Positions 1-64,000 of a DNA stretch of 64,000 nucleotides are shown in pieces. A program made the translations under genes and the position numbers. The notes under the pieces were generated by a model. That model saw nothing but the letters and a program-made list of their open reading frames with translations, had not been told where the DNA came from and searched no databases. This DNA is from an uncultured Geobacteraceae bacterium (GTDB taxonomy: Bacteria; Desulfobacterota; Desulfuromonadia; Geobacterales; Pseudopelobacteraceae), in NCBI GenBank assembly GCA_903875605.1, contig CAIQWT010000087.1, positions 62,001 through 126,000 of the forward strand, given 5' to 3'. The first letter of the stretch is position 1. Each line of letters starts with the position of its first letter.

Positions 1-727
1 TGCGATAAACACCCATCGGGATAATATAAACGGGGTGCGTACCCATAAAATACTGTCCACGCCCCCAGCGCATGCGGCCATGCCAGATACTTTGGTGGGA
101 TGATCCCATAAGGCGTTTATGGATGATGTCCAGTTTTGAGTTACGGATACTTCGGGTGCGCCAACCGGTGATACGAGCCTTGTGATAAGCAATGCCGTCC
201 CAATGTACCTGGCGTACAAAACCACCTATAGCCTCGAAACATTTTCGGCGGTAAAAATTTACCATGCCAGCGACCATCTCGTCGCTGGCACGCTCCTCCA
301 CCAGACCACCATTTTCTTCAATAAAAACCTTACCGCTACCTGAACCGAGATGTGCGTCTTTCTCAAAATACTCGACAAGAGTGAAAAAATAGTCCGGTCC
401 GATCTCAATGTCACCATCCATCTTGCAAATATAGTCGTAATCTTTAGTAATGATTTGGTCGTAACCGAAATAAAAGGCCTCAACCACACCAGGTCCAACC
501 GCCCGCACACCTCTATCCTGACGTTTGACCACCCGTATCCAGGGGTGCTCACGGGAGGCGCGTTCGGCAATAGCAAAGGTTTCATCGGTTGAGCCGTCAT
601 CAACCAGCAGCCACTCCACCGGCTTCAGCTTCTGAGCAACTAGGGAGTCAATTGTTCCCTGCAGATACTCTGCTTCATCCCTCACCGGTGCGACTATAAC
701 AATGCGCCTTCCTGCAGACTCACTCAT
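1..727 (-). CDS. Family 2 glycosyltransferase, C-terminus cut by window edge
   Basis: The frame opens at ATG 727-725 and stays open to base 1, giving at least 242 residues. The N-terminus (MSESAGRRIVIVAPVRDEAE) is the GT-A nucleotide-binding start. VDDGSTDET lies near residue 43, and the metal-binding stretch KMDGDIEIGPDYFF near 100. A later GRMRWGRGQYF segment resembles the acceptor-side region of GT2 enzymes. The ATG overlaps the stop of the upstream GT4 gene (ATGA), so the two are translationally coupled. GT2 enzymes move a sugar from a nucleotide donor onto a polysaccharide or lipid acceptor at the cytoplasmic membrane. Donor and acceptor cannot be read from the sequence. Confidence 0.85.
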   Translation of the reverse strand, partial: MSESAGRRIVIVAPVRDEAEYLQGTIDSLVAQKLKPVEWLLVDDGSTDETFAIAERASREHPWIRVVKRQDRGVRAVGPGVVEAFYFGYDQIITKDYDYICKMDGDIEIGPDYFFTLVEYFEKDAHLGSGSGKVFIEENGGLVEERASDEMVAGMVNFYRRKCFEAIGGFVRQVHWDGIAYHKARITGWRTRSIRNSKLDIIHKRLMGSSHQSIWHGRMRWGRGQYFMGTHPVYIIPMGVYR

Positions 728-2007
728 GGCTTCGATCCTGACAAGATAGATTTGAATAACTGTGACAGTTTTTCAGCGTTTGCTTCTTCCGAAAACTCGC
801 CTTCGACTTTAAGTCTACCGCCAGTGATACAACGATTTCTAATATCATTTTCCAACAAGCGGATGATGGCATCAGCAAGAGACTGTGGATCTGCCGGCGG
901 CACAATCAGGCCGGAAATTTCATTTTCAACAAGCTCCGGAATAGCAGAGACATCTGTAGATATAACCGGAATACCTGCAGCCATGGATTCCATCAACGCT
1001 ACAGGAATGCCGTCCATGTCTCCGTTACTGTCCACACGGCAAGCAAGAACAAATTGGTTAAGTCCGCACAACCATCCAGGAACCGTATCATTGGCCATCG
1101 GACCGAGAAATTCTATACAGCCTGAAACACCTTCCTGCTCAGCCTGTTTCAGCAAATCAGCTTTAAGCGGACCGTCGCCGGCTATTTCAATACTAAAATC
1201 TTTGCCGCTCCTGTGTAGAATGCCTGCTGCGGCAACAAGTGTATCGAACCCTTTTTTTTCAACCAGACGACCGAGGGAACCGATGACAAAGGCACATTCA
1301 GCAACATCCTTTTTAGGCACGTCGTTGAGGGCATTTAGCACAGACAGCTTCAGTCTGTTTATCCTATCATCAAAACGCTCAATGTCCACCCCGCAGCGCA
1401 CAATGGCAATTTTTTCATCTTTTGCTCCCTGCAACACCAAAAAGCGGCGATTAAACTTTGAGATGGTCATCGCCTGTGCAGCCCGGAAAACTTTCTCCTT
1501 CAACAACCATCCCCGTTCAAACAGGTCATTAGCGTGGGAAGTGAAACTGAAAGTAATTCCGGCAAGACTAGCAGCGTACATAGCAATATCTGTAGGAACA
1601 TGGGCAAAATGTACGTGCAGATGCCGGCAACCATTTTTTCCCAGGATTCGGGCAAGCCTGGTGGCTGCAAGGAAGCGGTAGAGCAGACCGGCTGAAGCTC
1701 TGCCGAAAAAGCCCACTTTTTTCATATCTCCAAGCAGCATGCAGACAGTAAAAAAGTAGCGTATCGGATGAAGTATTTTGCAGATGACCGCTGCTGTCAG
1801 GAACGATGCAGCACCTTGTGAGTAAAGCTGAATAGTTTCCGCTGCCAACGCCCTGGCGCACTCCTCGGTTGCCGGTGATGCAGGTGGATGAACGGAGATA
1901 GAAAGCACATCAAAGCCCTTTTCACGCAATGCCAGTATCTCGTGATACACAAAGGTTGCAGAGAGTGCCGGTATTTCTGGTGCCAGATAAGCGATACGCG
2001 GTTTCAT
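724..2007 (-). CDS. Family 4 (GT-B) glycosyltransferase
   Basis: A 427-residue GT-B enzyme. The N-terminal Rossmann domain begins MKPRIAYLAPEIPALSATFV, which is typical of colanic-acid/EPS GT4 proteins. The donor-binding C-terminal domain carries GSLGRLVEKKGFDTLV and the catalytic EX7E-type segment ALMESMAAGIPVISTD. I chose ATG 2007 because an in-frame start 28 codons upstream would overlap the preceding gene and has no family-like sequence. Only one base separates it from the upstream lyase-like gene, and it overlaps the downstream GT2 by 4 bases, so the three form a tight operon. It probably adds a sugar from a nucleotide donor to a lipid-linked repeat unit. The specific sugar is unknown. 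Confidence 0.85.
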   Translation of the reverse strand: MKPRIAYLAPEIPALSATFVYHEILALREKGFDVLSISVHPPASPATEECARALAAETIQLYSQGAASFLTAAVICKILHPIRYFFTVCMLLGDMKKVGFFGRASAGLLYRFLAATRLARILGKNGCRHLHVHFAHVPTDIAMYAASLAGITFSFTSHANDLFERGWLLKEKVFRAAQAMTISKFNRRFLVLQGAKDEKIAIVRCGVDIERFDDRINRLKLSVLNALNDVPKKDVAECAFVIGSLGRLVEKKGFDTLVAAAGILHRSGKDFSIEIAGDGPLKADLLKQAEQEGVSGCIEFLGPMANDTVPGWLCGLNQFVLACRVDSNGDMDGIPVALMESMAAGIPVISTDVSAIPELVENEISGLIVPPADPQSLADAIIRLLENDIRNRCITGGRLKVEGEFSEEANAEKLSQLFKSILSGSKP

Positions 2008-2008
2008 G

Positions 2009-2878
2009 TCATCGTTTTCCTTTGGTCTGCAACCGCTCCATGCGCGGAGGTGTATCAAAACTGGTATCGAGGCTGACCGTGATGTCGTCATTCAGCAACA
2101 CCCCGCTCCGGTTTTTGTCTTGTCCATACAATCCCCAGTGTGCCTCGCAAAGTCCGACGCCATCTGCTCCCCAATCTTTTATTGCTTCGGCGATAAGACG
2201 GTCATCCTGAAATAACATGATGCCGCTATTATCAACCTTTACTTCAACCTTTACCCATTGGCGCATAGGAAATGGGATGCTGGAAATCCTTGTATACGTA
2301 CCCTTGCTAAAAACCGGAACATGAAACAGAACCAGTCGATCCTCGCCCTGCTCAAAGCCCAGGTTAACGCCGAACAAATCTTTCCAATCCTGTTTGTTGC
2401 TGTAGGTGGCAAAACTGAACCAACCGCGCTGGGTTGATGAGGGAAAATCTGCCCACACGTGGAAAGTGGAACGGTAACCGCCACGATAACACTCAGGCAG
2501 TAAAAGCGCCGGATATAACCGGTGGCTGTCTCCACCGGGTGGGTTAGCTGCTATAATTTCACCGCGCAATACCGACCCACGCCCGGAACCGGTTGGATCA
2601 GGGATCACTGTGAGCTTTCCAGCGGGAAATCCTTCGATGTGCCACCAGCTATATTCTTCAAGATTACCGGTTTCGTGGTGAGCCTGCCAATAAGGGGAAA
2701 TTCCGGATGCCGGTTTCGCATTGGAAATCGGTACAGGCATTGATTCTGCAGTGCGCGAAAAGCTGCCTTCATCCTGCCTCTTACCGGGAAGATTGTGGAC
2801 AATATTGCGAATAACACACACCGCAGCAACTGCGACAAGTGCCAATATTAAATACCTGAATATTTGCATAGTCGGCAT
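2009..2878 (-). CDS. Membrane-anchored polysaccharide lyase-like (jelly-roll) protein
   Basis: About 289 residues. A hydrophobic segment near the N-terminus (FRYLILALVAVAAVCVI) is a membrane anchor or uncleaved signal. The rest is a beta-rich domain with WWHIEGFPAGKL, PECYRGGYRSTFHVWADF, RGWFSFATYSN and a C-terminal EAHWGLYGQDKN segment. This pattern resembles the heparin-lyase-like concanavalin fold often found in EPS operons of Geobacter-type bacteria. A periplasmic role in trimming or binding the polymer is inferred from the neighbouring glycosyltransferases. A TTG 27 bases upstream and an ATG nine bases downstream are alternative starts, and no strong ribosome binding site decides between them. 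Confidence 0.6.
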   Translation of the reverse strand: MPTMQIFRYLILALVAVAAVCVIRNIVHNLPGKRQDEGSFSRTAESMPVPISNAKPASGISPYWQAHHETGNLEEYSWWHIEGFPAGKLTVIPDPTGSGRGSVLRGEIIAANPPGGDSHRLYPALLLPECYRGGYRSTFHVWADFPSSTQRGWFSFATYSNKQDWKDLFGVNLGFEQGEDRLVLFHVPVFSKGTYTRISSIPFPMRQWVKVEVKVDNSGIMLFQDDRLIAEAIKDWGADGVGLCEAHWGLYGQDKNRSGVLLNDDITVSLDTSFDTPPRMERLQTKGKR

Positions 2879-2959
2879 AGTGTCAAACTGACAGCATTTG
2901 TTCAAGGGGTAAAATTCACCCCACGATTTTTCCGGACAAATGTTTTTTATTTTAAATTA

Positions 2960-3000
2960 GGTCTACATAAAGTTGTATTCAGCGCAACTTTATGTAGACC
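2960..3000. repeat. Perfect 16-bp inverted repeat with 9-nt loop
   Basis: GGTCTACATAAAGTTG at 2960-2975 is repeated exactly in reverse complement at 2985-3000, around the loop TATTCAGCG. It lies between the HATPase gene (stop at 3072) and the start of the lyase-like gene, both on the minus strand. No T-run follows the stem in the direction of transcription, so it is not a standard Rho-independent terminator. It could be a recombinase site, a solo end of a lost mobile element, or an RNA hairpin. Confidence 0.6.
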
Positions 3001-3071
3001 GTAACAACAATGCAACCGATCAAAAGGCTGGGAACCGTTTTGGAAACGATAACGACTGGAGCCTCTAGTGC

Positions 3072-3734
3072 CTATACGCCAAGCGGCATATATATCATAA
3101 TGCTGGTACCATGGCAGGCGCCTTGATCTTGTTCACTGGATAAGGTCATAAAGCCGTTATGCTGAAGCACGATGGCAATCGCCATTGCCAGGCCGCGCCT
3201 GTTCACTTTGTCACACTCTTTGGCGATGAAAAACGATTCGAAGAACTTTTTTCTGTCCGTTTCATCCATTCCTGTCCCGGTATCAGCAACAAAAACAACA
3301 GCATATCTGCCCGGCCTCCCAAAACCATTGGCGGAGATAAACTGGTCATCCATGTCAAAAAGATCCGTGACAAATGTCAGTGTCCCCCCTTTCGGCATGG
3401 CATTCCGGGAATTAATGGCAAGATTTATCAGAACCTGCTCTATCTGGTCGCCGTCTGCATGCACAGTGAGAGATTGCTCGCAAAAAGTTACATCGACTGT
3501 AATGCTCTCTCCGGTAAGACTTGTTACAAAATCCACCACTCTGGAAACAATCATGTTCAAATTATGGTTCTGCTGTTTCACCGCCATTGTACGACTGAAC
3601 GCCGGAAGGTCGTAGCGCTTCACTACTGGGCGACCGGATACCGCAAGAAATTTCTGGGCATAGTCATTCAACTGATCATTCAGCCCCGCCTCTAACTGAA
3701 TAACTTTGCCGTAGTCCATCTGCTCGCTCGGCAT
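3072..3734 (-). CDS. Degenerate histidine-kinase ATPase module without phosphoacceptor His
   Basis: About 220 residues that match the C-terminal part of a PAS/DHp/HATPase kinase. The N-box is QVLINLAINSRNAM, the G1 box is ADTGTGMDETD and the F-box is FESFF. The G2 box reads RRGLAMAIA where GTGLGLA is expected. The DHp helices survive only as traces (LPAFSRTMAVKQQNHNLN), and no HDFNN or HE phosphoacceptor motif is present. ATG 3734 is preceded by GGGGGAG, so it is chosen over a longer reading frame starting 29 codons upstream. It is probably a relic or a non-phosphorylating ATP-binding protein. It lies directly downstream of a response regulator on the same strand. Confidence 0.6.
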   Translation of the reverse strand: MPSEQMDYGKVIQLEAGLNDQLNDYAQKFLAVSGRPVVKRYDLPAFSRTMAVKQQNHNLNMIVSRVVDFVTSLTGESITVDVTFCEQSLTVHADGDQIEQVLINLAINSRNAMPKGGTLTFVTDLFDMDDQFISANGFGRPGRYAVVFVADTGTGMDETDRKKFFESFFIAKECDKVNRRGLAMAIAIVLQHNGFMTLSSEQDQGACHGTSIMIYMPLGV

Positions 3735-3852
3735 ATTCTCCCCCTTGTCTGCTGCTTCGTGTACCTTCGTGTTAAATGCTGTTCGCGGCATCTTTGTACT
3801 TGCTGACCGCATCCTCGCCATACAGATGGCGACATGCGCTGTTCATAGGTCA

Positions 3853-4467
3853 TTATGCAGGAAACAAGTCATCAATAAGTGCCGTCTGCTCCACTGCACA
3901 GTCTGGACAAATGCCGTGGCTAAATAATGTTTTGGAATGTCTGCTGATGTAAGCCTCCAGCTGATGCCAGCTATTTTGATCATCCCTGATTTTCTTGCAG
4001 TATGAACAAATATGAATTATCCCTTCAAACAGCTTGACTCGTGCAAATGCTGCTTCAAGCTGAGCTCTCTGCTCTTTTACAAGGTCATGTCGCCGTTTCG
4101 ACTCAATATGGTTACGTACCCGCAGCTTGAGTAGATCCGGATTCACCGGTTTTTCGAGACAATCGATTCCACCGGACACAAGCTTAAGAAATTCAAAAAA
4201 AATGGTGTCTGCTACCGTTAAAAAAAGGATCGGGATATCTGCATATATTTTTTCTGCCTTGATTATCTTGCAGACATCAAAGCCGCTCATATCGGGCGTC
4301 ATTACATCCAGAATCAGCATATCAAATAATATTTCTTTGACATAGCTGACTGCATCACACCCATTTGTTGCTGTGTGAATTTCGTATTCACTCTGTAGGG
4401 ACTTCGTCAGCAGTTGAATGCTAACCGGATCGTCACCTACGATCAATATTCGGGGCTTATCGTTCAT
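3853..4467 (-). CDS. Response regulator with Cys-rich C-terminal tail
   Basis: 204 residues from ATG 4467, which follows GGGAG at good spacing. The receiver domain covers about residues 5-120: acidic pair in VGDDP (G replaces the usual D/E), phosphoacceptor Asp in LILDVMTPDMSG, and Lys in CLEKPV. A short coiled coil (KRRHDLVKEQRAQLEAAFAR) leads to a tail with HICSYCKKIRDD and GICPDC, two Cys-x2-Cys pairs. This tail recurs in single-domain regulators of Geobacter-type bacteria. It has no DNA-binding output domain, so output through protein contact or the Cys pairs is inferred. It lies between a hybrid kinase upstream and a kinase relic downstream. Confidence 0.8.
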   Translation of the reverse strand: MNDKPRILIVGDDPVSIQLLTKSLQSEYEIHTATNGCDAVSYVKEILFDMLILDVMTPDMSGFDVCKIIKAEKIYADIPILFLTVADTIFFEFLKLVSGGIDCLEKPVNPDLLKLRVRNHIESKRRHDLVKEQRAQLEAAFARVKLFEGIIHICSYCKKIRDDQNSWHQLEAYISRHSKTLFSHGICPDCAVEQTALIDDLFPA

Positions 4468-4478
4468 CGGAACTCCCT

Positions 4479-4664
4479 TCATTTTGTTAATGCCCTTTTC
4501 ATCTCAGTGATCAATTCCTTTTGTTCCATCGGTTTTGACAGATAGCCGTCAAAGCATTCTTCAAGAAAACGGTCAATTTCACCTTTTAATGCCAGGACGG
4601 TGAGAGCAATGACCTGCTGGCGGCAAGGGGTTTCGCTCTCTTTCGTGTGAATGACGGGGAGCAG
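4479..4664 (-). pseudogene. Receiver-domain fragment (C-terminal half)
   Basis: Directly after the hybrid kinase's TGA, the same frame stays open for 61 codons to a TGA at 4479. It encodes the last part of a receiver domain: RQQVIALTVLALKGEIDRFL, then ECFDGYLSKPMEQKEL. These match beta-4 to alpha-5 of a REC domain, with the conserved Lys in LSKP. The N-terminal half with the phosphoacceptor Asp is absent. It ends 12 bases before the response regulator ATG. It is a relic of a third receiver domain or of a deleted gene, and would be translated only by stop-codon readthrough. Confidence 0.6.
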
Positions 4665-7010
4665 TCAATCCGCCTGACTATTCGCACACTCCAGCAGTGC
4701 TTTTTCAAGCATTGTCCCGGTGACAGGCTTGAACTCATGCCTCAAAAATCCGTCGTTGCTTGTTGTTTTCAGAGCGACCGGCATCTCAAAAGCCGACAGG
4801 ACAATTGCCGGGATCGAGGAATTGAGTGCGTGCACCCGCTTTAACATGTCCACCCCGTCCATCACCGGCATCTGAATGTCGGTGATAATAATGTCCGGAT
4901 GGTGTTCACTATAAGCAGTCCACCCTTCCTCACCATTTTTTGCGGTTATCAGCTCACCTACAATACGGGTCAGGAACTCGCTATACAGCTCACGCGTTTC
5001 ATCGTCATCCTCAACATAAAGCACAGTCAGGCGCTTCAATTGGTCCAGATCCTGGTTACCGACAACTCGGATGTTTCTCTGCTCCATGCCTGTCTGGGGT
5101 AGCCACTTATCCAGCATCGTCTGCATTTCCTCAATTACAAACGGCTTGGTCAGGAAATCGTCCATACCGGCTTCAAGGCATTTGTCGCGATCTTCCCGCA
5201 AGCAGCTGGCTGTCAGGGCAATTACCGGAATGGCGTGATTATTGACGGCAGAAAGCGGACTCCGAATGATGGCAGTTGTATCGAAGCCGTTAAGCAACGG
5301 CATTTCACAATCCATAAGAACCAGGTCGTAGTCGTTCTTTTCGAGTGCAGCTACCGCCTCTCTGCCATTACCTACAACATCCACTTGATATCCTGATTTC
5401 ATGAGTAAGCGACGTATAATTATCTTGTTGAATCGGTCATCTTCGGCAAGAAGCAGGCGAGAATTGGACACGGCGTGAATCTTTTGAACCGGCTTCCCCG
5501 GCCGCTCGTACGGAACAGGGGCGGCACTGGTGACGCCCATTGCTCCAGCCTGCTGCTCCAGTTCGACGGCAAACCAGAACGTCGAGCCATCCCCTTCCGC
5601 GCTCTCCACGCCTAAGCGCCCTCCCATCAATTCGACCAGTTGCCCCGTGATGGCCAGCCCCAGGCCGGTTCCACCATAAAAACGTGCGGTGGAGGCTTCT
5701 GCCTGGGCGAATGGTTTGAATATATGAACCAGGTTGTCTGACGCAATGCCGACACCGCTGTCGCGCACCTCAAAACGGAGGGTTGTCCGTTCCCCCTCTT
5801 CAGCATCGATGCTGATATGTAATGAGACGGACCCTTCGTGGGTAAATTTAATGGCGTTACCAACCAGATTAGTAATAATTTGGCGCAATCGCTTTGCATC
5901 ACCTATCAAACGGTGTGGAACGTCCGGATCTATCTGTAAAACAAGATCCAGTTTTTTTGCACGGGCACTGAAAGAGAGAAGATTGATAAGAGCTGTTGCT
6001 TCTGCCTGCAGATCGAAATTCTGTGTTTCAAGTTCCATCTTGCCAGCTTCTATCTTGGAAAAGTCCAAGAGATCATTGACCAGTAACAGCAGGCTGTTGC
6101 CGCATGACTTGATAGCCTCGACATACGACTGCTGCTCTGTGGCCAGAGGTGTAATCTCCAGCAACTTGGCCATGCCGACAATACCGCCCATGGGTGTGCG
6201 GATTTCGTGACTCACATTGGCCAGAAATATACTTTTGAAATCACTGGCACTGTTGGCCAACTCGGTCAGGCGAAGCGAATTGTTAAGCGACTTCCGGAGA
6301 AGTTCGTTGCTCTCTTTCAGCTGTTCCTTATTTTCTTCCAGTGAGGCTATAATTTCTCTAATCCGCTTAAGCGAAGGACGAAAAACAAATAACAACTCGA
6401 AGACGAGGATCAGCAGTCCGACCAGCATGAATATTGTCTCCAGGCGCTGCATATAGGTAACCCGCTCCTGGGCCTCTCTGTCGAATTGGAAGGTGATCTT
6501 GTCCATAAGCTCCAGGTATTGAGACTCATTGGCCAGCAACACATCAACAGCGGTCCGAACAGCAGATGAAGCCGGCTTTTCTCCTGACGGCACGGCCAGC
6601 ATACTGCCTAGTGCCGCTTCCATGGTCGTATAGTACGGTTCTATCTCGCTAAAGAGTGCCACCACCTCCGGTGAATTTACCCGCCTTGGCAATCCAAGCA
6701 TGGCATCGCCACGCTGCAGCCCAAAATGAGCCAATTTCCAGGCGAGAAATGATTCTGCAATTTCACTGTTTATCCGAATCAGCTCATAGTCAGAAGCCGA
6801 CCGATCCAAAACGAGAACGCTCTTAGTCATATATTGTGACAGCATGCGCTGTCGCCCTGAGAGATTGATTACCCTGGAGTCACTGCCACTGATCTTGACA
6901 ACGGCTTGCATTATGAGCGAAGAGGATATCAGGGAAAGAGCAATGATCGATAAGGCAACAGCGTAGACTAACGTAAGGTTATGTAGTCGTTTACTCCACA
7001 TAGAGTTCAT
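4665..7010 (-). CDS. Hybrid sensor histidine kinase with PilJ-like sensor and two receivers
   Basis: 781 residues. Membrane segments at about 13-36 and 192-210 flank a periplasmic helical sensor. That sensor includes [14 protein letters not shown], a PilJ/NarX-like motif. The HisKA domain has phosphoacceptor His268 ([13 protein letters not shown]). The ATPase domain has the N-box around [10 protein letters not shown] (381-390), DSGVGI and GGTGLGLAI. Receiver 1 spans about 518-635 (Asp567 in LMDCEMP, Lys in LTKPF) and receiver 2 about 660-775 (Asp711 in ITDIQMP). GAGGAA lies 8 bases before the ATG. It probably relays phosphate to a separate regulator or HPt protein. The signal is unknown; PilJ-like sensors in other proteins bind nitrate or small ligands. 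The stop is followed in frame by a receiver fragment. Confidence 0.9.
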
Positions 7011-7185
7011 AAATAAGATTCCTCATAGCGATAAGGTATAACTCCGGTATTCACTCTATAATGCAAAAAGTTGCACTGATTTCAATGTCGCTTTATTTGT
7101 TGCCTTGTTTCCCGCTCTTTAACTCCGCACATCTGTTCGCTCAGCATATGCCTCCATGTTCATTCGTGGTAGACGTAGCTTTCCG

Positions 7186-8220
7186 TTAGTGTGCGACGCG
7201 TACAATCAGCTTGCCAAAGTTCTTGCCCTCCAGCAGTCCGATAAATGCCTCAGGCGCATTTTCCAGGCCATCGACAACATCTTCACGGCACCTGATGCGC
7301 CCTTCATTCACCCAGGCGCTCATCCGCTGGTAAAACTCACCATAACGGTCGCCAAAGTCCTTGCAGGCTATGAATCCCTGCATCCTGATCCGTCTGGCCA
7401 GCAGCGTGCGGATCAGGAGCCCCGAGCGATCCGGACCTTGCGGCAGATAGGTGTCGTTATAATGGGCGATCAGCCCGCAGATCGGCACACGGGCGCCTGC
7501 ATTCAGCAGAGGCAGGACTGCGTCAAAGACCGCACCACCGACGTTCTCGAAGTAGACGTCGATGCCTTTCGGGCAGGAATACGCCAATTGTCGGGGAAAA
7601 TCGGCGCTGTGACGGTCAATACAGGCATCAAAGCCAAGCTCTTCGACAACATACCGGCACTTGGCACCTCCGCCGGCAATGCCAACCACCCGGCACCCCT
7701 TGAGCAGTAGCGCAATCTGACCAACCACTGAACCGACAGCCCCGCTCGCGGCGGCGACAACCAGCGTATCGCCGGCTTTTGGATGACCGATGTCAAGCAA
7801 GCCCATGTAGGCGGTAAAACCGGGCATACCGAGGAGACCAAGGGCCAGCGAAGGGTGCTTCATTTGGGAATCGAGCCTGGTGAGATCATTACCGTCGGAA
7901 ATGTCATACTCCTGCCAACCGCTGCAACCGAGCACCAGATTACCCGGATGAAAGTCCGGATTTTGTGAAACTTCCACGCGTGAGACAGTGCCTCCAACCA
8001 TGACGTTACCAACAGCGACAGGCGCGGCATAAGAGGGGGCATCGTTCATGCGGCAGCGCATGTAGGGATCAAGCGAGAGATAAAGAGTACGTAAAAGAAC
8101 CTCTCCGGCTGAAGGAATCGGAATTGTATTTTTTTCAAGCCGGAAGTGATCTTCTCTCGGGGCGCCGAAAGGGCGTGAATTAAGAACAATCCGGCGATTT
8201 AGGGAGTTATTTCCGGACAT
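7186..8220 (-). CDS. NADP-dependent MDR oxidoreductase (CurA/YncB-like)
   Basis: 344 residues, full length for the zinc-free medium-chain reductase group that includes leukotriene B4 dehydrogenase and E. coli CurA. The N-terminal GroES-like domain has LYLSLDPYMRCRMND. The Rossmann domain has AAASGAVGSVVGQIA as the NADP-binding loop, followed by GIAGGGAKC. DVYFENVGG and FGKLIVRV are also characteristic. No zinc-binding Cys cluster is visible. Known relatives reduce the double bond of alpha,beta-unsaturated carbonyls. GAGGAG lies before ATG 8220. It stands alone between signalling genes, so it is probably an independent transcription unit. Confidence 0.88.
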   Translation of the reverse strand: MSGNNSLNRRIVLNSRPFGAPREDHFRLEKNTIPIPSAGEVLLRTLYLSLDPYMRCRMNDAPSYAAPVAVGNVMVGGTVSRVEVSQNPDFHPGNLVLGCSGWQEYDISDGNDLTRLDSQMKHPSLALGLLGMPGFTAYMGLLDIGHPKAGDTLVVAAASGAVGSVVGQIALLLKGCRVVGIAGGGAKCRYVVEELGFDACIDRHSADFPRQLAYSCPKGIDVYFENVGGAVFDAVLPLLNAGARVPICGLIAHYNDTYLPQGPDRSGLLIRTLLARRIRMQGFIACKDFGDRYGEFYQRMSAWVNEGRIRCREDVVDGLENAPEAFIGLLEGKNFGKLIVRVAH

Positions 8221-8317
8221 AAGATCTTTCTCCTCGGATTGATAGTAGCAACTACCGTTCCAAAGAAAATTTGCAGACCATTATGCGGCTAACCTACTGT
8301 ATTTAAAGAATAAATTT

Positions 8318-8336
8318 GAGAGAGAGAGAGAGAGAG
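8318..8336. repeat. GA dinucleotide microsatellite
   Basis: An uninterrupted run of about nine GA units in the gap between the oxidoreductase gene and the regulator terminator. It lies outside any coding region I can support, about 100 bases upstream of the oxidoreductase start on the minus strand. Slippage could alter promoter spacing, but no promoter boxes around it are convincing. Confidence 0.7.
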
Positions 8337-8361
8337 GGAGATGGGTGCAGAAAAACCGTTA

Positions 8362-8401
8362 AAAAATCCGTGACATAAGACGGAATCGTTTAATGTCGCG
8401 G
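8362..8401 (-). terminator. Rho-independent terminator after the sigma54 regulator
   Basis: On the minus strand the stem reads CCGCGACAT, then a loop, then ATGTCACGG, with one C-A mismatch. It is followed at once by ATTTTTTAA. It begins about 30 bases after the regulator stop at 8433, so it would end the transcript that carries the CheB-CheR fusion and the regulator. Confidence 0.6.
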
Positions 8402-8432
8402 AATACATCGTGGAACCTCTGTGTAAATTTCT

Positions 8433-10013
8433 TTATCCGCGAATGATGCCGTACTTCCTCATCCGGGATCGAAGCGTGCTTGGGTTGATACCAAGTAACA
8501 GTGCTGCACCTTTTGTCCCGTCAATACGCCACCCGGTTTTTTGGAGCACCTGGATTATGTGGTCCTGCTCCAACAGGGCAAGGGCTTTTACGTCCCCCTC
8601 ATCAGACTCCTCTGCTTTACAGAATGAATCTAACAGATCAGGCACCTGTAATGCGCTCCCCTGGCTGATGATAACAGACCGCTCAATGACACTTTCCAAC
8701 TCCCGCACGTTGCCGGGCCAGAGATATTTCCGGAGAACACTCAGAGTGCCTGTGGACACGTTATCGATCTTTTTACCTATTTTCTTATTGAATTTAGCAA
8801 CAAAATGATTGACGAGTAGCGGGATGTCTTCCACGCGCTGTCGTAGTGGCGGGATATTAATAGGGAACACATTGAGCCGGTAGAACAGATCTTCCCGAAA
8901 TCTTCCCATGCGGAGCTCTTCTTCAAGGTTCCGGTTGGTGGCCGCAATGATGCGTACATCGACTTTAATGGTGTGCGGGCTGCCCAGGCGCTCAAACTCA
9001 CCATCTTGAATAACCCGAAGCAGCTTTTTTTGAAGTTCAAACGACAATTCGCCAATTTCGTCAAGAAAGATGGTGCCGCCGTCGGCCAACTCGAAGCGCC
9101 CTATCTGCCGGGCATGAGCTCCGGTGAAAGCACCCTTTTCCCGCCCGAAGAGCTCACTTTCTATAAGGCTCTCCGGCAGCACTGTACAGTTGACCGTTAT
9201 CATTGGCCGTCCCTTGCGAACACTGCGATCGTGGATAGCCTGTGCCAGCACGCCCTTGCCGGTGCCGGTCTCGCCAAGGAGGAGAACGGTCGCATTCATC
9301 GGCGCCACCTGCTGAGCCAGATTAAATACGCGCTTGATGGCATCGCTTTCACCAATGATTTCACCAAAATTAAACTGCTGGGCAATCTCCTTCTGCAGAT
9401 GGAGATTTTCTGCCTGGAGCCGGTTCTTCAATTGATGAATTTCCGCCATCGCCACCCTGAGAGACTCGTCAGCCATCTTCCGCTCGGTGATGTCGGTAAA
9501 AGTAATCCAGTTTTCCACACTCTGCTCAGTGGTAAGCTGCATGTGCGCCCAGAAATGAGAACCATTGGACTTCACCAGACGTACATCCATAATATTCGGA
9601 GTGTTTGAGTTACGGGATTGTTGTTGGCTCAAGTAGTACATATCCTGGTCATCTTTGAAAATTATACGGTTGAGCGGCTGTTCGATCAGCACGCTTCTTT
9701 CAACGCCAAGCATGGCGGCGGCAGTAAGATTAACTTCCTTGATCAGCCCGGTTTCTCCTATCGTCAGATACCCGACCGGCGCCAGGTCATAAAGGTCGAA
9801 ATAGCGGGACTGTGAGGCATCCAGCTCCTCATGGGTGCGGCACAGCTCTTCGTTCTGCATCTCCAGTTCTATTTGATGCACCCACAGTTCGTGAAAGAGC
9901 CGTTTAGTCTCCTCGGGTGAGGCCGATTCGGTGATGAGGCTCTCTCTTACCCGGAACAATTCTTCAGCTCTATGGCGGAGTTCCTGTGCTGTTTTGGTTG
10001 GTATGCTTGTCAT
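8433..10013 (-). CDS. PAS-domain sigma54-dependent transcriptional activator
   Basis: 526 residues. The N-terminal helical region (TAQELRHRAEELFRVRES) leads into a PAS domain at about 75-180 (YDLAPVGYLTIGE, ITFTDITERK) and a linking coiled coil. The AAA+ domain starts near 220, with Walker A GETGTGKG (about 247-254), the sigma54-contact loop GAFTGA (about 294-299), Walker B GGTIFLDEIGEL and the arginine-finger region FREDLFYRLNVFPI. A Fis-type helix-turn-helix ends the protein (GAALLLGINPSTLRSRMRKY). ATG 10013 is chosen over an upstream GTG because AGAGGTGG precedes it at good spacing. It lies 15 bases after the CheB-CheR fusion, so it is probably co-transcribed. There is no receiver domain: input comes through PAS. 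Confidence 0.9.
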   Translation of the reverse strand: MTSIPTKTAQELRHRAEELFRVRESLITESASPEETKRLFHELWVHQIELEMQNEELCRTHEELDASQSRYFDLYDLAPVGYLTIGETGLIKEVNLTAAAMLGVERSVLIEQPLNRIIFKDDQDMYYLSQQQSRNSNTPNIMDVRLVKSNGSHFWAHMQLTTEQSVENWITFTDITERKMADESLRVAMAEIHQLKNRLQAENLHLQKEIAQQFNFGEIIGESDAIKRVFNLAQQVAPMNATVLLLGETGTGKGVLAQAIHDRSVRKGRPMITVNCTVLPESLIESELFGREKGAFTGAHARQIGRFELADGGTIFLDEIGELSFELQKKLLRVIQDGEFERLGSPHTIKVDVRIIAATNRNLEEELRMGRFREDLFYRLNVFPINIPPLRQRVEDIPLLVNHFVAKFNKKIGKKIDNVSTGTLSVLRKYLWPGNVRELESVIERSVIISQGSALQVPDLLDSFCKAEESDEGDVKALALLEQDHIIQVLQKTGWRIDGTKGAALLLGINPSTLRSRMRKYGIIRG

Positions 10014-10028
10014 AACTGGTGCCACCTC

Positions 10029-13000
10029 TTATTCAACCACGCTCGCCCGCTCTGTCGTTGCGATCGCATATATCTTCCCCATCTCATTCAAAAGAACGGT
10101 GGCAGTCAGCCATACTTCGACGACCCTGCCATCTTTGGAGAGTCGCTGGGTGCGATACGGCTCCAGCACCTCTTTTCTGCTAAGATTGAGAACCCGCTCG
10201 ACTTCTTCCAGGCGCACCCCTTCCGGTATTATCTCGCGGACATTGCGCTGCAGCGCCTCTGACTCGCTCCAACCGTACATCCTTTCCGCCGCAGGATTCC
10301 AGGCCAGGATACGCCCTTCCATATCCTGCAGCACGATAGCATCGTGCGAATCACGCACTACCACTGCCATACGCAGTAAATCATTGGCTTTTTTGAGCGC
10401 TTCCCGTGCCTGTATAATTTCAGTGATAGTTACAAAATTGATCACAGCCCCCTCTATCACGTTGTCAACGGTTCGATACGGCAGAATGCGCATCATGTAA
10501 CAGGCGCCGTCCGTAGTCTGTACCTCCACCTCTTTGGGAATAAGAGTGTTCAGCACACTTTGCGTGTCCGCCATCAGACTGTTATAGCCAACCAGGTTGG
10601 AGGCGAAGTGCCCCACAGAGCGACCGATATCGCTCAGAATCAGGTTGATAATTTTGGTCGCGCCAGGGGTAAAACGGAGAATGCGTAGTTGATGATCCAC
10701 AAATACAGTGCCGATGCCGGTCCCGGCCAGCAGGTTGTTCATGTCATTGTTGACCCGCGACAGATCGAGTACTTTCACCTGCAGTTCAGCGTTGATAGTG
10801 GCCAGTTCCTCGTTGACCGACTGGAGTTCCTCCTTTGAAGTTTCCAGCTCCTCGTTGGTTGACTGCATCTCTTCGTTGATTGACTGCAGCTCTTCATTCG
10901 CGGATTTGAGCTCTTCGTTGGACGCTTCCAGCTCCTCATTGGCACTCTGGATGTATTCTTCCTTGGCCTGCAACTCCGTCTGCAGAGCAGCAAGGCGCTC
11001 CTCCGTGTCGGCAACAGGGTCCCTTGCAGTGGTCGACTCGGCGGCCTGAACAAGCTGGACAGGCGCTTCTTCCAATACGACCATGAAGAGCAGCATTTCA
11101 GGTTGTGCAGCAGAACCGGGCTGTTCGGTAATCTCAAGGCGTGAGGTTACCGGGCTGATGCTCAGGTTTACGGTAGTGAAGTGGCCGTTTGTTTTAACCC
11201 GTAGACCGGAGCGGCTAACGGTTTCATTGCGTGTGGCGGCTTTGTGCAGGGCTATGGTCAGGTCGTGCTGTAATCCTTCACGGGCCATCTTCAGAATATT
11301 GAAGTTGGCCGTCCCGCCGGTTGCCGGCTCCAGATACATCCCGGTGCGGCCATGCAGATAGAAGATATCCCCCTGTCTGTTGACGAGTACTCCGGCCTGG
11401 ACGACCTGCCGGAGCAGCGCCTGTTCAGCCAGTTCCTGCAGAGACACTTTTGGTGGAAAGGCTTTTCTGACTGCAGATTGCTGGAGTGACACATCTCCCG
11501 TTGTCATAGGGGGCAAAAATGTCTCCAGGGGCATGCGCCTCGCGATGCAAGCGCCATCTTTACGCTGATACAGTTTCTGCTTACGCTCAAGTACCGCAAA
11601 CAGCGAACCAAATTCTCCAACGGTCTCAGAGGTACCCAACAGGAGAAAACCGCCGGGGTTAAGTGCGTAATGGAATAGCGGGATCACCTTCTTCTGCAAT
11701 TCACCCCCCATATAGATCAGCAGATTGCGACAGCTGATCAAATCGAGCTTGGAAAAAGGGGGATCTTTGATCACATCCTGTTCGGAAAAGACCAGCATGT
11801 CGCGTATCCCTTTATGGATACGGTAGGTTTTGCAGTCAGATTCCAGCGAGAAAAAACGCGACAGCCGTTCCGCCGGGATGTCGGTGGTGATGCTGGCAGG
11901 AAAGAATCCTTTACGGGCCAGATCGATTGCCTGTTTGTCGATATCTGTGGCAAAGAGTTGTATCGTGTAGTTCTGCTTTAACGTCTCCATATATTCTTTA
12001 AGCAGGATGGCGATGGAGTAGGCTTCTTCGCCGGTGGAACAGCCGCAGATCCAGATCCGGATGGTACTGCCGGACGGCTTGTCGGCAAAGATGCGCGGAA
12101 TGACGATGGCTTCCAGCGCGGCGAAGGCTTCAGTGTCGCGGAAAAAGTTGGTGACGCCGATCAACAGATCGCGAAAGAGCGCCTCTACTTCCTGCGGTGT
12201 CTGCTGGAGATATTTGACATAGCCGTCCAGCCGTTTGATCTGGTGGACGGCCATGCGCCGTTCTATGCGGCGCTGAATGGTGCTTGGTTTGTAGAGGGAA
12301 AAATCGTGGCCGGTCTGAGCGCGCAGAATTATGAATATTTTCCGCATCTCACTCTCTGTTTTGGGCTCAGGAACGGCGGTTGGCCGTGGCGGTCTGCCGA
12401 AGGCGTGGACGGCATAAGAGATAAGCTGGGCAGGCATATCTGCTGGCGGGAGGACATAGTCCACCAGCCCGGTGTTGATGGCGCTGCGCGGCATGCCGTC
12501 ATATTCTGTCGATTCGGGGTTCTGTACCATGGCCATCCCCCCCTCGCCTTTGATCGCCCGTAGCCCCAGGGTGCCGTCGCTGCCGGTTCCGGACAGCACA
12601 ATGCAGATGGCAAGTTCGTGCTGATCCTGCGCCAGGGAACGGAAGAAATAATCTATCGGCAGTCGCTGACCACGTGGCGCCGCCGGTTCCAGCAGCTGCA
12701 GTGTGCCGTTCAAAAATGCCATGTCGCAGTTGGGCGGGATGATATAGGCGCAGTTGGGCTGAACCTCGACGCCGTCTTCGACTTCAAAGACCTGCATGCG
12801 GGTATAGCGCCGGATCAGATCTGTCAGAATGCTTTTGTGATCCGGTGCCAGATGCTGCACCAACACAAAGGCCATACCGGGCTCTTTGTCGGCCGGCATG
12901 CCGGAAAAAAAGGCTTCAAAGGCTGCCAGACCACCGGCTGAAGCACCTATGCCGACGATGGGGAAGTGGGCTTTGGCGGGGATAATCTCGGCGAGAGGTT

Positions 13001-13037
13001 CTGCTGCGGCAGGTTCGGCTTGTTTTTTTTTGGCCAT
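10029..13037 (-). CDS. CheB-CheR-PAS fusion signalling protein
   Basis: 1002 residues. A CheB methylesterase domain covers about 25-205, with the triad visible as Ser33 (GASAGG), His62 (QHLAPDH) and Asp154 (GTGSDG). No receiver domain precedes it. The CheR methyltransferase covers about 225-490 (GVTNFFRD at 294-301, CGCSTGEEAYS at 331-341 for SAM). A linker and PAS-like region follow, then a long coiled coil of EELxxxNEEL heptads at about 700-765. Two PAS regions end the protein (NLLAGTGIGTVFVDHQLRIL; ILAWNPAAERMYGWS). CheB and CheR normally demethylate and methylate chemoreceptors; none is encoded nearby. ACAGGAGA precedes the ATG. It lacks a kinase or GGDEF output, so the sigma54 regulator 15 bases downstream is its likely partner. 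Confidence 0.92.
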   Translation of the reverse strand: MAKKKQAEPAAAEPLAEIIPAKAHFPIVGIGASAGGLAAFEAFFSGMPADKEPGMAFVLVQHLAPDHKSILTDLIRRYTRMQVFEVEDGVEVQPNCAYIIPPNCDMAFLNGTLQLLEPAAPRGQRLPIDYFFRSLAQDQHELAICIVLSGTGSDGTLGLRAIKGEGGMAMVQNPESTEYDGMPRSAINTGLVDYVLPPADMPAQLISYAVHAFGRPPRPTAVPEPKTESEMRKIFIILRAQTGHDFSLYKPSTIQRRIERRMAVHQIKRLDGYVKYLQQTPQEVEALFRDLLIGVTNFFRDTEAFAALEAIVIPRIFADKPSGSTIRIWICGCSTGEEAYSIAILLKEYMETLKQNYTIQLFATDIDKQAIDLARKGFFPASITTDIPAERLSRFFSLESDCKTYRIHKGIRDMLVFSEQDVIKDPPFSKLDLISCRNLLIYMGGELQKKVIPLFHYALNPGGFLLLGTSETVGEFGSLFAVLERKQKLYQRKDGACIARRMPLETFLPPMTTGDVSLQQSAVRKAFPPKVSLQELAEQALLRQVVQAGVLVNRQGDIFYLHGRTGMYLEPATGGTANFNILKMAREGLQHDLTIALHKAATRNETVSRSGLRVKTNGHFTTVNLSISPVTSRLEITEQPGSAAQPEMLLFMVVLEEAPVQLVQAAESTTARDPVADTEERLAALQTELQAKEEYIQSANEELEASNEELKSANEELQSINEEMQSTNEELETSKEELQSVNEELATINAELQVKVLDLSRVNNDMNNLLAGTGIGTVFVDHQLRILRFTPGATKIINLILSDIGRSVGHFASNLVGYNSLMADTQSVLNTLIPKEVEVQTTDGACYMMRILPYRTVDNVIEGAVINFVTITEIIQAREALKKANDLLRMAVVVRDSHDAIVLQDMEGRILAWNPAAERMYGWSESEALQRNVREIIPEGVRLEEVERVLNLSRKEVLEPYRTQRLSKDGRVVEVWLTATVLLNEMGKIYAIATTERASVVE

Positions 13038-13156
13038 GGTGTTCTCCTGTACTGTTCCTGCTGTCGTAAAAAGGAAAAACCGGCGTACGAAAATACAGCA
13101 ACGCCGTTAGTAGTTGGCTCCAGAACCTAGAAGGATTTGGATTGAAAGATAAGTAA

Positions 13157-13561
13157 TTACACCGTTGTAATCAATAAGCCTAAAATATCTTCAAAATCTT
13201 TTACATTGCGGGTAAGAAGCTTGAAACCATGCTGAACCGCCTGACTGGCAAGCCAGAGGTCCTGTATGCGGGGGCAATGCGTTTTCCCGCTGTTTTTTGA
13301 TTGAGCGGCAAGCGAACCGAAAATTTCACCGGTTATCTCATCGATGCGCAGAACCGGCTTAACTCGTATTCTGGCAAGCGAAGCCAGACGCTGCTGGCGT
13401 ATTGCCGGAGTTGCAGCACATTCGGCTCCAAATTTCAGCTCGGCAATCGTAATAGGAGATAGATAGACCGGCTCAACCCCGATGACGGCAACAATATCAG
13501 CGGGTGCAAGGTTTCCCTGCTCCACATCAATCCAGATGCATGTATCAATCAGGACGCCCAT
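13157..13561 (-). CDS. vapC: VapC-type PIN-domain toxin
   Basis: 134 residues, normal for VapC. The acidic PIN residues are visible: Asp6 in LIDTCIWID, Glu in ITIAELKFG, Asp in RIQDLWLASQA and Asp in TRNVKDFEDI. VapC toxins are Mg-dependent RNases that cut tRNA or rRNA and are blocked by the cognate antitoxin. The start overlaps the antitoxin gene by 13 bases, the usual arrangement for coupled expression. Confidence 0.9.
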   Translation of the reverse strand: MGVLIDTCIWIDVEQGNLAPADIVAVIGVEPVYLSPITIAELKFGAECAATPAIRQQRLASLARIRVKPVLRIDEITGEIFGSLAAQSKNSGKTHCPRIQDLWLASQAVQHGFKLLTRNVKDFEDILGLLITTV

Positions 13562-13812
13562 GGGTTACACACCTCACCGTCATTGCTATCATCAAAGCGG
13601 CTGTCAGCAAGCCATGTTTTACCGGCAGATTCAGGTAGAGTGCGGTAGATATCACTAAATGCTTCTGCCGCCGTTATTGTTGCAGGGCCTGGAACAAGCC
13701 TGGCAACAGGAAAATTATTGCGCACGATTAATAACTCCTCGTGCTGGAACTCAACCCGATTGAGCATGACACGAAAATTCCTCGAAAGATCGGTAGCGGT
13801 AATTGTTCGCAC
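13549..13812 (-). CDS. Phd/YefM-type antitoxin of the PIN toxin
   Basis: 87 residues from GTG 13812: RTITATDLSRNFRVMLNRVE, then EELLIVRNNFPVARLVPG. This is the Phd/YefM DNA-binding fold, followed by a flexible toxin-wrapping tail. The GTG is preceded by AAGGAGGT at ideal spacing. A TTG five codons upstream would place the Shine-Dalgarno inside the gene, so it is rejected. The protein should neutralise the downstream toxin and repress the pair through the palindrome at 13827-13841. Confidence 0.82.
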   Translation of the reverse strand: MRTITATDLSRNFRVMLNRVEFQHEELLIVRNNFPVARLVPGPATITAAEAFSDIYRTLPESAGKTWLADSRFDDSNDGEVCNPWAS

Positions 13813-13826
13813 GAAGACCTCCTTCA

Positions 13827-13841
13827 ATCAGATAATCTGAT
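13827..13841 (-). promoter_or_regulatory. Putative autoregulatory operator of the toxin-antitoxin pair
   Basis: ATCAGAT and ATCTGAT flank one central base, a perfect 7-bp inverted repeat. It sits between the -10 box and the ribosome binding site of the antitoxin gene, where a Phd-type repressor would block transcription. Confidence 0.5.
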
Positions 13842-13844
13842 CGG

Positions 13845-13873
13845 AGTGTAAGAATAATGACTATATAAAGCAA
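13845..13873 (-). promoter_or_regulatory. Putative sigma70 promoter of the toxin-antitoxin operon
   Basis: On the minus strand TTGCTT (13873-13868) and TACACT (13850-13845) are separated by 17 bases. The predicted transcript start falls on the adjoining palindrome. Confidence 0.5.
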
Positions 13874-13917
13874 GAATTAAACTTTGACGCACCTCTGGTC
13901 GAACTCTATACGATTAC

Positions 13918-13945
13918 TTGATAATTCGTAAAAGCCTGCTATAGT
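13918..13945 (+). promoter_or_regulatory. Putative sigma70 promoter of the phosphatase/EPS operon
   Basis: TTGATA (13918-13923) and TATAGT (13940-13945) are separated by 16 bases. The -10 box ends nine bases before ATG 13955, and no Shine-Dalgarno is visible, so a leaderless or nearly leaderless transcript is predicted. Confidence 0.5.
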
Positions 13946-13954
13946 TGCCCCACC

Positions 13955-15148
13955 ATGCGAATCCTCTATATCGATGATAAACCGGACATACGAAATCTAT
14001 TACAGCGCTATCTGACTTCATGGGGCTATGAAGCGGTTGGTGCATCGGATGGTGAGGAGGGTTGGCAACTGATTCAGTCGCTACACCCCGACATCGTCAT
14101 TACCGACTGGATGATGCCGGGCCTTAACGGCCTGGAGCTGTGCAACCGCATTAGAACGTCGGACATTCCCACCTATATATATGTGATCTTGCTTACCGCA
14201 CGGAATATTAAAGAGGATCTGATTGTCGGCATGGAAGCCGGTGCCGATGACTTTATTGGAAAACCGTTCGAGAAACTGGAGTTAAAAGCCCGTCTCAAAG
14301 CTGCTGCCCGCATCATCTCTCTGGAACGCACCCTGGAAGAGAAAAACAGCAAGCTTGAGGAAGCGTACAACGTCATCAAGGACGACCTTGAAGCCGCTGC
14401 CAGAATTCAGCACAGCCTGATTCCTCAAAAAATAGAGCACTTCGGCGGGATTACTTTTGATTGGTTATTCTGCCCTTCGCTGTTTGTTGCCGGTGACATA
14501 TTTAATATTGTTCGCCTGGACGAAAAGACGCTCGCCTTTTACCTGCTTGATGTAAGCGGTCACGGCATACCTGCCGCACTTCTTTCAACCACTCTCAGTC
14601 GTGTGCTGACACCGACACCAAACTTTGCCGGGCCAATGCGGCATTCGCTGGCAGTACCTCCCTTCTACCGTATAACTGCGCCACGAGAAGTCGTTTCCGA
14701 ACTAAATGGACGTTTTATGAACGACGATGTCCAAACACAGTATTTCACTATAGTGTACGGCATTATCGATATACACTCTGCGGCAGGGACTCTTACTCAG
14801 GCCGGCCATCCCTCGCCGATTCATCAGTCAGCTGATGGAACTGTTCGCTTGATAGGTGATGGCGGTTTTCCTGTCGGAATGTTTCCAGAGGCTGATTATG
14901 AAGAGCATCCTTTTAGTATCAATGTAGGTGAGCGACTGTTTCTCTATTCCGACGGTATTACCGAATGTCGCGGTAACGATGGAGGAATGTTTGGCATCGA
15001 CCGGTTACTGAAGATTATTTGTGACGGCTACCGGATGTCGCTGCGTAATTTGATGATCAGCATTGAACGGGAACTTGCCGTATTTCAGGGCAGTTCACAG
15101 TTTGATGATGACATTTCTTTGTTGGTAATGGAAAGAAAGGAGGAATAA
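13955..15148 (+). CDS. Response regulator PP2C (SpoIIE/RsbU-type) phosphatase
   Basis: 397 residues. The receiver domain has acidic Asp7/Asp8 (YIDDKPD), phosphoacceptor Asp51 (VITDWMMPG) and Lys103 (FIGKPF). A coiled coil (ERTLEEKNSKLEEAYNVIK) leads to a PP2C domain with metal-binding motifs VAGDIF, LLDVSGHGIPAALLS, LFLYSDGITE and FDDDISLLVM. Such proteins remove phosphate from STAS antagonists after the receiver is phosphorylated. A STAS protein and an RsbW-like kinase follow in the same operon, so this is probably the phosphatase of a local partner switch. Its TAA overlaps the next ATG by one base. Confidence 0.88.
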   Translation: MRILYIDDKPDIRNLLQRYLTSWGYEAVGASDGEEGWQLIQSLHPDIVITDWMMPGLNGLELCNRIRTSDIPTYIYVILLTARNIKEDLIVGMEAGADDFIGKPFEKLELKARLKAAARIISLERTLEEKNSKLEEAYNVIKDDLEAAARIQHSLIPQKIEHFGGITFDWLFCPSLFVAGDIFNIVRLDEKTLAFYLLDVSGHGIPAALLSTTLSRVLTPTPNFAGPMRHSLAVPPFYRITAPREVVSELNGRFMNDDVQTQYFTIVYGIIDIHSAAGTLTQAGHPSPIHQSADGTVRLIGDGGFPVGMFPEADYEEHPFSINVGERLFLYSDGITECRGNDGGMFGIDRLLKIICDGYRMSLRNLMISIERELAVFQGSSQFDDDISLLVMERKEE

Positions 15149-16314
15149 TGAAGGCAATGATTCTGGGTGCGGGAAAAGGGACCCGCGTACGCCCTATTAC
15201 CTATACCGTACCCAAACCGATGATCAGCCTTGCCGGCAAACCGGTGTTGGAATTCATCATCGAACACCTCGTCGCTCAGGGCTTTGACGAAATAGTTATC
15301 AATACCAGCTATATGGCGGATTCAATTGAAGGCTATTTCCGCGATGGTTCCCGTTTCGGCGCCAATATCGCCTATTCCTTTGAAGGGAAGCTGGTGGATG
15401 GTGAGCTTCAAGGCGAAGCGCTCGGCTCGGCAGGCGGAATGAAAAGGATTCAGGATTTTTCACGGTTTTTTGATGACACTTTTGCCGTGTTATGCGGCGA
15501 TGCGGTTATAGATGTTGACCTGCAGGCCGCTTTGGCTTTCCACAAAAGCAGCGGAGCGGTGGCGACGATTATCCTAAAGGAAGTGGCAGCGGATGAGGTC
15601 TCCAGCTACGGCATTGTAGAATTGGGTGATGACGGGCGGATTCTCCGTTTCCAGGAAAAACCAAGGCCGGAAGAAGCAGTCTCCAGGGTTGCCAATACCG
15701 GCATCTATCTGTTTGAGCCGGAGGTATTCTCTTTTATCCCTTCCGGCACAGAATATGATATCGGCTCACAGCTTTTTCCGGCGCTGGTTGCCGCCGGAGC
15801 ACCGCTGTATGGCATTGCACTCCCGTTTACCTGGCTTGACATCGGCAACGTCCGCTCTTGGTGGGACGCAACGCGCTCCATCATCTCCGGTGAACTGGAC
15901 GGCTTTCAATTACCAGGTAAAGAGCTGCGCCCCGGGATTTTCTGCGGCCTGAACTGCTCGATTAACTTTGATGAAGTTGACATAGTTCCGCCAGTATTGA
16001 TCGGCGGCAGCGTCTGTATCGGAAACGGTTCGCGCATTGTCGGTCCCACCGTCATCGGTTCAGGTTCTGTCATTGAGTCTGGTGCGGAGATATCAGAATG
16101 CATCATCGACAGCTACACCAGAGTCAGCGGAGTAGCTACCCTGGAAGAAAAGATCATTTTCGGCAATCGCTGTATTTCTCCGGACGGAGTTTCCATAAAA
16201 ATTGCCGAGCATGATATCGGCTGGATTCTTGGTGATGCGCGGGAACAGGGGCCGCCGAATCCGGTACATGAAGCGTTACAGGAACTTGCGAGTGAGTTGC
16301 GCAGTATTAAATAG
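15148..16314 (+). CDS. Sugar-phosphate nucleotidyltransferase with hexapeptide tail
   Basis: 388 residues. The nucleotide-binding signature is LGAGKGTRVRPITYTVPKPM near the N-terminus, followed by FAVLCGDAVIDVDL and VEL...EKPRPEE. The fold matches GDP-mannose or glucose-1-phosphate nucleotidyltransferases. Hexapeptide repeats (IGGSVCIGNGSRIVGPTVIG) begin near residue 285. It should form an NDP-sugar from NTP and sugar-1-phosphate; an isomerase cupin three genes on makes mannose the best guess. It is coupled to the phosphatase gene by a TAATG overlap. The substrate is inferred, not seen. Confidence 0.85.
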   Translation: MKAMILGAGKGTRVRPITYTVPKPMISLAGKPVLEFIIEHLVAQGFDEIVINTSYMADSIEGYFRDGSRFGANIAYSFEGKLVDGELQGEALGSAGGMKRIQDFSRFFDDTFAVLCGDAVIDVDLQAALAFHKSSGAVATIILKEVAADEVSSYGIVELGDDGRILRFQEKPRPEEAVSRVANTGIYLFEPEVFSFIPSGTEYDIGSQLFPALVAAGAPLYGIALPFTWLDIGNVRSWWDATRSIISGELDGFQLPGKELRPGIFCGLNCSINFDEVDIVPPVLIGGSVCIGNGSRIVGPTVIGSGSVIESGAEISECIIDSYTRVSGVATLEEKIIFGNRCISPDGVSIKIAEHDIGWILGDAREQGPPNPVHEALQELASELRSIK

Positions 16315-16340
16315 TCAAATACAGAGATGGGGGACTTAAC

Positions 16341-16676
16341 ATGTCAATCAATGTAACACAGGAAACAAAGGTAACAGTTATAACGCCTGCCGGACGTTTT
16401 GACGCGCTGATGGCGAAAGAGTTCAAAAATTGTATTGGAGAGCTGATTGAAAAACGGCAGATTATGATCGCCATTGATATGACAGCTATAGATTTTATTG
16501 ACAGTTCAGGACTTGGTTCCCTGGTTGGAGGTTTGAAGGGCATTGCCAAAGAAACTGGGGAGATAAGGATTGCCGGCCTGTCGCCAGAAGTACGGACTAT
16601 CTTTGAACTGACGCGCCTGCATCGAATTTTTGATATTTACGAGAACATAGAAACTGCGCGTGCCAGCTTTGTGTAG
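16341..16676 (+). CDS. STAS-domain anti-sigma factor antagonist
   Basis: 111 residues, one STAS domain and nothing else. The phosphorylation loop is IDFIDSSGLGSLVGG, where the second Ser is the usual target. The C-terminal helix region is LTRLHRIFDIYENIE. Proteins of this type bind an RsbW-like kinase when unphosphorylated. The phosphatase (13955) and kinase (17071) that would set its state are in the same operon. GATGGGGGA precedes the ATG. Confidence 0.9.
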   Translation: MSINVTQETKVTVITPAGRFDALMAKEFKNCIGELIEKRQIMIAIDMTAIDFIDSSGLGSLVGGLKGIAKETGEIRIAGLSPEVRTIFELTRLHRIFDIYENIETARASFV

Positions 16677-16694
16677 TTGCGAAAGGGGGAAATA

Positions 16695-17066
16695 ATGGAA
16701 CGGGGCGAACGTCCTTGGGGCACATATACAGTCCTTGACGAAAAAAGCAACTATAAGATTAAACGCATTGAAGTGCTGCCAGGGCAGCGTCTCTCGCTGC
16801 AGAAGCATCATCATCGCAGTGAACACTGGATCGTGGTATCCGGCACGGCAATGGTAACTTGCAACGGCAAGTTGTTTCAGATCAACGTCAATGAATCCAC
16901 CTATATTCCAATCGGCAGCCACCACCGTCTGGAGAACCCGGGTAAAATCTTATTGGTGATAATTGAAGTACAGAACGGCGAATATCTTGGCGAAGATGAT
17001 ATTGTCCGCTTCGACGACGACTATCACCGTTGCGATTCTGAAATAAACGCACAATCCGGCGAATAG
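16695..17066 (+). CDS. Mannose-6-phosphate isomerase type II cupin domain
   Basis: 123 residues: MERGERPWGTYTVLDEKS, KRIEVLPGQRLSLQKHHHR, SEHWIVVSGTAMVT and HRLENPG are hallmarks of the C-terminal cupin of bifunctional ManC/AlgA. The His-rich loop HHHRSEHW and a later Glu form the metal site. The nucleotidyltransferase half is not fused here; a separate one lies upstream. It should interconvert fructose-6-phosphate and mannose-6-phosphate for GDP-mannose supply. ATG 16695 follows AAGGGGGAA, so it is preferred to a TTG six codons upstream. Confidence 0.88.
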   Translation: MERGERPWGTYTVLDEKSNYKIKRIEVLPGQRLSLQKHHHRSEHWIVVSGTAMVTCNGKLFQINVNESTYIPIGSHHRLENPGKILLVIIEVQNGEYLGEDDIVRFDDDYHRCDSEINAQSGE

Positions 17067-17070
17067 CCCC

Positions 17071-17481
17071 ATGCTCCACTACTCAATTGAAATACCCGGC
17101 ATTCTTGATTCACTGCGTGTCGCGGCTCCATTTACGGATGCCGTTCTTCATGAACTCCCTGGAATGGAAGATCGTGACAAACTGACCCATGACCTGCGGC
17201 TGGTTTCCAGCGAAGCGCTAACCAATGCCCTGCGCCACGGAGAGCGTACAGGGGCTCAGATAAAGCTCGCATATACTCTGTACTCTGACAAGGTTGTGAT
17301 TACTATTACTGATCATGGGATTGGTTTCGACCCCGACACGGTGGAACTGCCTGATTTTGAAGAATGCCCTGAAGGTGGCTACGGAATTTACATTATGAAA
17401 ACTATTATGGATGAAATGCGATATGAAAAGACATCCGACGGCAACAATCTTATCCTCACCAAGAGCTGGGCGGTTACCTGA
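17071..17481 (+). CDS. RsbW-like anti-sigma factor serine kinase
   Basis: 136 residues of a GHKL ATPase without a DHp domain. The N-box is SSEALTNALRHGE, the G1 box is ITDHGIGFDPD, and GGYGIYIMKTIMDEM forms the ATP-lid end. RsbW proteins phosphorylate a STAS partner and sequester a target. The cognate STAS protein is probably the one at 16341, with the PP2C protein at 13955 opposing it. No sigma factor is encoded nearby, so the final target is unknown; it may be a biosynthetic enzyme. Confidence 0.85.
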   Translation: MLHYSIEIPGILDSLRVAAPFTDAVLHELPGMEDRDKLTHDLRLVSSEALTNALRHGERTGAQIKLAYTLYSDKVVITITDHGIGFDPDTVELPDFEECPEGGYGIYIMKTIMDEMRYEKTSDGNNLILTKSWAVT

Positions 17482-17482
17482 T

Positions 17483-18484
17483 ATGTTTCTATTCCGAATA
17501 ACAACATATGTATTTACTTTCATCTTACTGTCTGGCTGCAGTGGTGTGCCACTCATTCTACCTTCCGGTTTTGTTGCCGAACGGGATGTAAAATCTTTAG
17601 AACCCGCCCCTCCGGAAGTAATGCAGGCTTTTGAGGCCGGACTCAACAAAGAATACCTACTGGGTCCCGGTGACGTTGTTGAGATCGTAGCGCCGGTGTA
17701 TCCTGAAATTGCCGGAGAACAGACACTAAGTCCCGAAGGATTTATGACGGTCTACCCAGTCGGCAGCGTTCAGGTGGGTGGACTGAGCAGAAGCGATGCG
17801 GAAGCGCGCCTGAAAGCAGCGTTGGCAAAATACTTTTCCCCATTGTCCCTGACTCTGCGGATAAAGTCTTTCGAGAACAATCAGGTACTGGTGCTGGGCA
17901 AAGTAGCAACTCCAGGAGTTGTCAAATTCAGGTCCCGTCCCAATCTATTGGAAGCATTGGCCAAATCCGGAGCCTTCTCGCCTACCGGTCTTGATCGGCG
18001 ATTTACCAACTGCGAGATAATCAGGGGTAAAGATCAGATTCTGCGTATCTCAATTGACGAACTGCTCAAAGGCGGGGCTAATGGGCGTAACATAGATCTG
18101 GCCAACAACGACGTCGTTTATATTCATGAGAATAACGACAACAATGTTTATGTCATGGGAGAAGTCAGCAAGCCGGGAGCTTACGAAATGCGAACCTCCA
18201 TGTCGCTCCTGAATGCTGTCATGCTGGCCGGCGGACCAACCGAGGACGCTGTTACCAGTGAAATAATGTTGGTGCGTGAAAAAGCAGGAGAAGCGGAGCC
18301 TCTCAAAATAAGTCTCAGCAAAATGGTAGAATCATCCGACTATGGTGGCAATGTCGTGCTGGCTCGCAACGATATTATCTTTGTACCGAGACGCGGCATA
18401 GCGAAATTCAACTACTACCTGAGGATGATTAATCCTTTTACGCAGATGATTATTTTCAGCAAGGCACTTGGCCTTTACAAATAG
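17483..18484 (+). CDS. Wza-like polysaccharide export lipoprotein
   Basis: 333 residues from ATG 17483, one base after the preceding stop. A lipoprotein signal ends in LLSGCSG, with lipidation at the Cys. The poly_export domain is seen as YLLGPGDVVEIV and PEGFMTVYPVGSVQVGGL. Two SLBB-like segments follow (NQVLVLGKVATPGVVKFR and NVYVMGEVSKPGAYEMR). Wza proteins form the outer-membrane exit pore for capsule or EPS. The Wzz-like partner begins six bases after the stop. An in-frame start 24 codons earlier lies inside the kinase gene and is rejected. Confidence 0.9.
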   Translation: MFLFRITTYVFTFILLSGCSGVPLILPSGFVAERDVKSLEPAPPEVMQAFEAGLNKEYLLGPGDVVEIVAPVYPEIAGEQTLSPEGFMTVYPVGSVQVGGLSRSDAEARLKAALAKYFSPLSLTLRIKSFENNQVLVLGKVATPGVVKFRSRPNLLEALAKSGAFSPTGLDRRFTNCEIIRGKDQILRISIDELLKGGANGRNIDLANNDVVYIHENNDNNVYVMGEVSKPGAYEMRTSMSLLNAVMLAGGPTEDAVTSEIMLVREKAGEAEPLKISLSKMVESSDYGGNVVLARNDIIFVPRRGIAKFNYYLRMINPFTQMIIFSKALGLYK

Positions 18485-18490
18485 GACTCC

Positions 18491-20737
18491 ATGGACTCAA
18501 AACCTAACCAAAAAGAGCCGCAGTTCAAGCCACGCAGAACCTTCAGCAAACCGTTCAATCCGATCGGTGCTGTCATTGAATACCTGCATATAGTGGTGGC
18601 CATAGCCATAATCGGCACCATGCTTACGGTTCCGTACGTGATACTCAAAAAGAAACCAAAATTCGGAACTGAGGGGATTATTATGATTAATCCCTATATG
18701 CCAAAGATTCTTTACCGTGTGGAGGACAGTAATTTTATCCATTCTTTCGAAGACTGGATGCGAACTCAGATCAAGGTGATAACCAGTTACCCGGTGCTGG
18801 AATGGTCTATTAAAGATTATGAAGCACAGGGTTTCAAATGGCAGCTGCCTGGCGAATCAACATTGTCTGCTGTTAACCGGCTCAAAAGCAGCGTCAAGGT
18901 AGTTCAAATACGCGACACCCAGCTTATTACCCTTACTATGGAGAACCTCCGCAGCGATGGTATGGCAGAGATGATCAACAGCGTCATAAAGGGCTACATC
19001 AACTCGATTGATTCCTCCACACACACCCAGGACAGCTATAAGCTGGACGTGTTGGGTAAAGAACGCCAGAAAGTCCAGAATGAACTGGATGAGGGATATA
19101 GGAAGCTTGAGGAGATCTCCCGCAAATATGGAACAGCCATTACGGAAGAAAAGAATCTCTACATCTATTTTGAAACGCTCTCCGACCTGAAAAAAACCTA
19201 TAACAAGATGCTTTCCGAGCGGATTATGGCTGAAAGCCGCATGAGGGCACTGGATGAGAAGAGTGGCACTCTTAAAGGCATGCCGCTTTCTGGGTTGGTG
19301 GCCGACCGCGTGGACGCTGGCCTGGGCATGTCCGGCCTCATAGTCCAGATTAGCACTCGTATTCAGGATGCTAAAGAGCAGATGGTTGGATTGACGGAGG
19401 ATAACCCTCGCTACGTCCTGCTTAAGCGACGCTTGAATGAGATGGAAGGACAGGTAGTGCGCCTTCAGGAATGGCTCACAAAAAATCAGGATCAGGTTGT
19501 GCGGGGCAAGCTTCTTGATGACAACCAGTTAGCGATTGAAAATTCCCGGGTCGACTACCGCACATCAAAAGCGGCTGAAAAACTGCTTTTAAAAGAGCTC
19601 GATAGAGCTCAGAAAGATGTGCTGGAATACAACACCGCAGTCCTGCGCGCCCAGACCAAGCGCCAGGAAATTCAGCGCCTGATGGAAAGTCTGACCCGTA
19701 TCAATGAACGCACCGATCAGATCCAAATGGAATTTGCTTCTCCGGGACGCATTACAGTGACCGCCTGGGCAATGAAACCGGAGCATCCCAATGCTGACCC
19801 ACGCGGCAAGTTTGTGCCTATCTGCTTCATTGTATCGCTTCTTGCCGGAATTGGAGTTGCGCTGGGACGCGAAATGATGGACAGCCGTATAAAACGTCCG
19901 GCCGACGTGGAGAAATTACTGGGCTTCCCGCTCACCGCCTTCATTCTGCGCGCCGATGAGGAAAATATTCCACTGAACGACTTGTACTCTATTCATACAC
20001 GTCATCCCCGTTCTTTTATAACCCAGCAGTTGGCTGAAATGGTTGTCAAAATTGACCGCGAACGACAAGAACACGGCTCAAAGATATTTGCCTTCACCGG
20101 CCTGTCTGATGGCTGCGGAGTCACTATGTTGGCAATGAATGTTTTGGCAATGAGCTCCGCACCGAAAAACCGGCGTCTATACATTGATCTGAACACCCGC
20201 GCTCCACTCGGCAGTAGCGAACCGCTGAAAAGTATCCTGGGCAACAACATTCCTCAGGGATTCCTGAATGATGCCAATGAAGAATTCCCGTTCGCCTTCT
20301 ATCCCAGTGCCACGGATATGCATGAAGGGCGGGCTCACTCCAGTGATGATCTAAAAACACTACTCGAAGAGCTAAAAAACTCCTTTGACCTGATCGTAAT
20401 CGACATTCCGCCTGTTTTACTTTCTGCCGATACTCAGGCGATTGCCAGCATCTCTGATGTAGTGATCTTGACCGCCTTAGCGCGTCATTCCCTCTGGGGG
20501 CAGTTGATGCGCTCAGTTACAATGCTGGATGATTGTGGAGTAAAAGTAATTTCTGTAGTACTGAACCGTGTCGGGTTTGTCCGGGGTGGGTACCTGAGTA
20601 AAAACCTGCAGGCCTATCTAACTCTGGGACAGGAGAAGAAACGTCGTCTTCTCGGCGTAGGCAGCCTCTCGAGTTTCATAAAGTCGTACCGCACATATGG
20701 ACTCCAAACTGTAAGGCGCATTTTCGGCAAAGGGTGA
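18491..20737 (+). CDS. Wzz chain-length protein with degenerate BY-kinase domain
   Basis: 748 residues. A first membrane helix (VVAIAIIGTMLTVPYVIL, about 35-52), a long periplasmic coiled coil, and a second helix (FVPICFIVSLLAGIGVAL, about 441-458) define the Wzz part. The cytoplasmic part resembles a bacterial tyrosine kinase or ParA-like domain, but Walker A reads GLSDGCGVTML (537-547) without the Lys of GKST. Walker A-prime is LYIDLN and Walker B is LIVIDIPP. No Tyr cluster ends the protein. It probably sets chain length and gates Wza without autophosphorylation, which is an inference from the lost Lys. Confidence 0.88.
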   Translation: MDSKPNQKEPQFKPRRTFSKPFNPIGAVIEYLHIVVAIAIIGTMLTVPYVILKKKPKFGTEGIIMINPYMPKILYRVEDSNFIHSFEDWMRTQIKVITSYPVLEWSIKDYEAQGFKWQLPGESTLSAVNRLKSSVKVVQIRDTQLITLTMENLRSDGMAEMINSVIKGYINSIDSSTHTQDSYKLDVLGKERQKVQNELDEGYRKLEEISRKYGTAITEEKNLYIYFETLSDLKKTYNKMLSERIMAESRMRALDEKSGTLKGMPLSGLVADRVDAGLGMSGLIVQISTRIQDAKEQMVGLTEDNPRYVLLKRRLNEMEGQVVRLQEWLTKNQDQVVRGKLLDDNQLAIENSRVDYRTSKAAEKLLLKELDRAQKDVLEYNTAVLRAQTKRQEIQRLMESLTRINERTDQIQMEFASPGRITVTAWAMKPEHPNADPRGKFVPICFIVSLLAGIGVALGREMMDSRIKRPADVEKLLGFPLTAFILRADEENIPLNDLYSIHTRHPRSFITQQLAEMVVKIDRERQEHGSKIFAFTGLSDGCGVTMLAMNVLAMSSAPKNRRLYIDLNTRAPLGSSEPLKSILGNNIPQGFLNDANEEFPFAFYPSATDMHEGRAHSSDDLKTLLEELKNSFDLIVIDIPPVLLSADTQAIASISDVVILTALARHSLWGQLMRSVTMLDDCGVKVISVVLNRVGFVRGGYLSKNLQAYLTLGQEKKRRLLGVGSLSSFIKSYRTYGLQTVRRIFGKG

Positions 20738-20743
20738 CAAGGG

Positions 20744-22102
20744 ATGGACAAGATCATCCTCCTTTTCATGCTGGCAAGCATCGCCCTGCTCATGTACAAA
20801 GAGCCGAAGGAGCTGTTCCTCTATTTTTTCCTGCCGGTTTTGACGATGATGCCGGTTTATTATCAGACCAAGATTGTTTCCGGCATACCGGAAATCAGCT
20901 TCTGGAGCGCAGTGCTGCTGCCGATCGCTTTCGTCTGGATTCTCAACAAACACGGCGAAGGATACCGGTTTTCTCCTCTTGATCTTCTCATCCTTCTGCA
21001 TCTAGTCCTCGTATTTTCCGGTGAATGGCACAATACTAGCTACAAAGAAGCCCAGAAGGTATTTTATAATGACCTGACCATTCGACTCCTCCCCTGTATC
21101 ATGGCACGAGCCTGGTTCATGGACTCTGACAGCCGTATGAAAATGTTCAAAATAATAATTTTGTGCGGCGCGATAGTAGCGGCGTTTCAACTCATCGAAT
21201 TTCGTTTATGGTTCAACGTGTTTGACGATATTTTGAGGAAAATCTGGCCGCACTCCGTTCCTTGGGGTGGTGGTATGAAGCGCGGAGGACTTAAACGTGC
21301 TGCAGGACCTTTCGGCCACCCGATCTGCGCTGGTTATTTTTTCACTATGTTTGTACCGCTGGCGATCTGGCTTTGGAAAAACGACTATTTTGAGCTAAAA
21401 AAACATGGTCTCTGGATGTTCCTTCTTTGCGTCACGGGTGCTATAACCTCAATTTCGCGAGCTCCCATTGCCGGAGTTTTTATGGGATTCGTTATTATCT
21501 GGTACGGCTGGACTAAGAACAAGGCTGTAGCAACCATGTTTCTGGCCAGCTTCCTTATTGTAGCATCCGTTCTTGTCATCCCTAAATTTATCGCCTACGT
21601 CAACGTCAGTCGCGCCACCGCAGAGACTGAAGATCAGCGCAATGCCGCCTACAGGGCGGAACTGCTGGACAATTACAAAGAGGTAATTGCCGAAAAACCG
21701 CTGTTCGGCTGGGGGCGCTTTGGCGTACCGGTGGTCAAGGGTCAGGACTCAGTTGACAATGAATATCTGGTCATAGTGCTGGCGTCCGGCTATATGTCAC
21801 TCTATGCCTATCTCGCAAGTATGCTCTGGGTCCTGGTCAGGTTGAGCATGTATGCTATTTTCAGCGATCCATCCTCACGCGAGGGGCGCCTGGCCTGGTG
21901 CCTGTTGGCCGGTTTCATCGCCGCCGCATTAACACAGACAACCGTCTATGCCGGGACACAGACGATTCAGTTTTTCTATATGCTTATGGGATTTTCGGAA
22001 GGCCTGGTACAGCTGAAGCATTTTGAAAGCCAGGAACATCCGGCTGTTGCAAGAACTCTGGGAGGAAACGATTATGAATATAACTTTTCTCGTACCCTGT
22101 AA
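20744..22102 (+). CDS. O-antigen ligase/Wzy-like polysaccharide polymerase
   Basis: 452 residues with about ten to twelve hydrophobic segments, starting MDKIILLFMLASIALLMY. A large loop holds SVPWGGGMKRGGLKRAAGPFGHP. The later periplasmic loop contains EKPLFGWGRFGVP and VDNEYLVIVLASGY, the typical Wzy_C/O-antigen ligase signature. It should join repeat units or attach polymer to an acceptor on the outer face of the inner membrane. The next gene starts within its last 29 bases. Confidence 0.85.
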   Translation: MDKIILLFMLASIALLMYKEPKELFLYFFLPVLTMMPVYYQTKIVSGIPEISFWSAVLLPIAFVWILNKHGEGYRFSPLDLLILLHLVLVFSGEWHNTSYKEAQKVFYNDLTIRLLPCIMARAWFMDSDSRMKMFKIIILCGAIVAAFQLIEFRLWFNVFDDILRKIWPHSVPWGGGMKRGGLKRAAGPFGHPICAGYFFTMFVPLAIWLWKNDYFELKKHGLWMFLLCVTGAITSISRAPIAGVFMGFVIIWYGWTKNKAVATMFLASFLIVASVLVIPKFIAYVNVSRATAETEDQRNAAYRAELLDNYKEVIAEKPLFGWGRFGVPVVKGQDSVDNEYLVIVLASGYMSLYAYLASMLWVLVRLSMYAIFSDPSSREGRLAWCLLAGFIAAALTQTTVYAGTQTIQFFYMLMGFSEGLVQLKHFESQEHPAVARTLGGNDYEYNFSRTL

Positions 22103-23123
22103 AGATCTGGCCGGCGGTCTGCGGGTTGTTGCCTGCTACGGCAATGCGCTGATCCGACGTGGCCATCATGTCACGGTTGTCTATCCGCAGCGCGACTTGC
22201 CGCTGAAGGAACGCCTGCGGCGGCAGGCAAAGCGGGCCATCTTCCATGAAAAGGATCATCTTGACTATTTCTGCGGTCGGCTTCTGGAAGTACCAGCCAT
22301 AACCGAGGAACATGTTCCTGACGGGGATTGTATTATCGCCACCTCGTTCCAGACCGCCGAATGGGCAGTCGATTTTCCTGAAATATGCGGAAGAAAGTTC
22401 TACCTGATCCAGGGGTATGAAAAAATGTGGGCAAAAGAAGATGAGGATGTAGATGCCACCTTCCGGATGCCGTTTAAAAAAATTGTTATTTCCCGCTGGC
22501 TGAAGGATACAGTGGAGCAGATAACCGGTGAAACGAATATCCCCATGATTGCCAATGGAAGAGATTTTTTTCTTTCCGAATTTATGGCCGAAGGCATTAA
22601 GAGGGAGTTCAAGGTCGGCTGTCTCTATTCACCAGTGCCTTTAAAACGGACAGGACTAGCCCTTGAGACATTCCAGATTTTACGCCGGCAGTTTCCTGAT
22701 CTTAAAATCACCATGTTCGGCTCCCAGGACCCTGATCATGAGCAGTACCCGGACTTTCCCTTTGACACGGTGACGTTCCAGCGCAAGCCATCGCCGGAGC
22801 AAATTCGTGCAACATATCTGAATACGCAGGTCTGGCTTGTACCGAGCGCCTCGGAAGGATTCTGCCTTCCGGCTCTGGAAGCTATTTCACTTGGATGTTC
22901 GGTTGTGTCAGTAGACAATGGCGGTATTCGTGACATAATTACGGACAGTGTTGAAGGCTATATTGTCGAGCAGGCAACCGCAGAAATGCTTGCCGCCAGA
23001 GTCGTAACAATTCTGAATAATCAGGCTCTCGGAATCAGCATGAGTACTGCAGCCCTGCGTCGGGCCGACGATTTTTCGTGGGAACATTCAACAGATATGC
23101 TGGAAAAAGTATTGGAGGGGTAA
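22074..23123 (+). CDS. Family 4 glycosyltransferase
   Basis: 349 residues from ATG 22074, preceded by GGGAGGAAACGATT. The N-terminus MNITFLVPCKDLAGGLRVV is a GT-B nucleotide-fold start. The donor domain has VGCLYSPVPLKRTGLALE and the EX7E-like segment PSASEGFCLPALEAISLGCS. It overlaps the ligase gene by 29 bases and ends in a TAATG overlap with the next glycosyltransferase, so three genes are translationally coupled. Sugar specificity is unknown. Confidence 0.85.
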   Translation: MNITFLVPCKDLAGGLRVVACYGNALIRRGHHVTVVYPQRDLPLKERLRRQAKRAIFHEKDHLDYFCGRLLEVPAITEEHVPDGDCIIATSFQTAEWAVDFPEICGRKFYLIQGYEKMWAKEDEDVDATFRMPFKKIVISRWLKDTVEQITGETNIPMIANGRDFFLSEFMAEGIKREFKVGCLYSPVPLKRTGLALETFQILRRQFPDLKITMFGSQDPDHEQYPDFPFDTVTFQRKPSPEQIRATYLNTQVWLVPSASEGFCLPALEAISLGCSVVSVDNGGIRDIITDSVEGYIVEQATAEMLAARVVTILNNQALGISMSTAALRRADDFSWEHSTDMLEKVLEG

Positions 23124-24286
23124 TGACCCGCAAAATCCGCATCGCCTACATATCACTCGCTGACCCCGGTGACCGCAGATCATGGTCGGGTGGCATCTGG
23201 TCGATGGCGCGGGCGCTGGAACGCCACGCTGGTGATGTGAGCTGCCTGGGGCCGGTAAATCATCAACGCCTGGAACAGAAAAGCGGCAAACTGCTTGCGT
23301 CTCTGGCCTACATGGCAACAGGCAAACGCTACGCCCCGCATCATTCCTTGTTCTGGGCTCGCCGCCATGCCCGTTTTTTTGAACAGCAACTTGTCGGGAA
23401 AAAATTTGATATTATCTTCGCTCCAGTCGCGTCATCAATCATTCCATTTCTAAAAACCGATATCCCGATAATTTCCCTTTCCGACGCCACTTTTGCCGCT
23501 ATGGAGGGTTACTATGACAACTACAGCGACCTGTTGCCATCATCCCGCAAAGCGGGTCACGAACTGGAACGGCGTACTCTTGAAAAGTCAGCACGCGCAG
23601 TGTATCCCTCCCCCTGGGCAGCCGAATCAGCAGTGAAAGATTACGCCATGCCACGTGAACTGACAGCCGTTTACCCGCTGGGTGCGAATCTAGACGAACC
23701 ACCAGGTAGAAAGGATGTTTTGGCAAAGCAACGCGGCGCTGAATGTCGCCTGCTGCTCCTTGGACGCGACTGGGAACGCAAGGGGGGTGATATTGCCCTT
23801 GATGCATTGCGAGAGTTATTGCAACTCGGCATACCCGCTTCGCTCACGGTTGTCGGCTGTCGTCCGCCAGACGGTGTAGTTCACCCACGCATGGAAGTAG
23901 TGCCGTTCGTCAATAAGAACGAACCAGCGGGTCGCCTCCGTTTTCGCGAACTGCTTCTCACCTCCGATTTTCTAGTGCTCCCAACAAGAGCCGAATGTTA
24001 CGGCTATGTCTTTGCTGAGGCTTCGGCTTTTGGACTGTTTTCATTTGCCACCGATACCGGAGGTGTCCCGGGCGTTGTTACCGACGGTGATAATGGCAGG
24101 CTGTTGCAACTTTCGGCAGGCGGAAAAGAGTGGGCAGAGGCAATTGCCGAGCAGTTTTCAGATGAAGAACGCTACAAGACGGGGAGGCTGCATGCTCGCA
24201 ACGCTTTTGATCAGCGCCTAAACTGGGACGCCTGGGGAATCAGAACGGCAGAAATTATGCGGGAAGTTTTGGCTGAAATCCGATAA
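23123..24286 (+). CDS. Family 4 glycosyltransferase
   Basis: 387 residues from ATG 23123, which shares its first base with the previous stop. Domain order is GT-B: an N-terminal acceptor domain (YISLADPGDRRSWSGGIWSM) and a donor domain with LLLLGRDWERKGGDIALDAL and PTRAECYGYVFAEASAFGL, the EX7E-type catalytic segment. GVPGVVTDGDNGRLL follows, as in sucrose-synthase-like GT4 enzymes. It probably extends the repeat unit. A palindromic repeat lies just after its stop. Confidence 0.87.
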   Translation: MTRKIRIAYISLADPGDRRSWSGGIWSMARALERHAGDVSCLGPVNHQRLEQKSGKLLASLAYMATGKRYAPHHSLFWARRHARFFEQQLVGKKFDIIFAPVASSIIPFLKTDIPIISLSDATFAAMEGYYDNYSDLLPSSRKAGHELERRTLEKSARAVYPSPWAAESAVKDYAMPRELTAVYPLGANLDEPPGRKDVLAKQRGAECRLLLLGRDWERKGGDIALDALRELLQLGIPASLTVVGCRPPDGVVHPRMEVVPFVNKNEPAGRLRFRELLLTSDFLVLPTRAECYGYVFAEASAFGLFSFATDTGGVPGVVTDGDNGRLLQLSAGGKEWAEAIAEQFSDEERYKTGRLHARNAFDQRLNWDAWGIRTAEIMREVLAEIR

Positions 24287-24293
24287 ATCACCC

Positions 24294-24386
24294 GTAGGGA
24301 CGACGCCAACGGCTCGCCCTGGTACAAACGACAACAATGCCGGATATTGCAACAAAATTCGGGCGAGCCGCTGGCATCGTCCCTAC
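24294..24386. repeat. 93-bp palindromic MITE/REP-like element
   Basis: The arms GTAGGGACGACGCC...CTCGCCC (24294-24319) and GGGCGAGCCGCTGG...CCCTAC (24361-24386) are 26-bp inverted repeats with two mismatches, around a 41-bp centre. The element sits in the short gap between two glycosyltransferase genes and ends 19 bases before the next ATG. RNA from it would fold into one long hairpin. No second copy was seen in this window. Similar GC-rich palindromes occur as dispersed intergenic repeats in many bacteria. Confidence 0.7.
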
Positions 24387-24405
24387 ATCAAACAGAGGCA
24401 ACTCT

Positions 24406-25338
24406 ATGAATTTCTTCGGCTACTATGTACTTAATCTGGAACCGACCATTCTGGCTTTTCTCGGCCAGATGCATCCTGTGCCAGACTGGCTGAAACCGGT
24501 GGCAGTTATAGAACACGTTCCATGGTGGCACGGCCGCCCTTGGACGATGCTCAAACGCAAAGTGAAACAGGTTTCGTACTCACTGCAAGGCCTTGATCAT
24601 CATCTTATGGTGCATGCCGCTGACGAAGAACGAATGCGGAAGCTGTGCGGCGTGCACGGTGCGTTTATCAGCCAGAACATCTACGTTGACAGCAATGCGT
24701 ACAGCCCGAAGAAGCTCGAAAAAGAGTACGACGCAATCTATGTGGCTCAGATGAAGCCGTTCAAACGTCATCACCTCGCCGCACTGGTAAAAAAACTATA
24801 CATTGCCACTGCTTGGGGAGGTGACCTTCCATCCTTCTGCCGCCAGGTAAGCCATGCAACATTCAATGAAAAACGCCTTGACAAATCGGAACTTGCCGTT
24901 ATGTACAATCGCTCCCACTGCAGCCTGGCGCTGTCGGCTGTTGAGGGGGCTATGCTTGCCAGCTATGAAAGCCTGCTCTGCGGAACTCCGGTCGTGACCA
25001 CAGCGTCTCGTGGTGGACGGGATGAGTTCTTCGATCGGAACAACTGTATTCAGGTACCGGCAAGTGCAGATGCCGTATTTGCAGCGGTTGAACACTTCAA
25101 GTCATATCCTCCCGATCCTGAGCTTATTCGAGCAGAAGCTCTGGCTAGGACTGGCGAACATCGTCGTCGGTTCTGCCGCTATATTGCCGAATTAATATCG
25201 CGCCATGGGGGAGGCACTATTTCCGCAGAGCAACTGGATGCAAGATATTTTAGCAAGCCAGGAGGAATCGGAACGCGTTTTATCTGGGCTGATGCGTTTG
25301 ACAAGCCGGAGCAGTTGGTACAGGTGCAGAATGACTAA
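24406..25338 (+). CDS. GT-B glycosyltransferase, family 4-like
   Basis: 310 residues from ATG 24406; an earlier in-frame ATG lies inside the palindromic repeat and is rejected. Visible features include AVIEHVPWWHGRPWTMLKRK, DAIYVAQMKPFKRHHLAALV and LSAVEGAMLASYESLLCGTPVV, the last a GT4-like EX7E region. It is shorter than most GT4 enzymes and lacks part of the N-terminal Rossmann fold. It probably acts in the same polysaccharide pathway. Its last bases overlap a short ORF derived from a GspE gene. Confidence 0.72.
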   Translation: MNFFGYYVLNLEPTILAFLGQMHPVPDWLKPVAVIEHVPWWHGRPWTMLKRKVKQVSYSLQGLDHHLMVHAADEERMRKLCGVHGAFISQNIYVDSNAYSPKKLEKEYDAIYVAQMKPFKRHHLAALVKKLYIATAWGGDLPSFCRQVSHATFNEKRLDKSELAVMYNRSHCSLALSAVEGAMLASYESLLCGTPVVTTASRGGRDEFFDRNNCIQVPASADAVFAAVEHFKSYPPDPELIRAEALARTGEHRRRFCRYIAELISRHGGGTISAEQLDARYFSKPGGIGTRFIWADAFDKPEQLVQVQND

Positions 25339-25462
25339 ATCTACAAACGGCAATTTGATTCGTTCTCAGGCTATTGCAGACGGGATGACGACTCTCAAAC
25401 AGGATGGCATGTTTAAGATGTTTCAAGGCTTGACGGATATTAGCGAGGTGCGCAGAGTTTGA
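25331..25462 (+). pseudogene. Orphan C-terminal tail of a GspE/PilB-type ATPase
   Basis: A 43-codon ORF starting at ATG 25331, overlapping the previous gene. Residues IRSQAIADGMTTLKQDGMF and QGLTDISEVRRV match the extreme C-terminus of GspE/PilB ATPases. They closely parallel the tail of the full ATPase at 37292-39217 (IRSQATLEGMTTLKQDGIL, QGITDIREIRKV). The rest of the ATPase is absent. It is most likely a relic left by recombination between duplicated segments. Confidence 0.7.
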
Positions 25463-25497
25463 GTTGATTAAGACGACCCACAAAGGAGCGGCAAACT

Positions 25498-25941
25498 ATG
25501 AAAACAGTGATCAACTATTTACTTTTGGTGACTTTTGTAACTGGTTGCAGTGGTGGAGGGGGAGGTTCTACTGTTTCAGAATATAAAATGACCGACGTCA
25601 AACCATTAACCGGCTTCGTCTATGCCACACAGCAGAATGTTGCGATAGATATCGCGCTCCCCTATCCTGGCGGAGTTGTAACAATATATGAAACGCGGCC
25701 TTTGAGTGCGATCTATGACACGGCTGGCAATTCGCTTGCAACTCCGGTAGTCAGCGAACCAGCTTTTTTATTGCAGGGCTTGAGCTCATCTATGGCGGAG
25801 GGGGACGGCCTGTACCATTACCGTGAGACCCTCGTTATGCCGGTAGCCACAAAAACTGTGTATCTGGCGACACCTGCCAGAATAGACGTTCCTGTTACGA
25901 ATGGCACAGTCACCTATACCTTCAACATGGGAGGAGCATGA
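25498..25941 (+). CDS. Small lipoprotein paired with LruC protein
   Basis: 147 residues. The lipoprotein signal MKTVINYLLLVTFVTGCSG is followed by a Gly-rich linker and a beta-rich domain (VYATQQNVAIDIALPYPGG; TIYETRPLSAIYD). CAAAGGAG precedes the ATG. The family is not recognised beyond lipoprotein character, although similar small proteins occur next to LruC genes. Its stop overlaps the start of the LruC gene (ATGA), so the two probably act together at the cell surface. Confidence 0.65.
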   Translation: MKTVINYLLLVTFVTGCSGGGGGSTVSEYKMTDVKPLTGFVYATQQNVAIDIALPYPGGVVTIYETRPLSAIYDTAGNSLATPVVSEPAFLLQGLSSSMAEGDGLYHYRETLVMPVATKTVYLATPARIDVPVTNGTVTYTFNMGGA

Positions 25942-27776
25942 TGAAAAGCGAACTTATCAAGCATTTGCCCAAAGGTGTCGCTATTCTGCTGATGGCTGTC
26001 TGCTTAACAGGGATGATCAAAATATTGCCGATCCCTCTCTGGCCGACGGTGTTTAGCCTGACTGACATTGATATAACCGGAATCCCTAAAACACCCCCCA
26101 AATATAATCTTTCCACAAGCGATCCCTTAGTCGCTGCTGAATACAAAACGCTGCTGAACTACGTGCTCCTGACGCTCCCGGAGCGAACGAACCAGAGCAC
26201 TAACCAGATCCTGTTTCCTGAACTGTCAGGCGTTATATATGATTACAAACGATATAATGTAATCCTTGATAGGGCTGCGGATGTTGAAATTTCCTTTGTT
26301 TACGAAAACGCAGGTTACCGCAACAGCCTGGGGTATTTCAGCTTCGATCCTGCCCATCCGCCGACGAGATTGGATCTCACAACCGGCACCAGCGTAAACA
26401 AAGTCATGGTTGACGCCATTATCTTTCCCAACGCCTCGTTTTTCAATGCGGGCGGTTCAGTCAATGGCCTCTATACAGGAGATACCCTCAAGATCACTAT
26501 TGACGCCCCGAAGCTTGCCGGCTACTCCTGGAATGCCGGGAAGGATTGCACTGTTGCTGGAAACTGCACCGCTGGCATCGGATTTTTCCTCGTTGCTGAC
26601 GGCTACCAGAATATTGTCAACTTCAGCCAGGTAAGCACCAACGGCGGTGTCAGGCCATATCCGGACCCCAACTGGGTATTCTACTCCCTGAAAGAGATGA
26701 ATCCGGAAACCGACATAAATCTCAGACAGCACATGACTCTACTAAATGTACCGAATACGTCACTGTTTGCACTCGCCTTCGAGGATATGAACCGCTCCGC
26801 CGGGAGTGGCTGCGATCATGACTTTAATGATGCCGTTTATCGCCTCACTGTGAATCCAATAGCAGCCTTCACCAATAAAAACAGCATTTACAGTGCTCCC
26901 ATCACAAATGATAACGATAACGATGGCGTTCCCAACAGCGTAGATGAGTTTCCCTCTGACAGTCAACGAGCCTCATCAGTCTGGTATCCCTCCAAAACCG
27001 GATGGAACACCCTTGCTTATGAGGATATGTGGCCCAGCACCGGTGACTACGACATGAACGACCTGGTGGTAAATTATCGTTACCGTCAGATTCTTAGGGC
27101 GGATGGCACTATCAAAGAGATTGAGGTCCTTTACCAGTTGACGGCCACAGGAGCCGGACAGCATGATGGCTTTGCCCTTGAACTAACCGGCATTCCATTT
27201 GCCACCCAGCTTGACTATGCAACGTTGAAAATAAACGGCGCGACAGCAAGCAACATAAGCCCGATCCAGTCCGTGCTGGGCAATACTAATATCTACCAGG
27301 TGTTCAGAATTTTTGGCGATGCATACGTCTCGTTCGGGCTTAGTTCAACTGATTCAAGAAAAGTTAACACGGTAAAAGGGGGAGTCACAAAGCCGGCCAT
27401 TACGTACCAGCTGAATGTAGCCTTTAAAGACACACTTACCAAATCACTGTTTACCTATACTCCACCGTATAATCCATTCCTCTTCAAATCAAACTCGGTG
27501 GGTGAGGAGGTCCATCTCCCCGGTTACCCGCCAACGTCAGGCGCTGATAAATCCCGGTTCAACACATCAGATGACGACAGCGGAGTAAAAGGGTACTACT
27601 TAAGTAAACTTGGTCACCCTTGGGCACTCAACATACCCTCTGCCTGGAAGTGGCCGGAGGAAGCAATCGATATCCAGCGCGCCTATCCCGATTTCAAAGC
27701 CTGGGCTGAATCAGGTGGAGTGCAAAAACCGGCCTGGTATTTAACTCCAAGCACAAATTCAGCATACATCCATTAA
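25938..27776 (+). CDS. LruC-domain secreted protein
   Basis: 612 residues. An N-terminal hydrophobic signal (VAILLMAVCLTGMIKIL) precedes a DUF4114-like domain with FALAFEDMNRSAGSGCDHDFND (about 272-295). The acidic DNDNDGVPNSVDEFP loop resembles a thrombospondin-3/EF-type calcium site. The LruC domain follows, with YEDMWPSTGDYDMNDLVVNY. LruC and DUF4114 proteins are surface or secreted and of unknown biochemical role. Position inside an EPS operon suggests a matrix or adhesion function, which is inference. No PEP-CTERM or LPxTG anchor is visible. An ATG three bases downstream is an equally possible start. Confidence 0.8.
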   Translation: MMKSELIKHLPKGVAILLMAVCLTGMIKILPIPLWPTVFSLTDIDITGIPKTPPKYNLSTSDPLVAAEYKTLLNYVLLTLPERTNQSTNQILFPELSGVIYDYKRYNVILDRAADVEISFVYENAGYRNSLGYFSFDPAHPPTRLDLTTGTSVNKVMVDAIIFPNASFFNAGGSVNGLYTGDTLKITIDAPKLAGYSWNAGKDCTVAGNCTAGIGFFLVADGYQNIVNFSQVSTNGGVRPYPDPNWVFYSLKEMNPETDINLRQHMTLLNVPNTSLFALAFEDMNRSAGSGCDHDFNDAVYRLTVNPIAAFTNKNSIYSAPITNDNDNDGVPNSVDEFPSDSQRASSVWYPSKTGWNTLAYEDMWPSTGDYDMNDLVVNYRYRQILRADGTIKEIEVLYQLTATGAGQHDGFALELTGIPFATQLDYATLKINGATASNISPIQSVLGNTNIYQVFRIFGDAYVSFGLSSTDSRKVNTVKGGVTKPAITYQLNVAFKDTLTKSLFTYTPPYNPFLFKSNSVGEEVHLPGYPPTSGADKSRFNTSDDDSGVKGYYLSKLGHPWALNIPSAWKWPEEAIDIQRAYPDFKAWAESGGVQKPAWYLTPSTNSAYIH

Positions 27777-27908
27777 CGCTAGCTTAAACACTAAGGAGGA
27801 AATAACAACCTAATTTCATTAAATAATATGTATTTGAACATTCCACTTTTTGGTGAAATAATTATGGATGTACTATCATAAATTACTGTGAATTCAGGCG
27901 AACCTCAT

Positions 27909-29702
27909 ATGCCCCATAAAAACAGCAAATACATCATATTTATCTGCCTGCTGACACTTGCTGTCATCTGGAGTGCCCTCTTTTACTTTACATCACTCGA
28001 CCGGAGAGTGGCGGTTACCGCCGGTGAGGTCGGTTCGGCAAATCTGGCTATAGCATTTGAGGAGCATGTCAAAAATAATGTCCAGAGTATCGACGGGTTA
28101 CTGTTGCAGCTGCGAGATGCTTATCAGCGGAACCCTCGGAACTTCGCCGATCAGATTCATGTTTTAGCGGAGAACAAGGGTATGGCAGACCTTCTGATAC
28201 TGATCACCATCACCAACAAACAGGGGATAATGGTCTTTAACACCAAAGGATTGCCGGATATCCCCATTGATCTGAGTGACCGCGAGTATTTCCAATTACA
28301 CAAGAATGAGCAGGTAGATAGGCTTGGTATCAGCAAGCCGTTCATCGGGCGGATTTCTAATAAATGGGGCTTACCGTTTACCCGTAAAATAGTGGATAGG
28401 ACCGGTTCTTTTGCAGGAATAATCGCCATCGCCATTGATCCGGACTATTTTTCCAATTTTTATAAAAAGATTGATATCGGCGAGGGGGGAGCTGTAACTT
28501 TGGTCGGCTTGGACGGCGTCATCCGTGCCAGAGCAGCGAGAATCATCACTGCAAAGGAGCCAAAGGGATTAACTCTTCCGCCGGATCGCCCTTTTTTTAA
28601 TCCGGCCAAGCCTGCAGCGGGAATATACACTGTACCAAGTGGCGTAGATGGGATTACTCGTATCGGAGCGTATCGACGCCTTCAGGATTATCCTCTTGTG
28701 GTACTTGTCCTGCAATCCGAAGATGAAATTCTGGCGGGACCTAAGGTACGTAAAATCCAGACATATTATGCCGGTTATTTTGCCTCTATTCTCACTATGC
28801 TCGTTGGCTGGTTATTGTTGAGAAACGAATATCGGCGGAGTGAACTGCTTCTAAAGCTTCTGGAAAGCAAAGAAAAGCTCCACATTCAAAATGATCAGTT
28901 GCAGGCAACTGAAGAGATGTTGCGTCAACAGATTTCAGAATACGAAGCTGCTCAGGTGCAGCTAAAAGCAGCTACTGCGGCAGCAGTGGCTGCAAGTATT
29001 GCCAAGAGTGAATTCCTGTCAACCATGAGCCACGAGATCCGTACTCCCATGAACAGTGTTATTGGCATGACATCAATGTTGCTGGAATCTGGACTTAACG
29101 ATGAACAGTATGAATATGCCGAGGTAGCAAACAGAAACGGTGAAAACCTGTTGAAGTTGATTAATGACATTCTGGATTTTTCTAAAATTGAGGCGCAAAA
29201 GCTGGATTTGGAGATAATCCCTTTTGATCTGCGGGATCTCATGACCGAAACAGTCAAACTTTTAGCTGTAAAGGCTGCGAATACCGATCTGTCACTGGCC
29301 TGCCTTATTGATCCTGAGGTTCCCTCACTCCTTAAAGGAGATCCGGGACGTTTACGTCAGATCATCACAAACCTGGCCGGCAATGCTCTAAAGTTTACCG
29401 AAAAAGGAGAGGTCACCATCTGCGCATCGCTTAAATCAGAAAAGAATTGTATCGCCGAAATTCTTTTTGAAGTTCGTGACACAGGCATTGGTATTCCTCA
29501 AACGCAGCAAGCAGCTATTTTTGCACCATTCACCCAGGCGGATGGCTCTACCACTCGTAAATATGGCGGAACTGGGCTTGGACTCGCCATCTGCAGACAG
29601 CTCGCAGAACTGATGGGTGGAAAGATTGGCGTAATAAGTAAGGATGGAAAGGGTTCTACTTTTTGGTTTACGGCACAGCTTGAAAAACGAGACTGTTCCT
29701 AA
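27909..29702 (+). CDS. Sensor histidine kinase with dCache-like periplasmic domain
   Basis: 597 residues from ATG 27909; a GTG 21 bases upstream is also possible and neither has a clear ribosome binding site. Membrane helix one is [20 protein letters not shown] and helix two is [19 protein letters not shown]. Between them is a Cache-type sensor ([37 protein letters not shown]). HisKA has [17 protein letters not shown]; the ATPase has [20 protein letters not shown] and GTGLGLAIC. No receiver is attached. The receptor ligand is unknown; the phosphatase-regulator at 13955 is one candidate target. Confidence 0.88.
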
Positions 29703-29713
29703 GAGGGTTCATT

Positions 29714-30301
29714 ATGAAAAACATTATTCTATCTGTTTTTGCAACCGCCATCTCCATCCCCTTCCGCTTGCTTCGCCCGTTAGGCTATTACTGGGGGCGG
29801 ATCTGGAATGGCGGGCGGGCGGCAGCGCTGATTCGCGGTCTCGATTCGTCGGTACAGTTTGACGGAAGTGTTACTGTGCTGGGTACCGGAAATGTGATGA
29901 TTGGCGAAAAGGCCCGAATTGGTGATCTGGCCGAGCTTACAACAAATCATGAAGGAGTCATCAGGATAGGGCGCGAAGTGCGGCTTAATAGGGGAGCAAC
30001 CATCTGCGCCTACACGGAGGTGTCAATTGGCGATTTCAGTATGGTGGGTGAATTTGTGTCAATTCGTGATGCAAACCACGGCATCGCGAAGGGGGAACTG
30101 GTACGCAACCAGAAGCACGATGCAAAACCGATCCGAATCGGCAAAGATGTCTGGGTAGGGCGCGGCGCCTGCATTTTACCGGGAGTCACAATCGGTGATG
30201 GTGCAATAATAGGAGCTAACAGCATCGTGACAAAAGATGTACCGGAAAATTGTATCGCCGCCGGGATTCCGGCAAAAGTTATCAGGGAGAGGTCGCTTTA
30301 A
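29714..30301 (+). CDS. Hexapeptide-repeat acyltransferase
   Basis: 195 residues. An N-terminal hydrophobic stretch precedes a left-handed beta-helix: GTGNVMIGEKARIGDLAEL, RIGREVRLNRGATIC and IGKDVWVGRGACILPGVTIG. DANHGI carries the catalytic-type His seen in maltose/galactoside O-acetyltransferases. IIGANSIVTKDVPENCIAAG is the standard family ending. It probably O-acetylates a sugar of the polymer or precursor. AGAGGG precedes the ATG. It faces the next gene tail to tail with one base between. Confidence 0.85.
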   Translation: MKNIILSVFATAISIPFRLLRPLGYYWGRIWNGGRAAALIRGLDSSVQFDGSVTVLGTGNVMIGEKARIGDLAELTTNHEGVIRIGREVRLNRGATICAYTEVSIGDFSMVGEFVSIRDANHGIAKGELVRNQKHDAKPIRIGKDVWVGRGACILPGVTIGDGAIIGANSIVTKDVPENCIAAGIPAKVIRERSL

Positions 30302-30302
30302 A

Positions 30303-31229
30303 TCAATGCCCCCGCAGTACATACGCGCAGAGACGCCATGCTCCCCAATTAAGCGGTTGTTCCTTCATTGCCTTCAGGGCATACTTTCGAGCTGTTGGGA
30401 GATGCCCCGCTTTTAGCGCCCACCATGACCATTTGATATAAGCATCGCCAATATCCTGCCGATCTTTTATCGGTTGCGGGTGAAGAGACGCGCTTTTGTA
30501 ATCCAGCCCCCTGCGCAGACATGCATCCTTAACCGCTCGCACGGCCGAATCAGCCTGTTTGTTCCCATGAAGATAGCCGATACTTGACAGATGTTGCCGA
30601 TATTTCAGCAGTACTTCTGGTATATTAGCCAACTTTCCGATCTCGGCCAGTCGCAGAAACAGGTCAAAATCCTCGGCGCAGGGATAATCTTCCCGATATC
30701 CCCCTACCCTCTCTACTGCGGTTTTGCGGAGGGCTACTGTCGGTTGGAAGAATATCGAGTATCCAGACATATTAGTCTCATCGATTTCTTCGTGAACAAA
30801 TTTGTTGCCCATCTCGGTGATTGGCATATCTTCCGCATCAACCAGCAATATCTTCGAGCCTACGGCAACGCAATCCGGATTTTCAGTCAGGAACCTGATC
30901 TGTTTCTCAAAGCGATCCGGCATACAGATATCATCTGAATCCATCAGGATTATGATGTCTGCTCTGGCTAACCGGTTTCCCTCATTGCGCGTTGCAATAA
31001 TACCCCTGTTCGGCCAATGATATACCATGCAGCGACTATCAGTCTCCTGATAGCGGTCTAGAATTTCGGATGAACCGTCACTGCTGCCGTCATCGAGCAG
31101 GAGCACCTCAAAGTTGCTGAATGTCTGGTTCAGAACCGAATCAACCGCCCGTTCAAGATATTTCACAGTGTTGAAAACCGGAATTACTACACTTGCAGCA
31201 GGTTTTATGTCGGTATTTACTTGAGACAT
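30303..31229 (-). CDS. Family 2 glycosyltransferase
   Basis: 308 residues. The GT-A domain shows SVVIPVFNTVKYLERAVDSV, LLLDDGSSDGSSEILD and the DxD-type metal site ILMDSDDICMPDR. FQPTVALRK and YPCAEDFDLFLRLAE are acceptor-side and catalytic-base motifs. GTAGGAG lies before the ATG. The last 50 residues (WWALKAGHLPTARKYALKAM) look like a TPR-type helix pair. It follows the flippase gene by nine bases and should add one residue to the repeat unit. Confidence 0.87.
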   Translation of the reverse strand: MSQVNTDIKPAASVVIPVFNTVKYLERAVDSVLNQTFSNFEVLLLDDGSSDGSSEILDRYQETDSRCMVYHWPNRGIIATRNEGNRLARADIIILMDSDDICMPDRFEKQIRFLTENPDCVAVGSKILLVDAEDMPITEMGNKFVHEEIDETNMSGYSIFFQPTVALRKTAVERVGGYREDYPCAEDFDLFLRLAEIGKLANIPEVLLKYRQHLSSIGYLHGNKQADSAVRAVKDACLRRGLDYKSASLHPQPIKDRQDIGDAYIKWSWWALKAGHLPTARKYALKAMKEQPLNWGAWRLCAYVLRGH

Positions 31230-31238
31230 TGTAATCTC

Positions 31239-32642
31239 CTACGACAACAGCATCGCCAAACATTTGCCGACAAGCGTACCAATCGGTAAAGCCGGCAGCA
31301 CCATGAGTTCACGTTTGATATCAAGAATGCCGTTTACTTTTTTTAAATAGTAGGTAAGCGGGATGCTGATGAATGAATTTGTTGCGATAACCCATAGCGC
31401 CCCGTCAAATCCGTAATATTTAAAGATAATTGGAAGCACAATATAGAGTGGCAACAACCTGCAACCGATGAGCGGTATGAGTAGCTTGGGCGTTCCTCTG
31501 GCCATATAATATTGACCGGTGACGCCGAAGCGGGTCTCAAACAGTGCCAGGGACAATACCTCCAGCATCGGTCCCGCCGAGGCGTAGCGTGCATCGTACA
31601 GCGCTGTGATAATGACTCGTCCAGAAAAGAAGAGCATGCCGGTTAAAAAGAGCAATACGAGATCAATCGGCACTCGCAGCTTGTAATATTTACTGAGCAG
31701 CTGTTCCGGCTTGTCGCGAAGGATTTCGCTTAACAGAGGAAACGATATATTATCTATCAACTTTGCTGCCACCTGCTGAATGGAAGAGATCATCATAAAC
31801 GCTATGGAATAAAGACCCAGTATTTTGGCATCTACCAACCCTCCAAGCATCAGACGGTCACCACTGGCAACCAGAAATCCCAGTATTGACGAAAGAAATA
31901 CCCACTTACCGTAACCGATGATCTCACGGAAAGATTCCTGATCCCAGGACAGCTTGTTTTTTGGGCCGCTAAGCAGCGTGTGACTGAGAATCACCCTTAC
32001 CACAGAGGCAAACAGGGCACCTGCCACCAGTACCCATATGGTCTTACTCACCAAAGCCCAGCCGAGCATGAAAATAAGCGCGATTATCTGACTTGCCAAT
32101 TCGATCTGAGTGACTCTTCCCAGTTCCATTTTACGGCGTGCAAGAGCCAGTTTGTTCGATTCAAATCCTGAAAAAAGAGCTGAAAATGACAGTGCAAGAA
32201 TGACATACGGCAGAATACTGTTAGCGTAGGCGCTCCCCGCCGGCAGCAAATGATAGGCTCCAGCCAGATACAGCCCCAGTGCGATCAGCATTGCCAGTGT
32301 CCAAAGAACAGCACCGCGCAATATCTGGACCACCCAGGCGGTATTCAGGAAAACAGGATCTTCCCCGCGCCGACTCTGGATAATGCTCTGGCCAAGGCCG
32401 AAATCAGAGAACAGCGCCAGGCCGAATAAAATGATATTGGCAATCGCCATAACTCCAAACATTTCCGGGATTAGCAGACGAGTCATTATGAGGTTGCTGC
32501 CCAGACGCAGCACCTGACTTATGCCATAGCCCACAAGAGTCCAGCTGCCAGCGTGCAGCACACGGGATTTAAGTGATCGGGCAGCAGGGGGGGGAGATTC
32601 TTCTTGCTCAGGCAGAGTGGTGGGGGGGGAGTTTGTTGCCAT
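31239..32642 (-). CDS. Wzx-like polysaccharide flippase (MOP superfamily)
   Basis: About 467 residues from ATG 32642, preceded by AGGA at six bases; in-frame ATGs up to 39 bases upstream are alternatives. Some twelve to fourteen membrane helices are visible after a cytoplasmic Pro-rich start. GSWTLVGYGISQVLRLGSNLIM (split here for length: GSWTLVGYGISQ / VLRLGSNLIM) and TRLLIPEMFGVMAIANIIL are typical of the polysaccharide synthesis/export family. It should flip lipid-linked repeat units across the inner membrane. The predicted polymerase and Wza/Wzz partners are in the facing operon. Confidence 0.86.
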   Translation of the reverse strand: MATNSPPTTLPEQEESPPPAARSLKSRVLHAGSWTLVGYGISQVLRLGSNLIMTRLLIPEMFGVMAIANIILFGLALFSDFGLGQSIIQSRRGEDPVFLNTAWVVQILRGAVLWTLAMLIALGLYLAGAYHLLPAGSAYANSILPYVILALSFSALFSGFESNKLALARRKMELGRVTQIELASQIIALIFMLGWALVSKTIWVLVAGALFASVVRVILSHTLLSGPKNKLSWDQESFREIIGYGKWVFLSSILGFLVASGDRLMLGGLVDAKILGLYSIAFMMISSIQQVAAKLIDNISFPLLSEILRDKPEQLLSKYYKLRVPIDLVLLFLTGMLFFSGRVIITALYDARYASAGPMLEVLSLALFETRFGVTGQYYMARGTPKLLIPLIGCRLLPLYIVLPIIFKYYGFDGALWVIATNSFISIPLTYYLKKVNGILDIKRELMVLPALPIGTLVGKCLAMLLS

Positions 32643-32742
32643 AGTCATTCCTGACATTCCAGTTATTTGTAACAACATCATAGTTGATTTGTCACAAATA
32701 GCAATAACCTCCGATGTTTTAAAACCTCGATGGATTTACTTC

Positions 32743-34258
32743 CTACCGCTCCAGCATCTCCCGCACCTTATTCATAAGCTCTGATGGATGCACCGGTTTT
32801 GAAATAAACTCCGCATCCTCACCAAGGTCGCCCAGCTGCTGGATGATGTTAGCACTGTAGCCGCTGTAAAACAGCACCCTGACGTTCGGCTTGATCGGCC
32901 AGATCCCCTCGCACGCAGTTTTGCCGTTCTTGTTCGGCAAAATCATATCCATAATAATCAGATCGATAATATCTGCGTTGTCCTTAAACTTTTCAACAGC
33001 GTCCAGGCCATCCACGGCAACAATTACACGGTAGCCAAATCCGGTCAGAATATTATCCATAAAGTCCAATAAATCATCATCGTCTTCCACAATCAGAATC
33101 GTCTAAACCCCTGCCAAAGTTTTTAAAGAGGCAGTTTTTTTCACATCCGTGATGATGGTCTTTGATTCTACAATCGGCATATATATAATGACATTGGTCC
33201 CATGGCCCGGCTTACAGGTTACATCAATGAATCCGTGGTGCTGCTTTACAATTCCACATACAATTGCCAGCCCGAGTCCAGTACCCTTGCCAGCCTCTTT
33301 TGTAGTAAAAAATGGTTCGAATATTTTTCCCATGGTAACTTCATCTATTCCGTGTCCGCTATCGTTAACTATTATGACGGCATAATTCCCCGCTCTCCTG
33401 AACCTGATGCAGTCATTAAAATTTCATCGATGTTAGATCCGTACTGATGGTCAGCTCACCCCACATCTGGCATGGTATCCCTTGCATTTGTTGCCAGCAG
33501 AGTGTGCGTTAGCCCTGCCGCATGACCGGAGGCCAATATTAATTTTTAACATATTCCTGCAGTTTATAATTCTGCTGTTCCTCCATCTGAATCAAGCCGC
33601 TGTAGCCGTTGATATCACTAAGAGCATTATTGAAATCTGTGCTAACCCTCCGGCAAGCTGCCCGACTGACTCCATCTTCTGTGATTGAATTAGCTGCTCT
33701 TTGAGTTTTTTGCTCTCGGAGATATCGACAAGCATCGTTTGCCTTGAGATTGTGCCGTTCACTCTATAGATTGGTGAGTTGATTACATCGTACCACCCGC
33801 CATCTCTTGGATCTTTATGCTCCCAGCGAACTGGTTTATCCTTAAATACCTGCTTAGCGATGCACCATTCACATAAGGTGTCAAAATCATACAGAGCCTT
33901 GTAGCAATATTCTCCAGTTGCATCCCGCCCGACCTGCCGGATAAAACGGTCATTCACATACTAAATACGACGATCTTCTCCGCAGATGTAGACATTACCA
34001 TCAATAGCATTAATCATCGTCCGATACTTTTCTGTCAAAGTAGCGACTACGCCCTGCCTCCAGTTCTATCTGCGTGCGGCGCAGTTCATTGTTCTGCATC
34101 TCCAGCTCAATTTGAAGCACCTGCAGTTCATGAATAATCTGCTTATTTTTCTTTGGAGAGGGCATTTCCGTGATTAAGGAATCATTTGTCCGGAACAATT
34201 CTTCGGCTCGCTGGCGTAGTTCCTGAGCTGTTTCGCTTGGAGTTGTTGGCATGATGGA
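32743..34258 (-). pseudogene. Decayed PAS-hybrid histidine kinase
   Basis: One gene broken into pieces in order. 34258-34010 encodes the N-terminal TAQELRQRAEELFR region, also found in the regulator at 8433. A PAS domain follows with a frameshift and an in-frame TAG (GEDRRI then stop then YVNDRF). The DHp start KMESVGQLAGGLA is intact, but one base is missing at the phosphoacceptor His codon, so the DFNN motif continues in another frame. The middle of the ATPase domain is shortened and shifted. [20 protein letters not shown] is intact at 33333. A TAG at 33105-33103 then separates it from a complete receiver (32743-33102, ILIVEDDDD, MDMILPNKNG, ISKPVHP). The receiver alone might be expressed from GTG 33090. 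Confidence 0.85.
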
Positions 34259-34333
34259 GTCTCCAGTCATACCATGGCAAAAAACGGTATGTCACAATTT
34301 CCACACACCTAAATATCGTTAAGCAGATTCCGG

Positions 34334-36913
34334 CTACTTCATAAAATACCAATGCCATGCAGTCGAACTGAAATTAACGGTATATCGCCCGTCAACGTAT
34401 TTCATGCCGATCGGTTTTTCGAGATTTCCCGATCTGCTGACTGGATACAGTTTCAATCCCTTGGGCGCGGTAAACGTAACTATACCTACTACCGGTTCGG
34501 ATAAAAAACGTGATTTATCTGCCGGATCAGGTTGCGAACGAGCCATTAGAGTGATGAAAATATTGCCGGATTTTTTGATATCCCGTTCATCCAGGCTCTG
34601 AATAGCCACGACAGCCTTTTTTGTCCTGATAGAGAAAACAACGTTGTTCAGCCTGATAGTTTTGCCACCTATGGCACCGGATGCAATCTGGGATCTAGAT
34701 GTGTCAATCGTATGGATGCCTTTTTCCCAATCGCGTTTCAATTCACCGGTGTCAGACTCTACGAAAGATCGACCTGCCGGTATGAAATCCCTGTTCATGT
34801 CATGTACTACTGATATTTTTCCGTCCGGTGCTGTGGCACCCCTCAGCCATGGCAGTTCCGGCGTGCCCGGTATTCGAACGCTGAAGCGGCTGGTTTCAAG
34901 CAGGGTACGAATTGTTTTTGAGGTAGACGGATCTTGGCGGGTGAAGAAAAACGAGGTGCGATCAGGCTGCAACTCGAAATTGTTTCTGGCTGGGGCAACA
35001 TGGTTTTGTCGATAGAGGAGAGCTGCTGCCGGCATCAGCCCCATAATCGCTGGATCGTTGAAAGACGAATAATTGCTGCCGGCAACCGCTCCGTTCAGAG
35101 GCACCTGACTGTAGCCGTACAGCATGAGTGCGTTCCACCCTTGCAGACTGGCAACGCTGGCGGTGAAAAGCGGTGCAGTAAAGCGATCTGCAGCCGGGAA
35201 CGGTTCGATGTTCCACTCCGTCACCGAAAGCGGCTTATCCGCAACCTGCGCGGCGCCAATCCAGGCAAGAAAGCCGTTATAATAACGGGGATTACGCGAA
35301 ATATCTTCCGCGGTGCCATACGAATGGGCATCGATAACGTCTCCGTCTGACAGAGAAGGCAAACCGGACAACCCCATCCCGCCCCAACTGCTGGTGGTTA
35401 CAATCAACGACTTTACTCCCATTTTTTTCAAAGGGTCGATCATGTTCCGGTTGAAGCGATGCTCCACATCGTTCAGGAAAATTTTGGACTCCCCCATTTC
35501 CCAACTCCGCATGGTTTTGTCATACGAAAGGTTGTGGGCTTTTGAGAATATTTGCGCATCCGCCGCAAGCAGTTTGTTGTGCAGCGGCACTCCTTTGTTG
35601 CCAAGTAGTGCGTTGCCGAAATGCTGCGACAGATCATTCTCATTGGTCAGCAACAGCGCAATAACCGCCGGGTCGTCCTTGTATGCGATGCCGGTAAAAG
35701 CATTGACATGTGAAAGATAGGCCGAGTTAAATGCCTGCATCTTCCTCTGAATACTGACGTTGAGGTAATTAAAGCCCTTTGCTTCGCTGGAGAATTTACC
35801 TTTAGCCAGGTCGTCAAAATTATCGATTTTGTCATTCTTTGTGAATGTTCTGCCGACATGCAGATCCAGCCAGAGATAGACCCCCTGCTCTTTCAGACAA
35901 TTCATCCATAGATCCAGCTTGCGTAGCGACTCAGGTGATAATTCCATGGTGTTGTCTTCCGGATTTTTGAAAATATTCGGCTTAACCCATTTCGAGTCAT
36001 GGTGATGGATTCTTACTAGATTGAAACCGAGTTGCGCGATGCGCCGGGCATGCTTCCTGATATTTTCATCACTGGTACTGAAGAGCGTGTGTGCCTGAAG
36101 ATTTGCCCCCCAGAATCTGGCCGGAGTACCATCGGCAAAGATGAGTTCAGCCCCGTGCGCCTTGACAAAACCATGATTTCCGGCGGGTAAATCACGCTTA
36201 TCAAGGAAAGATAAATCCACCACTGATGTATCGCCTGGCAATACATCAGCGTGCCATTTGGTAAGATCAATATCATCATAATCGAGGCTTACCGGACCGG
36301 ATAATTTGACTGATTCATCTACAGTAACGGTCATCACCGTCTGCAGTTTTCCACGTTCAATAGCGGTAAAAAAAAGAGCGCGGATGGTGTCCTGCTGCTG
36401 TTTTTCAAAGTATATGCGGGCAAGAGCCGGGGAAAACTGTACCGTCACCAGACGCCCGTCATGAGTCTGCCAGCGCCACCCACTGTTGCCGGACAACAAT
36501 TCAGGAGGTTTTGCCATTGACGGAAATCCGGGATAGCTGCGCAGAAATTTGAATTCAATGCCAAAACCGACTGCATCGGTAATGCTCTGCTGTTTGTCCC
36601 ACCTGTACTTCCAGTAGAATTGATTCGGATGTGCGTTCTTATTCACCGTCCCGGCAAAATCGATCCCCAGGCCGGCAACACGACCGGTAAATGAGGAACG
36701 TAAACTCCCTCGCTGATATACAGAATGAACCTGTGAATCAGTCCATTTCCAGTTTTTAGCCCAACCTATATAGGATGATGTAATAATTGGCAGAGATTTA
36801 TCTATCGCAGAAAACAGGGAAGTTTTTTCATTGATTAAAATGCTGTCCAAAGCATAACTATACTGGCTGATGCTCAGAAACAGGGCAATGAAACATGCAT
36901 AAAAAACAATCAT
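34334..36913 (-). CDS. Large secreted glycoside hydrolase, GH5/GH-A clan-like
   Basis: 859 residues. The signal peptide is MIVFYACFIALFLSISQYSY with a likely cut near Ala21. A beta-rich domain (about 45-245) precedes a TIM barrel: FWGANLQAHTLFS, LGFNLVRIHHHD and YLWLDLHVGR are early strands. LLLTNENDLS (Glu425) fits the acid/base NE motif, and PLSVTEWNIE (Glu566) fits the nucleophile of clan A enzymes. DGDVIDAHSYG is a conserved strand-six type motif. A C-terminal beta domain follows. It probably trims or releases the polysaccharide made by this locus; many EPS operons carry such a hydrolase. The exact family is uncertain. Confidence 0.8.
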   Translation of the reverse strand: MIVFYACFIALFLSISQYSYALDSILINEKTSLFSAIDKSLPIITSSYIGWAKNWKWTDSQVHSVYQRGSLRSSFTGRVAGLGIDFAGTVNKNAHPNQFYWKYRWDKQQSITDAVGFGIEFKFLRSYPGFPSMAKPPELLSGNSGWRWQTHDGRLVTVQFSPALARIYFEKQQQDTIRALFFTAIERGKLQTVMTVTVDESVKLSGPVSLDYDDIDLTKWHADVLPGDTSVVDLSFLDKRDLPAGNHGFVKAHGAELIFADGTPARFWGANLQAHTLFSTSDENIRKHARRIAQLGFNLVRIHHHDSKWVKPNIFKNPEDNTMELSPESLRKLDLWMNCLKEQGVYLWLDLHVGRTFTKNDKIDNFDDLAKGKFSSEAKGFNYLNVSIQRKMQAFNSAYLSHVNAFTGIAYKDDPAVIALLLTNENDLSQHFGNALLGNKGVPLHNKLLAADAQIFSKAHNLSYDKTMRSWEMGESKIFLNDVEHRFNRNMIDPLKKMGVKSLIVTTSSWGGMGLSGLPSLSDGDVIDAHSYGTAEDISRNPRYYNGFLAWIGAAQVADKPLSVTEWNIEPFPAADRFTAPLFTASVASLQGWNALMLYGYSQVPLNGAVAGSNYSSFNDPAIMGLMPAAALLYRQNHVAPARNNFELQPDRTSFFFTRQDPSTSKTIRTLLETSRFSVRIPGTPELPWLRGATAPDGKISVVHDMNRDFIPAGRSFVESDTGELKRDWEKGIHTIDTSRSQIASGAIGGKTIRLNNVVFSIRTKKAVVAIQSLDERDIKKSGNIFITLMARSQPDPADKSRFLSEPVVGIVTFTAPKGLKLYPVSRSGNLEKPIGMKYVDGRYTVNFSSTAWHWYFMK

Positions 36914-36937
36914 GATTAAAGGAGTGTATCGCGTTAT

Positions 36938-37123
36938 CTAAGCTATCAACACCGGTTGACAAACACTGGTCTTTTCTGCAACTCGTGCCGCACAGAGTAG
37001 ACAGTAAAAACGTGGAGCTACTGAAGCTGCAGCGACTCGCCCCAGATCTTCGCACTGCTTTAAGGTGCAGATATGGTTGCAGTGATTTTCAGGGTCATTA
37101 CAGATGTGGTTGGGTATACTCAT
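36938..37123 (-). CDS. Small Cys-rich protein, possible zinc-binding
   Basis: 61 residues with Cys at 8, 15, 19, 24, 41, 44 and 54 and adjacent His (CNDPENHCNHICTLKQCED; YCLLCAARVAEK). The spacing looks like a small metal-binding domain. GGGAG lies 10 bases before the ATG, a slightly long spacing. It ends 24 bases before the glycoside hydrolase start on the same strand, so it may be co-transcribed. I do not recognise the family. Confidence 0.5.
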   Translation of the reverse strand: MSIPNHICNDPENHCNHICTLKQCEDLGRVAAASVAPRFYCLLCAARVAEKTSVCQPVLIA

Positions 37124-37229
37124 GTTAGTTATTCTCCCAGCAGGTTATTCAGGTATTGACCATAGCCGTTTTGGATAGCGGCCTGGCAAGCTCCTGTAGT
37201 TGTGAATCATTTATCCAGCCTTTTCTTCC

Positions 37230-37275
37230 ATGCTGACAGTGCGGATACAGTGTGATTTCCAGTGGACAGAAAAAT
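37230..37275 (-). pseudogene. Relic of a metallophosphoesterase C-terminus
   Basis: On the minus strand this stretch reads FFCPLEITLYPHCQ, matching the last residues of the phosphoesterase at 39661 (FFCPPEITVYTLHTP). About 22 consecutive bases match with one mismatch. It lies just after the stop of the GspE-type ATPase gene, so a second copy of the phosphoesterase probably once stood here. Confidence 0.5.
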
Positions 37276-37291
37276 ATTTTAGAGATAGCTA

Positions 37292-39217
37292 TCAAAACAC
37301 ACAGACTTTCCTGATTTCCCGGATATCGGTAATCCCCTGCAGCACCTTGAGAATACCATCCTGCTTGAGAGTAGTCATACCCTCCAATGTAGCCTGGCTC
37401 CGGATAACTGTTGATTCAGCCTTCTTTCTGATCAAACCCTTCATGGCACTGCTGCACTCAAGCAGCTCATGCACACCCATTCTTCCTTTATAACCGGTGT
37501 TCTTGCAATAATCACAACCAACTGGACGTGCCATAACCACGCCTTTCATATTGATTCCGGACACTGCGAAAGCCTCAGCGCCATACTCGTCAATCAGTTG
37601 CATCAGTTCATCATTACCCGGTTTATAAGTCTCTTTGCAACTATCACAAAGGGTGCGCACCATGCGCTGGGCTAGAATGCAGAGCAACGAATCAGAAAAA
37701 CTGAACGGATCGAGCCCCATATCCAGAAGCCGTGTTACTGTTTCCGCCGCAGAATTGGTATGAAGAGTGGAAAAAACAAGGTGTCCGGTCAGCGACGCTT
37801 CGATGGCAATTCCAGAGGTTTCGATGTCACGCATCTCGCCGACCATTATCACATCAGGATCCATACGCAAAAAGGATCGGAGCGCAGCAGCAAAGGTCAA
37901 TCCTATCTTCGGATTTACCTGTAATTGCCTCAGTCCCTTCTGAGTTATCTCAACCGGATCCTCGGCCGTCAGTATTTTACGGTCGGGAGTGTTAATTAGA
38001 GATATTGATGAATGGAGCGTGGTCGTCTTTCCCGAACCGGTGGGTCCTACCACCAGGATCATTCCGTATGGTTTTCTGATGGCACTTTCAAACAGCACCT
38101 TGTTACGCGGCGTCAGCATCAGTTTGTCAAACGGCCGTGGGTTTCCGGTGTGCAAAAGCCTTATGGCCACATCTTCTACATGTCCTAAGGCGGGCATGGT
38201 TGCAACCCGTAACTCCAAATCGATCGAGCCGAATTTTTTAAAATCAATCTTGCCGTCCTGTGGCTTTCGCCGTTCAGCAATATCCATATCAGCCATTATC
38301 TTTATGCGGGATGGGATGGCATACTTGTATTTGCTTGGAAGCCGCTGGCTGATTGTGCAGACACCATCAATCCTTGTACGGATTAAAATATCATCGTTAC
38401 CCGGATTAGGCTCAACATGAATGTCTGAGGCCTTGCTGTCGTAAGCGTCAATAATGATCTTGTTGACAAGTTTTACGAGAAGGCTATCACTTTCAGTAAT
38501 ATGCCTGGCATCATCTTCCACAACATCCATGACGGTTTCGGTCGCCAATATGTCCATGATTGAACCAGCTGTCTCACGGTCGAGGCTCTGCATGTTCCCG
38601 CTTCCGGGAAGGATCGAAAACCTTTGTTGTGCCAATCTGATCTCAGATTCCGGCACAATGATCGTAGCCACCTTTAATTTTAAAGTATCTTCCAACTGCA
38701 GGAGTTTTTTGAATGGAAGCGGTCGGTTCATGGCAATGGTAATGTAGCGCCCGTCGATAGCAACAGGAACCATAACATGATGTTCGGGGCTGAATGAGAT
38801 GATCCCTTTTGCAAGCCCAGTTTTGATGTTTATGGGGCGGTTATCAAGGTGGGAAAGTGGGCGGTCGGCATACAGTGCCATGACCTTTGCGAGATTCTCC
38901 TCGCTGATGAATTCGAGATTGAGAAGCACCTTTTCCAGTGGAAGATTTTCGTTGGCGCACATTTCAAGCGCAATATCAATATCCTCCTTTGGAATAAATT
39001 TGTTAATTAGGATTGTTTCTGCCAGCGACAGACGCTTGTCGTGTTCTTCAAGTATCCGCTGCAGCACCTCTTCAGATACAAACCCCATCTTTACCAATGT
39101 GCGGCCAAGCGGATGAACAAGGTCCAGAGAGGAATGCTCACTAATCGCTTCCTCCAACTGTTCCTTTGAAATTAAACCCGATTCAAGAAGTATATTGCCA
39201 ATCTTTTTACCGCTCAT
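37292..39217 (-). CDS. GspE/PilB-family secretion ATPase with MshEN-like N-terminus
   Basis: 641 residues. The N-terminal 115 residues repeat a helical pattern (IGNILLESGLISKEQLEEAI; RTLVKMGFVSEEVLQRILEE; LNLEFISEENLAKVM), like the MshEN domain that binds c-di-GMP in related ATPases. Catalytic parts are complete: Walker A GPTGSGKTT (391-399), Asp box, Walker B DPDVIMVGE (453-461), His box and a zinc site with Cys524, Cys527, Cys568 and Cys571. The fold powers type IV pili or type II secretion, but no pilin, PilC or secretin gene is present here. It may serve a pilus elsewhere or act with the EPS system. AAAAGGAG precedes the ATG. Confidence 0.9.
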   Translation of the reverse strand: MSGKKIGNILLESGLISKEQLEEAISEHSSLDLVHPLGRTLVKMGFVSEEVLQRILEEHDKRLSLAETILINKFIPKEDIDIALEMCANENLPLEKVLLNLEFISEENLAKVMALYADRPLSHLDNRPINIKTGLAKGIISFSPEHHVMVPVAIDGRYITIAMNRPLPFKKLLQLEDTLKLKVATIIVPESEIRLAQQRFSILPGSGNMQSLDRETAGSIMDILATETVMDVVEDDARHITESDSLLVKLVNKIIIDAYDSKASDIHVEPNPGNDDILIRTRIDGVCTISQRLPSKYKYAIPSRIKIMADMDIAERRKPQDGKIDFKKFGSIDLELRVATMPALGHVEDVAIRLLHTGNPRPFDKLMLTPRNKVLFESAIRKPYGMILVVGPTGSGKTTTLHSSISLINTPDRKILTAEDPVEITQKGLRQLQVNPKIGLTFAAALRSFLRMDPDVIMVGEMRDIETSGIAIEASLTGHLVFSTLHTNSAAETVTRLLDMGLDPFSFSDSLLCILAQRMVRTLCDSCKETYKPGNDELMQLIDEYGAEAFAVSGINMKGVVMARPVGCDYCKNTGYKGRMGVHELLECSSAMKGLIRKKAESTVIRSQATLEGMTTLKQDGILKVLQGITDIREIRKVCVF

Positions 39218-39264
39218 AGCAGCTCCTTTTTTATGTACCGGCTGCAGATAGTGATCGTAAAATA

Positions 39265-39624
39265 TTATACGTTTTCTTTGCCAAGTATTGCGAGAAGAGC
39301 GCCCACACCATCGATTCTGGAATTAAACAGCTGCACTCTCTGATCAAAGCGAGTCAGGTGAAAAGTCCGCCTTACATGTTCGTTCAGTCCGACAAAAACC
39401 ATAACACCACCCTTTGAAGCAAGCTCACGACTTAAGAAACTACAAGTTCCCAGGCCTGTGCTGTCAATCAGTTCCATCTGACTCATGTCGAGGAGAATAT
39501 GCAGATATTTTTTTTCCATCAATCTGGAAATCTCCGTTTTAAGGTCTCCTACCGAAGTTGCCACCAGATTACCTATCAGCTTTAAAATGATAACATCATT
39601 GTCTATTTCAAGTTTCAATTCCAT
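39265..39624 (-). CDS. STAS-domain anti-sigma factor antagonist
   Basis: 119 residues from ATG 39624, preceded by GAGGTG at seven bases. A single STAS domain with the phosphoacceptor loop MELIDSTGLGTCSFL; Thr replaces the usual second Ser and could still be phosphorylated. The C-terminal part has HVRRTFHLTRFDQRVQLF. It lies between the phosphoesterase and GspE-type ATPase genes on the same strand. It is a second free antagonist, besides the one at 16341, that could bind the RsbW-like kinase. Confidence 0.88.
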   Translation of the reverse strand: MELKLEIDNDVIILKLIGNLVATSVGDLKTEISRLMEKKYLHILLDMSQMELIDSTGLGTCSFLSRELASKGGVMVFVGLNEHVRRTFHLTRFDQRVQLFNSRIDGVGALLAILGKENV

Positions 39625-39660
39625 AAACTGACACCTCATGTATTATTAATTGAGAGATTA

Positions 39661-40626
39661 CTACGGCGTGTGCAGCGTGTAAACGGTGATTTCCGGTGGA
39701 CAGAAAAAACGCGCGGCAGCCGTTGAAAAACCGGTCCCTCTACTGGTATAGCCGCACATCTTCCGAAACGCCCATGCTCCGGACAGGTAACGATAGCTAC
39801 AACTTGCATTAGCAATAACAGGAAAACCGCCTGGCAGACAGATCTGTCCACCGTGGGTGTGTCCGCACAAGTAGAGGTCAACGCCCAGTTGTTCCGCTTC
39901 AACAATTATCTCCGGCGAATGGGCCAGCAATAGTGTGCATATATCAGGTGATCTCGTTCCGATAGCACGAACAAGATCGTGAGCGCCATAGAAATGGGGA
40001 TCATCAACGCCAGCCAAGGTCAGGGAGTCCTTTCCATGTTCGATGGAAACACGCTCGTTCAACAGCATGCAGACACCCATCCGCTCAAGTGCCGGTACCA
40101 ATTCCAAAAAATCATGGTTACCCAGAATACCATAACAGCCATCTCGAGCCGAGGAAAGCTGCTCCACAATCGGTTTCATCACCGACAGACAGGGGAGATA
40201 ATCGTCATTTGTTTCAAAACGATAGTCCCCGGTCATTATCGCCAGATCATAGTCCAGTTTAGTTAGCGTAGATATTATGCCGGCTCCGCCATCGATCAAA
40301 GCATCTGCGTGCAGGTCTGAAAGCTGCACGATGCGGTAACCGTCAAACGCCTGTGGCAGATTTGCAAGTGTAATTTCTACCTGCACTACCTGATAGTCAG
40401 CACAATTGTTTCTGGCACGTCCCGCCAGTCCGCTCACCTTGAGTAGCGCTTCCAGTATGACCCGAATAGTGTGAATATTTTCGAAGTGAAGCGAACCGCG
40501 TCCGGCTCCGAACAGAGCCGCAGAATGATCTACCTGAAGCAGCATCCGGCGCTCGGCAGATTCACGCCCCATACGCTCGAACAGCGGGATCAGGTCAGCA
40601 GAGGTTGTGTCAGCTATAGAATGCAT
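39661..40626 (-). CDS. Calcineurin-like metallophosphoesterase
   Basis: 321 residues. All metal-site motifs are present: LSDLHADALIDG (DxH), IMTGDYRF (GD), GILGNHDF (GNHD), LLLAHSPE and CGHTHGGQ (GHxH). The N-terminal 80 residues are not part of the catalytic fold. Relatives include UDP-2,3-diacylglucosamine hydrolases and cyclic nucleotide or phospholipid phosphoesterases; no membrane helix is visible. The substrate is unknown. It is six bases from the nucleotidyltransferase-like gene, within the EPS operon. Confidence 0.85.
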   Translation of the reverse strand: MHSIADTTSADLIPLFERMGRESAERRMLLQVDHSAALFGAGRGSLHFENIHTIRVILEALLKVSGLAGRARNNCADYQVVQVEITLANLPQAFDGYRIVQLSDLHADALIDGGAGIISTLTKLDYDLAIMTGDYRFETNDDYLPCLSVMKPIVEQLSSARDGCYGILGNHDFLELVPALERMGVCMLLNERVSIEHGKDSLTLAGVDDPHFYGAHDLVRAIGTRSPDICTLLLAHSPEIIVEAEQLGVDLYLCGHTHGGQICLPGGFPVIANASCSYRYLSGAWAFRKMCGYTSRGTGFSTAAARFFCPPEITVYTLHTP

Positions 40627-40632
40627 GGGCGA

Positions 40633-42075
40633 TTACACTGCAGAAGGAAAAGTTATAGCGGCCTTCAATAATATTTTCAGGTCGGACCAAAGCGTACGGG
40701 TTACTGCGTGAAAATTTTCCCTGACATGCTGTTCGTCAACACTTCCAGGCAGCTCTCCATCCACCTCCCATAGATGATACAGCCCGCGCGCCGTATCAAG
40801 GCCGAAGATAGAATCCTGCTCCCGCAGTTCCGCCTCTCCCGCAGGTATCGGCGCAGCGCCCACCAGCGTCAGATTCCCCATGACAACCGCAACAAGGCCA
40901 GGCCAGCGACGCAGCAACAGCGGACCAAAGTTGAATTGCCGTAAATTAAACGACATCCGGGGTTTTTCGCCAACCAGGGTTTTCATGCGTCGGTTGCCCA
41001 GACAGCGTTCCTGACGGATAAGGGACGGAGCTAATAAAGATACAAAAAAGAGTGGCAGTCCTAACGGCAGGAGCAGCAGCATCAGGATTGCAGCCAACAG
41101 CGTACCGCTAAGATCTCCTGATGAATGTTCTTTTCCGTCGCCAATATCACCAAGGATAAAGGCATCAGGAGAGGTGACTGTTGCTCCGTTACACAGGTTC
41201 ACAAGAGTACGCCCCTGAACAGCCATGGCATTTAGCTCCGTATGGGCTCCGGTGGCAGTACCGGACATAATCAGACTGTCGCATATCAGGTCACTGTTAT
41301 TGACTAGGCAGTAAGGCGAAATGACTGCATTGGGGCCGATCTGACCATTACCGTATATTTGGCAATGGCTGCCGATAAATAGCGGCGCGACCAAACGAAC
41401 GTCAGGAGAAATATGCACGTGATCTCCGATCCAGACACCATCAGCTCTTAAACTGGCAGCAATACGGCTGCCGCCCAGCCTGCCGTTCAAAACATCACGC
41501 TGAGCTGAGATAAAGCCTGTCAGGTCAGATACTGTCTGTGATTGAAGATTTTTTCCATCATGCGGGGACAATGACACCTTTTCTCTTACCAGCTTTATCA
41601 GCTCGTCAAACGATTCAAAACGGTTCTCCTCGAGCAAGGACAGCAGCTTGGCAGCATCAATAACAATAAAATTATGCTCCGGCGGCACCCACGAAGGAGC
41701 ATTTTCCGCTGCGGTAACTTCTTTCAGAAAAGCTGGCAATTCGTTTGAAACGATCATATTGCCAGGAAGACAGATAACTACGCCGGAAATACCGTGGAGT
41801 GCCGCCCGAAGCATACGTTGCAGTCCACCCTGCTCTCTAACCGCCGACATAGTCAAAGCACATCCCCAGCGCTCACCATTGCCGAAGTGGCGCACAACCT
41901 CTTCCGGCCGGTCATCGCACAGAAGCGTCACAACCTGAATCCCGCTTGCGGCAAGCGACTCTACAAGATGTTCAACCATCGGCTTACCTGCTAACGGGAG
42001 GAGAAAATCGGGGCAGAGCGAGCGGAGCGGAGAAAGGGCTAGCGCCTGATGAAACGGGAAAATAAGGGCTTTCAC
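40633..42075 (-). CDS. Degenerate nucleotidyltransferase-hexapeptide protein with sugar-transferase-like tail
   Basis: 480 residues. The N-terminus aligns with NDP-sugar pyrophosphorylases (FLLPLAGKPMVEHLVESLAA; VVTLLCDDRPEEVV), but the GxGTR nucleotide signature is missing: the start reads IFPFHQALALSPLRSLCPDF. Hexapeptide repeats run through about 215-320 (WIGDHVHISPDVRLVAPLFIG... in part). A membrane segment follows (LLAAILMLLLLPLGLPLFFVSLL). The C-terminal 120 residues resemble the end of an initiating sugar transferase (MGNLTLVGAAPIP; TLWSDLKILLKAA). Its ATG overlaps the stop of the WecG-STAS gene. It may be a scaffold or sensor rather than an enzyme. Confidence 0.7.
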   Translation of the reverse strand: MKALIFPFHQALALSPLRSLCPDFLLPLAGKPMVEHLVESLAASGIQVVTLLCDDRPEEVVRHFGNGERWGCALTMSAVREQGGLQRMLRAALHGISGVVICLPGNMIVSNELPAFLKEVTAAENAPSWVPPEHNFIVIDAAKLLSLLEENRFESFDELIKLVREKVSLSPHDGKNLQSQTVSDLTGFISAQRDVLNGRLGGSRIAASLRADGVWIGDHVHISPDVRLVAPLFIGSHCQIYGNGQIGPNAVISPYCLVNNSDLICDSLIMSGTATGAHTELNAMAVQGRTLVNLCNGATVTSPDAFILGDIGDGKEHSSGDLSGTLLAAILMLLLLPLGLPLFFVSLLAPSLIRQERCLGNRRMKTLVGEKPRMSFNLRQFNFGPLLLRRWPGLVAVVMGNLTLVGAAPIPAGEAELREQDSIFGLDTARGLYHLWEVDGELPGSVDEQHVRENFHAVTRTLWSDLKILLKAAITFPSAV

Positions 42076-43619
42076 TGGTCTCTCCGGTCTGTAAGAATCA
42101 GCTGGTCATCCGTAATAGTAAACAGGCGATCCAGACGAGTCAGGTGTAGTAACTGCAGTACCGGTTCATTCGGTGCACAGAGAATGCTCTTATTGCCATG
42201 TTTCGCAACATGCCGCTGGATACGATGGAATGCCACCAATCCGCTGCTGTCGGCAAATTCAAGACAGGTGAGGTCAAGAATGCAGTTGTGAACTTCCAAT
42301 TTTGGCAGAAGTTCGTCAAATGGAAAATTTTTCATGGCCAGCGCATCAAGTCTTCCTCTAAGTGCAACAATTACAGTGCCGTTACGCAAGGATGTGAGCG
42401 TGTATAGTTTTTTGTCAGTCAAGCGCTCTGCGCGTATGCGCGCCATAGCCATTTTTTGGTCGCCAAAGAGGCGTTCGTGAAATATATCAGCTACACGGTT
42501 AAAGCGGAAAAATTCTTTTATCAGGTCACTTACCTCTACCAGACTGAGCTTACCCTTCTCATCCAGATCACGTCTCCACAGGCGCACCAAAAAACCGAGA
42601 CCTGAGGAATCAATCATCTGAACCTGTTCAAAGTTGAGTATCAAATGCCGACATGTTCGATATGTCTCTTCGATGCACGGTGCCAGTTCTTTAACAGCCA
42701 GGGCATCAAGCCGTGCCGGCAGCAGAACGATACAGACATTCTCTTCAATCCGCTGAATAGCTTTATTGCTGTCCAGCGGAACCGGAACAGGCGTCACAGT
42801 TTTCTGCCAGCGGGCAGATCGGTATATCCGGATGGCTGGCCAGGCGTGCAGGGCAAACTTGATCATACCAACGGCATAGCGTTTCCAAAGGCGACGCGGT
42901 TCCATCAAAATACGGTAGATCCATTCCAGTCCGGCTTTTTGCACCCAGAGCGGCGCACGCGATACCGTACCGACTATGAATTCGAAGGTTCCGCCAATGC
43001 CTATCGAGACAGGCACTTTCAAGCGTGGAGCGTTGCGGGCAAACCAGAGTTCCTGTTTGGGATTGCCAAATGCGATTAACAGTATGTCAGGACGGGCTGC
43101 GTTAATCTCGGCAATGATGGCAGCGTCCTCCACCTCAAAATCGGTCAGATGTTCCCCTTCGGTGTAGACGAAAGGCGCACTGACACCGGCAATCTTCAAT
43201 CCGGGGTTGTTACGGACAAGAAGGTCGGCAGCACGTTGCCCTACATCACCATTTCCCCCAAGAAAAAAAAGAGATGCGCCGCGCAGTGCCGCTTCAGCAG
43301 CCAGAGCAGGCACCATATCAGCGCCGGTAACCCGCTCTTTCAGAGGACAGCCAAGAAAGCGTGACATCCAGACAACCGGCATGCCGTCGGCGGTCACCAT
43401 ATCCGCCCGACGCAGAATATCAAGTAATTCGGGGTGACGAATGCCACCCTGCTGCCAGGAAAGTGTGTTGACGATAAAATCGACGTTGACGGTAGCTACT
43501 TCGCGAGGGACAGCGTCACTCTTGAATTCATCAACCATAGCGAAAATCCGCTCCACCGCTTCAGCCAGGGTCAGATTATCAATGGGAATTCCCAGAATGA
43601 TAACGGTATCACGCAACAT
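42072..43619 (-). CDS. WecG/TagA glycosyltransferase fused to two STAS domains
   Basis: 515 residues. Residues 1-265 are a WecG/TagA/CpsF (GT26) enzyme: TVNVDFIVNTLS, DGMPVVWMSRFLG, LFFLGGNGDVGQRAAD, DILLIAFGNPKQELW and SIGIGGTFEFIVG. These enzymes add an N-acetylmannosaminuronate or similar sugar to an undecaprenyl-linked primer. Residues about 285-385 form a STAS domain with MIDSSGLGFL (Ser338/339), and about 405-510 a second with EFADSSGLVAF (Ser458/459). Both keep the phosphorylatable Ser. There is no frameshift between the parts. It overlaps the next gene by ATGA and shares one base with the initiating transferase upstream. Control of the transferase by an RsbW-like kinase is inferred. 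Confidence 0.92.
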   Translation of the reverse strand: MLRDTVIILGIPIDNLTLAEAVERIFAMVDEFKSDAVPREVATVNVDFIVNTLSWQQGGIRHPELLDILRRADMVTADGMPVVWMSRFLGCPLKERVTGADMVPALAAEAALRGASLFFLGGNGDVGQRAADLLVRNNPGLKIAGVSAPFVYTEGEHLTDFEVEDAAIIAEINAARPDILLIAFGNPKQELWFARNAPRLKVPVSIGIGGTFEFIVGTVSRAPLWVQKAGLEWIYRILMEPRRLWKRYAVGMIKFALHAWPAIRIYRSARWQKTVTPVPVPLDSNKAIQRIEENVCIVLLPARLDALAVKELAPCIEETYRTCRHLILNFEQVQMIDSSGLGFLVRLWRRDLDEKGKLSLVEVSDLIKEFFRFNRVADIFHERLFGDQKMAMARIRAERLTDKKLYTLTSLRNGTVIVALRGRLDALAMKNFPFDELLPKLEVHNCILDLTCLEFADSSGLVAFHRIQRHVAKHGNKSILCAPNEPVLQLLHLTRLDRLFTITDDQLILTDRRDQ

Positions 43620-44332
43620 TAGTACGCCCCTTTGCCAAACAGAACCGCCGGTATTGTTTTCAGCAGCAGCATAATGTCAGACCAAAAGGATCGACTTTCA
43701 ATGTACTGGGCGTCCAAACGCACCTGCCCCTTGAAATCTATGTTGCTCCTGCCACTAACCTGCCAGATGCAGGTAATTCCTGGTACGGCGTCAAGCCTAC
43801 GGCGGTCGTCCAGAGTGTATTCAGCAACTTCGCTAGGAATAGCAGGGCGCGGTCCCACCAGTGACATATCCCCTTTCAACACGTTCCAGAGTTGGGGCAG
43901 TTCATCGATAGAAGTTTTGCGGATAAAAGCGCCGATTTTGGTTATACGTGGATCTTTCTTCATTTTGAAGATGACACCCGCACTGGATTCATTTTGTTCC
44001 TTCAGCTTTTCCAGCAGTTTTTCGGCGTTGACCACCATAGAGCGAAACTTGTACATCCTGAACAACTTTCCCCAGCGGCCAACCCTATTCTGTGAAAATA
44101 ACACCGGACCGGGCGACTCCTTATAGATCATGAGAGCCACAACTCCGAACAGTGGTGCCAGCAGAATAAGCATCGTCCCGGCCACAGCTATGTCCATCCC
44201 GCGCTTGGCAAATCCAGCTGCTCCGACCACTGTGCGCCAAGCCAGCTTTTTGTGTAGGAAATAGAGTCTCGCACGCAGACCACCAGCGGAGTATGTTTCG
44301 TACAGAGTATCAAGCAGTTGCTGGTCTTTCAT
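43619..44332 (-). CDS. Initiating undecaprenyl-phosphate sugar phosphotransferase
   Basis: 237 residues of the bacterial sugar transferase domain, with one membrane helix (AGTMLILLAPLFGVVALMIY) and no N-terminal multi-helix region. Catalytic motifs are MYKFRSMVVNAE, KTSIDELPQLWNVLKGDMSL and VGPRPAIPSEV. The tail RSFWSDIMLLLKTIPAVL is typical. It transfers a sugar-1-phosphate to undecaprenyl phosphate, the first step of repeat-unit assembly. WecG, fused to STAS domains in the next gene, would add the second sugar. GGAG lies before the ATG. Confidence 0.92.
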   Translation of the reverse strand: MKDQQLLDTLYETYSAGGLRARLYFLHKKLAWRTVVGAAGFAKRGMDIAVAGTMLILLAPLFGVVALMIYKESPGPVLFSQNRVGRWGKLFRMYKFRSMVVNAEKLLEKLKEQNESSAGVIFKMKKDPRITKIGAFIRKTSIDELPQLWNVLKGDMSLVGPRPAIPSEVAEYTLDDRRRLDAVPGITCIWQVSGRSNIDFKGQVRLDAQYIESRSFWSDIMLLLKTIPAVLFGKGAY

Positions 44333-44353
44333 CAGAAATGCTCCATATAAAAA

Positions 44354-44656
44354 TCATTCATAGCGCACTTCAATTCGCCCCATATAAGATTTAAGTATTT
44401 CCACCTGTGCAAGTACCTCCGCCAGATTGGCTGCCTTCGCTGCCAGCTCCATCTCCCCTCCTATATTGGAAATCACCGAAAAGCCATAACAGCCACCAGA
44501 GCCCTTCATACCATGGGCAATGCTGCGGATTTGCTTAAAATCCCCTTGTGCCGCCAGCAACCTGAGCTGTACACATTCCTCACGTTTACTTTCAAGGTAC
44601 TGCGGTATTATATCATCAAGATCTGCATCACACACGACTACGTCATTTTCTAGCAT
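44354..44656 (-). CDS. Histidine phosphotransfer (HPt) protein
   Basis: 100 residues, a four-helix HPt domain with phosphoacceptor His48 in SIAHGMKGSGGCYGF. AAAGGAA lies before the ATG. It is 41 bases downstream of the hybrid kinase gene and is the expected relay partner for that kinase's receiver. Confidence 0.9.
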   Translation of the reverse strand: MLENDVVVCDADLDDIIPQYLESKREECVQLRLLAAQGDFKQIRSIAHGMKGSGGCYGFSVISNIGGEMELAAKAANLAEVLAQVEILKSYMGRIEVRYE

Positions 44657-44697
44657 TCGGTGTTCCTTTCGTTATTTTCACTTTTTCAAGCGCTTTA

Positions 44698-47358
44698 CTA
44701 TGAAAGGACAGCATAAGCATCGACCACTTCCAACAGCCTGGTCTTATGAATCGGTTTAGTCAGGTGCTCAGTGCAGCCGGCATCGAGGCTTTTTTGACGA
44801 TCCTCCTTGAGCGCGTTGGCTGTCAGGGCAATAACCGGCAGTTCGCTGCGCCCGGTTTCCAGCTCCCATTGCCTAATCAGCCGAACAGCTGTATATCCGT
44901 CCATGACCGGCATCTCCATATCAAGCAGTACCAGATCGAAATTTCCCTCTTTGATTTTGGCAAAAGCTTCTTCGCCATTTACCGCAGTTGCCACGACATG
45001 ATCAGTTTTCCGGAAATAGGCACACATAACTGTCCGGTTGTCCTTATTATCGTCGACTAGCAGGATTGAGAGGGATCGAATCGGCTTATCAGTTCCATTA
45101 ATTTCCTGCATAAACTCCACAGGTTTCACAGTCGGCGTGGTAAAACGACAGGTAAAATAAAAACAGCTCCCCTGCCCCAGTGCGCTTTCCACATCGATAT
45201 TTCCCCCCATCATTTGAGCAAGATGTTGCGAAATTGCCAATCCCAGCCCGGACCCACCGTAGTTGCGTGTTGTGGATGTGTCTGCCTGGCAGAACTTTTC
45301 AAATATCGTCTTCAGCTTGTCCGGTGCGATACCTATACCGGTGTCAATTACGGAAAATTTCAGCATGACTTCTGAACCGGACACCGAAACCAGTTCTACC
45401 AACAGGCTGAGGCTACCCTGTTCAGTGAACTTAATAGCATTACTAACCAAGTTAAGTAGAATCTGGATTACTCTTAAAGAATCCCCCAAAAGCCAATCCG
45501 GGATGTCCACAGATAGTGACGATGTGATATTAATATTTTTTTGATTCGCCTGTCCAATCATCATACCCATTATTTGTTGAATACAATCTGAAACTTTAAA
45601 CGGTGCCGACTCAAGCGAAAGCATTCCCGCCTCAATTTTTGACAAGTCCAGGATGTTATTAATCAGCCCCTGCAGCGCTTCACCGGCTGAACGTAAAACC
45701 GTAAAATATTCGGTTTGCTCATTGCTCAACTCGGTTTCCACAAGCAGATCAGTCATACCGAGCATGGCATTGATCGGTGTGCGGAGTTCGTGGCTCATAC
45801 TGGCCAGAAATTCACTCTTGGTTTTATTCGCCTGTTCAGCCTCAATCTTCGCCAGCTTGTTATTTTCGGCCACTATGATGAGCTTTTCCTGCAGCTCTTT
45901 TTGAGCGGTGATGTTTTCCTTAACACCCACAAAATGGGTAACAACACCGGATTCGTCCCAAATTGGTGATATGGACGTCAGCTCCCATATGAAACTGCCA
46001 TCCTTGTTACGATTGTGGAGTTCACCTCGCCATTCACGCCCGGACTTAATGGTTGTCCACAGATCCTTGTAAAATGATTGCGGGTGGTTACCCCCTTTTG
46101 TGATGCGGGGATTCTGCCCTATGACCTCCTCGGAGGTAAAACCGGTGATTTCGCAGAATTTGGGATTGACGTACTCGATAGTACCGTCGTAGTCGGTTAT
46201 AACAATGGATGCTGGACTATGCTGCACGGCTGATGAAAGCTTGCGCAGGGTGCGCTCCATGCTCTTTGTTTTGGTGATATCCCGGAGCATACCCACTGCA
46301 TGCCATTCCCCATCCAATAGTGCCGGCGAAAGTGACAGGGCTACTTCAATCTCCTGACCATCTTTTCTTATGGCGAAGCGTTCAAGCGTTTTACCCAAAG
46401 CATTGCCGGTACCGGAACGCAGAAATTCAGGAAATGCTGCATAAAAAGCGGCATGATAATGTTTCGGAACCAACAGATCGTGGAGGTCTTTACCGATCGC
46501 CTCCTCGGGAGAATACCCCAAAATTCGCACCGCTGCGGAGTTCCAGTAGCTGATAACACCTCTAGGATCCATCATCAAGATGGCGTCAATTGCTGAATCA
46601 GAAATGCTGCGCAACCTCTTCTCACTGGTTTCAGCAGCCTCCTTGGCCACAGTCAGTTCACTCATACGTTCGGATATAACGAGTGCCATGGAGTTGAAGG
46701 CTACCCCCAACTGTCCAAGGTCATCTTTTCCTTCCGGCATTTCCGGTGGCGACAGATTGCCATCGGCAATCTGTAAACTGGCATTGATAAGCTTCGTTAG
46801 GGATCGGGTCATCCAGTGTCCGACCAACAGCAAGACAAGTGTGGAGAGAACAACTTCGAGCGCCGCGATGCCAAAACCCTGGATCAGCAGCACCCGACGG
46901 CCGGCAATTATATGCGACATATCAAAACCGTAATGAAGTGTGCCAAATGACTGATTTTCAAGCAGTATTGGCAATGCTACGTCATATCTCATTTTGTTTT
47001 CAAAAAGGTGCAGTTCTTTTTGAGGCGCCGGCAGTGGCTTGTCAAAGGGCCACCCATTGGACGCAACCCGCTTACCTGAACGGTCTTCTATGACTATATA
47101 ACTGACACCGCCTGACTTGCGACTTTCATTAAGAATCGCCTGAACTGTTGAATAGTCTCTCTGAGCCAGAGGAGCGGTCAGAGCGGCTAGTAATACTGGT
47201 GTATATTCCTCAACCTGAATATGCGTCTGATTAGACATGATGTCATTCATCAGGCGCATACTGTTGGAGACCAGAATCAGCAGCATCAGCATTTCCACTC
47301 CTATTGCCAGAAACAGAAGGCGCCCACGAGTGGTACGACGGAAGGGAATTTTTTTCAT
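44698..47358 (-). CDS. Hybrid sensor histidine kinase with HAMP and two PAS domains
   Basis: 886 residues. Membrane helices at about 14-32 and 160-180 enclose a periplasmic sensor. A HAMP domain follows (TRSLTKLINASLQIADGNLS). Two PAS domains lie at about 245-365 (SAIDAILMMDPRGVISYWN) and 370-485 (SPASIVITDYDGTIEYVNPK). HisKA has His523 (ASMSHELRTPINAML); the ATPase domain has NLVSNAIKFTEQG, DTGIGIAPD and GGSGLGLAI. The C-terminal receiver has LLDMEMPVMDGY and LTKPIH. A separate HPt protein is encoded 41 bases downstream. The ligand is unknown. Confidence 0.92.
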   Translation of the reverse strand: MKKIPFRRTTRGRLLFLAIGVEMLMLLILVSNSMRLMNDIMSNQTHIQVEEYTPVLLAALTAPLAQRDYSTVQAILNESRKSGGVSYIVIEDRSGKRVASNGWPFDKPLPAPQKELHLFENKMRYDVALPILLENQSFGTLHYGFDMSHIIAGRRVLLIQGFGIAALEVVLSTLVLLLVGHWMTRSLTKLINASLQIADGNLSPPEMPEGKDDLGQLGVAFNSMALVISERMSELTVAKEAAETSEKRLRSISDSAIDAILMMDPRGVISYWNSAAVRILGYSPEEAIGKDLHDLLVPKHYHAAFYAAFPEFLRSGTGNALGKTLERFAIRKDGQEIEVALSLSPALLDGEWHAVGMLRDITKTKSMERTLRKLSSAVQHSPASIVITDYDGTIEYVNPKFCEITGFTSEEVIGQNPRITKGGNHPQSFYKDLWTTIKSGREWRGELHNRNKDGSFIWELTSISPIWDESGVVTHFVGVKENITAQKELQEKLIIVAENNKLAKIEAEQANKTKSEFLASMSHELRTPINAMLGMTDLLVETELSNEQTEYFTVLRSAGEALQGLINNILDLSKIEAGMLSLESAPFKVSDCIQQIMGMMIGQANQKNINITSSLSVDIPDWLLGDSLRVIQILLNLVSNAIKFTEQGSLSLLVELVSVSGSEVMLKFSVIDTGIGIAPDKLKTIFEKFCQADTSTTRNYGGSGLGLAISQHLAQMMGGNIDVESALGQGSCFYFTCRFTTPTVKPVEFMQEINGTDKPIRSLSILLVDDNKDNRTVMCAYFRKTDHVVATAVNGEEAFAKIKEGNFDLVLLDMEMPVMDGYTAVRLIRQWELETGRSELPVIALTANALKEDRQKSLDAGCTEHLTKPIHKTRLLEVVDAYAVLS

Positions 47359-47537
47359 CTCAAAGTCCGTTCAGATTTTTTTTCAAGTCATAGGGCATAT
47401 CAGTCTATTTCCTTAAGTTTATTTGTTCGCAGCCAGAATTTATGATTTGGAATGCTGTTCAGTAGTAAGTTTCTAGAAGTTTGCCTGAGGTATTAGTGAG
47501 ATGATCATGAAAGTGTGGATTATCTTCAGAGCGTTGT

Positions 47538-47879
47538 CTAGTTTTTAACCAGCGCCAACAACGCACCGCCAATACTTGGCAATATCGGAAATATCCGGTC
47601 TGTTCTAGTCAGCTTGAAGAGAGACCTCACGTTGTCATCGACACCGAATAGAGCAACATTACCATCTTCCCCAACCGACTTCAATACTGAGATAATCCCC
47701 CCCAGTCCGCTGCTGTCTATGAACTCGACCTCGGCCAGATCGAAAGCAATAAGATGATTGCCTGCCTGAACACGCCCGACCATATATTCTCTAAATTCCT
47801 GGATGTTAGTTGCATCCAGACTTTTTTCCAGCGGACGCACGACCAGTACCCCTTGTTGCTGCTGCTCCTCGAATTGCAT
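47538..47879 (-). CDS. STAS-domain anti-sigma factor antagonist
   Basis: 113 residues from ATG 47879, preceded by AAGGGGA at good spacing; a start 37 codons earlier lies in the glycogen phosphorylase gene and is rejected. The STAS loop is VEFIDSSGLGGIISVL, and the C-terminal part KLTRTDRIFPILPSIGG. It follows the glycogen phosphorylase gene by 34 bases on the same strand, so they are probably co-transcribed. It is the third free STAS protein in this window. Confidence 0.9.
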   Translation of the reverse strand: MQFEEQQQQGVLVVRPLEKSLDATNIQEFREYMVGRVQAGNHLIAFDLAEVEFIDSSGLGGIISVLKSVGEDGNVALFGVDDNVRSLFKLTRTDRIFPILPSIGGALLALVKN

Positions 47880-47913
47880 TGTTGTTCCCCTTGCTGAGTT
47901 ATTTTTCCAACAA

Positions 47914-50364
47914 TTATTCCATACTCCAGATATCCCTTGCATACTCTCGAATGGTGCGGTCACTGGAAAACTTGCCGATGCGGGCAACATTCAGAATCGC
48001 TTTTCGTGTCCACATGTCCGGCTGGGCAAAATCGTTTGCAACGACCGCCTGAACTTCTGCGTAACTATCCAGATCGGCGAGGTGGAAATAGTGATCAGGA
48101 TTATCCAGCAGTGAGTTACGTACCCAGGCAAAAAGATCCGGCTCACCCGGACTGAACATACCGGAGCCGATTACATCCATAACTCTTCGCACGCGTTCGC
48201 TACGCTCGTAAAAATCCCGTGGATTATACCCTCTCCGATGCATCTCGACAACTTCGGCAGTCAGCAGGCCGAATATATAAATATTCTCTCTACCAACCTC
48301 TTCCATAATTTCTATGTTTGCTCCATCCATTGTGCCGATAGTGAGAGCACCGTTCATGGAGAGCTTCATATTTCCAGTGCCTGAAGCCTCCATTCCGGCG
48401 GTTGATATCTGCTCGGAGAGGTCAGCTGCAGGTATTATTTTTTCCGCAAGTGATACCCGGTAGTCCGGCAGAAAGGCAATTTTGATCTGCCCTTTCACAC
48501 GTGAATCATTATTTATTTTATCTGCTACGCAACAAATAAGACGAATGACCTGTTTGGCCGTCCAGTAACCAGGTGCCGCTTTACCGGCAAAAAGGAATAC
48601 CCGTGGCGCAGCAAGGTCTCGACCATCTTCGACTATTGAAAGGTATAGAGAAATAATGTGCAGAACATTGAGCAATTGGCGCTTGTATTCATGCATTCGC
48701 TTCACCTGAACATCAAACAGCGCGCCTGGATCAACCCGAAGACGATTACTGGACCATATATTTTCAGCCAATAACAGCTTGTTAGCTGTTTTAACATCAA
48801 TAAATGACTTTCTGAAGCTGCTGTCATCAGCGTATGGCTCCAAATTACGTAATTGATCTAGATCAGTAATCCATCCGGAACCTATGGTCGAACTTATTAA
48901 ACCTGCCAGACCCGGATTTGCTTTCAACAGCCAGCGTCGAGGGGTAACTCCGTTCGTTTTGTTGTTGAATTTTTCCGGCCACAGGGCGTAAAAATCCGGC
49001 ACCAGATCGGTAGTTACAAGATCCGAATGAAGCTTGGCTACGCCGTTAACCGAGTGACTTCCGACTATTGCGAGGTGAGCCATACGTACCTGTTTCGGTT
49101 CGCACTCTTCGATAACCGACATACGCATCTGACGTGCAAAATCACCCGGCCACCGATTCGCAACCAGATCGAGGAAGCGGCGATTGATCTCATAAATGAT
49201 CTGCAGATGGCGCGGCAAAACCCGTTCGAATAGCGGCACCGACCATTTTTCCAGCGCCTCCGGCATAAGGGTGTGATTTGTATAACCAAGGGTGGCCTGC
49301 GTAAGGCTCCAGGCTTTATCCCATTCAAGCTGTTCTTCATCAACGAAGATTCGCATCAATTCAGCAACTGTGATGGCAGGATGGGTATCATTAAGCTGGA
49401 TGGCAATTCGGGCAGGGAATTTGTCAAGTTCATTGTCGCCATGAGCTTTACGATAGCGCCGAAAAACATCCCGCAGTGAACAGGCCGCTAGAAAATATTC
49501 TTGAAGCAGACGCAGCTCTTTTCCGCTCAATCGGGTATCAGACGGATAGAGAATTTTCGAAATTGTTTCGGAGGAGATTTTCTGCTCTACCGCATGCAGA
49601 TAATCGCCATCGTTAAATATCTTCATGTCGAAATCCTGTGAAGATCGTGCTGAATAGAGCCGCAGATAATTAACGCACGCTCCACCATAGCCGGGTACCG
49701 GTAAATCAGACGGGACCCCGATCAACACCTGCCAGTCGAGCCACATAGGATTGTAGTTGCCATCTCCGTCAACCGCATGCTCGATACGTCCATAAATTGG
49801 CACTATACAGGCTTCCTCTGGACGTTCGATCAGCCAAGGCGAGCCATGGGCAAGCCAGTGGTCAGGCTTCTCCACCTGCCTGCCATTGCGTAGATCCTGA
49901 CGAAACAGGCCGAACTCGTAGAGCAGGCCATAGCCGTAGCCGGCATACCCCAGGCTGGCAAGCGAGTCGAGAAAGCAGGCTGCCAATCGCCCCAGACCAC
50001 CATTGCCAAGCGCAGCATCAGGTTCAACTGCCCTGATTTCCTCGAGATCAACCCCCATGCCGGCAAGGGTATCACGGCAGATGTCCAGCAGCCCCAAATT
50101 GTACAGACTGTTTCCGAGTGCCCGCCCCATCAAAAATTCCATGGAGAGATAATATAACCGTTTGGCTCCGGTGCGACTGTGATGCTCTTCCGTTCTGGCC
50201 ATGCCATCGATCATCTGTTCGCGTATCGCTAGAGATGTGGCGTCAAAGTACTCTCGAGGACTGAGCTTTTCCCCTGAATTACCTAGTGTATAGCGTGCAT
50301 AGTGTTGGAGGGTTTTTGCAAGAGACCGGCTTGAAAGCGTCGGATTGGTAAAGTCTGTGGACAT
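47914..50364 (-). CDS. glgP: Glycogen/starch phosphorylase
   Basis: 816 residues, full length. Typical motifs: YYLSMEFLMGRALGNSLYNLG, DAALGNGGLGRLAACFLDS (split by length in the family), LNDTHPAITVAELMRI, NGVTPRRW and the PLP-Lys site EASGTGNMKLSMNGALTIGT. The enzyme cuts terminal alpha-1,4-glucosyl units with phosphate to give glucose-1-phosphate, a precursor for sugar nucleotides. A candidate promoter lies about 85 bases upstream. CTGGAGA precedes the ATG. A STAS gene follows in the same unit. The protein could feed carbon into the polysaccharide pathways, which is inference. Confidence 0.96.
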   Translation of the reverse strand: MSTDFTNPTLSSRSLAKTLQHYARYTLGNSGEKLSPREYFDATSLAIREQMIDGMARTEEHHSRTGAKRLYYLSMEFLMGRALGNSLYNLGLLDICRDTLAGMGVDLEEIRAVEPDAALGNGGLGRLAACFLDSLASLGYAGYGYGLLYEFGLFRQDLRNGRQVEKPDHWLAHGSPWLIERPEEACIVPIYGRIEHAVDGDGNYNPMWLDWQVLIGVPSDLPVPGYGGACVNYLRLYSARSSQDFDMKIFNDGDYLHAVEQKISSETISKILYPSDTRLSGKELRLLQEYFLAACSLRDVFRRYRKAHGDNELDKFPARIAIQLNDTHPAITVAELMRIFVDEEQLEWDKAWSLTQATLGYTNHTLMPEALEKWSVPLFERVLPRHLQIIYEINRRFLDLVANRWPGDFARQMRMSVIEECEPKQVRMAHLAIVGSHSVNGVAKLHSDLVTTDLVPDFYALWPEKFNNKTNGVTPRRWLLKANPGLAGLISSTIGSGWITDLDQLRNLEPYADDSSFRKSFIDVKTANKLLLAENIWSSNRLRVDPGALFDVQVKRMHEYKRQLLNVLHIISLYLSIVEDGRDLAAPRVFLFAGKAAPGYWTAKQVIRLICCVADKINNDSRVKGQIKIAFLPDYRVSLAEKIIPAADLSEQISTAGMEASGTGNMKLSMNGALTIGTMDGANIEIMEEVGRENIYIFGLLTAEVVEMHRRGYNPRDFYERSERVRRVMDVIGSGMFSPGEPDLFAWVRNSLLDNPDHYFHLADLDSYAEVQAVVANDFAQPDMWTRKAILNVARIGKFSSDRTIREYARDIWSME

Positions 50365-50449
50365 GAAGTCTCCAGTCTGGAAAAGTGAATAATCTAGAAC
50401 GGGTGATTTACAAAACAGATTTCTACTATATCGTTGCCAATGCCCTCAG

Positions 50450-50477
50450 ACTTTACCACTCTTATTGGCATTGTCAA
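50450..50477 (-). promoter_or_regulatory. Putative sigma70 promoter of the glycogen phosphorylase operon
   Basis: On the minus strand TTGACA (50477-50472) and TAAAGT (50455-50450) lie 16 bases apart, giving a leader of about 80 bases before ATG 50364. The -35 box lies in one arm of an 11-bp imperfect inverted repeat (50434-50444 and 50467-50477). Confidence 0.5.
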
Positions 50478-50547
50478 TGATGGACTCAGCTTATGCAGCA
50501 TGTATCGTCCAGTGAATATGAATCGTCATCTCATCTAATAGTTATTG

Positions 50548-50576
50548 TTGACATCTGAATGAAATCTCCGTATAGG
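50548..50576 (+). promoter_or_regulatory. Strong sigma70-like promoter of lexA
   Basis: TTGACA (50548-50553) and TATAGG (50571-50576) are separated by exactly 17 bases. The -10 box ends only seven bases before ATG 50584, so transcription should start at or very near the start codon. Confidence 0.65.
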
Positions 50577-50595
50577 TAGTCATATGACTACCTAT
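50572..50595. promoter_or_regulatory. Perfect 24-bp palindrome, putative LexA operator
   Basis: ATAGGTAGTCAT (50572-50583) is followed directly by its reverse complement (50584-50595). It overlaps the -10 box, the predicted transcript start and the first four codons of lexA. This is where an autorepressor would act. It does not match the E. coli CTG-N10-CAG box. Confidence 0.65.
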
Positions 50596-51210
50596 GGCCT
50601 GCAAAACAAAAACGAACTGACTCAACGCCAGAAACAGGTGTTGCAGTTCATCACCTCTTACAGCAGCGACAACGGCTATCCGCCCAGTCAAAGGGAAATT
50701 GCAGGCCACTTGAATGTCTCCGGGACGCTGCCGGTTATGAAGCACCTCAGCGCTTTAGAGCGAAAGGGATACATCAAACGGGATAATGTAAATCGCGGGA
50801 TTACACTGAAAATGCCGGTCAGTCATTCTGTTTCCCTGCCGATTGTCGGCACCGTCCGCGCCGGTCATCTGGCCCCGGCGATTGAAGATATTCAGGGATA
50901 CTTCTCAGTTGACCCGATGGCCATTAAGGGAAACGACTGTTTCTTTCTGAAGGTTAGTGGAGAGTCGATGATAAATGCAGGGATCTTTGATGGAGACCTG
51001 GCTTTGGTGAGACCTCAACCGACTGCCGATAACAAGGATATTGTAGTTGCCATGATTGATGGTGAAGTGACTCTTAAACATTTTTTCCGGGAGCAGAATC
51101 ACATTCGCTTGCAACCGGCAAACCCGGATATGGAGCCAATTATTATTCGTCCTGAAGATGGTGAGTTAAGCATTGTTGGCAAGGTGATAGGTGTTTATCG
51201 TCGGATGTAA
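50584..51210 (+). CDS. lexA: LexA-type SOS repressor/protease
   Basis: 208 residues. The winged helix-turn-helix begins LTQRQKQVLQFITSYSSDNG with YPPSQREIAGHLNVSG as the recognition region. The cleavage site is Ala93-Gly94 in GTVRAGHLAPA. The catalytic dyad is Ser128 (VSGESMINAGIFDGD) and Lys165 (EVTLKHFF). Everything needed for RecA-stimulated self-cleavage is present. The recognition segment differs from E. coli LexA, in line with the unusual operator. No Shine-Dalgarno lies before ATG 50584, which is inside the palindrome. A second LexA elsewhere in the genome is possible. Confidence 0.93.
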   Translation: MTTYGLQNKNELTQRQKQVLQFITSYSSDNGYPPSQREIAGHLNVSGTLPVMKHLSALERKGYIKRDNVNRGITLKMPVSHSVSLPIVGTVRAGHLAPAIEDIQGYFSVDPMAIKGNDCFFLKVSGESMINAGIFDGDLALVRPQPTADNKDIVVAMIDGEVTLKHFFREQNHIRLQPANPDMEPIIIRPEDGELSIVGKVIGVYRRM

Positions 51211-51216
51211 TAGACC

Positions 51217-51297
51217 ATGAGCAACATAGCAGGATTAGGTGGGCTGATTATCGTTGTCGGCTTGAACCAAAACATAGCAGCATTTAAGAACATTTGA
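51217..51297 (+). CDS. Possible 26-residue hydrophobic peptide downstream of lexA
   Basis: MSNIAGLGGLIIVVGLNQNI and six more residues, six bases after the lexA stop. One hydrophobic stretch (GLGGLIIVVGL) could span or lie in the membrane. It resembles the start of the next small ORF and may be a decayed copy of it. No clear ribosome binding site is present, so it may not be translated. Confidence 0.25.
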   Translation: MSNIAGLGGLIIVVGLNQNIAAFKNI

Positions 51298-51312
51298 ACA
51301 GGAGAGTGTAAA

Positions 51313-51483
51313 ATGGAACCAATTACCTTATGCGGAGCAGTTATCGTTGCGTTTGGCTTGTGGGTGGAACTTGAACCGCTATTCATGAAAGTTGCAAGAG
51401 CCATTTCCAACAGCACCATTATGACGGCAATATCGCCGGCAACTACAGTACAGAAACCTCTTTACGTGAAATACTTGACCTGA
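51313..51483 (+). CDS. Small single-span membrane peptide, possibly LexA-controlled
   Basis: 56 residues from ATG 51313, preceded by GGAGAGTGTAAA, a good ribosome binding site. Residues 5-20 (TLCGAVIVAFGLWVEL) are hydrophobic, followed by an amphipathic LFMKVARAI segment. The last 20 residues (TIMTAISPATTVQKPLYVKY) look foreign and may come from the 3' end of a tnpB gene. If so, the native peptide was about 35 residues. It lies in the lexA transcript. Small SOS-induced membrane peptides such as TisB have this general form, but no homology is claimed. Confidence 0.45.
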   Translation: MEPITLCGAVIVAFGLWVELEPLFMKVARAISNSTIMTAISPATTVQKPLYVKYLT

Positions 51484-51515
51484 AGTCAGGTGGAAGCCCA
51501 CGGTTGCCATGGGGA
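51451..51515 (+). mobile_element. Remnant resembling an IS200/IS605-family right end
   Basis: The stretch ACGTGAAATACTTGACC is followed by hairpin CCTGA-AG-TCAGG (51479-51490) and then hairpin CCCACGG-TTG-CCATGGG (51497-51513, one mismatch). Paired short hairpins after a tnpB-like ending are characteristic of IS200/IS605 right ends. No transposase gene remains. The rest of the gap to 51549 holds nothing I can assign. Confidence 0.35.
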
Positions 51516-51549
51516 GACTCAGTGACATCGGCAGCTGTGAATCACAAGG

Positions 51550-51798
51550 TCAACGTCGTAGTGGCTCGAAAAGATATTCCAGGCCGTTTACTTTGATATC
51601 GTAAACTGTCTGCAACATTTCGCCTAATTTCCCTGCCGGAAACCCTTCGCCTGCCAACCACACAACATAATGCTCTGGCAGATCGACCAACCGTTTCCCC
51701 TTGTGAGCCCCGTATGGCATTCTCATCTGTGCTAACGCTATCAGGTCATTAACATTACCGGCTGATTCAGTGCATGGCCGCAGAGTATCATCATTCAT
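51550..51798 (-). CDS. DUF3820 family protein
   Basis: 82 residues. The DUF3820 core is MRMPYGAHKGKRLVDLPEHY followed by VVWLAGEGFPAGKLGEML and VYDIKVNGLEYLFEPL. The family is widespread and small, and its function is unknown; some members have been called quorum-sensing-regulated virulence factors. It begins five bases after the exonuclease stop, so the two genes form an operon, which hints at a nucleic-acid-related role. Confidence 0.85.
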   Translation of the reverse strand: MNDDTLRPCTESAGNVNDLIALAQMRMPYGAHKGKRLVDLPEHYVVWLAGEGFPAGKLGEMLQTVYDIKVNGLEYLFEPLRR

Positions 51799-51803
51799 AG
51801 CGA

Positions 51804-52715
51804 TTATGCCTCCCGAACCGAAAACCGCGCATATGCATCGATCCTCTTGATATCAACGCTTCCAGTATTACCACTCGGATAAATCTCTGTCCCCAGATAA
51901 CTCAATTCATCTTCCTCCAAATTCTGCGACACGTCCGTCCACCAGCCTTTGTTACCCTTATTTGATCCGTCGTTCCAACGATACCCGCGGTGCTTCAGGA
52001 TGTCTTTTTTGTCGAAAGGGGCTCCGACTGCGCAGATTCTGGAGGTTAACACCTCAGACTTTTCCAGAAGTGCTTTGAAGATCGACATCCCCGTAACCGG
52101 AAAACTGCCCAATAGCAAACCAAGCACACCCTCAGCGTCATCAAGAGCCCGGTGGGCATTGATACTATAACCGCCACATTTATACAGCAGATACTCCAAC
52201 GTACGAGAGATTATCCGCTCTTTAGCCCAATCCAGCTGGGACACAGTGCATGCCCACGGCAGATTGGCAAAAACGGGATAGCGATCCTCTACAAACTTCC
52301 GATCAAAGGCTGAGTTGTGGGCGATCACGAGTGATGCCTGACCTGCTAGCGCCATAACCCTATCATTGTCAAGCGCCTGGCCGGCAACCATCTCGTCGGT
52401 AATCCCGGTAATCTCGATGATCTCTTTTGCTAATGGACAGTCGGGATCTTCAAAACCATTATATAGGTCAGTGATACGGATTATCGCCCCCGTCATGGGA
52501 TCATACTCAAAGGCGACTATTCCCAGTTCGATGATCTTGTCTTCGGCATGGTTCAGACCTGTTGTCTCGGTGTCAATACACAGGCCGATCTTAGTACCTT
52601 GAACATTCTTCTGGGTGAAGCGGGGGTCTCGTTCGAGGTTTAGCTTACGCAGCACTGTATACTCTCCCGTAGCATGCAGAGCAGTAATTGCTATCTCCGC
52701 TTCCAGGATATTCAT
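51804..52715 (-). CDS. DnaQ-like 3'-5' exonuclease
   Basis: 303 residues from ATG 52715 (MNILEAEIAITALHATGEY). Exo motifs are complete: CIDTETTGLNHAEDKIIELG (Exo I), IAHNSAFDRKFVE (Exo II) and NAHRALDDAEGVLGLL (Exo III, DEDDh type). A C-terminal domain of about 80 residues (APFDKKDILKHRGYRWND; KGWWTDVSQNLEEDEL) is also present in some bacterial DnaQ-like proteins. It should degrade or proofread single-stranded DNA or RNA ends. In-frame ATGs at 52754 and 52793 would lengthen it; the shorter start looks more family-like. Confidence 0.85.
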   Translation of the reverse strand: MNILEAEIAITALHATGEYTVLRKLNLERDPRFTQKNVQGTKIGLCIDTETTGLNHAEDKIIELGIVAFEYDPMTGAIIRITDLYNGFEDPDCPLAKEIIEITGITDEMVAGQALDNDRVMALAGQASLVIAHNSAFDRKFVEDRYPVFANLPWACTVSQLDWAKERIISRTLEYLLYKCGGYSINAHRALDDAEGVLGLLLGSFPVTGMSIFKALLEKSEVLTSRICAVGAPFDKKDILKHRGYRWNDGSNKGNKGWWTDVSQNLEEDELSYLGTEIYPSGNTGSVDIKRIDAYARFSVREA

Positions 52716-52817
52716 GGGCTCTTCACGGTAGTTTCTGGCATTTGATTTCTTCATTATTTTTCCATGACCTTTTATTTTCCTGGACTGTGCCACTTCCGGC
52801 CCAGCCTGCTGAAGATT

Positions 52818-53327
52818 TTAGACCCACAGGTGCAATCCGGCCCGCATGACTTTGGCTATGATATACGCTGCAGCTACATATATCAACAAGCTGAACGGAT
52901 TTGCCAGAGCCACCTTGATGTCCTGCCAGGATGGTGTGCAGGCTGCTGTACAGGCGTAGAGGATTGCCACTAGCAGATATTCAGGCACCCATACTGGTCT
53001 CACATCCCACAACACCATCGAGTAGTACCCAACCACCAGCCAGACGAGTGGAGCCAGTGCCGTTGGGACTGCAGAAAGGAGTGTCGGGACAAAACGTACG
53101 TTCCCGAGCACCCAGCCATTTCCGGATCTTCTTGGCCAGACACTAAACGATGAAGGCCGCCCTCCGGTAAGTAAGGCAGCCACGAAATGAGACAGCTCAT
53201 GCATGATGGTAAAGGGAAGGCAGTATAATATCGCAAGAAATGATCCGGATGAAGAAAGGCGCCGGTGAACAGCCCCCAATACAAGGGACGCAACCAGAAA
53301 ACCGACTATAGCAGGTTGTGACAACAT
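52818..53327 (-). CDS. Membrane protein with HExxH motif, M50-like
   Basis: About 169 residues with four to five hydrophobic segments. LPFTIMHELSHFVAALLTGG carries HELSH inside a membrane helix, as in site-2-protease-like M50 proteins. A typical second-metal-ligand motif (NxxPxxxxDG) is not clear, so activity is uncertain. ATG 53327 is chosen over upstream TTG and GTG codons. It is probably an inner-membrane peptidase relative of unknown role. Confidence 0.7.
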   Translation of the reverse strand: MLSQPAIVGFLVASLVLGAVHRRLSSSGSFLAILYCLPFTIMHELSHFVAALLTGGRPSSFSVWPRRSGNGWVLGNVRFVPTLLSAVPTALAPLVWLVVGYYSMVLWDVRPVWVPEYLLVAILYACTAACTPSWQDIKVALANPFSLLIYVAAAYIIAKVMRAGLHLWV

Positions 53328-53452
53328 CACGCGAACAAAACACAATTAAAGCGGCTCACATTCACCATATTTATAACTTCTCCGGCATTCTGTTTACAGA
53401 ACAAACTAATCATCAGAATCCTGACAATGTCTCATTCCACAGATAAATATTG

Positions 53453-54088
53453 CTATAGCAATGCCCCGCTTTTTTTCAGCAGTTCAGCCAATGCTTCTGC
53501 AAACAACCTATAACCTGCTGCATTTGGATGAACATAATCCGACTTTAGGGAACCCTTCGCAAAGATGTGTGACAACGACTTTTGCTCAATGGGTATATTA
53601 AACTCTTTGGCTAGCTCTTTATAGAAAACTGGCGGCTTCAAAATCAGATCCGGTGATGGGACGGCTACCAACAGCACTGGCACTCCCTGTTCTCCGGCGA
53701 CACGAAGCATAGAGCGCAGATTGTCAGCAATCAATTGGTGATTGTAGTGAGCAAGCAGGTCATTACCGCCATGGCAGAGAATAAGCAGGCCCGGTCGTTC
53801 CCGTACGAGTAATTCTGATAATCTTTGCAAACCAGAGGCGGAGACCTCACCGGGCACACCGGCATTTACCACTTTTCTACCGGTAAGATGACTCAGTATG
53901 GCTGGATAACTTTCGGTATCACTGGCACCTGTACCGTATGTGATGCTGTCACCAAAGGCCAGTATTACTCCATCTGCCGGCAATAATGGCAACTGTGGAG
54001 TTTTACTACAGCCAACAGATAGCAGCATACTTATGAAAAAAATGATCAGCGCATACAAGCGCATTTTATTTGTGTTCATTGAAAACAT
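53453..54088 (-). CDS. GDSL/SGNH-hydrolase lipoprotein (TesA/arylesterase-like)
   Basis: 211 residues. The lipoprotein signal ends in LLSVGCS. Block I is LAFGDSITYGTGAS with the catalytic Ser, block III is CHGGNDLL, and block V is SDYVHPNAAGY with Asp and His. It resembles TesA-type esterases, which hydrolyse acyl esters or thioesters, and would be anchored in the periplasm or outer membrane. It could also deacetylate polysaccharide; that is only a possibility. Confidence 0.88.
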   Translation of the reverse strand: MFSMNTNKMRLYALIIFFISMLLSVGCSKTPQLPLLPADGVILAFGDSITYGTGASDTESYPAILSHLTGRKVVNAGVPGEVSASGLQRLSELLVRERPGLLILCHGGNDLLAHYNHQLIADNLRSMLRVAGEQGVPVLLVAVPSPDLILKPPVFYKELAKEFNIPIEQKSLSHIFAKGSLKSDYVHPNAAGYRLFAEALAELLKKSGALL

Positions 54089-54139
54089 TATTCCATTATC
54101 GACCAGCCGTAAAACCCGGCCATTCAGGAGGAAGATCCG

Positions 54140-55402
54140 TCATTTAAGAAGCAAAGAGACAGCGTGAAGCATTAAGCCGATGACGCCACCGACTAAAGTT
54201 CCATTCATGCGTATGAATTGCAAATCTGAACCGATGCTCAATTCTATTTCAGTAACATAATCATCATTCTCCCACGATTTAACTGTTTCGTAAATATGCT
54301 TGGCAATAGCGGTACGCACCGTATCTCCGTAGGTAATTACCAGCTTTTCCAGGTGTTCATTCAACGATTCTTTTAGCTCCCTGTTATCCGCTAATGTACG
54401 ACCAAGACCCAGGATGGCTTCTGCAATCTTTTCTTGAATTTTCGAATCTGGCTGGCTTAGATCATTGCTCAACCAGATTTTAAGATCGTTTGCGAGACCT
54501 TTTACGTAATCAGCCAGGAATGGATTTTGTACCGTTTCAAGCTTGATAGCTTCTATTTTAGCTCGCAATACATGGTCGGTTTTCAATCTACCTATAAAGG
54601 CTGTAACGTTATTATCAAATCTACACCTAAGATCGTGAGCAGGGTCAGTGTTAACGCCCTGAATATATTCGTTGATTCTTTTAACTATCTTTTCACCGGC
54701 TCCTTTTGAAAACTGATCCCGGTTTGGAATAAAGTGACTAAGGAGTGGATAATCTTTTGTAATCATATTGTCGATTGAATTTGCCAGACCGGCCTGTGCT
54801 TCCGGAGTTGCGAGCCATGCGGCAAAGCGATTTAGTACATCATCAAGAACAATCTGGTGACGATTGCCATTTCTGAGTGTGTCGAGAACTGTTCCTGTTG
54901 AAGAGGAGAGGTCAAAGCTTTCTACGCGATTATAGAGCGCGGATATCAGCATATTCTGAACACGGTCATCATCAATAAAACCAAGTGAATCAGAAATTAT
55001 TCGCGTCAATCCTTTTGCCAATCCATCCGCATTTTTACCGGACATCAGATATGCGGCAAGGCGATCTGCAGCATTTTGTTCTCTGAGCTTGCCTATCAGG
55101 GTTTCAGTGGCAAGAAACTTATCGCGAATAAAATCGGCCAGGTTTCCGGCAATTGCATCCTTCTTGTTTTTAATTATGGCGGTATGTGGAATCGGAACGC
55201 CCAATGGATGCTTGAAGAGTGCTACAACGGCAAACCAGTCTGCAAGTGCGCCAACCATAGCAGCTTCAGCAAAAGCTGCGAGCCACTCCCATGCACCAAC
55301 CCCTTTTTGGCTGCGAGCCACTATAAAGAGTATGGCTGCACCAATCATCAATCCGGTGGCAATGGTTTTATTTCTAATCAGTATGCTTTTTCTAATATCC
55401 AC
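54140..55402 (-). CDS. DUF445 (YjiN-like) membrane protein
   Basis: 420 residues from GTG 55402, preceded by GGAG. Two N-terminal hydrophobic segments include MVGALADWFAVVALFKHPLG, the DUF445 signature, followed by VPIPHTAIIKNKKDAIAGNL. A long helical middle (FIRDKFLATETLIGKLREQN) and a C-terminal hydrophobic end (LVGGVIGLMLHAVSLLL) complete the fold. The function of the family is unknown. Confidence 0.88.
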   Translation of the reverse strand: MDIRKSILIRNKTIATGLMIGAAILFIVARSQKGVGAWEWLAAFAEAAMVGALADWFAVVALFKHPLGVPIPHTAIIKNKKDAIAGNLADFIRDKFLATETLIGKLREQNAADRLAAYLMSGKNADGLAKGLTRIISDSLGFIDDDRVQNMLISALYNRVESFDLSSSTGTVLDTLRNGNRHQIVLDDVLNRFAAWLATPEAQAGLANSIDNMITKDYPLLSHFIPNRDQFSKGAGEKIVKRINEYIQGVNTDPAHDLRCRFDNNVTAFIGRLKTDHVLRAKIEAIKLETVQNPFLADYVKGLANDLKIWLSNDLSQPDSKIQEKIAEAILGLGRTLADNRELKESLNEHLEKLVITYGDTVRTAIAKHIYETVKSWENDDYVTEIELSIGSDLQFIRMNGTLVGGVIGLMLHAVSLLLK

Positions 55403-55455
55403 TTGTTCACTCCATTGATTGTTTCTTGTATTTATGCAAACTCAACATCAGAAAA

Positions 55456-55703
55456 TCAGGCCAGCCCAAACACCCAGACAAGCCCTACCGCTACAAACAC
55501 TGCCGGCAGCATATTACCGACCGGAAGGCGCTTGATTCCGATCAGATCTAGCCCAATTGCAGCCCGATCAGCAGCACGGCCAACCCAAGGCCGGCCATAT
55601 CTGTTCTGCGAATCCTGTCAGGAATAAAACGGCCAGCATAGCGGCCAACCAAGGCACCTGCACAAATTGCAGCTACATTAACGATTGTTCCAGTCAATAT
55701 CAT
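55456..55703 (-). pseudogene. DUF554 membrane protein gene with internal deletion
   Basis: ATG 55703 starts ILTGTIVNVAAICAGALVGR with MAGLGLAVLLIGLQLG and then a stop. Another frame resumes at IGLDLIGIKRLPVGNMLPA and ends VWVFGLA at TGA 55456. The two halves match the first and last parts of DUF554 (about 230 residues), but the middle two thirds are gone, with a frame change at the join. It cannot make a functional family member. Confidence 0.7.
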
Positions 55704-55719
55704 GTAGCACCTTAAATCA

Positions 55720-56877
55720 TTATTTTTTTGGCGGGATAATTTTCAGCACGGCCAGACCAAGCAACAAGCCCCAAAACGCGCTGCCAATGCCACTTAAGGA
55801 GATTCCTGATGCGGTAACGAGAAAAGTAATCAGAGCTGCATCCCGATCCCGCTCGTCAAGCAGTGCACCTGACAAGCTGGATCCGATAGTACCAAGCAGC
55901 GCAATACCGGCGATAGCGGCTACTAACTCTTTTGGTAGAGCGGTGAAAATGCTGACAACGGTCGCACCGAGCAGGCCGGTTACAATGTAAAAAATGCCGG
56001 CCCACACTGCGGCAAGATAGCGGCGTTCGGGATTTATATCCGCTTCGGGACTCATGCAGATAGCTGCGGTTATTGCGGCCAAGTTGAACTGGTAGCCACC
56101 AAAAGGAGCCAGAAGTAATCCGGTCAGCCCGGTCCAACCGATCAGAGGTGAGACCGGTGTCTGATAGCCATTAGCACGAAGGACAGCAATTCCCGGTACA
56201 TTCTGAGACGCCATGGTAACAATAAACAGAGGTATTCCTACTCCGATGAGTGTCGAGAGTGTGAACGTAGGCACAGTGAATATAGGCCGTGCAATTGTTA
56301 CCGTTACGGCCTCAAAGTGAATCAAGCCGTTCATCGCCGCCCAGATCAGGCCGCCCATAAAGGTCAACGGAATAGTGTAGCGGTAGTTTAATCTTCTGCA
56401 GGCAAAGTAGATCAACAGCATCAAAACTACCAGCCAGAGCTGAGAGTTCAACGAGACGAAAACTCCCAGGCCGAAGCGGAGCAACACTCCCGCCAGCATG
56501 GCAGCAGCCAGCGATTTAGGAATGTGTTGCATGAGGACCTTGACCCAACCGGTTACGCCACAGATTGTGAGCAGAGCTGAGGCAAAAATAAATGTTCCAA
56601 TAGCGTCACTCATTGGCACGCCGACAAGTGCAGTGGCAAGCAATGCTGCTCCAGGCGTAGACCAGGCTGTTAATACCGGACTGCGAAAATACATGGATAG
56701 CCCAATGCAGGTAATACCCATACCAACACCCAAGGCAAAAAGCCATGAGCTGATATGTGCAGCACTTGCACCCGCTGCAGTAGCAGCCTGGAAGACAATA
56801 GCCGCAGAGCTTGTGTAGCCCACCAACACCGCAATAAAGCCGGCAGAGATATGTGATAGTTCTGAATTTCTAACCAT
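55720..56877 (-). CDS. benE: BenE-family benzoate/H+ symporter
   Basis: 385 residues with about 11-12 membrane helices. Family motifs: HISAGFIAVLVGYTSSAAIVFQ (in part), FRSPVLTAWSTPGAALL, PLFIVTMASQNVPGIAVLRANG and FGGYQFNLAAITAAICMSPEA. BenE transporters import benzoate with protons; the family as a whole may accept other aromatics. No aromatic-degradation gene is adjacent. The start has only a weak ribosome binding site. Confidence 0.88.
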   Translation of the reverse strand: MVRNSELSHISAGFIAVLVGYTSSAAIVFQAATAAGASAAHISSWLFALGVGMGITCIGLSMYFRSPVLTAWSTPGAALLATALVGVPMSDAIGTFIFASALLTICGVTGWVKVLMQHIPKSLAAAMLAGVLLRFGLGVFVSLNSQLWLVVLMLLIYFACRRLNYRYTIPLTFMGGLIWAAMNGLIHFEAVTVTIARPIFTVPTFTLSTLIGVGIPLFIVTMASQNVPGIAVLRANGYQTPVSPLIGWTGLTGLLLAPFGGYQFNLAAITAAICMSPEADINPERRYLAAVWAGIFYIVTGLLGATVVSIFTALPKELVAAIAGIALLGTIGSSLSGALLDERDRDAALITFLVTASGISLSGIGSAFWGLLLGLAVLKIIPPKK

Positions 56878-57214
56878 ACAGACTCATTTTCGGTCATTTT
56901 TATTTCTCTAATCACCTAGCACACTTCAAGCGGGAAGTGCAACAGCTAGTGGTAATCCGGTGTAGCACATCCACATCTCAAATACACAGCAAAGGATCTA
57001 TGATGGGGCATTCTTCAAAATAGAAGGTGTATCAGGTGTACGGTGACTACGTGGAAGATCTTGAGGATGATGTCGATGACATTATTCGTTATTTCGGGAA
57101 GGACTTTTTGATAAAGCCTGTAAAAAAAAATATCCCCGTTACTGACTTTTGGGGACAGTTACGGGGACAGTTGTGACCCAATCCAAATAAATAGCTGAAT
57201 TGGTTATGTTTTTT
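56878..57214. other. Intergenic stretch with REP-like repeat and short coding relic
   Basis: No complete gene is visible. A plus-strand stretch starting near 57029 (VYQVYGDYVEDLEDDVDD, IIRYFGKDFLIKP) stays open for about 45 codons and may be a gene relic; I do not recognise it. TCCCCGTTACTG (57133-57144) and CAGTTACGGGGA (57156-57167) form a 12-bp inverted repeat with one mismatch, repeated partly at 57163-57172. Such sequences often flank REP-associated Y1 transposases, but none remains. Confidence 0.45.
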
Positions 57215-57289
<75 letters not shown>

Positions 57290-57302
57290 TTGCTAGACCA
57301 TT

Positions 57303-57331
57303 TTTATAGCAAATCAGAATATTGGTGTCAA
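57303..57331 (-). promoter_or_regulatory. Sigma70 promoter of tRNA-Gly
   Basis: On the minus strand TTGACA (57331-57326) and TATAAA (57308-57303) lie 17 bases apart, placing the transcript start a few bases before the mature tRNA 5' end at 57289. Confidence 0.75.
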
Positions 57332-57368
57332 TGTTTTTTAGCACATAACGCTTTTTTTTCGATACTTG

Positions 57369-58556
57369 TTATCTACGCGCATCGACCAAAAGCGATTGGT
57401 ACGCTAAGATCAACTGCGTAGACCTCGCATCCCAGGAATGCATCCTGACCGCTCTTTCTCGGACCTGAGCTGACAATGAAGCCATGACATCATCATTATG
57501 TAGCGTAGAAATAATAGCCCCAGCCAGCGCTGAGGTTTTTCCATGCTCAACATAAATCCCGTCGTCACCAAGGATCTCCCGATTAATCTCATTATCAAAC
57601 ACCACAGTCGGCAATCCACATGCCATATAGTTGAACAATTTACCATTTGCTTCCGTTAGCGCCAACTTGGGCGAAACGGCAAGATCGCCTGCGCTCAAAA
57701 AGCCTGGGGCTCGATCATAATCAACTCGTCCCGTAAACGTGATTACTCCGTCCAACCCCATTTCCTTTGCTTTCCTGCGGTATTCCTTATCCGGGAATCC
57801 CATTAGTAAAAACCGTATCTTCGGAGCCTCGCTCTTTATTAGAGATATCGCGTCCAATAACAGATCAACCCCCTGATAGCGGTTAAACAAACCGAGGAAG
57901 ACAACCAGTTTTACATTTTCAGGAATGCCAAGCTCACGCCGTACTTCATTTTGTGGGAGCGGCCTGAATATTTCTGTATCCACACCATCAATAAGAGTGG
58001 TTACTTTCCCTGAGGAAATCCCCCAGTCGTGCAGCAACTCCTGCCGACCTTTATCAGAACTGGTAATAATGAGATCAGCACCGTTGTCGATAAAACGCTC
58101 TAACGCTTTAAATGGCTTTAGAAGAGACGATGAAGCTCCGAAAAAACCATGATTGAGGGACTCGCCGCTCAAACTGCCTTGATAATCGAACAATAAGGGA
58201 ATGCGAAACAAGCGCTTCAGGAGCGAACCTATTAATGCTCCTTCGTGTAGATGAGCATGAATCAGGTGTGGACGGAATGAGCGGATTTCTTTGAATGACT
58301 TCCACAACAGAAGAAGGTCAAGGTAAGGTTTGTGCCAAGAGGGTCCTGCTTCCAGCTTGGTGTACCACGGAATAGCAGGTATCCGTACCACACGCACTCC
58401 AGGCATATCCCGCCCAAGGTGATACGTGACAATGCACACCTCGTGCCCCTGCTTAGTTAATGCCCGCGCTTCTTCATAGATCCGCACATGACACCCTCTA
58501 TCGGCAAAATAGGGGGTTGGCGCGATCATGAGAATTCGTAAAGCTGATTCAGTCAA
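57369..58556 (-). CDS. Family 4 glycosyltransferase
   Basis: 395 residues. N-terminal GT-B features are RILMIAPTPYFADRGCHVRI and HLIHAHLHEGALIGSLL. The donor domain has VVFLGLFNRYQGVDLLLDAI and LALTEANGKLFNYMACGLPTV, the EX7E-type catalytic stretch. GADLIITSSDKGRQELLHDWG is typical of the family. Its start overlaps the end of the upstream GT2 gene by eight bases. It ends about 80 bases from the tRNA. Confidence 0.88.
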   Translation of the reverse strand: MTESALRILMIAPTPYFADRGCHVRIYEEARALTKQGHEVCIVTYHLGRDMPGVRVVRIPAIPWYTKLEAGPSWHKPYLDLLLLWKSFKEIRSFRPHLIHAHLHEGALIGSLLKRLFRIPLLFDYQGSLSGESLNHGFFGASSSLLKPFKALERFIDNGADLIITSSDKGRQELLHDWGISSGKVTTLIDGVDTEIFRPLPQNEVRRELGIPENVKLVVFLGLFNRYQGVDLLLDAISLIKSEAPKIRFLLMGFPDKEYRRKAKEMGLDGVITFTGRVDYDRAPGFLSAGDLAVSPKLALTEANGKLFNYMACGLPTVVFDNEINREILGDDGIYVEHGKTSALAGAIISTLHNDDVMASLSAQVRERAVRMHSWDARSTQLILAYQSLLVDARR

Positions 58557-59493
58557 GGTTTATCCTGTCTTTAACGACATAAATAGGTTTACCTTGTGAC
58601 TCAAAATAGGTACGGGCATTAAGTTCACCTAGCAGGCCCAGCACAATAAACTGGACGCCCATGAACAGAAGAAATGCCGTCACTATCAAGAGCGGATTTC
58701 GATTCATACTGAGGTGTTCCATTATCTTCATGTAAAGCGTCATTGCTCCAGTACCGCAACCTGCGAGTATAGTATATACGCCCCACTTACCAAATAACTG
58801 AATCGGCTTTGTTGAATAAGCCATCAGAAACTTGACGGTCATCAGATCAAGAACGACTCGCAAAGTGCGTGAGATGCCATATTTACTGACTCCATGCAGA
58901 CGGGGAAAATGATTTACCGGCAGCTCTGTCACCTTGGCGCCAAACTGAGAAGCCAGCGCCGGCACAAACCGATGCATTTCACCGTAAAGGTTGATGCCGT
59001 CCAGGACTTCACTACGGTAAGCTTTAAGCGTACAACCGTAATCATGCAGATGAACACCTGTCAACCGGGAGATAATTGCATTTGCCAGCATTGAAGGAAT
59101 TTTGCGGGTAACAAACGTATCTTTTCGGTCGCGACGCCATCCTGAAACGACGTCATAACCCTCATGTATTTTTTCAACCAGTCGCGGGATATCAGAAGGA
59201 TCATTCTGCAAATCGCCATCCATAGGGATAATAATATCGCCTTTTGCAAAATCAAAACCGGCCGACATTGCAGCAGTCTGACCAAAGTTCCTACGAAAAC
59301 GAATTACTTTGAGGTTAGAATCTTTTACGGCAAGCCCACTCAGCACACCGTATGAGCCATCGGACGAGCCATCATCAACCATAATTATTTCATATGAGCA
59401 CCCCATGACCTGCAGCGCTGTGCTTATAGCAGAATAAACCGCCTCTACATTATCCCGCTCGTTATAAACCGGTACAACTATACTTATATCCAC
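58549..59493 (-). CDS. Polyisoprenyl-phosphate glycosyltransferase (DPM1/ArnC-like GT2)
   Basis: 314 residues from GTG 59493, preceded by GGAG. GT-A motifs: DISIVVPVYNERDNVEAV, IIMVDDGSSDGSYGVL and IIPMDGDLQNDPSDIP. Two C-terminal membrane helices (GVYTILAGCGTGAMTLYM; FLLFMGVQFIVLGLLGEL) are as in DPM1-like enzymes. It should attach a sugar to undecaprenyl phosphate for use on the periplasmic side. The downstream multi-helix TPR protein in this cluster could be the user. Confidence 0.88.
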   Translation of the reverse strand: MDISIVVPVYNERDNVEAVYSAISTALQVMGCSYEIIMVDDGSSDGSYGVLSGLAVKDSNLKVIRFRRNFGQTAAMSAGFDFAKGDIIIPMDGDLQNDPSDIPRLVEKIHEGYDVVSGWRRDRKDTFVTRKIPSMLANAIISRLTGVHLHDYGCTLKAYRSEVLDGINLYGEMHRFVPALASQFGAKVTELPVNHFPRLHGVSKYGISRTLRVVLDLMTVKFLMAYSTKPIQLFGKWGVYTILAGCGTGAMTLYMKIMEHLSMNRNPLLIVTAFLLFMGVQFIVLGLLGELNARTYFESQGKPIYVVKDRINLD

Positions 59494-59551
59494 GAGTTTT
59501 CTCCATCTGGTATCGACCGAATAGTGCGCATCTGCTCTACGGGTCTATCTT

Positions 59552-60526
59552 TCAAACAGCCTGGGCTTGTTGTTCGGAAAACGTTTCCCCGAACTTTTTG
59601 ATCCGCTTTATCTGAATACAGCTGTCTTTGGCCGGGTCAGGTTTTCCATTCAGCAACCCCCACAGCAAGCCAACTCCATTGACGACATGCATAAGCGGAT
59701 AAAGGCCAATCAGCAGCAAAGAGAGCAAGCGTCCCGTTCTATACAGCACAAATAATGAACTGAGCAATGCCGCAATGATATATACCACGAGAGGCAGGAG
59801 CAGGAAAGGATACTTTATGCCTATCGGAGAGATTACAAGATATACGACAAAAAGTAGCGGAATGAAACTCGTTACCGAATATGAAGAAGTGATTAATGTT
59901 TGTTGCCCCCTGCCACGGCCATAATTAAACATCTGGCGAACAAAAGCCTTCAATGTCAGGCGTTGGCTACGATGAACAAACATAGACGGGTCATGGAGCA
60001 ACGTGTAACCTAACGAAGTGACCCGCTCCAGAAATTCATTTTCTTCGTTTGGGTATAAACATTCGTTAAAGCCACTGAGATCGATAAAAAGCGAGCGGCG
60101 AACAGCGAGATTGCATAGAATAAGCTCTTTGTCTGTTGTTTTGCGGGTTCTACCCTCCGCTCGATAACGATTGTGCATAGCGCCTGAACCAAATATGGAT
60201 GCAAGTGCAGAACCGAACAATTGTTGCAGCCAACTATCGGTTGGCGGAGTAATTGATGGTCCGCCGACAACTGCTATCTCAGGGTCACTTAGTCCGGCCG
60301 CACATAAAGCAAGATTCTCCGGCGATATCAGTGAGTCATCGTCAAGAAAGTACAATATTTCGCCCTGCGCCTCTCTGGCAGCAAGATTGCGTTGCAGACT
60401 CGGCGCGCTCCCCTCGGCAAGCAGAATTTCATATGAGTGGTCATCCGGGATGATTTTTTTGAGGTGCTGGCAGGCAGCCACATAGCCACCAGGTTTAACG
60501 GGAATAATTATAGAGAAGGTATTCAC
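59552..60526 (-). CDS. Family 2 glycosyltransferase with C-terminal membrane helices
   Basis: 324 residues from GTG 60526. GT-A motifs: FSIIIPVKPGGYVAACQHL, ILYFLDDDSLISPENLAL (metal site) and CLYPNEENEFLERV (catalytic base region). Three to four membrane helices follow (SFIPLLFVVYLVISPIG; LLPLVVYIIAALLSSLFVLY). The fold resembles membrane GT2 enzymes that extend or export polymer. Its place between a TPR protein and a DPM1-like transferase suggests one surface-glycan pathway. Confidence 0.83.
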   Translation of the reverse strand: MNTFSIIIPVKPGGYVAACQHLKKIIPDDHSYEILLAEGSAPSLQRNLAAREAQGEILYFLDDDSLISPENLALCAAGLSDPEIAVVGGPSITPPTDSWLQQLFGSALASIFGSGAMHNRYRAEGRTRKTTDKELILCNLAVRRSLFIDLSGFNECLYPNEENEFLERVTSLGYTLLHDPSMFVHRSQRLTLKAFVRQMFNYGRGRGQQTLITSSYSVTSFIPLLFVVYLVISPIGIKYPFLLLPLVVYIIAALLSSLFVLYRTGRLLSLLLIGLYPLMHVVNGVGLLWGLLNGKPDPAKDSCIQIKRIKKFGETFSEQQAQAV

Positions 60527-60566
60527 GCGGCTCTTTCTGAATAATTGTGATTATTGTTTATATTAA

Positions 60567-62333
60567 CTATTTAGTAGCACGGCCTGGCATTAGCAGGCGC
60601 AACCGGCGCTCTGCATCGCCGTAACAGGATTCATCTCCAATCTCCTTGCACACCACGGAAAGGTTGGTAAGTGCATCTAAATGGGAGGCGTCCCGCTGTA
60701 TGACTTCAGAAAAGGCCAACTTAGCGCCATGCCTATCATTTTTTCTATAACGGACAACTCCAAGATTAAACCATGCCGGGATATGGTTACTATTGATTTC
60801 AAGAGCTTTATTCAGGGCCGATTCAGCTTCCTGTAAATTATTCGCCCGTTCATACGCAACGCCAAGATTTGTATGTGTCTGAAAATGGTCGGGGCGAAAA
60901 ATCAAGGCCGTTTTAAATAATTCGATGGCAAGATCTGATTTACCCTGTTCATCATATATAGAGCCAAGTGTAATAAGAGGCCGGAAATCAGTAAAGTCCC
61001 GCTCTATTGCTTGCCTGGCATACTGGGCAGATATATCATAGTTTTTGACCATAAAATAGGCATTTGAAAGACCAACCATCGCTTCGAGAGAACGCGGGCT
61101 TATTTTCAGCATATTGGAATACAGAGTCATTTCGCTGTTCCAGATGCTGGCTTGCTTCCAGGAAAGAGTAGCACACAAACAGAAAATAAAAAGCCACAAG
61201 AAAATAACGTAACGTCTGACAGCAATGAATGTCTGCTCTGAAATCAGAACCGCTAATATACATAAACCGGCAGATGGAGCATACATATATCGATCAGCAG
61301 CAAAATAGGAAAAATGCCAGACAATATTAGCCGTTGGCAGCCAAAGAATCACCGCAAAAGTCAAAAGGAAAAAGAGCGTTGGAGAAGTTTTTTTCCACTT
61401 ATATGTAAAAAAACAGACCGCCGGAATTAGTATCAAAGATGAAAGTACCCAAAAATCTAGAAAAGAAACTGGAACCGTATAAATGTATTCCATTGAAAGG
61501 TTAAGCGGGACCAGCAATTTCAGAAACATAAAAACGACCGATTTCAACAGCATGAGTATATAAGCTGTAAGCGAAAAAACGGCAAGATTTTCAGTCTTAG
61601 CAAAAGCCCCGATTAATGCAATTTTGAAAGAGGGTAATGTTGAAATATAAAAATACCAGGGGACCAAGCCGACAAGCGAAGATATACAGAGGACCGGAAC
61701 CATCTGCTTCCACCTGACAATCAATCTCTTGTCTTCCGGCACCAGAGCATATTCATATGCCATGGCTATAATTGGAAATACAAGTGAGTTACCTTTTGCA
61801 AAAAAAGCAGTAATCCAGAGAATTAATGAACAAACTAACCACATCCAACGGTGTAACGTGGATTTTTGCTCAAATATTTTTATATATGACAAAAGCGCCA
61901 TCAGTAAAAATGCGAGCGCCAGACTGTCTTTGCGGTGTGAAGAATTGGCTACTACTTCGACATGAATGGGGTGAACCAGGAACAATAGAGAGGATAACCA
62001 GGCAACTTTTACACTCAGATTAAGCCTTATGGCTACCAGATACACAAGCCAGCAATTCAGTGCATGCCAGAATATATTTTGGAAATGATATCCCCACGGG
62101 TCAAGACCGAACAAAGCATAATCAAATAGATATGAGATTTCACGGAGAGGTCGTCCCGGAAAAGTATTTACCAGAAAATTACCTATCGACCTGATATCAG
62201 TATTGTTAACTATGACAGAGTAGTCATCCATAGCCCACGTACCGCTAAAGGTCTGTACATACAGCATAAAAGAGCATATCAGCAGTACAATTAAGGGGGA
62301 CAACGAGGAAGTAAATAAAGCAGGAAACTTCAT
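60567..62333 (-). CDS. Multi-spanning membrane protein with C-terminal TPR repeats (TMTC/GT-C-like)
   Basis: 588 residues. About ten membrane helices fill the first 400 residues; early loops hold GTWAMDDYSVIVNNTDI and LFLVHPIHVEVVANSSHRKD, the signature of TMTC-like and bacterial GT-C-type proteins. The acidic pair in MDD is in the position of a GT-C catalytic Asp. Four or more TPR units follow (FRPLITLGSIYDEQGKSDLA; FQTHTNLGVAYERANNLQEA; IPAWFNLGVVRYRKNDRHGA). It may use the lipid-linked sugar made by the DPM1-like enzyme to glycosylate a protein or polymer. Function is inferred. Confidence 0.8.
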   Translation of the reverse strand: MKFPALFTSSLSPLIVLLICSFMLYVQTFSGTWAMDDYSVIVNNTDIRSIGNFLVNTFPGRPLREISYLFDYALFGLDPWGYHFQNIFWHALNCWLVYLVAIRLNLSVKVAWLSSLLFLVHPIHVEVVANSSHRKDSLALAFLLMALLSYIKIFEQKSTLHRWMWLVCSLILWITAFFAKGNSLVFPIIAMAYEYALVPEDKRLIVRWKQMVPVLCISSLVGLVPWYFYISTLPSFKIALIGAFAKTENLAVFSLTAYILMLLKSVVFMFLKLLVPLNLSMEYIYTVPVSFLDFWVLSSLILIPAVCFFTYKWKKTSPTLFFLLTFAVILWLPTANIVWHFSYFAADRYMYAPSAGLCILAVLISEQTFIAVRRYVIFLWLFIFCLCATLSWKQASIWNSEMTLYSNMLKISPRSLEAMVGLSNAYFMVKNYDISAQYARQAIERDFTDFRPLITLGSIYDEQGKSDLAIELFKTALIFRPDHFQTHTNLGVAYERANNLQEAESALNKALEINSNHIPAWFNLGVVRYRKNDRHGAKLAFSEVIQRDASHLDALTNLSVVCKEIGDESCYGDAERRLRLLMPGRATK

Positions 62334-62369
62334 GTTAAGCCTGTTTAAGCAGTAAGCGCGTGAGGTTGA

Positions 62370-64000
62370 TTAAAATGATTTTCGAATATTGCCCGTAAAT
62401 TTGTCTTCACGGGCTTTGTCAGCTGTTCTAAATCCATGGACGTAATCAAGAGAGGCCTGAAGTAAGCGGAAGTTAGCAACCGCAGAAGCATTCCAGACCA
62501 AGGCATAGTTACTGATTGAAGAAGTGTATGAATAACCAGCTCCGGTTGCAAGCGTAAGTTGACTGATAGGGTAGTATTTCAACCCAAGCGTAAGAGACCG
62601 GTTAAATGACCGACTGGCATTGGGTGTACCTGCAGAGTACAACAAGGCTTCGTTAAATTCAAGCAGTTTACGGGAGACTCCGGATGTGGTGAAATAGTTA
62701 TAGTTAAGCCGTTGTTCGTAGTTTGCATCGTATGTGGTATCTCCACTGGAAAAGTTTGCAGAATACGAAGCACTGATACTGCCATCAAGATTGCGGCTGT
62801 GGATATATCTGAGTGATGCACTATCTAAAAATGAGTTAGAATTTTCATCCAGCACCTCTCTACTGCCATGGGTGTAATGCAGCGTATCGCTAACACTCCA
62901 TGCGTCGTTGGTATATGAAATACCGGAAAGAACCTCCGTTGAAGGGGTCACCCCCAGCACTGAAGTTTTATAGACATCTTCACTTAGAGTTAGATAGGTA
63001 TTCAGTCTGGGTTTTGGATTCCAAGACACTGTCAGGGTTGAAAGAGAATGATAGCTTTGGGAGCCCATGTCAGCGGCCGTAAGATTTTTGGGAGTGACAT
63101 ACTGAGGCAGCAAAGTTTCTGTGTTGCCGGTGGTGCCGGAAAAAGGAGTTAGAGTCCCTTTTGTAAAGGTATTGTTCTGGCGCAACTCGAATCTGAGCGT
63201 ATTTGTTGGAGCGTAAGAGCCACGAAGGTCAAGTCGCTGTTCGAGAAAATCTGATGACGAGCTTCCGGTTGAAGTGGAAGAATTTTTAATATTATAAGAA
63301 GCGCCAAGCGTTACGTTTTTGGAAAAGCGGGAGCTGCTTGTTGTCTCAATGCTGCCGGAGAGGGTAACCAGATCTGAGGCATTTGTTTGTGATGATTCAA
63401 CGTCAAAACCCTGACTCAAGGTAAAAAGTGAACGTTTGTAGGCATCCACACGGTATCCAACCAGCATACTTGTAAAAGTTGAACGGACACCCATGGGGTT
63501 AATGTCATGATTGTCACGGTATGAAGTGCGAGCATTCCATGACAGGTCCTGACTGACTACACCGGAAGCATATAAAGGCAGAGTAGTTTGATAGGACAGC
63601 GTATCATCAGCATCCTTATGCCTAAGAAACGTGGCAAAGGTGCGTGCACTCCAGTATTTACGCTCACCAGTAACAAAAAGATTCAGGTTGATATCTTCTA
63701 TCGGATTCACCTGATAATTACTTTTTCGTTTAGAAAACTGGAGGTCTGTTGAAACTTTTATCCAGTTGGAAAAATCAATCCACCGCCGGGCCATATACTG
63801 ATCGACAGTTCCCAGCTGGATTTCATTCTCTACGTAATTATTCTTATTGTTTATATTATCTTCGTACAGAGTATGCCGGTAATGAAACCAGTTATCCTTT
63901 TTATTCAAGCTGACAAAAGCCAACCTGCTAAGCCGGTCGTCAACCTTGTTTATTGCTCGCAGATCACGGTTGATTGTGTCCTTGTAATCAAGAAGGATCA
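62370..64000 (-). CDS. Outer-membrane beta-barrel protein, N-terminus cut by window end
   Basis: The frame stays open from TGA 62370 to base 64000, at least 543 residues; the TTG at 63923 is not a convincing start because upstream codons also read through (ILLDYKDTINRDLRAINKVD). The protein is made of alternating short beta strands rich in Tyr, Thr and Ser (SARTFATFLRHKD; TVSWNPKPRLNTYLTLSEDV; LTLATGAGYSYTSSISNYAL). It ends in Phe (DKFTGNIRKSF), as outer-membrane barrels do. It resembles barrel proteins of EPS and PEP-CTERM-type loci, but no exosortase is seen here. A role in glycan export or anchoring is inferred. Confidence 0.75.
   Translation of the reverse strand, partial: ILLDYKDTINRDLRAINKVDDRLSRLAFVSLNKKDNWFHYRHTLYEDNINNKNNYVENEIQLGTVDQYMARRWIDFSNWIKVSTDLQFSKRKSNYQVNPIEDINLNLFVTGERKYWSARTFATFLRHKDADDTLSYQTTLPLYASGVVSQDLSWNARTSYRDNHDINPMGVRSTFTSMLVGYRVDAYKRSLFTLSQGFDVESSQTNASDLVTLSGSIETTSSSRFSKNVTLGASYNIKNSSTSTGSSSSDFLEQRLDLRGSYAPTNTLRFELRQNNTFTKGTLTPFSGTTGNTETLLPQYVTPKNLTAADMGSQSYHSLSTLTVSWNPKPRLNTYLTLSEDVYKTSVLGVTPSTEVLSGISYTNDAWSVSDTLHYTHGSREVLDENSNSFLDSASLRYIHSRNLDGSISASYSANFSSGDTTYDANYEQRLNYNYFTTSGVSRKLLEFNEALLYSAGTPNASRSFNRSLTLGLKYYPISQLTLATGAGYSYTSSISNYALVWNASAVANFRLLQASLDYVHGFRTADKAREDKFTGNIRKSF

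Follow-up and report, generated by a model that had tools for sequence, protein, structure and literature searches.

The window, by which we mean the whole stretch of 64,000 nucleotides analyzed here, carries on its minus strand (42072..43619) an open reading frame of 515 amino acids, starting with ATG, that encodes a WecG-type glycosyltransferase continuing into two STAS domains. The Glyco_tran_WecG domain (residues 72-248; 42876..43406, minus strand) contains columns that are invariant among relatives and covers positions 1-168 of the 168 of PF03808 with an E-value of 9e-60; STAS is recognized by Pfam in two stretches of the same chain (E 1.9e-23). With coordinates calculated from residue numbers, the first of these domains, hereafter STAS1, spans approximately residues 286-395 (42435..42764, minus strand; Ser338 codon at 42606-42608) and the second, STAS2, approximately residues 406-508 (42096..42404, minus strand; Ser458 codon at 42246-42248). 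Both domains contain an Asp-Ser loop within a DSSGL motif, namely D337-S338-S339 in STAS1 and D457-S458-S459 in STAS2. The reading frame, the Pfam matches and the motif positions therefore agree with an earlier note on this DNA, which had described a single chain uniting a WecG enzyme with two STAS domains bearing Ser338/339 and Ser458/459. In an AlphaFold2 model of the fusion (pLDDT 88.3, pTM 0.88), residues 279-398 superpose on SpoIIAA of its complex with SpoIIAB (1th8; VIA-align Z 16.3) and residues 403-504 on RsbV of the RsbV/RsbW complex (6m36; VIA-align Z 14.6), and both Pfam and structure comparison assign the two domains to the STAS fold of the SpoIIAA/RsbV kind. A chance or frameshift fusion is ruled out, because relatives of nearly the same length exist (512-515 amino acids, 71-87% identity), together with the 37 non-redundant rows considered below.

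The glycosyltransferase half resembles enzymes of the TagA/TarA/WecG (WecB/TagA/CpsF) family in its fold, TADG motif, NPKQE motif and arginine-rich C-terminal appendage segment. The fusion scores 140 bits against TIGR00696 (cut-off 69), and its scores against the NCBIfam equivalogs EpsA, TarA and PRK03692 all lie under their respective cut-offs. The motifs found in the WecG domain are TADGMP, NPKQE and a conserved segment of the form EW..R...EP.RLWKRY. Foldseek retrieves the TagA fold (7n41, TMt 0.92), and residues 4-217 of the model superpose on TarA (5wfg) with a VIA-align Z of 26.6. Among the aligned relatives (A1), D78 of the TADG motif is nearly invariant and R236, R243 and R247 are invariant; matched by motif, these residues would correspond to the catalytic Asp65 and to Arg214, Arg221 and Arg224 of the appendage of TagA. 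The C-terminal appendage of TagA mediates membrane docking and activates the enzyme, as stated in PMC6493773, and both alignment and model place the start of the STAS pair after the corresponding segment of our protein. The solved TagA/TarA chains that we found comprise 191-198 residues without STAS, whereas the window protein adds two such domains. The fusion probably catalyses an early glycosyl transfer in exopolysaccharide synthesis, of Wzy type judging by its neighbours.

The fusion gene abuts that of a Bac_transf phosphoglycosyl transferase (PGT), the initiating enzyme by family (43619..44332, minus strand; PF02397, E 3.1e-67), beyond which lie, also on the minus strand, genes for an Hpt phosphotransfer protein (44354..44656; PF01627, E 1e-8) and for a hybrid histidine kinase in which Pfam detects HAMP, PAS-PAS, HisKA, HATPase and receiver domains (44698..47358). 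On its other side it overlaps by 4 bp the gene of a nucleotidyltransferase-like protein (40633..42075, minus strand), to which weak hexapeptide and Bac_transf-like matches, both below the Pfam cut-off, can be assigned. Pfam further identifies free STAS proteins with a DST loop at 39265..39639 (minus strand), with a DSS loop at 47538..47990 (minus strand; the true start is probably further in) and, again with a DSS loop, at 16341..16676 (plus strand). The region from 13955 to 22102 contains, in order, the gene of a receiver-PP2C (SpoIIE) phosphatase (RR-PP2C; 13955..15148, plus strand; PF07228, E 5.1e-39; PF00072, E 3.6e-28), which is a candidate activator of the STAS switch, the last-mentioned STAS gene, the gene of a candidate RsbW-like HATPase_c_2 serine kinase (17071..17481, plus strand; PF13581), and then Poly_export, a weak AAA_31 match (26.9 bits, cut-off 27) and a Wzy_C gene. 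The kinase is the top PF13581 match of the genome, with 78.7 bits vs 35 for the next, and its sequence contains an EALTN N-box and G1/G2-like boxes, which we take to be kinase motifs. Its gene belongs to the same polysaccharide cluster as the fusion gene, from which it lies about 25 kb away on the opposite strand. The phosphatase, kinase and free STAS proteins that the earlier note had placed in this locus are thus all present. Since only one gene separates free STAS 16341 from the kinase gene, it may be the main partner of this kinase.

Recurrence of the fusion and conservation of its serines

The architecture is not an oddity of a single genome, for it recurs, though with a patchy distribution: it is found in 2 of the 39 nearest genomes and, across the phylum, in 10 of 395 (own genome included in both counts, and one of the ten being the same locus as L031), in 2 of 369 genomes of a gamma class, centre genome included, and, within one gamma order, in 5 of 24. 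These five genomes, and no others of that order, encode a fusion of STAS to a phosphoglycosyl transferase, at the E-value limits used, and the Asp-Ser loop is present in all five of these proteins. A tree of 44 WecG domains requires 2 label changes for the fusion vs a mean of 8.3 after shuffling; on this phylogenetic basis the fusion may have had a single origin. L108 and L049 are two of several long branches that come together in this tree.

Our comparison set consisted of the window protein and 36 non-redundant relatives, L100 being left out as the same locus as L031. Of these 37 rows, 35 have STAS2; it is missing from L044, in which Pfam detects no STAS whatever at E 0.001, and from L107, which has one STAS match below the cut-off. 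Ser458 of STAS2 is kept in 33/35 rows, vs 21/37 for Ser338 of STAS1, which is lost in the other 16, and the Asp-Ser pair is found in 24/35 and 20/37 rows, respectively. Because of this difference STAS2 is likely to be the switch and STAS1 optional, with Ser458 as a conserved candidate phosphosite, as far as can be judged from sequence comparison. Conservation of both serines thus holds for STAS2 and fails for STAS1, so that the notion of two phosphorylatable domains, although the window protein has both loops, goes too far when applied to all relatives. The loss of the serines in most homologues, which the earlier note had named as a refutation, is not seen for STAS2, and STAS1 comes near that line.

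A candidate kinase/phosphatase module near the fusion genes

Four gamma loci extend far enough to be read (L028, L029, L033 and L036), and in each of them the gene order is fusion, RR-PP2C and HATPase_c_2 kinase on the same strand. Going by the listed ORF starts, neighbouring genes overlap by up to 4 bp or stand up to 69 bp apart, and no free STAS gene lies between the three (Pfam was run on the L028 phosphatase and on the L028 and L033 kinases). The phosphatase following the gamma fusion gene is related to the 13955 protein of the window with 298-314 bits, and the contig of L030 ends, after the fusion, 171 residues into a gene that starts like an RR-PP2C. Other short STAS ORFs are present elsewhere in the four gamma genomes examined, so that the adjoining kinase may have partners besides the fusion.

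More generally, 17 of 26 scorable loci encode PP2C as well as RsbW-like kinase domains within 30 kb of the fusion; the complete module lies within 10 kb in only 7 of the 26, and 15-29 kb off in the others that have it. The 17 module loci are the window, L022, L024, L025, L026 (genome G007/G433), L028, L029, L033, L034 and L036, together with those of G170, G219, G243, G244, G266, G288 and G401; the glycosyltransferase motifs are lost in that of G170 (L108). Ser458 is present in all 17, and the Asp457-Ser458 pair in 16, vs none of the 9 loci scored as lacking the module; for four of these nine (L040, L042, L045, L046) the contig stops less than 10 kb away on one side. This association spans few lineages, the losses corresponding to a Halieaceae-type gamma clade and one Victivallales. 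Of the 37 loci sorted, 11 were placed in neither class: L021 and L031, which keep Asp-Ser and have no module on their readable side of about 30 kb, the other side ending at about 8 kb, and which if counted as lacking the module would be two exceptions; L027, where PP2C and a free STAS are present and the fetched sequence then stops; L030, ending in its presumed PP2C gene; and L023, L032, L035, L043, L044, L051 and L107, which are short or cut. Ser338 is lost in 5 of the 17 module-linked proteins, including 2 of the 4 kinase-adjacent gamma ones.

As a control we inspected eight unfused WecG loci, two of them from one genome (G035), over 30 kb or as far as the contig allowed; in four of the eight (G008, G021, G033 and G035) the contig stops within 10 kb on at least one side. 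Neither the PP2C and kinase pair nor a STAS gene was found in any of the eight over this range, and a PP2C gene was found in one, 19.6 kb away. Among the 39 relatives, with 48 candidates from each genome scored in the initial round, full-length phosphatases of the 13955 type were found in G000 and G007, the two that bear the fusion; since the whole cluster is common to the two genomes, this co-occurrence represents one inheritance.

The gene context would make the module genes cognate to the fused STAS domains. In several Desulfobacterota clusters, as in the window, a free STAS gene lies next to the kinase gene or one gene away, and its product may be the true partner of the kinase there. The proposal of the earlier note that an RsbW-like kinase could set the activity or location of the enzyme is favoured by the gene context elsewhere and contradicted by nothing found here, with the reservation that in the window itself a free STAS may be the main partner.

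Proposed partner switching on a probable polymer-building enzyme

What we observed comprises the fusion and its reappearance in other bacteria, the retention of Ser458, the linkage to kinase and phosphatase genes, and the preserved active-site motifs. On these grounds we favour, with a probability of about 0.6, a partner-switching module that has its STAS output built covalently into an early glycosyltransferase, the predicted enzyme being put under the control of a presumed phosphorylation. In such a system the input would be a histidine-kinase signal, for which the kinase at 44698 and its Hpt protein are the window candidates, passed on to the receiver of the RR-PP2C. This phosphatase and the RsbW-like kinase would between them determine whether the Ser458 loop in STAS2 is phosphorylated. 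Either phosphorylation of Ser458 or docking of the kinase on the unphosphorylated STAS would then change whether the enzyme joins its partners at the membrane in active form, presumably through a membrane or a monomer step. STAS1, as a second and often degenerate copy, would probably be a structural or docking site. By analogy with SypA (see below), the dephosphorylated form is expected to be the active one, although this polarity is a guess.

The tandem STAS might instead be a docking scaffold that brings the PGT and the WecG enzyme together with further proteins of the pathway and makes no use of serine phosphorylation. The frequent degeneration of STAS1 and the presence of STAS also on the PGT in gammas would fit this role, as would the Halieaceae-type clade, in which eight fusion loci have no visible module nearby and Asp457 is replaced by Glu in 7/8; the fusion being kept without the module in this clade, tandem STAS are therefore usable without the switch. 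Yet a scaffold does not account for the retention of Ser458 in nearly all rows having STAS2, nor for kinase and phosphatase genes directly downstream of the fusion in four gamma loci when the pair is missing from the unfused WecG loci, and we regard it as unlikely. Still less probable is that the kinase is contested between free STAS 16341 and the STAS on the enzyme, the abundance of the enzyme feeding back on the regulator and the enzyme itself being uncontrolled: the proximity of kinase and free STAS genes in the window and several Desulfobacterota clusters agrees with such a decoy or feedback, but the kinase of the gamma cassette has no adjoining free STAS gene, even if short STAS ORFs lie elsewhere in these genomes. 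Binding of a small molecule, nucleotide or membrane component by the STAS pair, perhaps as in some SulP/MlaB-type STAS and serving to sense metabolism directly, would agree with the superposition of STAS1 on SLC26/SulP STAS domains (Z about 15, VIA-align) and with weak mlaB_1 matches below the cut-off; however, SpoIIAA and, for STAS2, RsbV give similar or higher Z values in their kinase complexes, and this together with the linkage to the kinase/phosphatase module renders ligand sensing the most improbable of these explanations.

The partner-switching reading shares with the RsbV/RsbW/RsbU and SpoIIAA/SpoIIAB/SpoIIE systems the STAS fold, the serine loop, the HATPase_c_2 kinase and the PP2C phosphatase, and differs from them in having the STAS output fused to an enzyme. 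If it is true, polymer making would be controlled directly on the enzyme. In Vibrio fischeri, PMC10120452 describes SypA as a STAS protein of the symbiosis polysaccharide locus whose serine is phosphorylated, a serine kinase/phosphatase setting its state; it controls biofilm polysaccharide below transcription, and its target is given there as unknown. The window resembles SypA/SypE in having STAS, PP2C and kinase inside a polysaccharide export cluster, but SypA is a free single domain, whereas the STAS discussed here is part of a glycosyltransferase, beside free STAS genes. The HmpU/HmpV/HmpW set of Nostoc punctiforme, a partner-switching system in a locus for hormogonium motility and polysaccharide (PMC8256260), is similar in this setting and differs in its unfused STAS, HmpV being a separate protein whose downstream target is also given as unknown in PMC10120452 and PMC8256260.

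The presence of STAS on both the PGT and the WecG enzyme, which act in consecutive steps, raises the tentative idea, to which we give somewhat less than even chances, that the output of such switches is polymer-initiating enzymes instead of gene expression, kinase and phosphatase gating initiation with no need for new gene expression. STAS domains fused to both first-step and second-step enzymes, with adjoining kinase/phosphatase genes in some bacteria, would then be a direct pointer to the target of SypA and HmpV, the target class of such free STAS proteins being membrane-proximal glycosyltransferases. This would offer a testable answer to the SypA target question in V. fischeri, and the gamma cassette of fusion, PP2C and kinase would be a self-contained three-gene system for testing SypA-type targets.

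Our search of the open-licence PMC literature found, as far as titles show, no account of STAS joined to a WecG/CpsF glycosyltransferase, an arrangement that architecture databases may well list. Anabaena all4160, according to PMC8256260, which cites Wang et al. 2007, is a polysaccharide glycosyltransferase with STAS and in this respect similar to the window protein, from which it differs by its single, N-terminal STAS; it may be closer to the gamma STAS-PGT fusions (L036). Finally, a receiver-PP2C-HATPase protein and a free STAS are encoded upstream of the fusion in L104 and L105, a set that is Syp-like by domain content.

Architecture of the fusion protein and its gene cluster

The open reading frame at 42072-43619 (minus strand) encodes a protein of 515 residues, as the earlier note had described, in which Pfam recognizes a Glyco_tran_WecG domain at residues 72-248 followed by two C-terminal STAS stretches; the serines that the note had placed at 338/339 and 458/459 lie exactly there. 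By all the tests run, the enzyme part is a member of the WecB/TagA/CpsF family. The structure model, obtained from an alignment of 26 sequences including that of the window (pLDDT 88.3, pTM 0.88), predicts a long helix at residues 241-273 and a weaker stretch at about 271-290, after which come STAS1 and STAS2. In structural comparisons of this model (Foldseek was also run), residues 4-217 superpose on TarA with Z 26.6, residues 279-398 (STAS1) on SpoIIAA of the SpoIIAB complex with Z 16.3 and residues 403-504 (STAS2) on RsbV of the RsbW complex with Z 14.6. As a STAS protein the fusion has the expected fold and Asp-Ser loop, and genes for a kinase and a phosphatase are linked to it, its phosphosite being a candidate.

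The fusion gene sits within an exopolysaccharide cluster of the window. The minus-strand order leading to it begins with a hybrid histidine kinase (44698-47358) and continues with an Hpt protein (44354-44656) and a phosphoglycosyl transferase (PGT; 43619-44332), which directly precedes the fusion; behind the fusion come a gene for a nucleotidyltransferase-like protein (40633-42075), one for a calcineurin-like phosphoesterase (39661-40626) and one for a free STAS protein (39265-39639). Approximately 25-28 kb from the fusion, the plus strand carries a receiver-PP2C gene at 13955, a free STAS gene at 16341, a cupin gene and an RsbW-like kinase gene at 17071, with genes for Poly_export, for a protein that matches AAA_31 weakly (26.9 bits against a cut-off of 27) and for Wzy_C lying 3' of the kinase; the kinase, phosphatase and free STAS genes attributed to this locus beforehand are all present in the window. 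The genome is 99.25% complete in 109 contigs and has two PF07228 matches, the 13955 phosphatase and a receiver-PP2C-HATPase protein on a different contig, while the kinase at 17071 is its top PF13581 match (78.7 bits vs 35 for the second).

Of note, the protein encoded at 40633-42075 resembles nucleotidyltransferases at its N-terminus and, within the same chain, gives weak hexapeptide and weak Bac_transf-like matches; in several loci of Geobacteraceae and Desulfobacterota its relatives come after the fusion gene. A further free STAS frame (47538-47990) overlaps the end of a glycogen phosphorylase-like frame (47914-50364); relatives of 115 residues suggest that its start lies further in.

Relatives and conservation of the STAS serines

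A scan of 84,980 species genomes retrieved at least 31 loci encoding a relative (loci are hereafter given L numbers), some relatives being missed because the scan is based on short peptide patterns. Proteins longer than 340 residues from 28 of the 31 loci were aligned; L048 and L050 were excluded because they are interrupted by a contig end, and L049 was left out as an intact WecG without STAS. When 395 genomes from the phylum were surveyed, the window's own included, nine further relatives were added, one of them being the same locus as L031, and the final comparison set has 37 rows, window included. By their record titles, the loci of the genome scan belong to Geobacteraceae, Desulfobacteraceae, Desulfobacterales, several γ-proteobacteria including Haliea/Halieaceae, Victivallales and Marinimicrobia.

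Ser458 is retained in 33 of the 35 rows having STAS2 and the Asp457-Ser458 pair in 24 of them. The earlier proposal that both STAS domains are phosphorylatable holds less well for STAS1, since Ser338 is retained in just 21 of 37 rows (Asp337-Ser338 in 20/37); the fusion itself is genuine and recurs, and its setting suits the proposed function well. The pattern of conservation indicates that STAS2 is likely to be the switch and STAS1 optional. Almost all rows retain TADG, NPKQE and the C-terminal segment rich in arginine; the exception is L108, the WecG part of which has lost the first two motifs.

The L108 protein (L108:9575-11149) retains both STAS serines and has a receiver-PP2C-HATPase gene nearby; it is possibly a pseudoenzyme turned regulator. 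The fusion at L034:9971-12064 carries an additional C-terminal NUDIX domain, Pfam showing one STAS stretch, and a Cache-HAMP-PP2C protein is encoded 3 kb away. In Parachlamydiales, L049:7220-9295 encodes receiver, PP2C, HATPase kinase and STAS as a single chain, adjoining a PGT gene and near the unfused WecG gene.

Linkage to kinase and phosphatase genes

Four loci (L028, L029, L033 and L036) show the same-strand order fusion, receiver-PP2C and HATPase_c_2 kinase (131-144 aa), with spacings that range between an overlap of 4 bp and a gap of 69 bp and no free STAS gene between the cassette genes; Pfam identified both the phosphatase and the kinase of L028 and the kinase of L033, the remainder being called with profiles built in this analysis. 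At L030 the contig ends 171 residues into a gene whose beginning resembles the phosphatase. A receiver-PP2C-HATPase protein is encoded together with a free STAS immediately before the fusion gene in L105, as a pair with a free STAS 1.4 kb upstream in L104 (with a short PGT-like frame between) and 2.6 kb from the fusion in L108.

When loci were scored for a PP2C domain together with a kinase domain no more than 30 kb from the fusion, 26 were scorable and 11 were not. Both domains were found in 17 of the 26 (within 10 kb in seven), and these 17 all have Ser458, 16 with the Asp-Ser pair. The nine negative loci, eight from one γ-proteobacterial clade plus L037 (Victivallales), have the Asp-Ser pair in neither STAS (0/9), Ser458 being present in seven and preceded by Glu; because the losses fall in two lineages only, this is an association and not a test over many independent events. 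The clade is labeled Halieaceae-type from the record titles of four members (L040, L041, L042 and L045) and the tree. Its loci (L038-L042 and L045-L047) keep the tandem STAS although no kinase or phosphatase gene lies nearby, and Glu-Ser replaces Asp-Ser in 7/8.

As controls, the same profiles were run on eight loci where WecG is unfused, taken from genomes of the same genus or order. Over 13-20 kb no STAS, PP2C or kinase genes were found; with the range extended to 30 kb, or to where the contig ends, PP2C and kinase together were found in 0/8 and STAS in 0/8, one locus having a PP2C gene at 19.6 kb. Among the 39 nearest genomes (48 candidates scored per genome), just two, G000 and G007, were found to have the full-length 13955-type receiver-PP2C, and four others match its PP2C part alone (up to 208 bits). 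Within this set the fusion is likewise confined to G000 and G007, a co-occurrence that represents a single shared inheritance because the entire cluster is common to both.

Possible mechanism and a second STAS fusion

We favor partner switching acting on the WecG-STAS-STAS enzyme, a reading of the sequence evidence to which we assign a probability of about 0.6. TagA is a founding member of the family; passages of PMC6493773 propose that its soluble dimer is inactive and that it becomes active at the membrane as a monomer, in which its C-terminal appendage would complete the active site. Since the STAS pair joins directly after the segment corresponding to this appendage, the bulk of a kinase on STAS, or a phosphate at Ser458, could set the docking or monomer state.

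In Syp-type systems STAS is free, whereas here it is part of the enzyme. Passages of PMC10120452 and PMC4517449 report that unphosphorylated SypA of Vibrio fischeri promotes biofilm below the level of transcription via an unknown protein target, whereas a passage of PMC8256260 describes SypA as transcription-initiating. By extension, the fusion suggests that the target of free STAS proteins like SypA may be a glycosyltransferase. Anabaena all4160, a glycosyltransferase with an N-terminal STAS mentioned in PMC8256260, provides a precedent; neither tandem STAS on a WecG enzyme nor its linkage to a kinase-phosphatase pair was found in searches of the open-licence literature.

STAS is also fused to a PGT in γ-proteobacteria. 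Judging by the established functions of their families, PGT and WecG-type enzymes would catalyze consecutive first steps. The protein at L036:10340-11320, with counterparts in L126-L129, carries STAS at its N-terminus and, in addition, a complete Bac_transf domain. Among 24 genomes of one γ-proteobacterial order, STAS-PGT (E 1e-60) occurs in exactly the five having WecG-STAS-STAS (E 1e-55), the remaining 19 having neither at those limits; this co-occurrence may be a single event because the five genomes are related. The two fusions lie 5.4 kb apart in L036, about 14 kb apart in genome G435 and on separate contigs in the other three genomes, and the STAS-PGT proteins have the Asp-Ser loop in all five.
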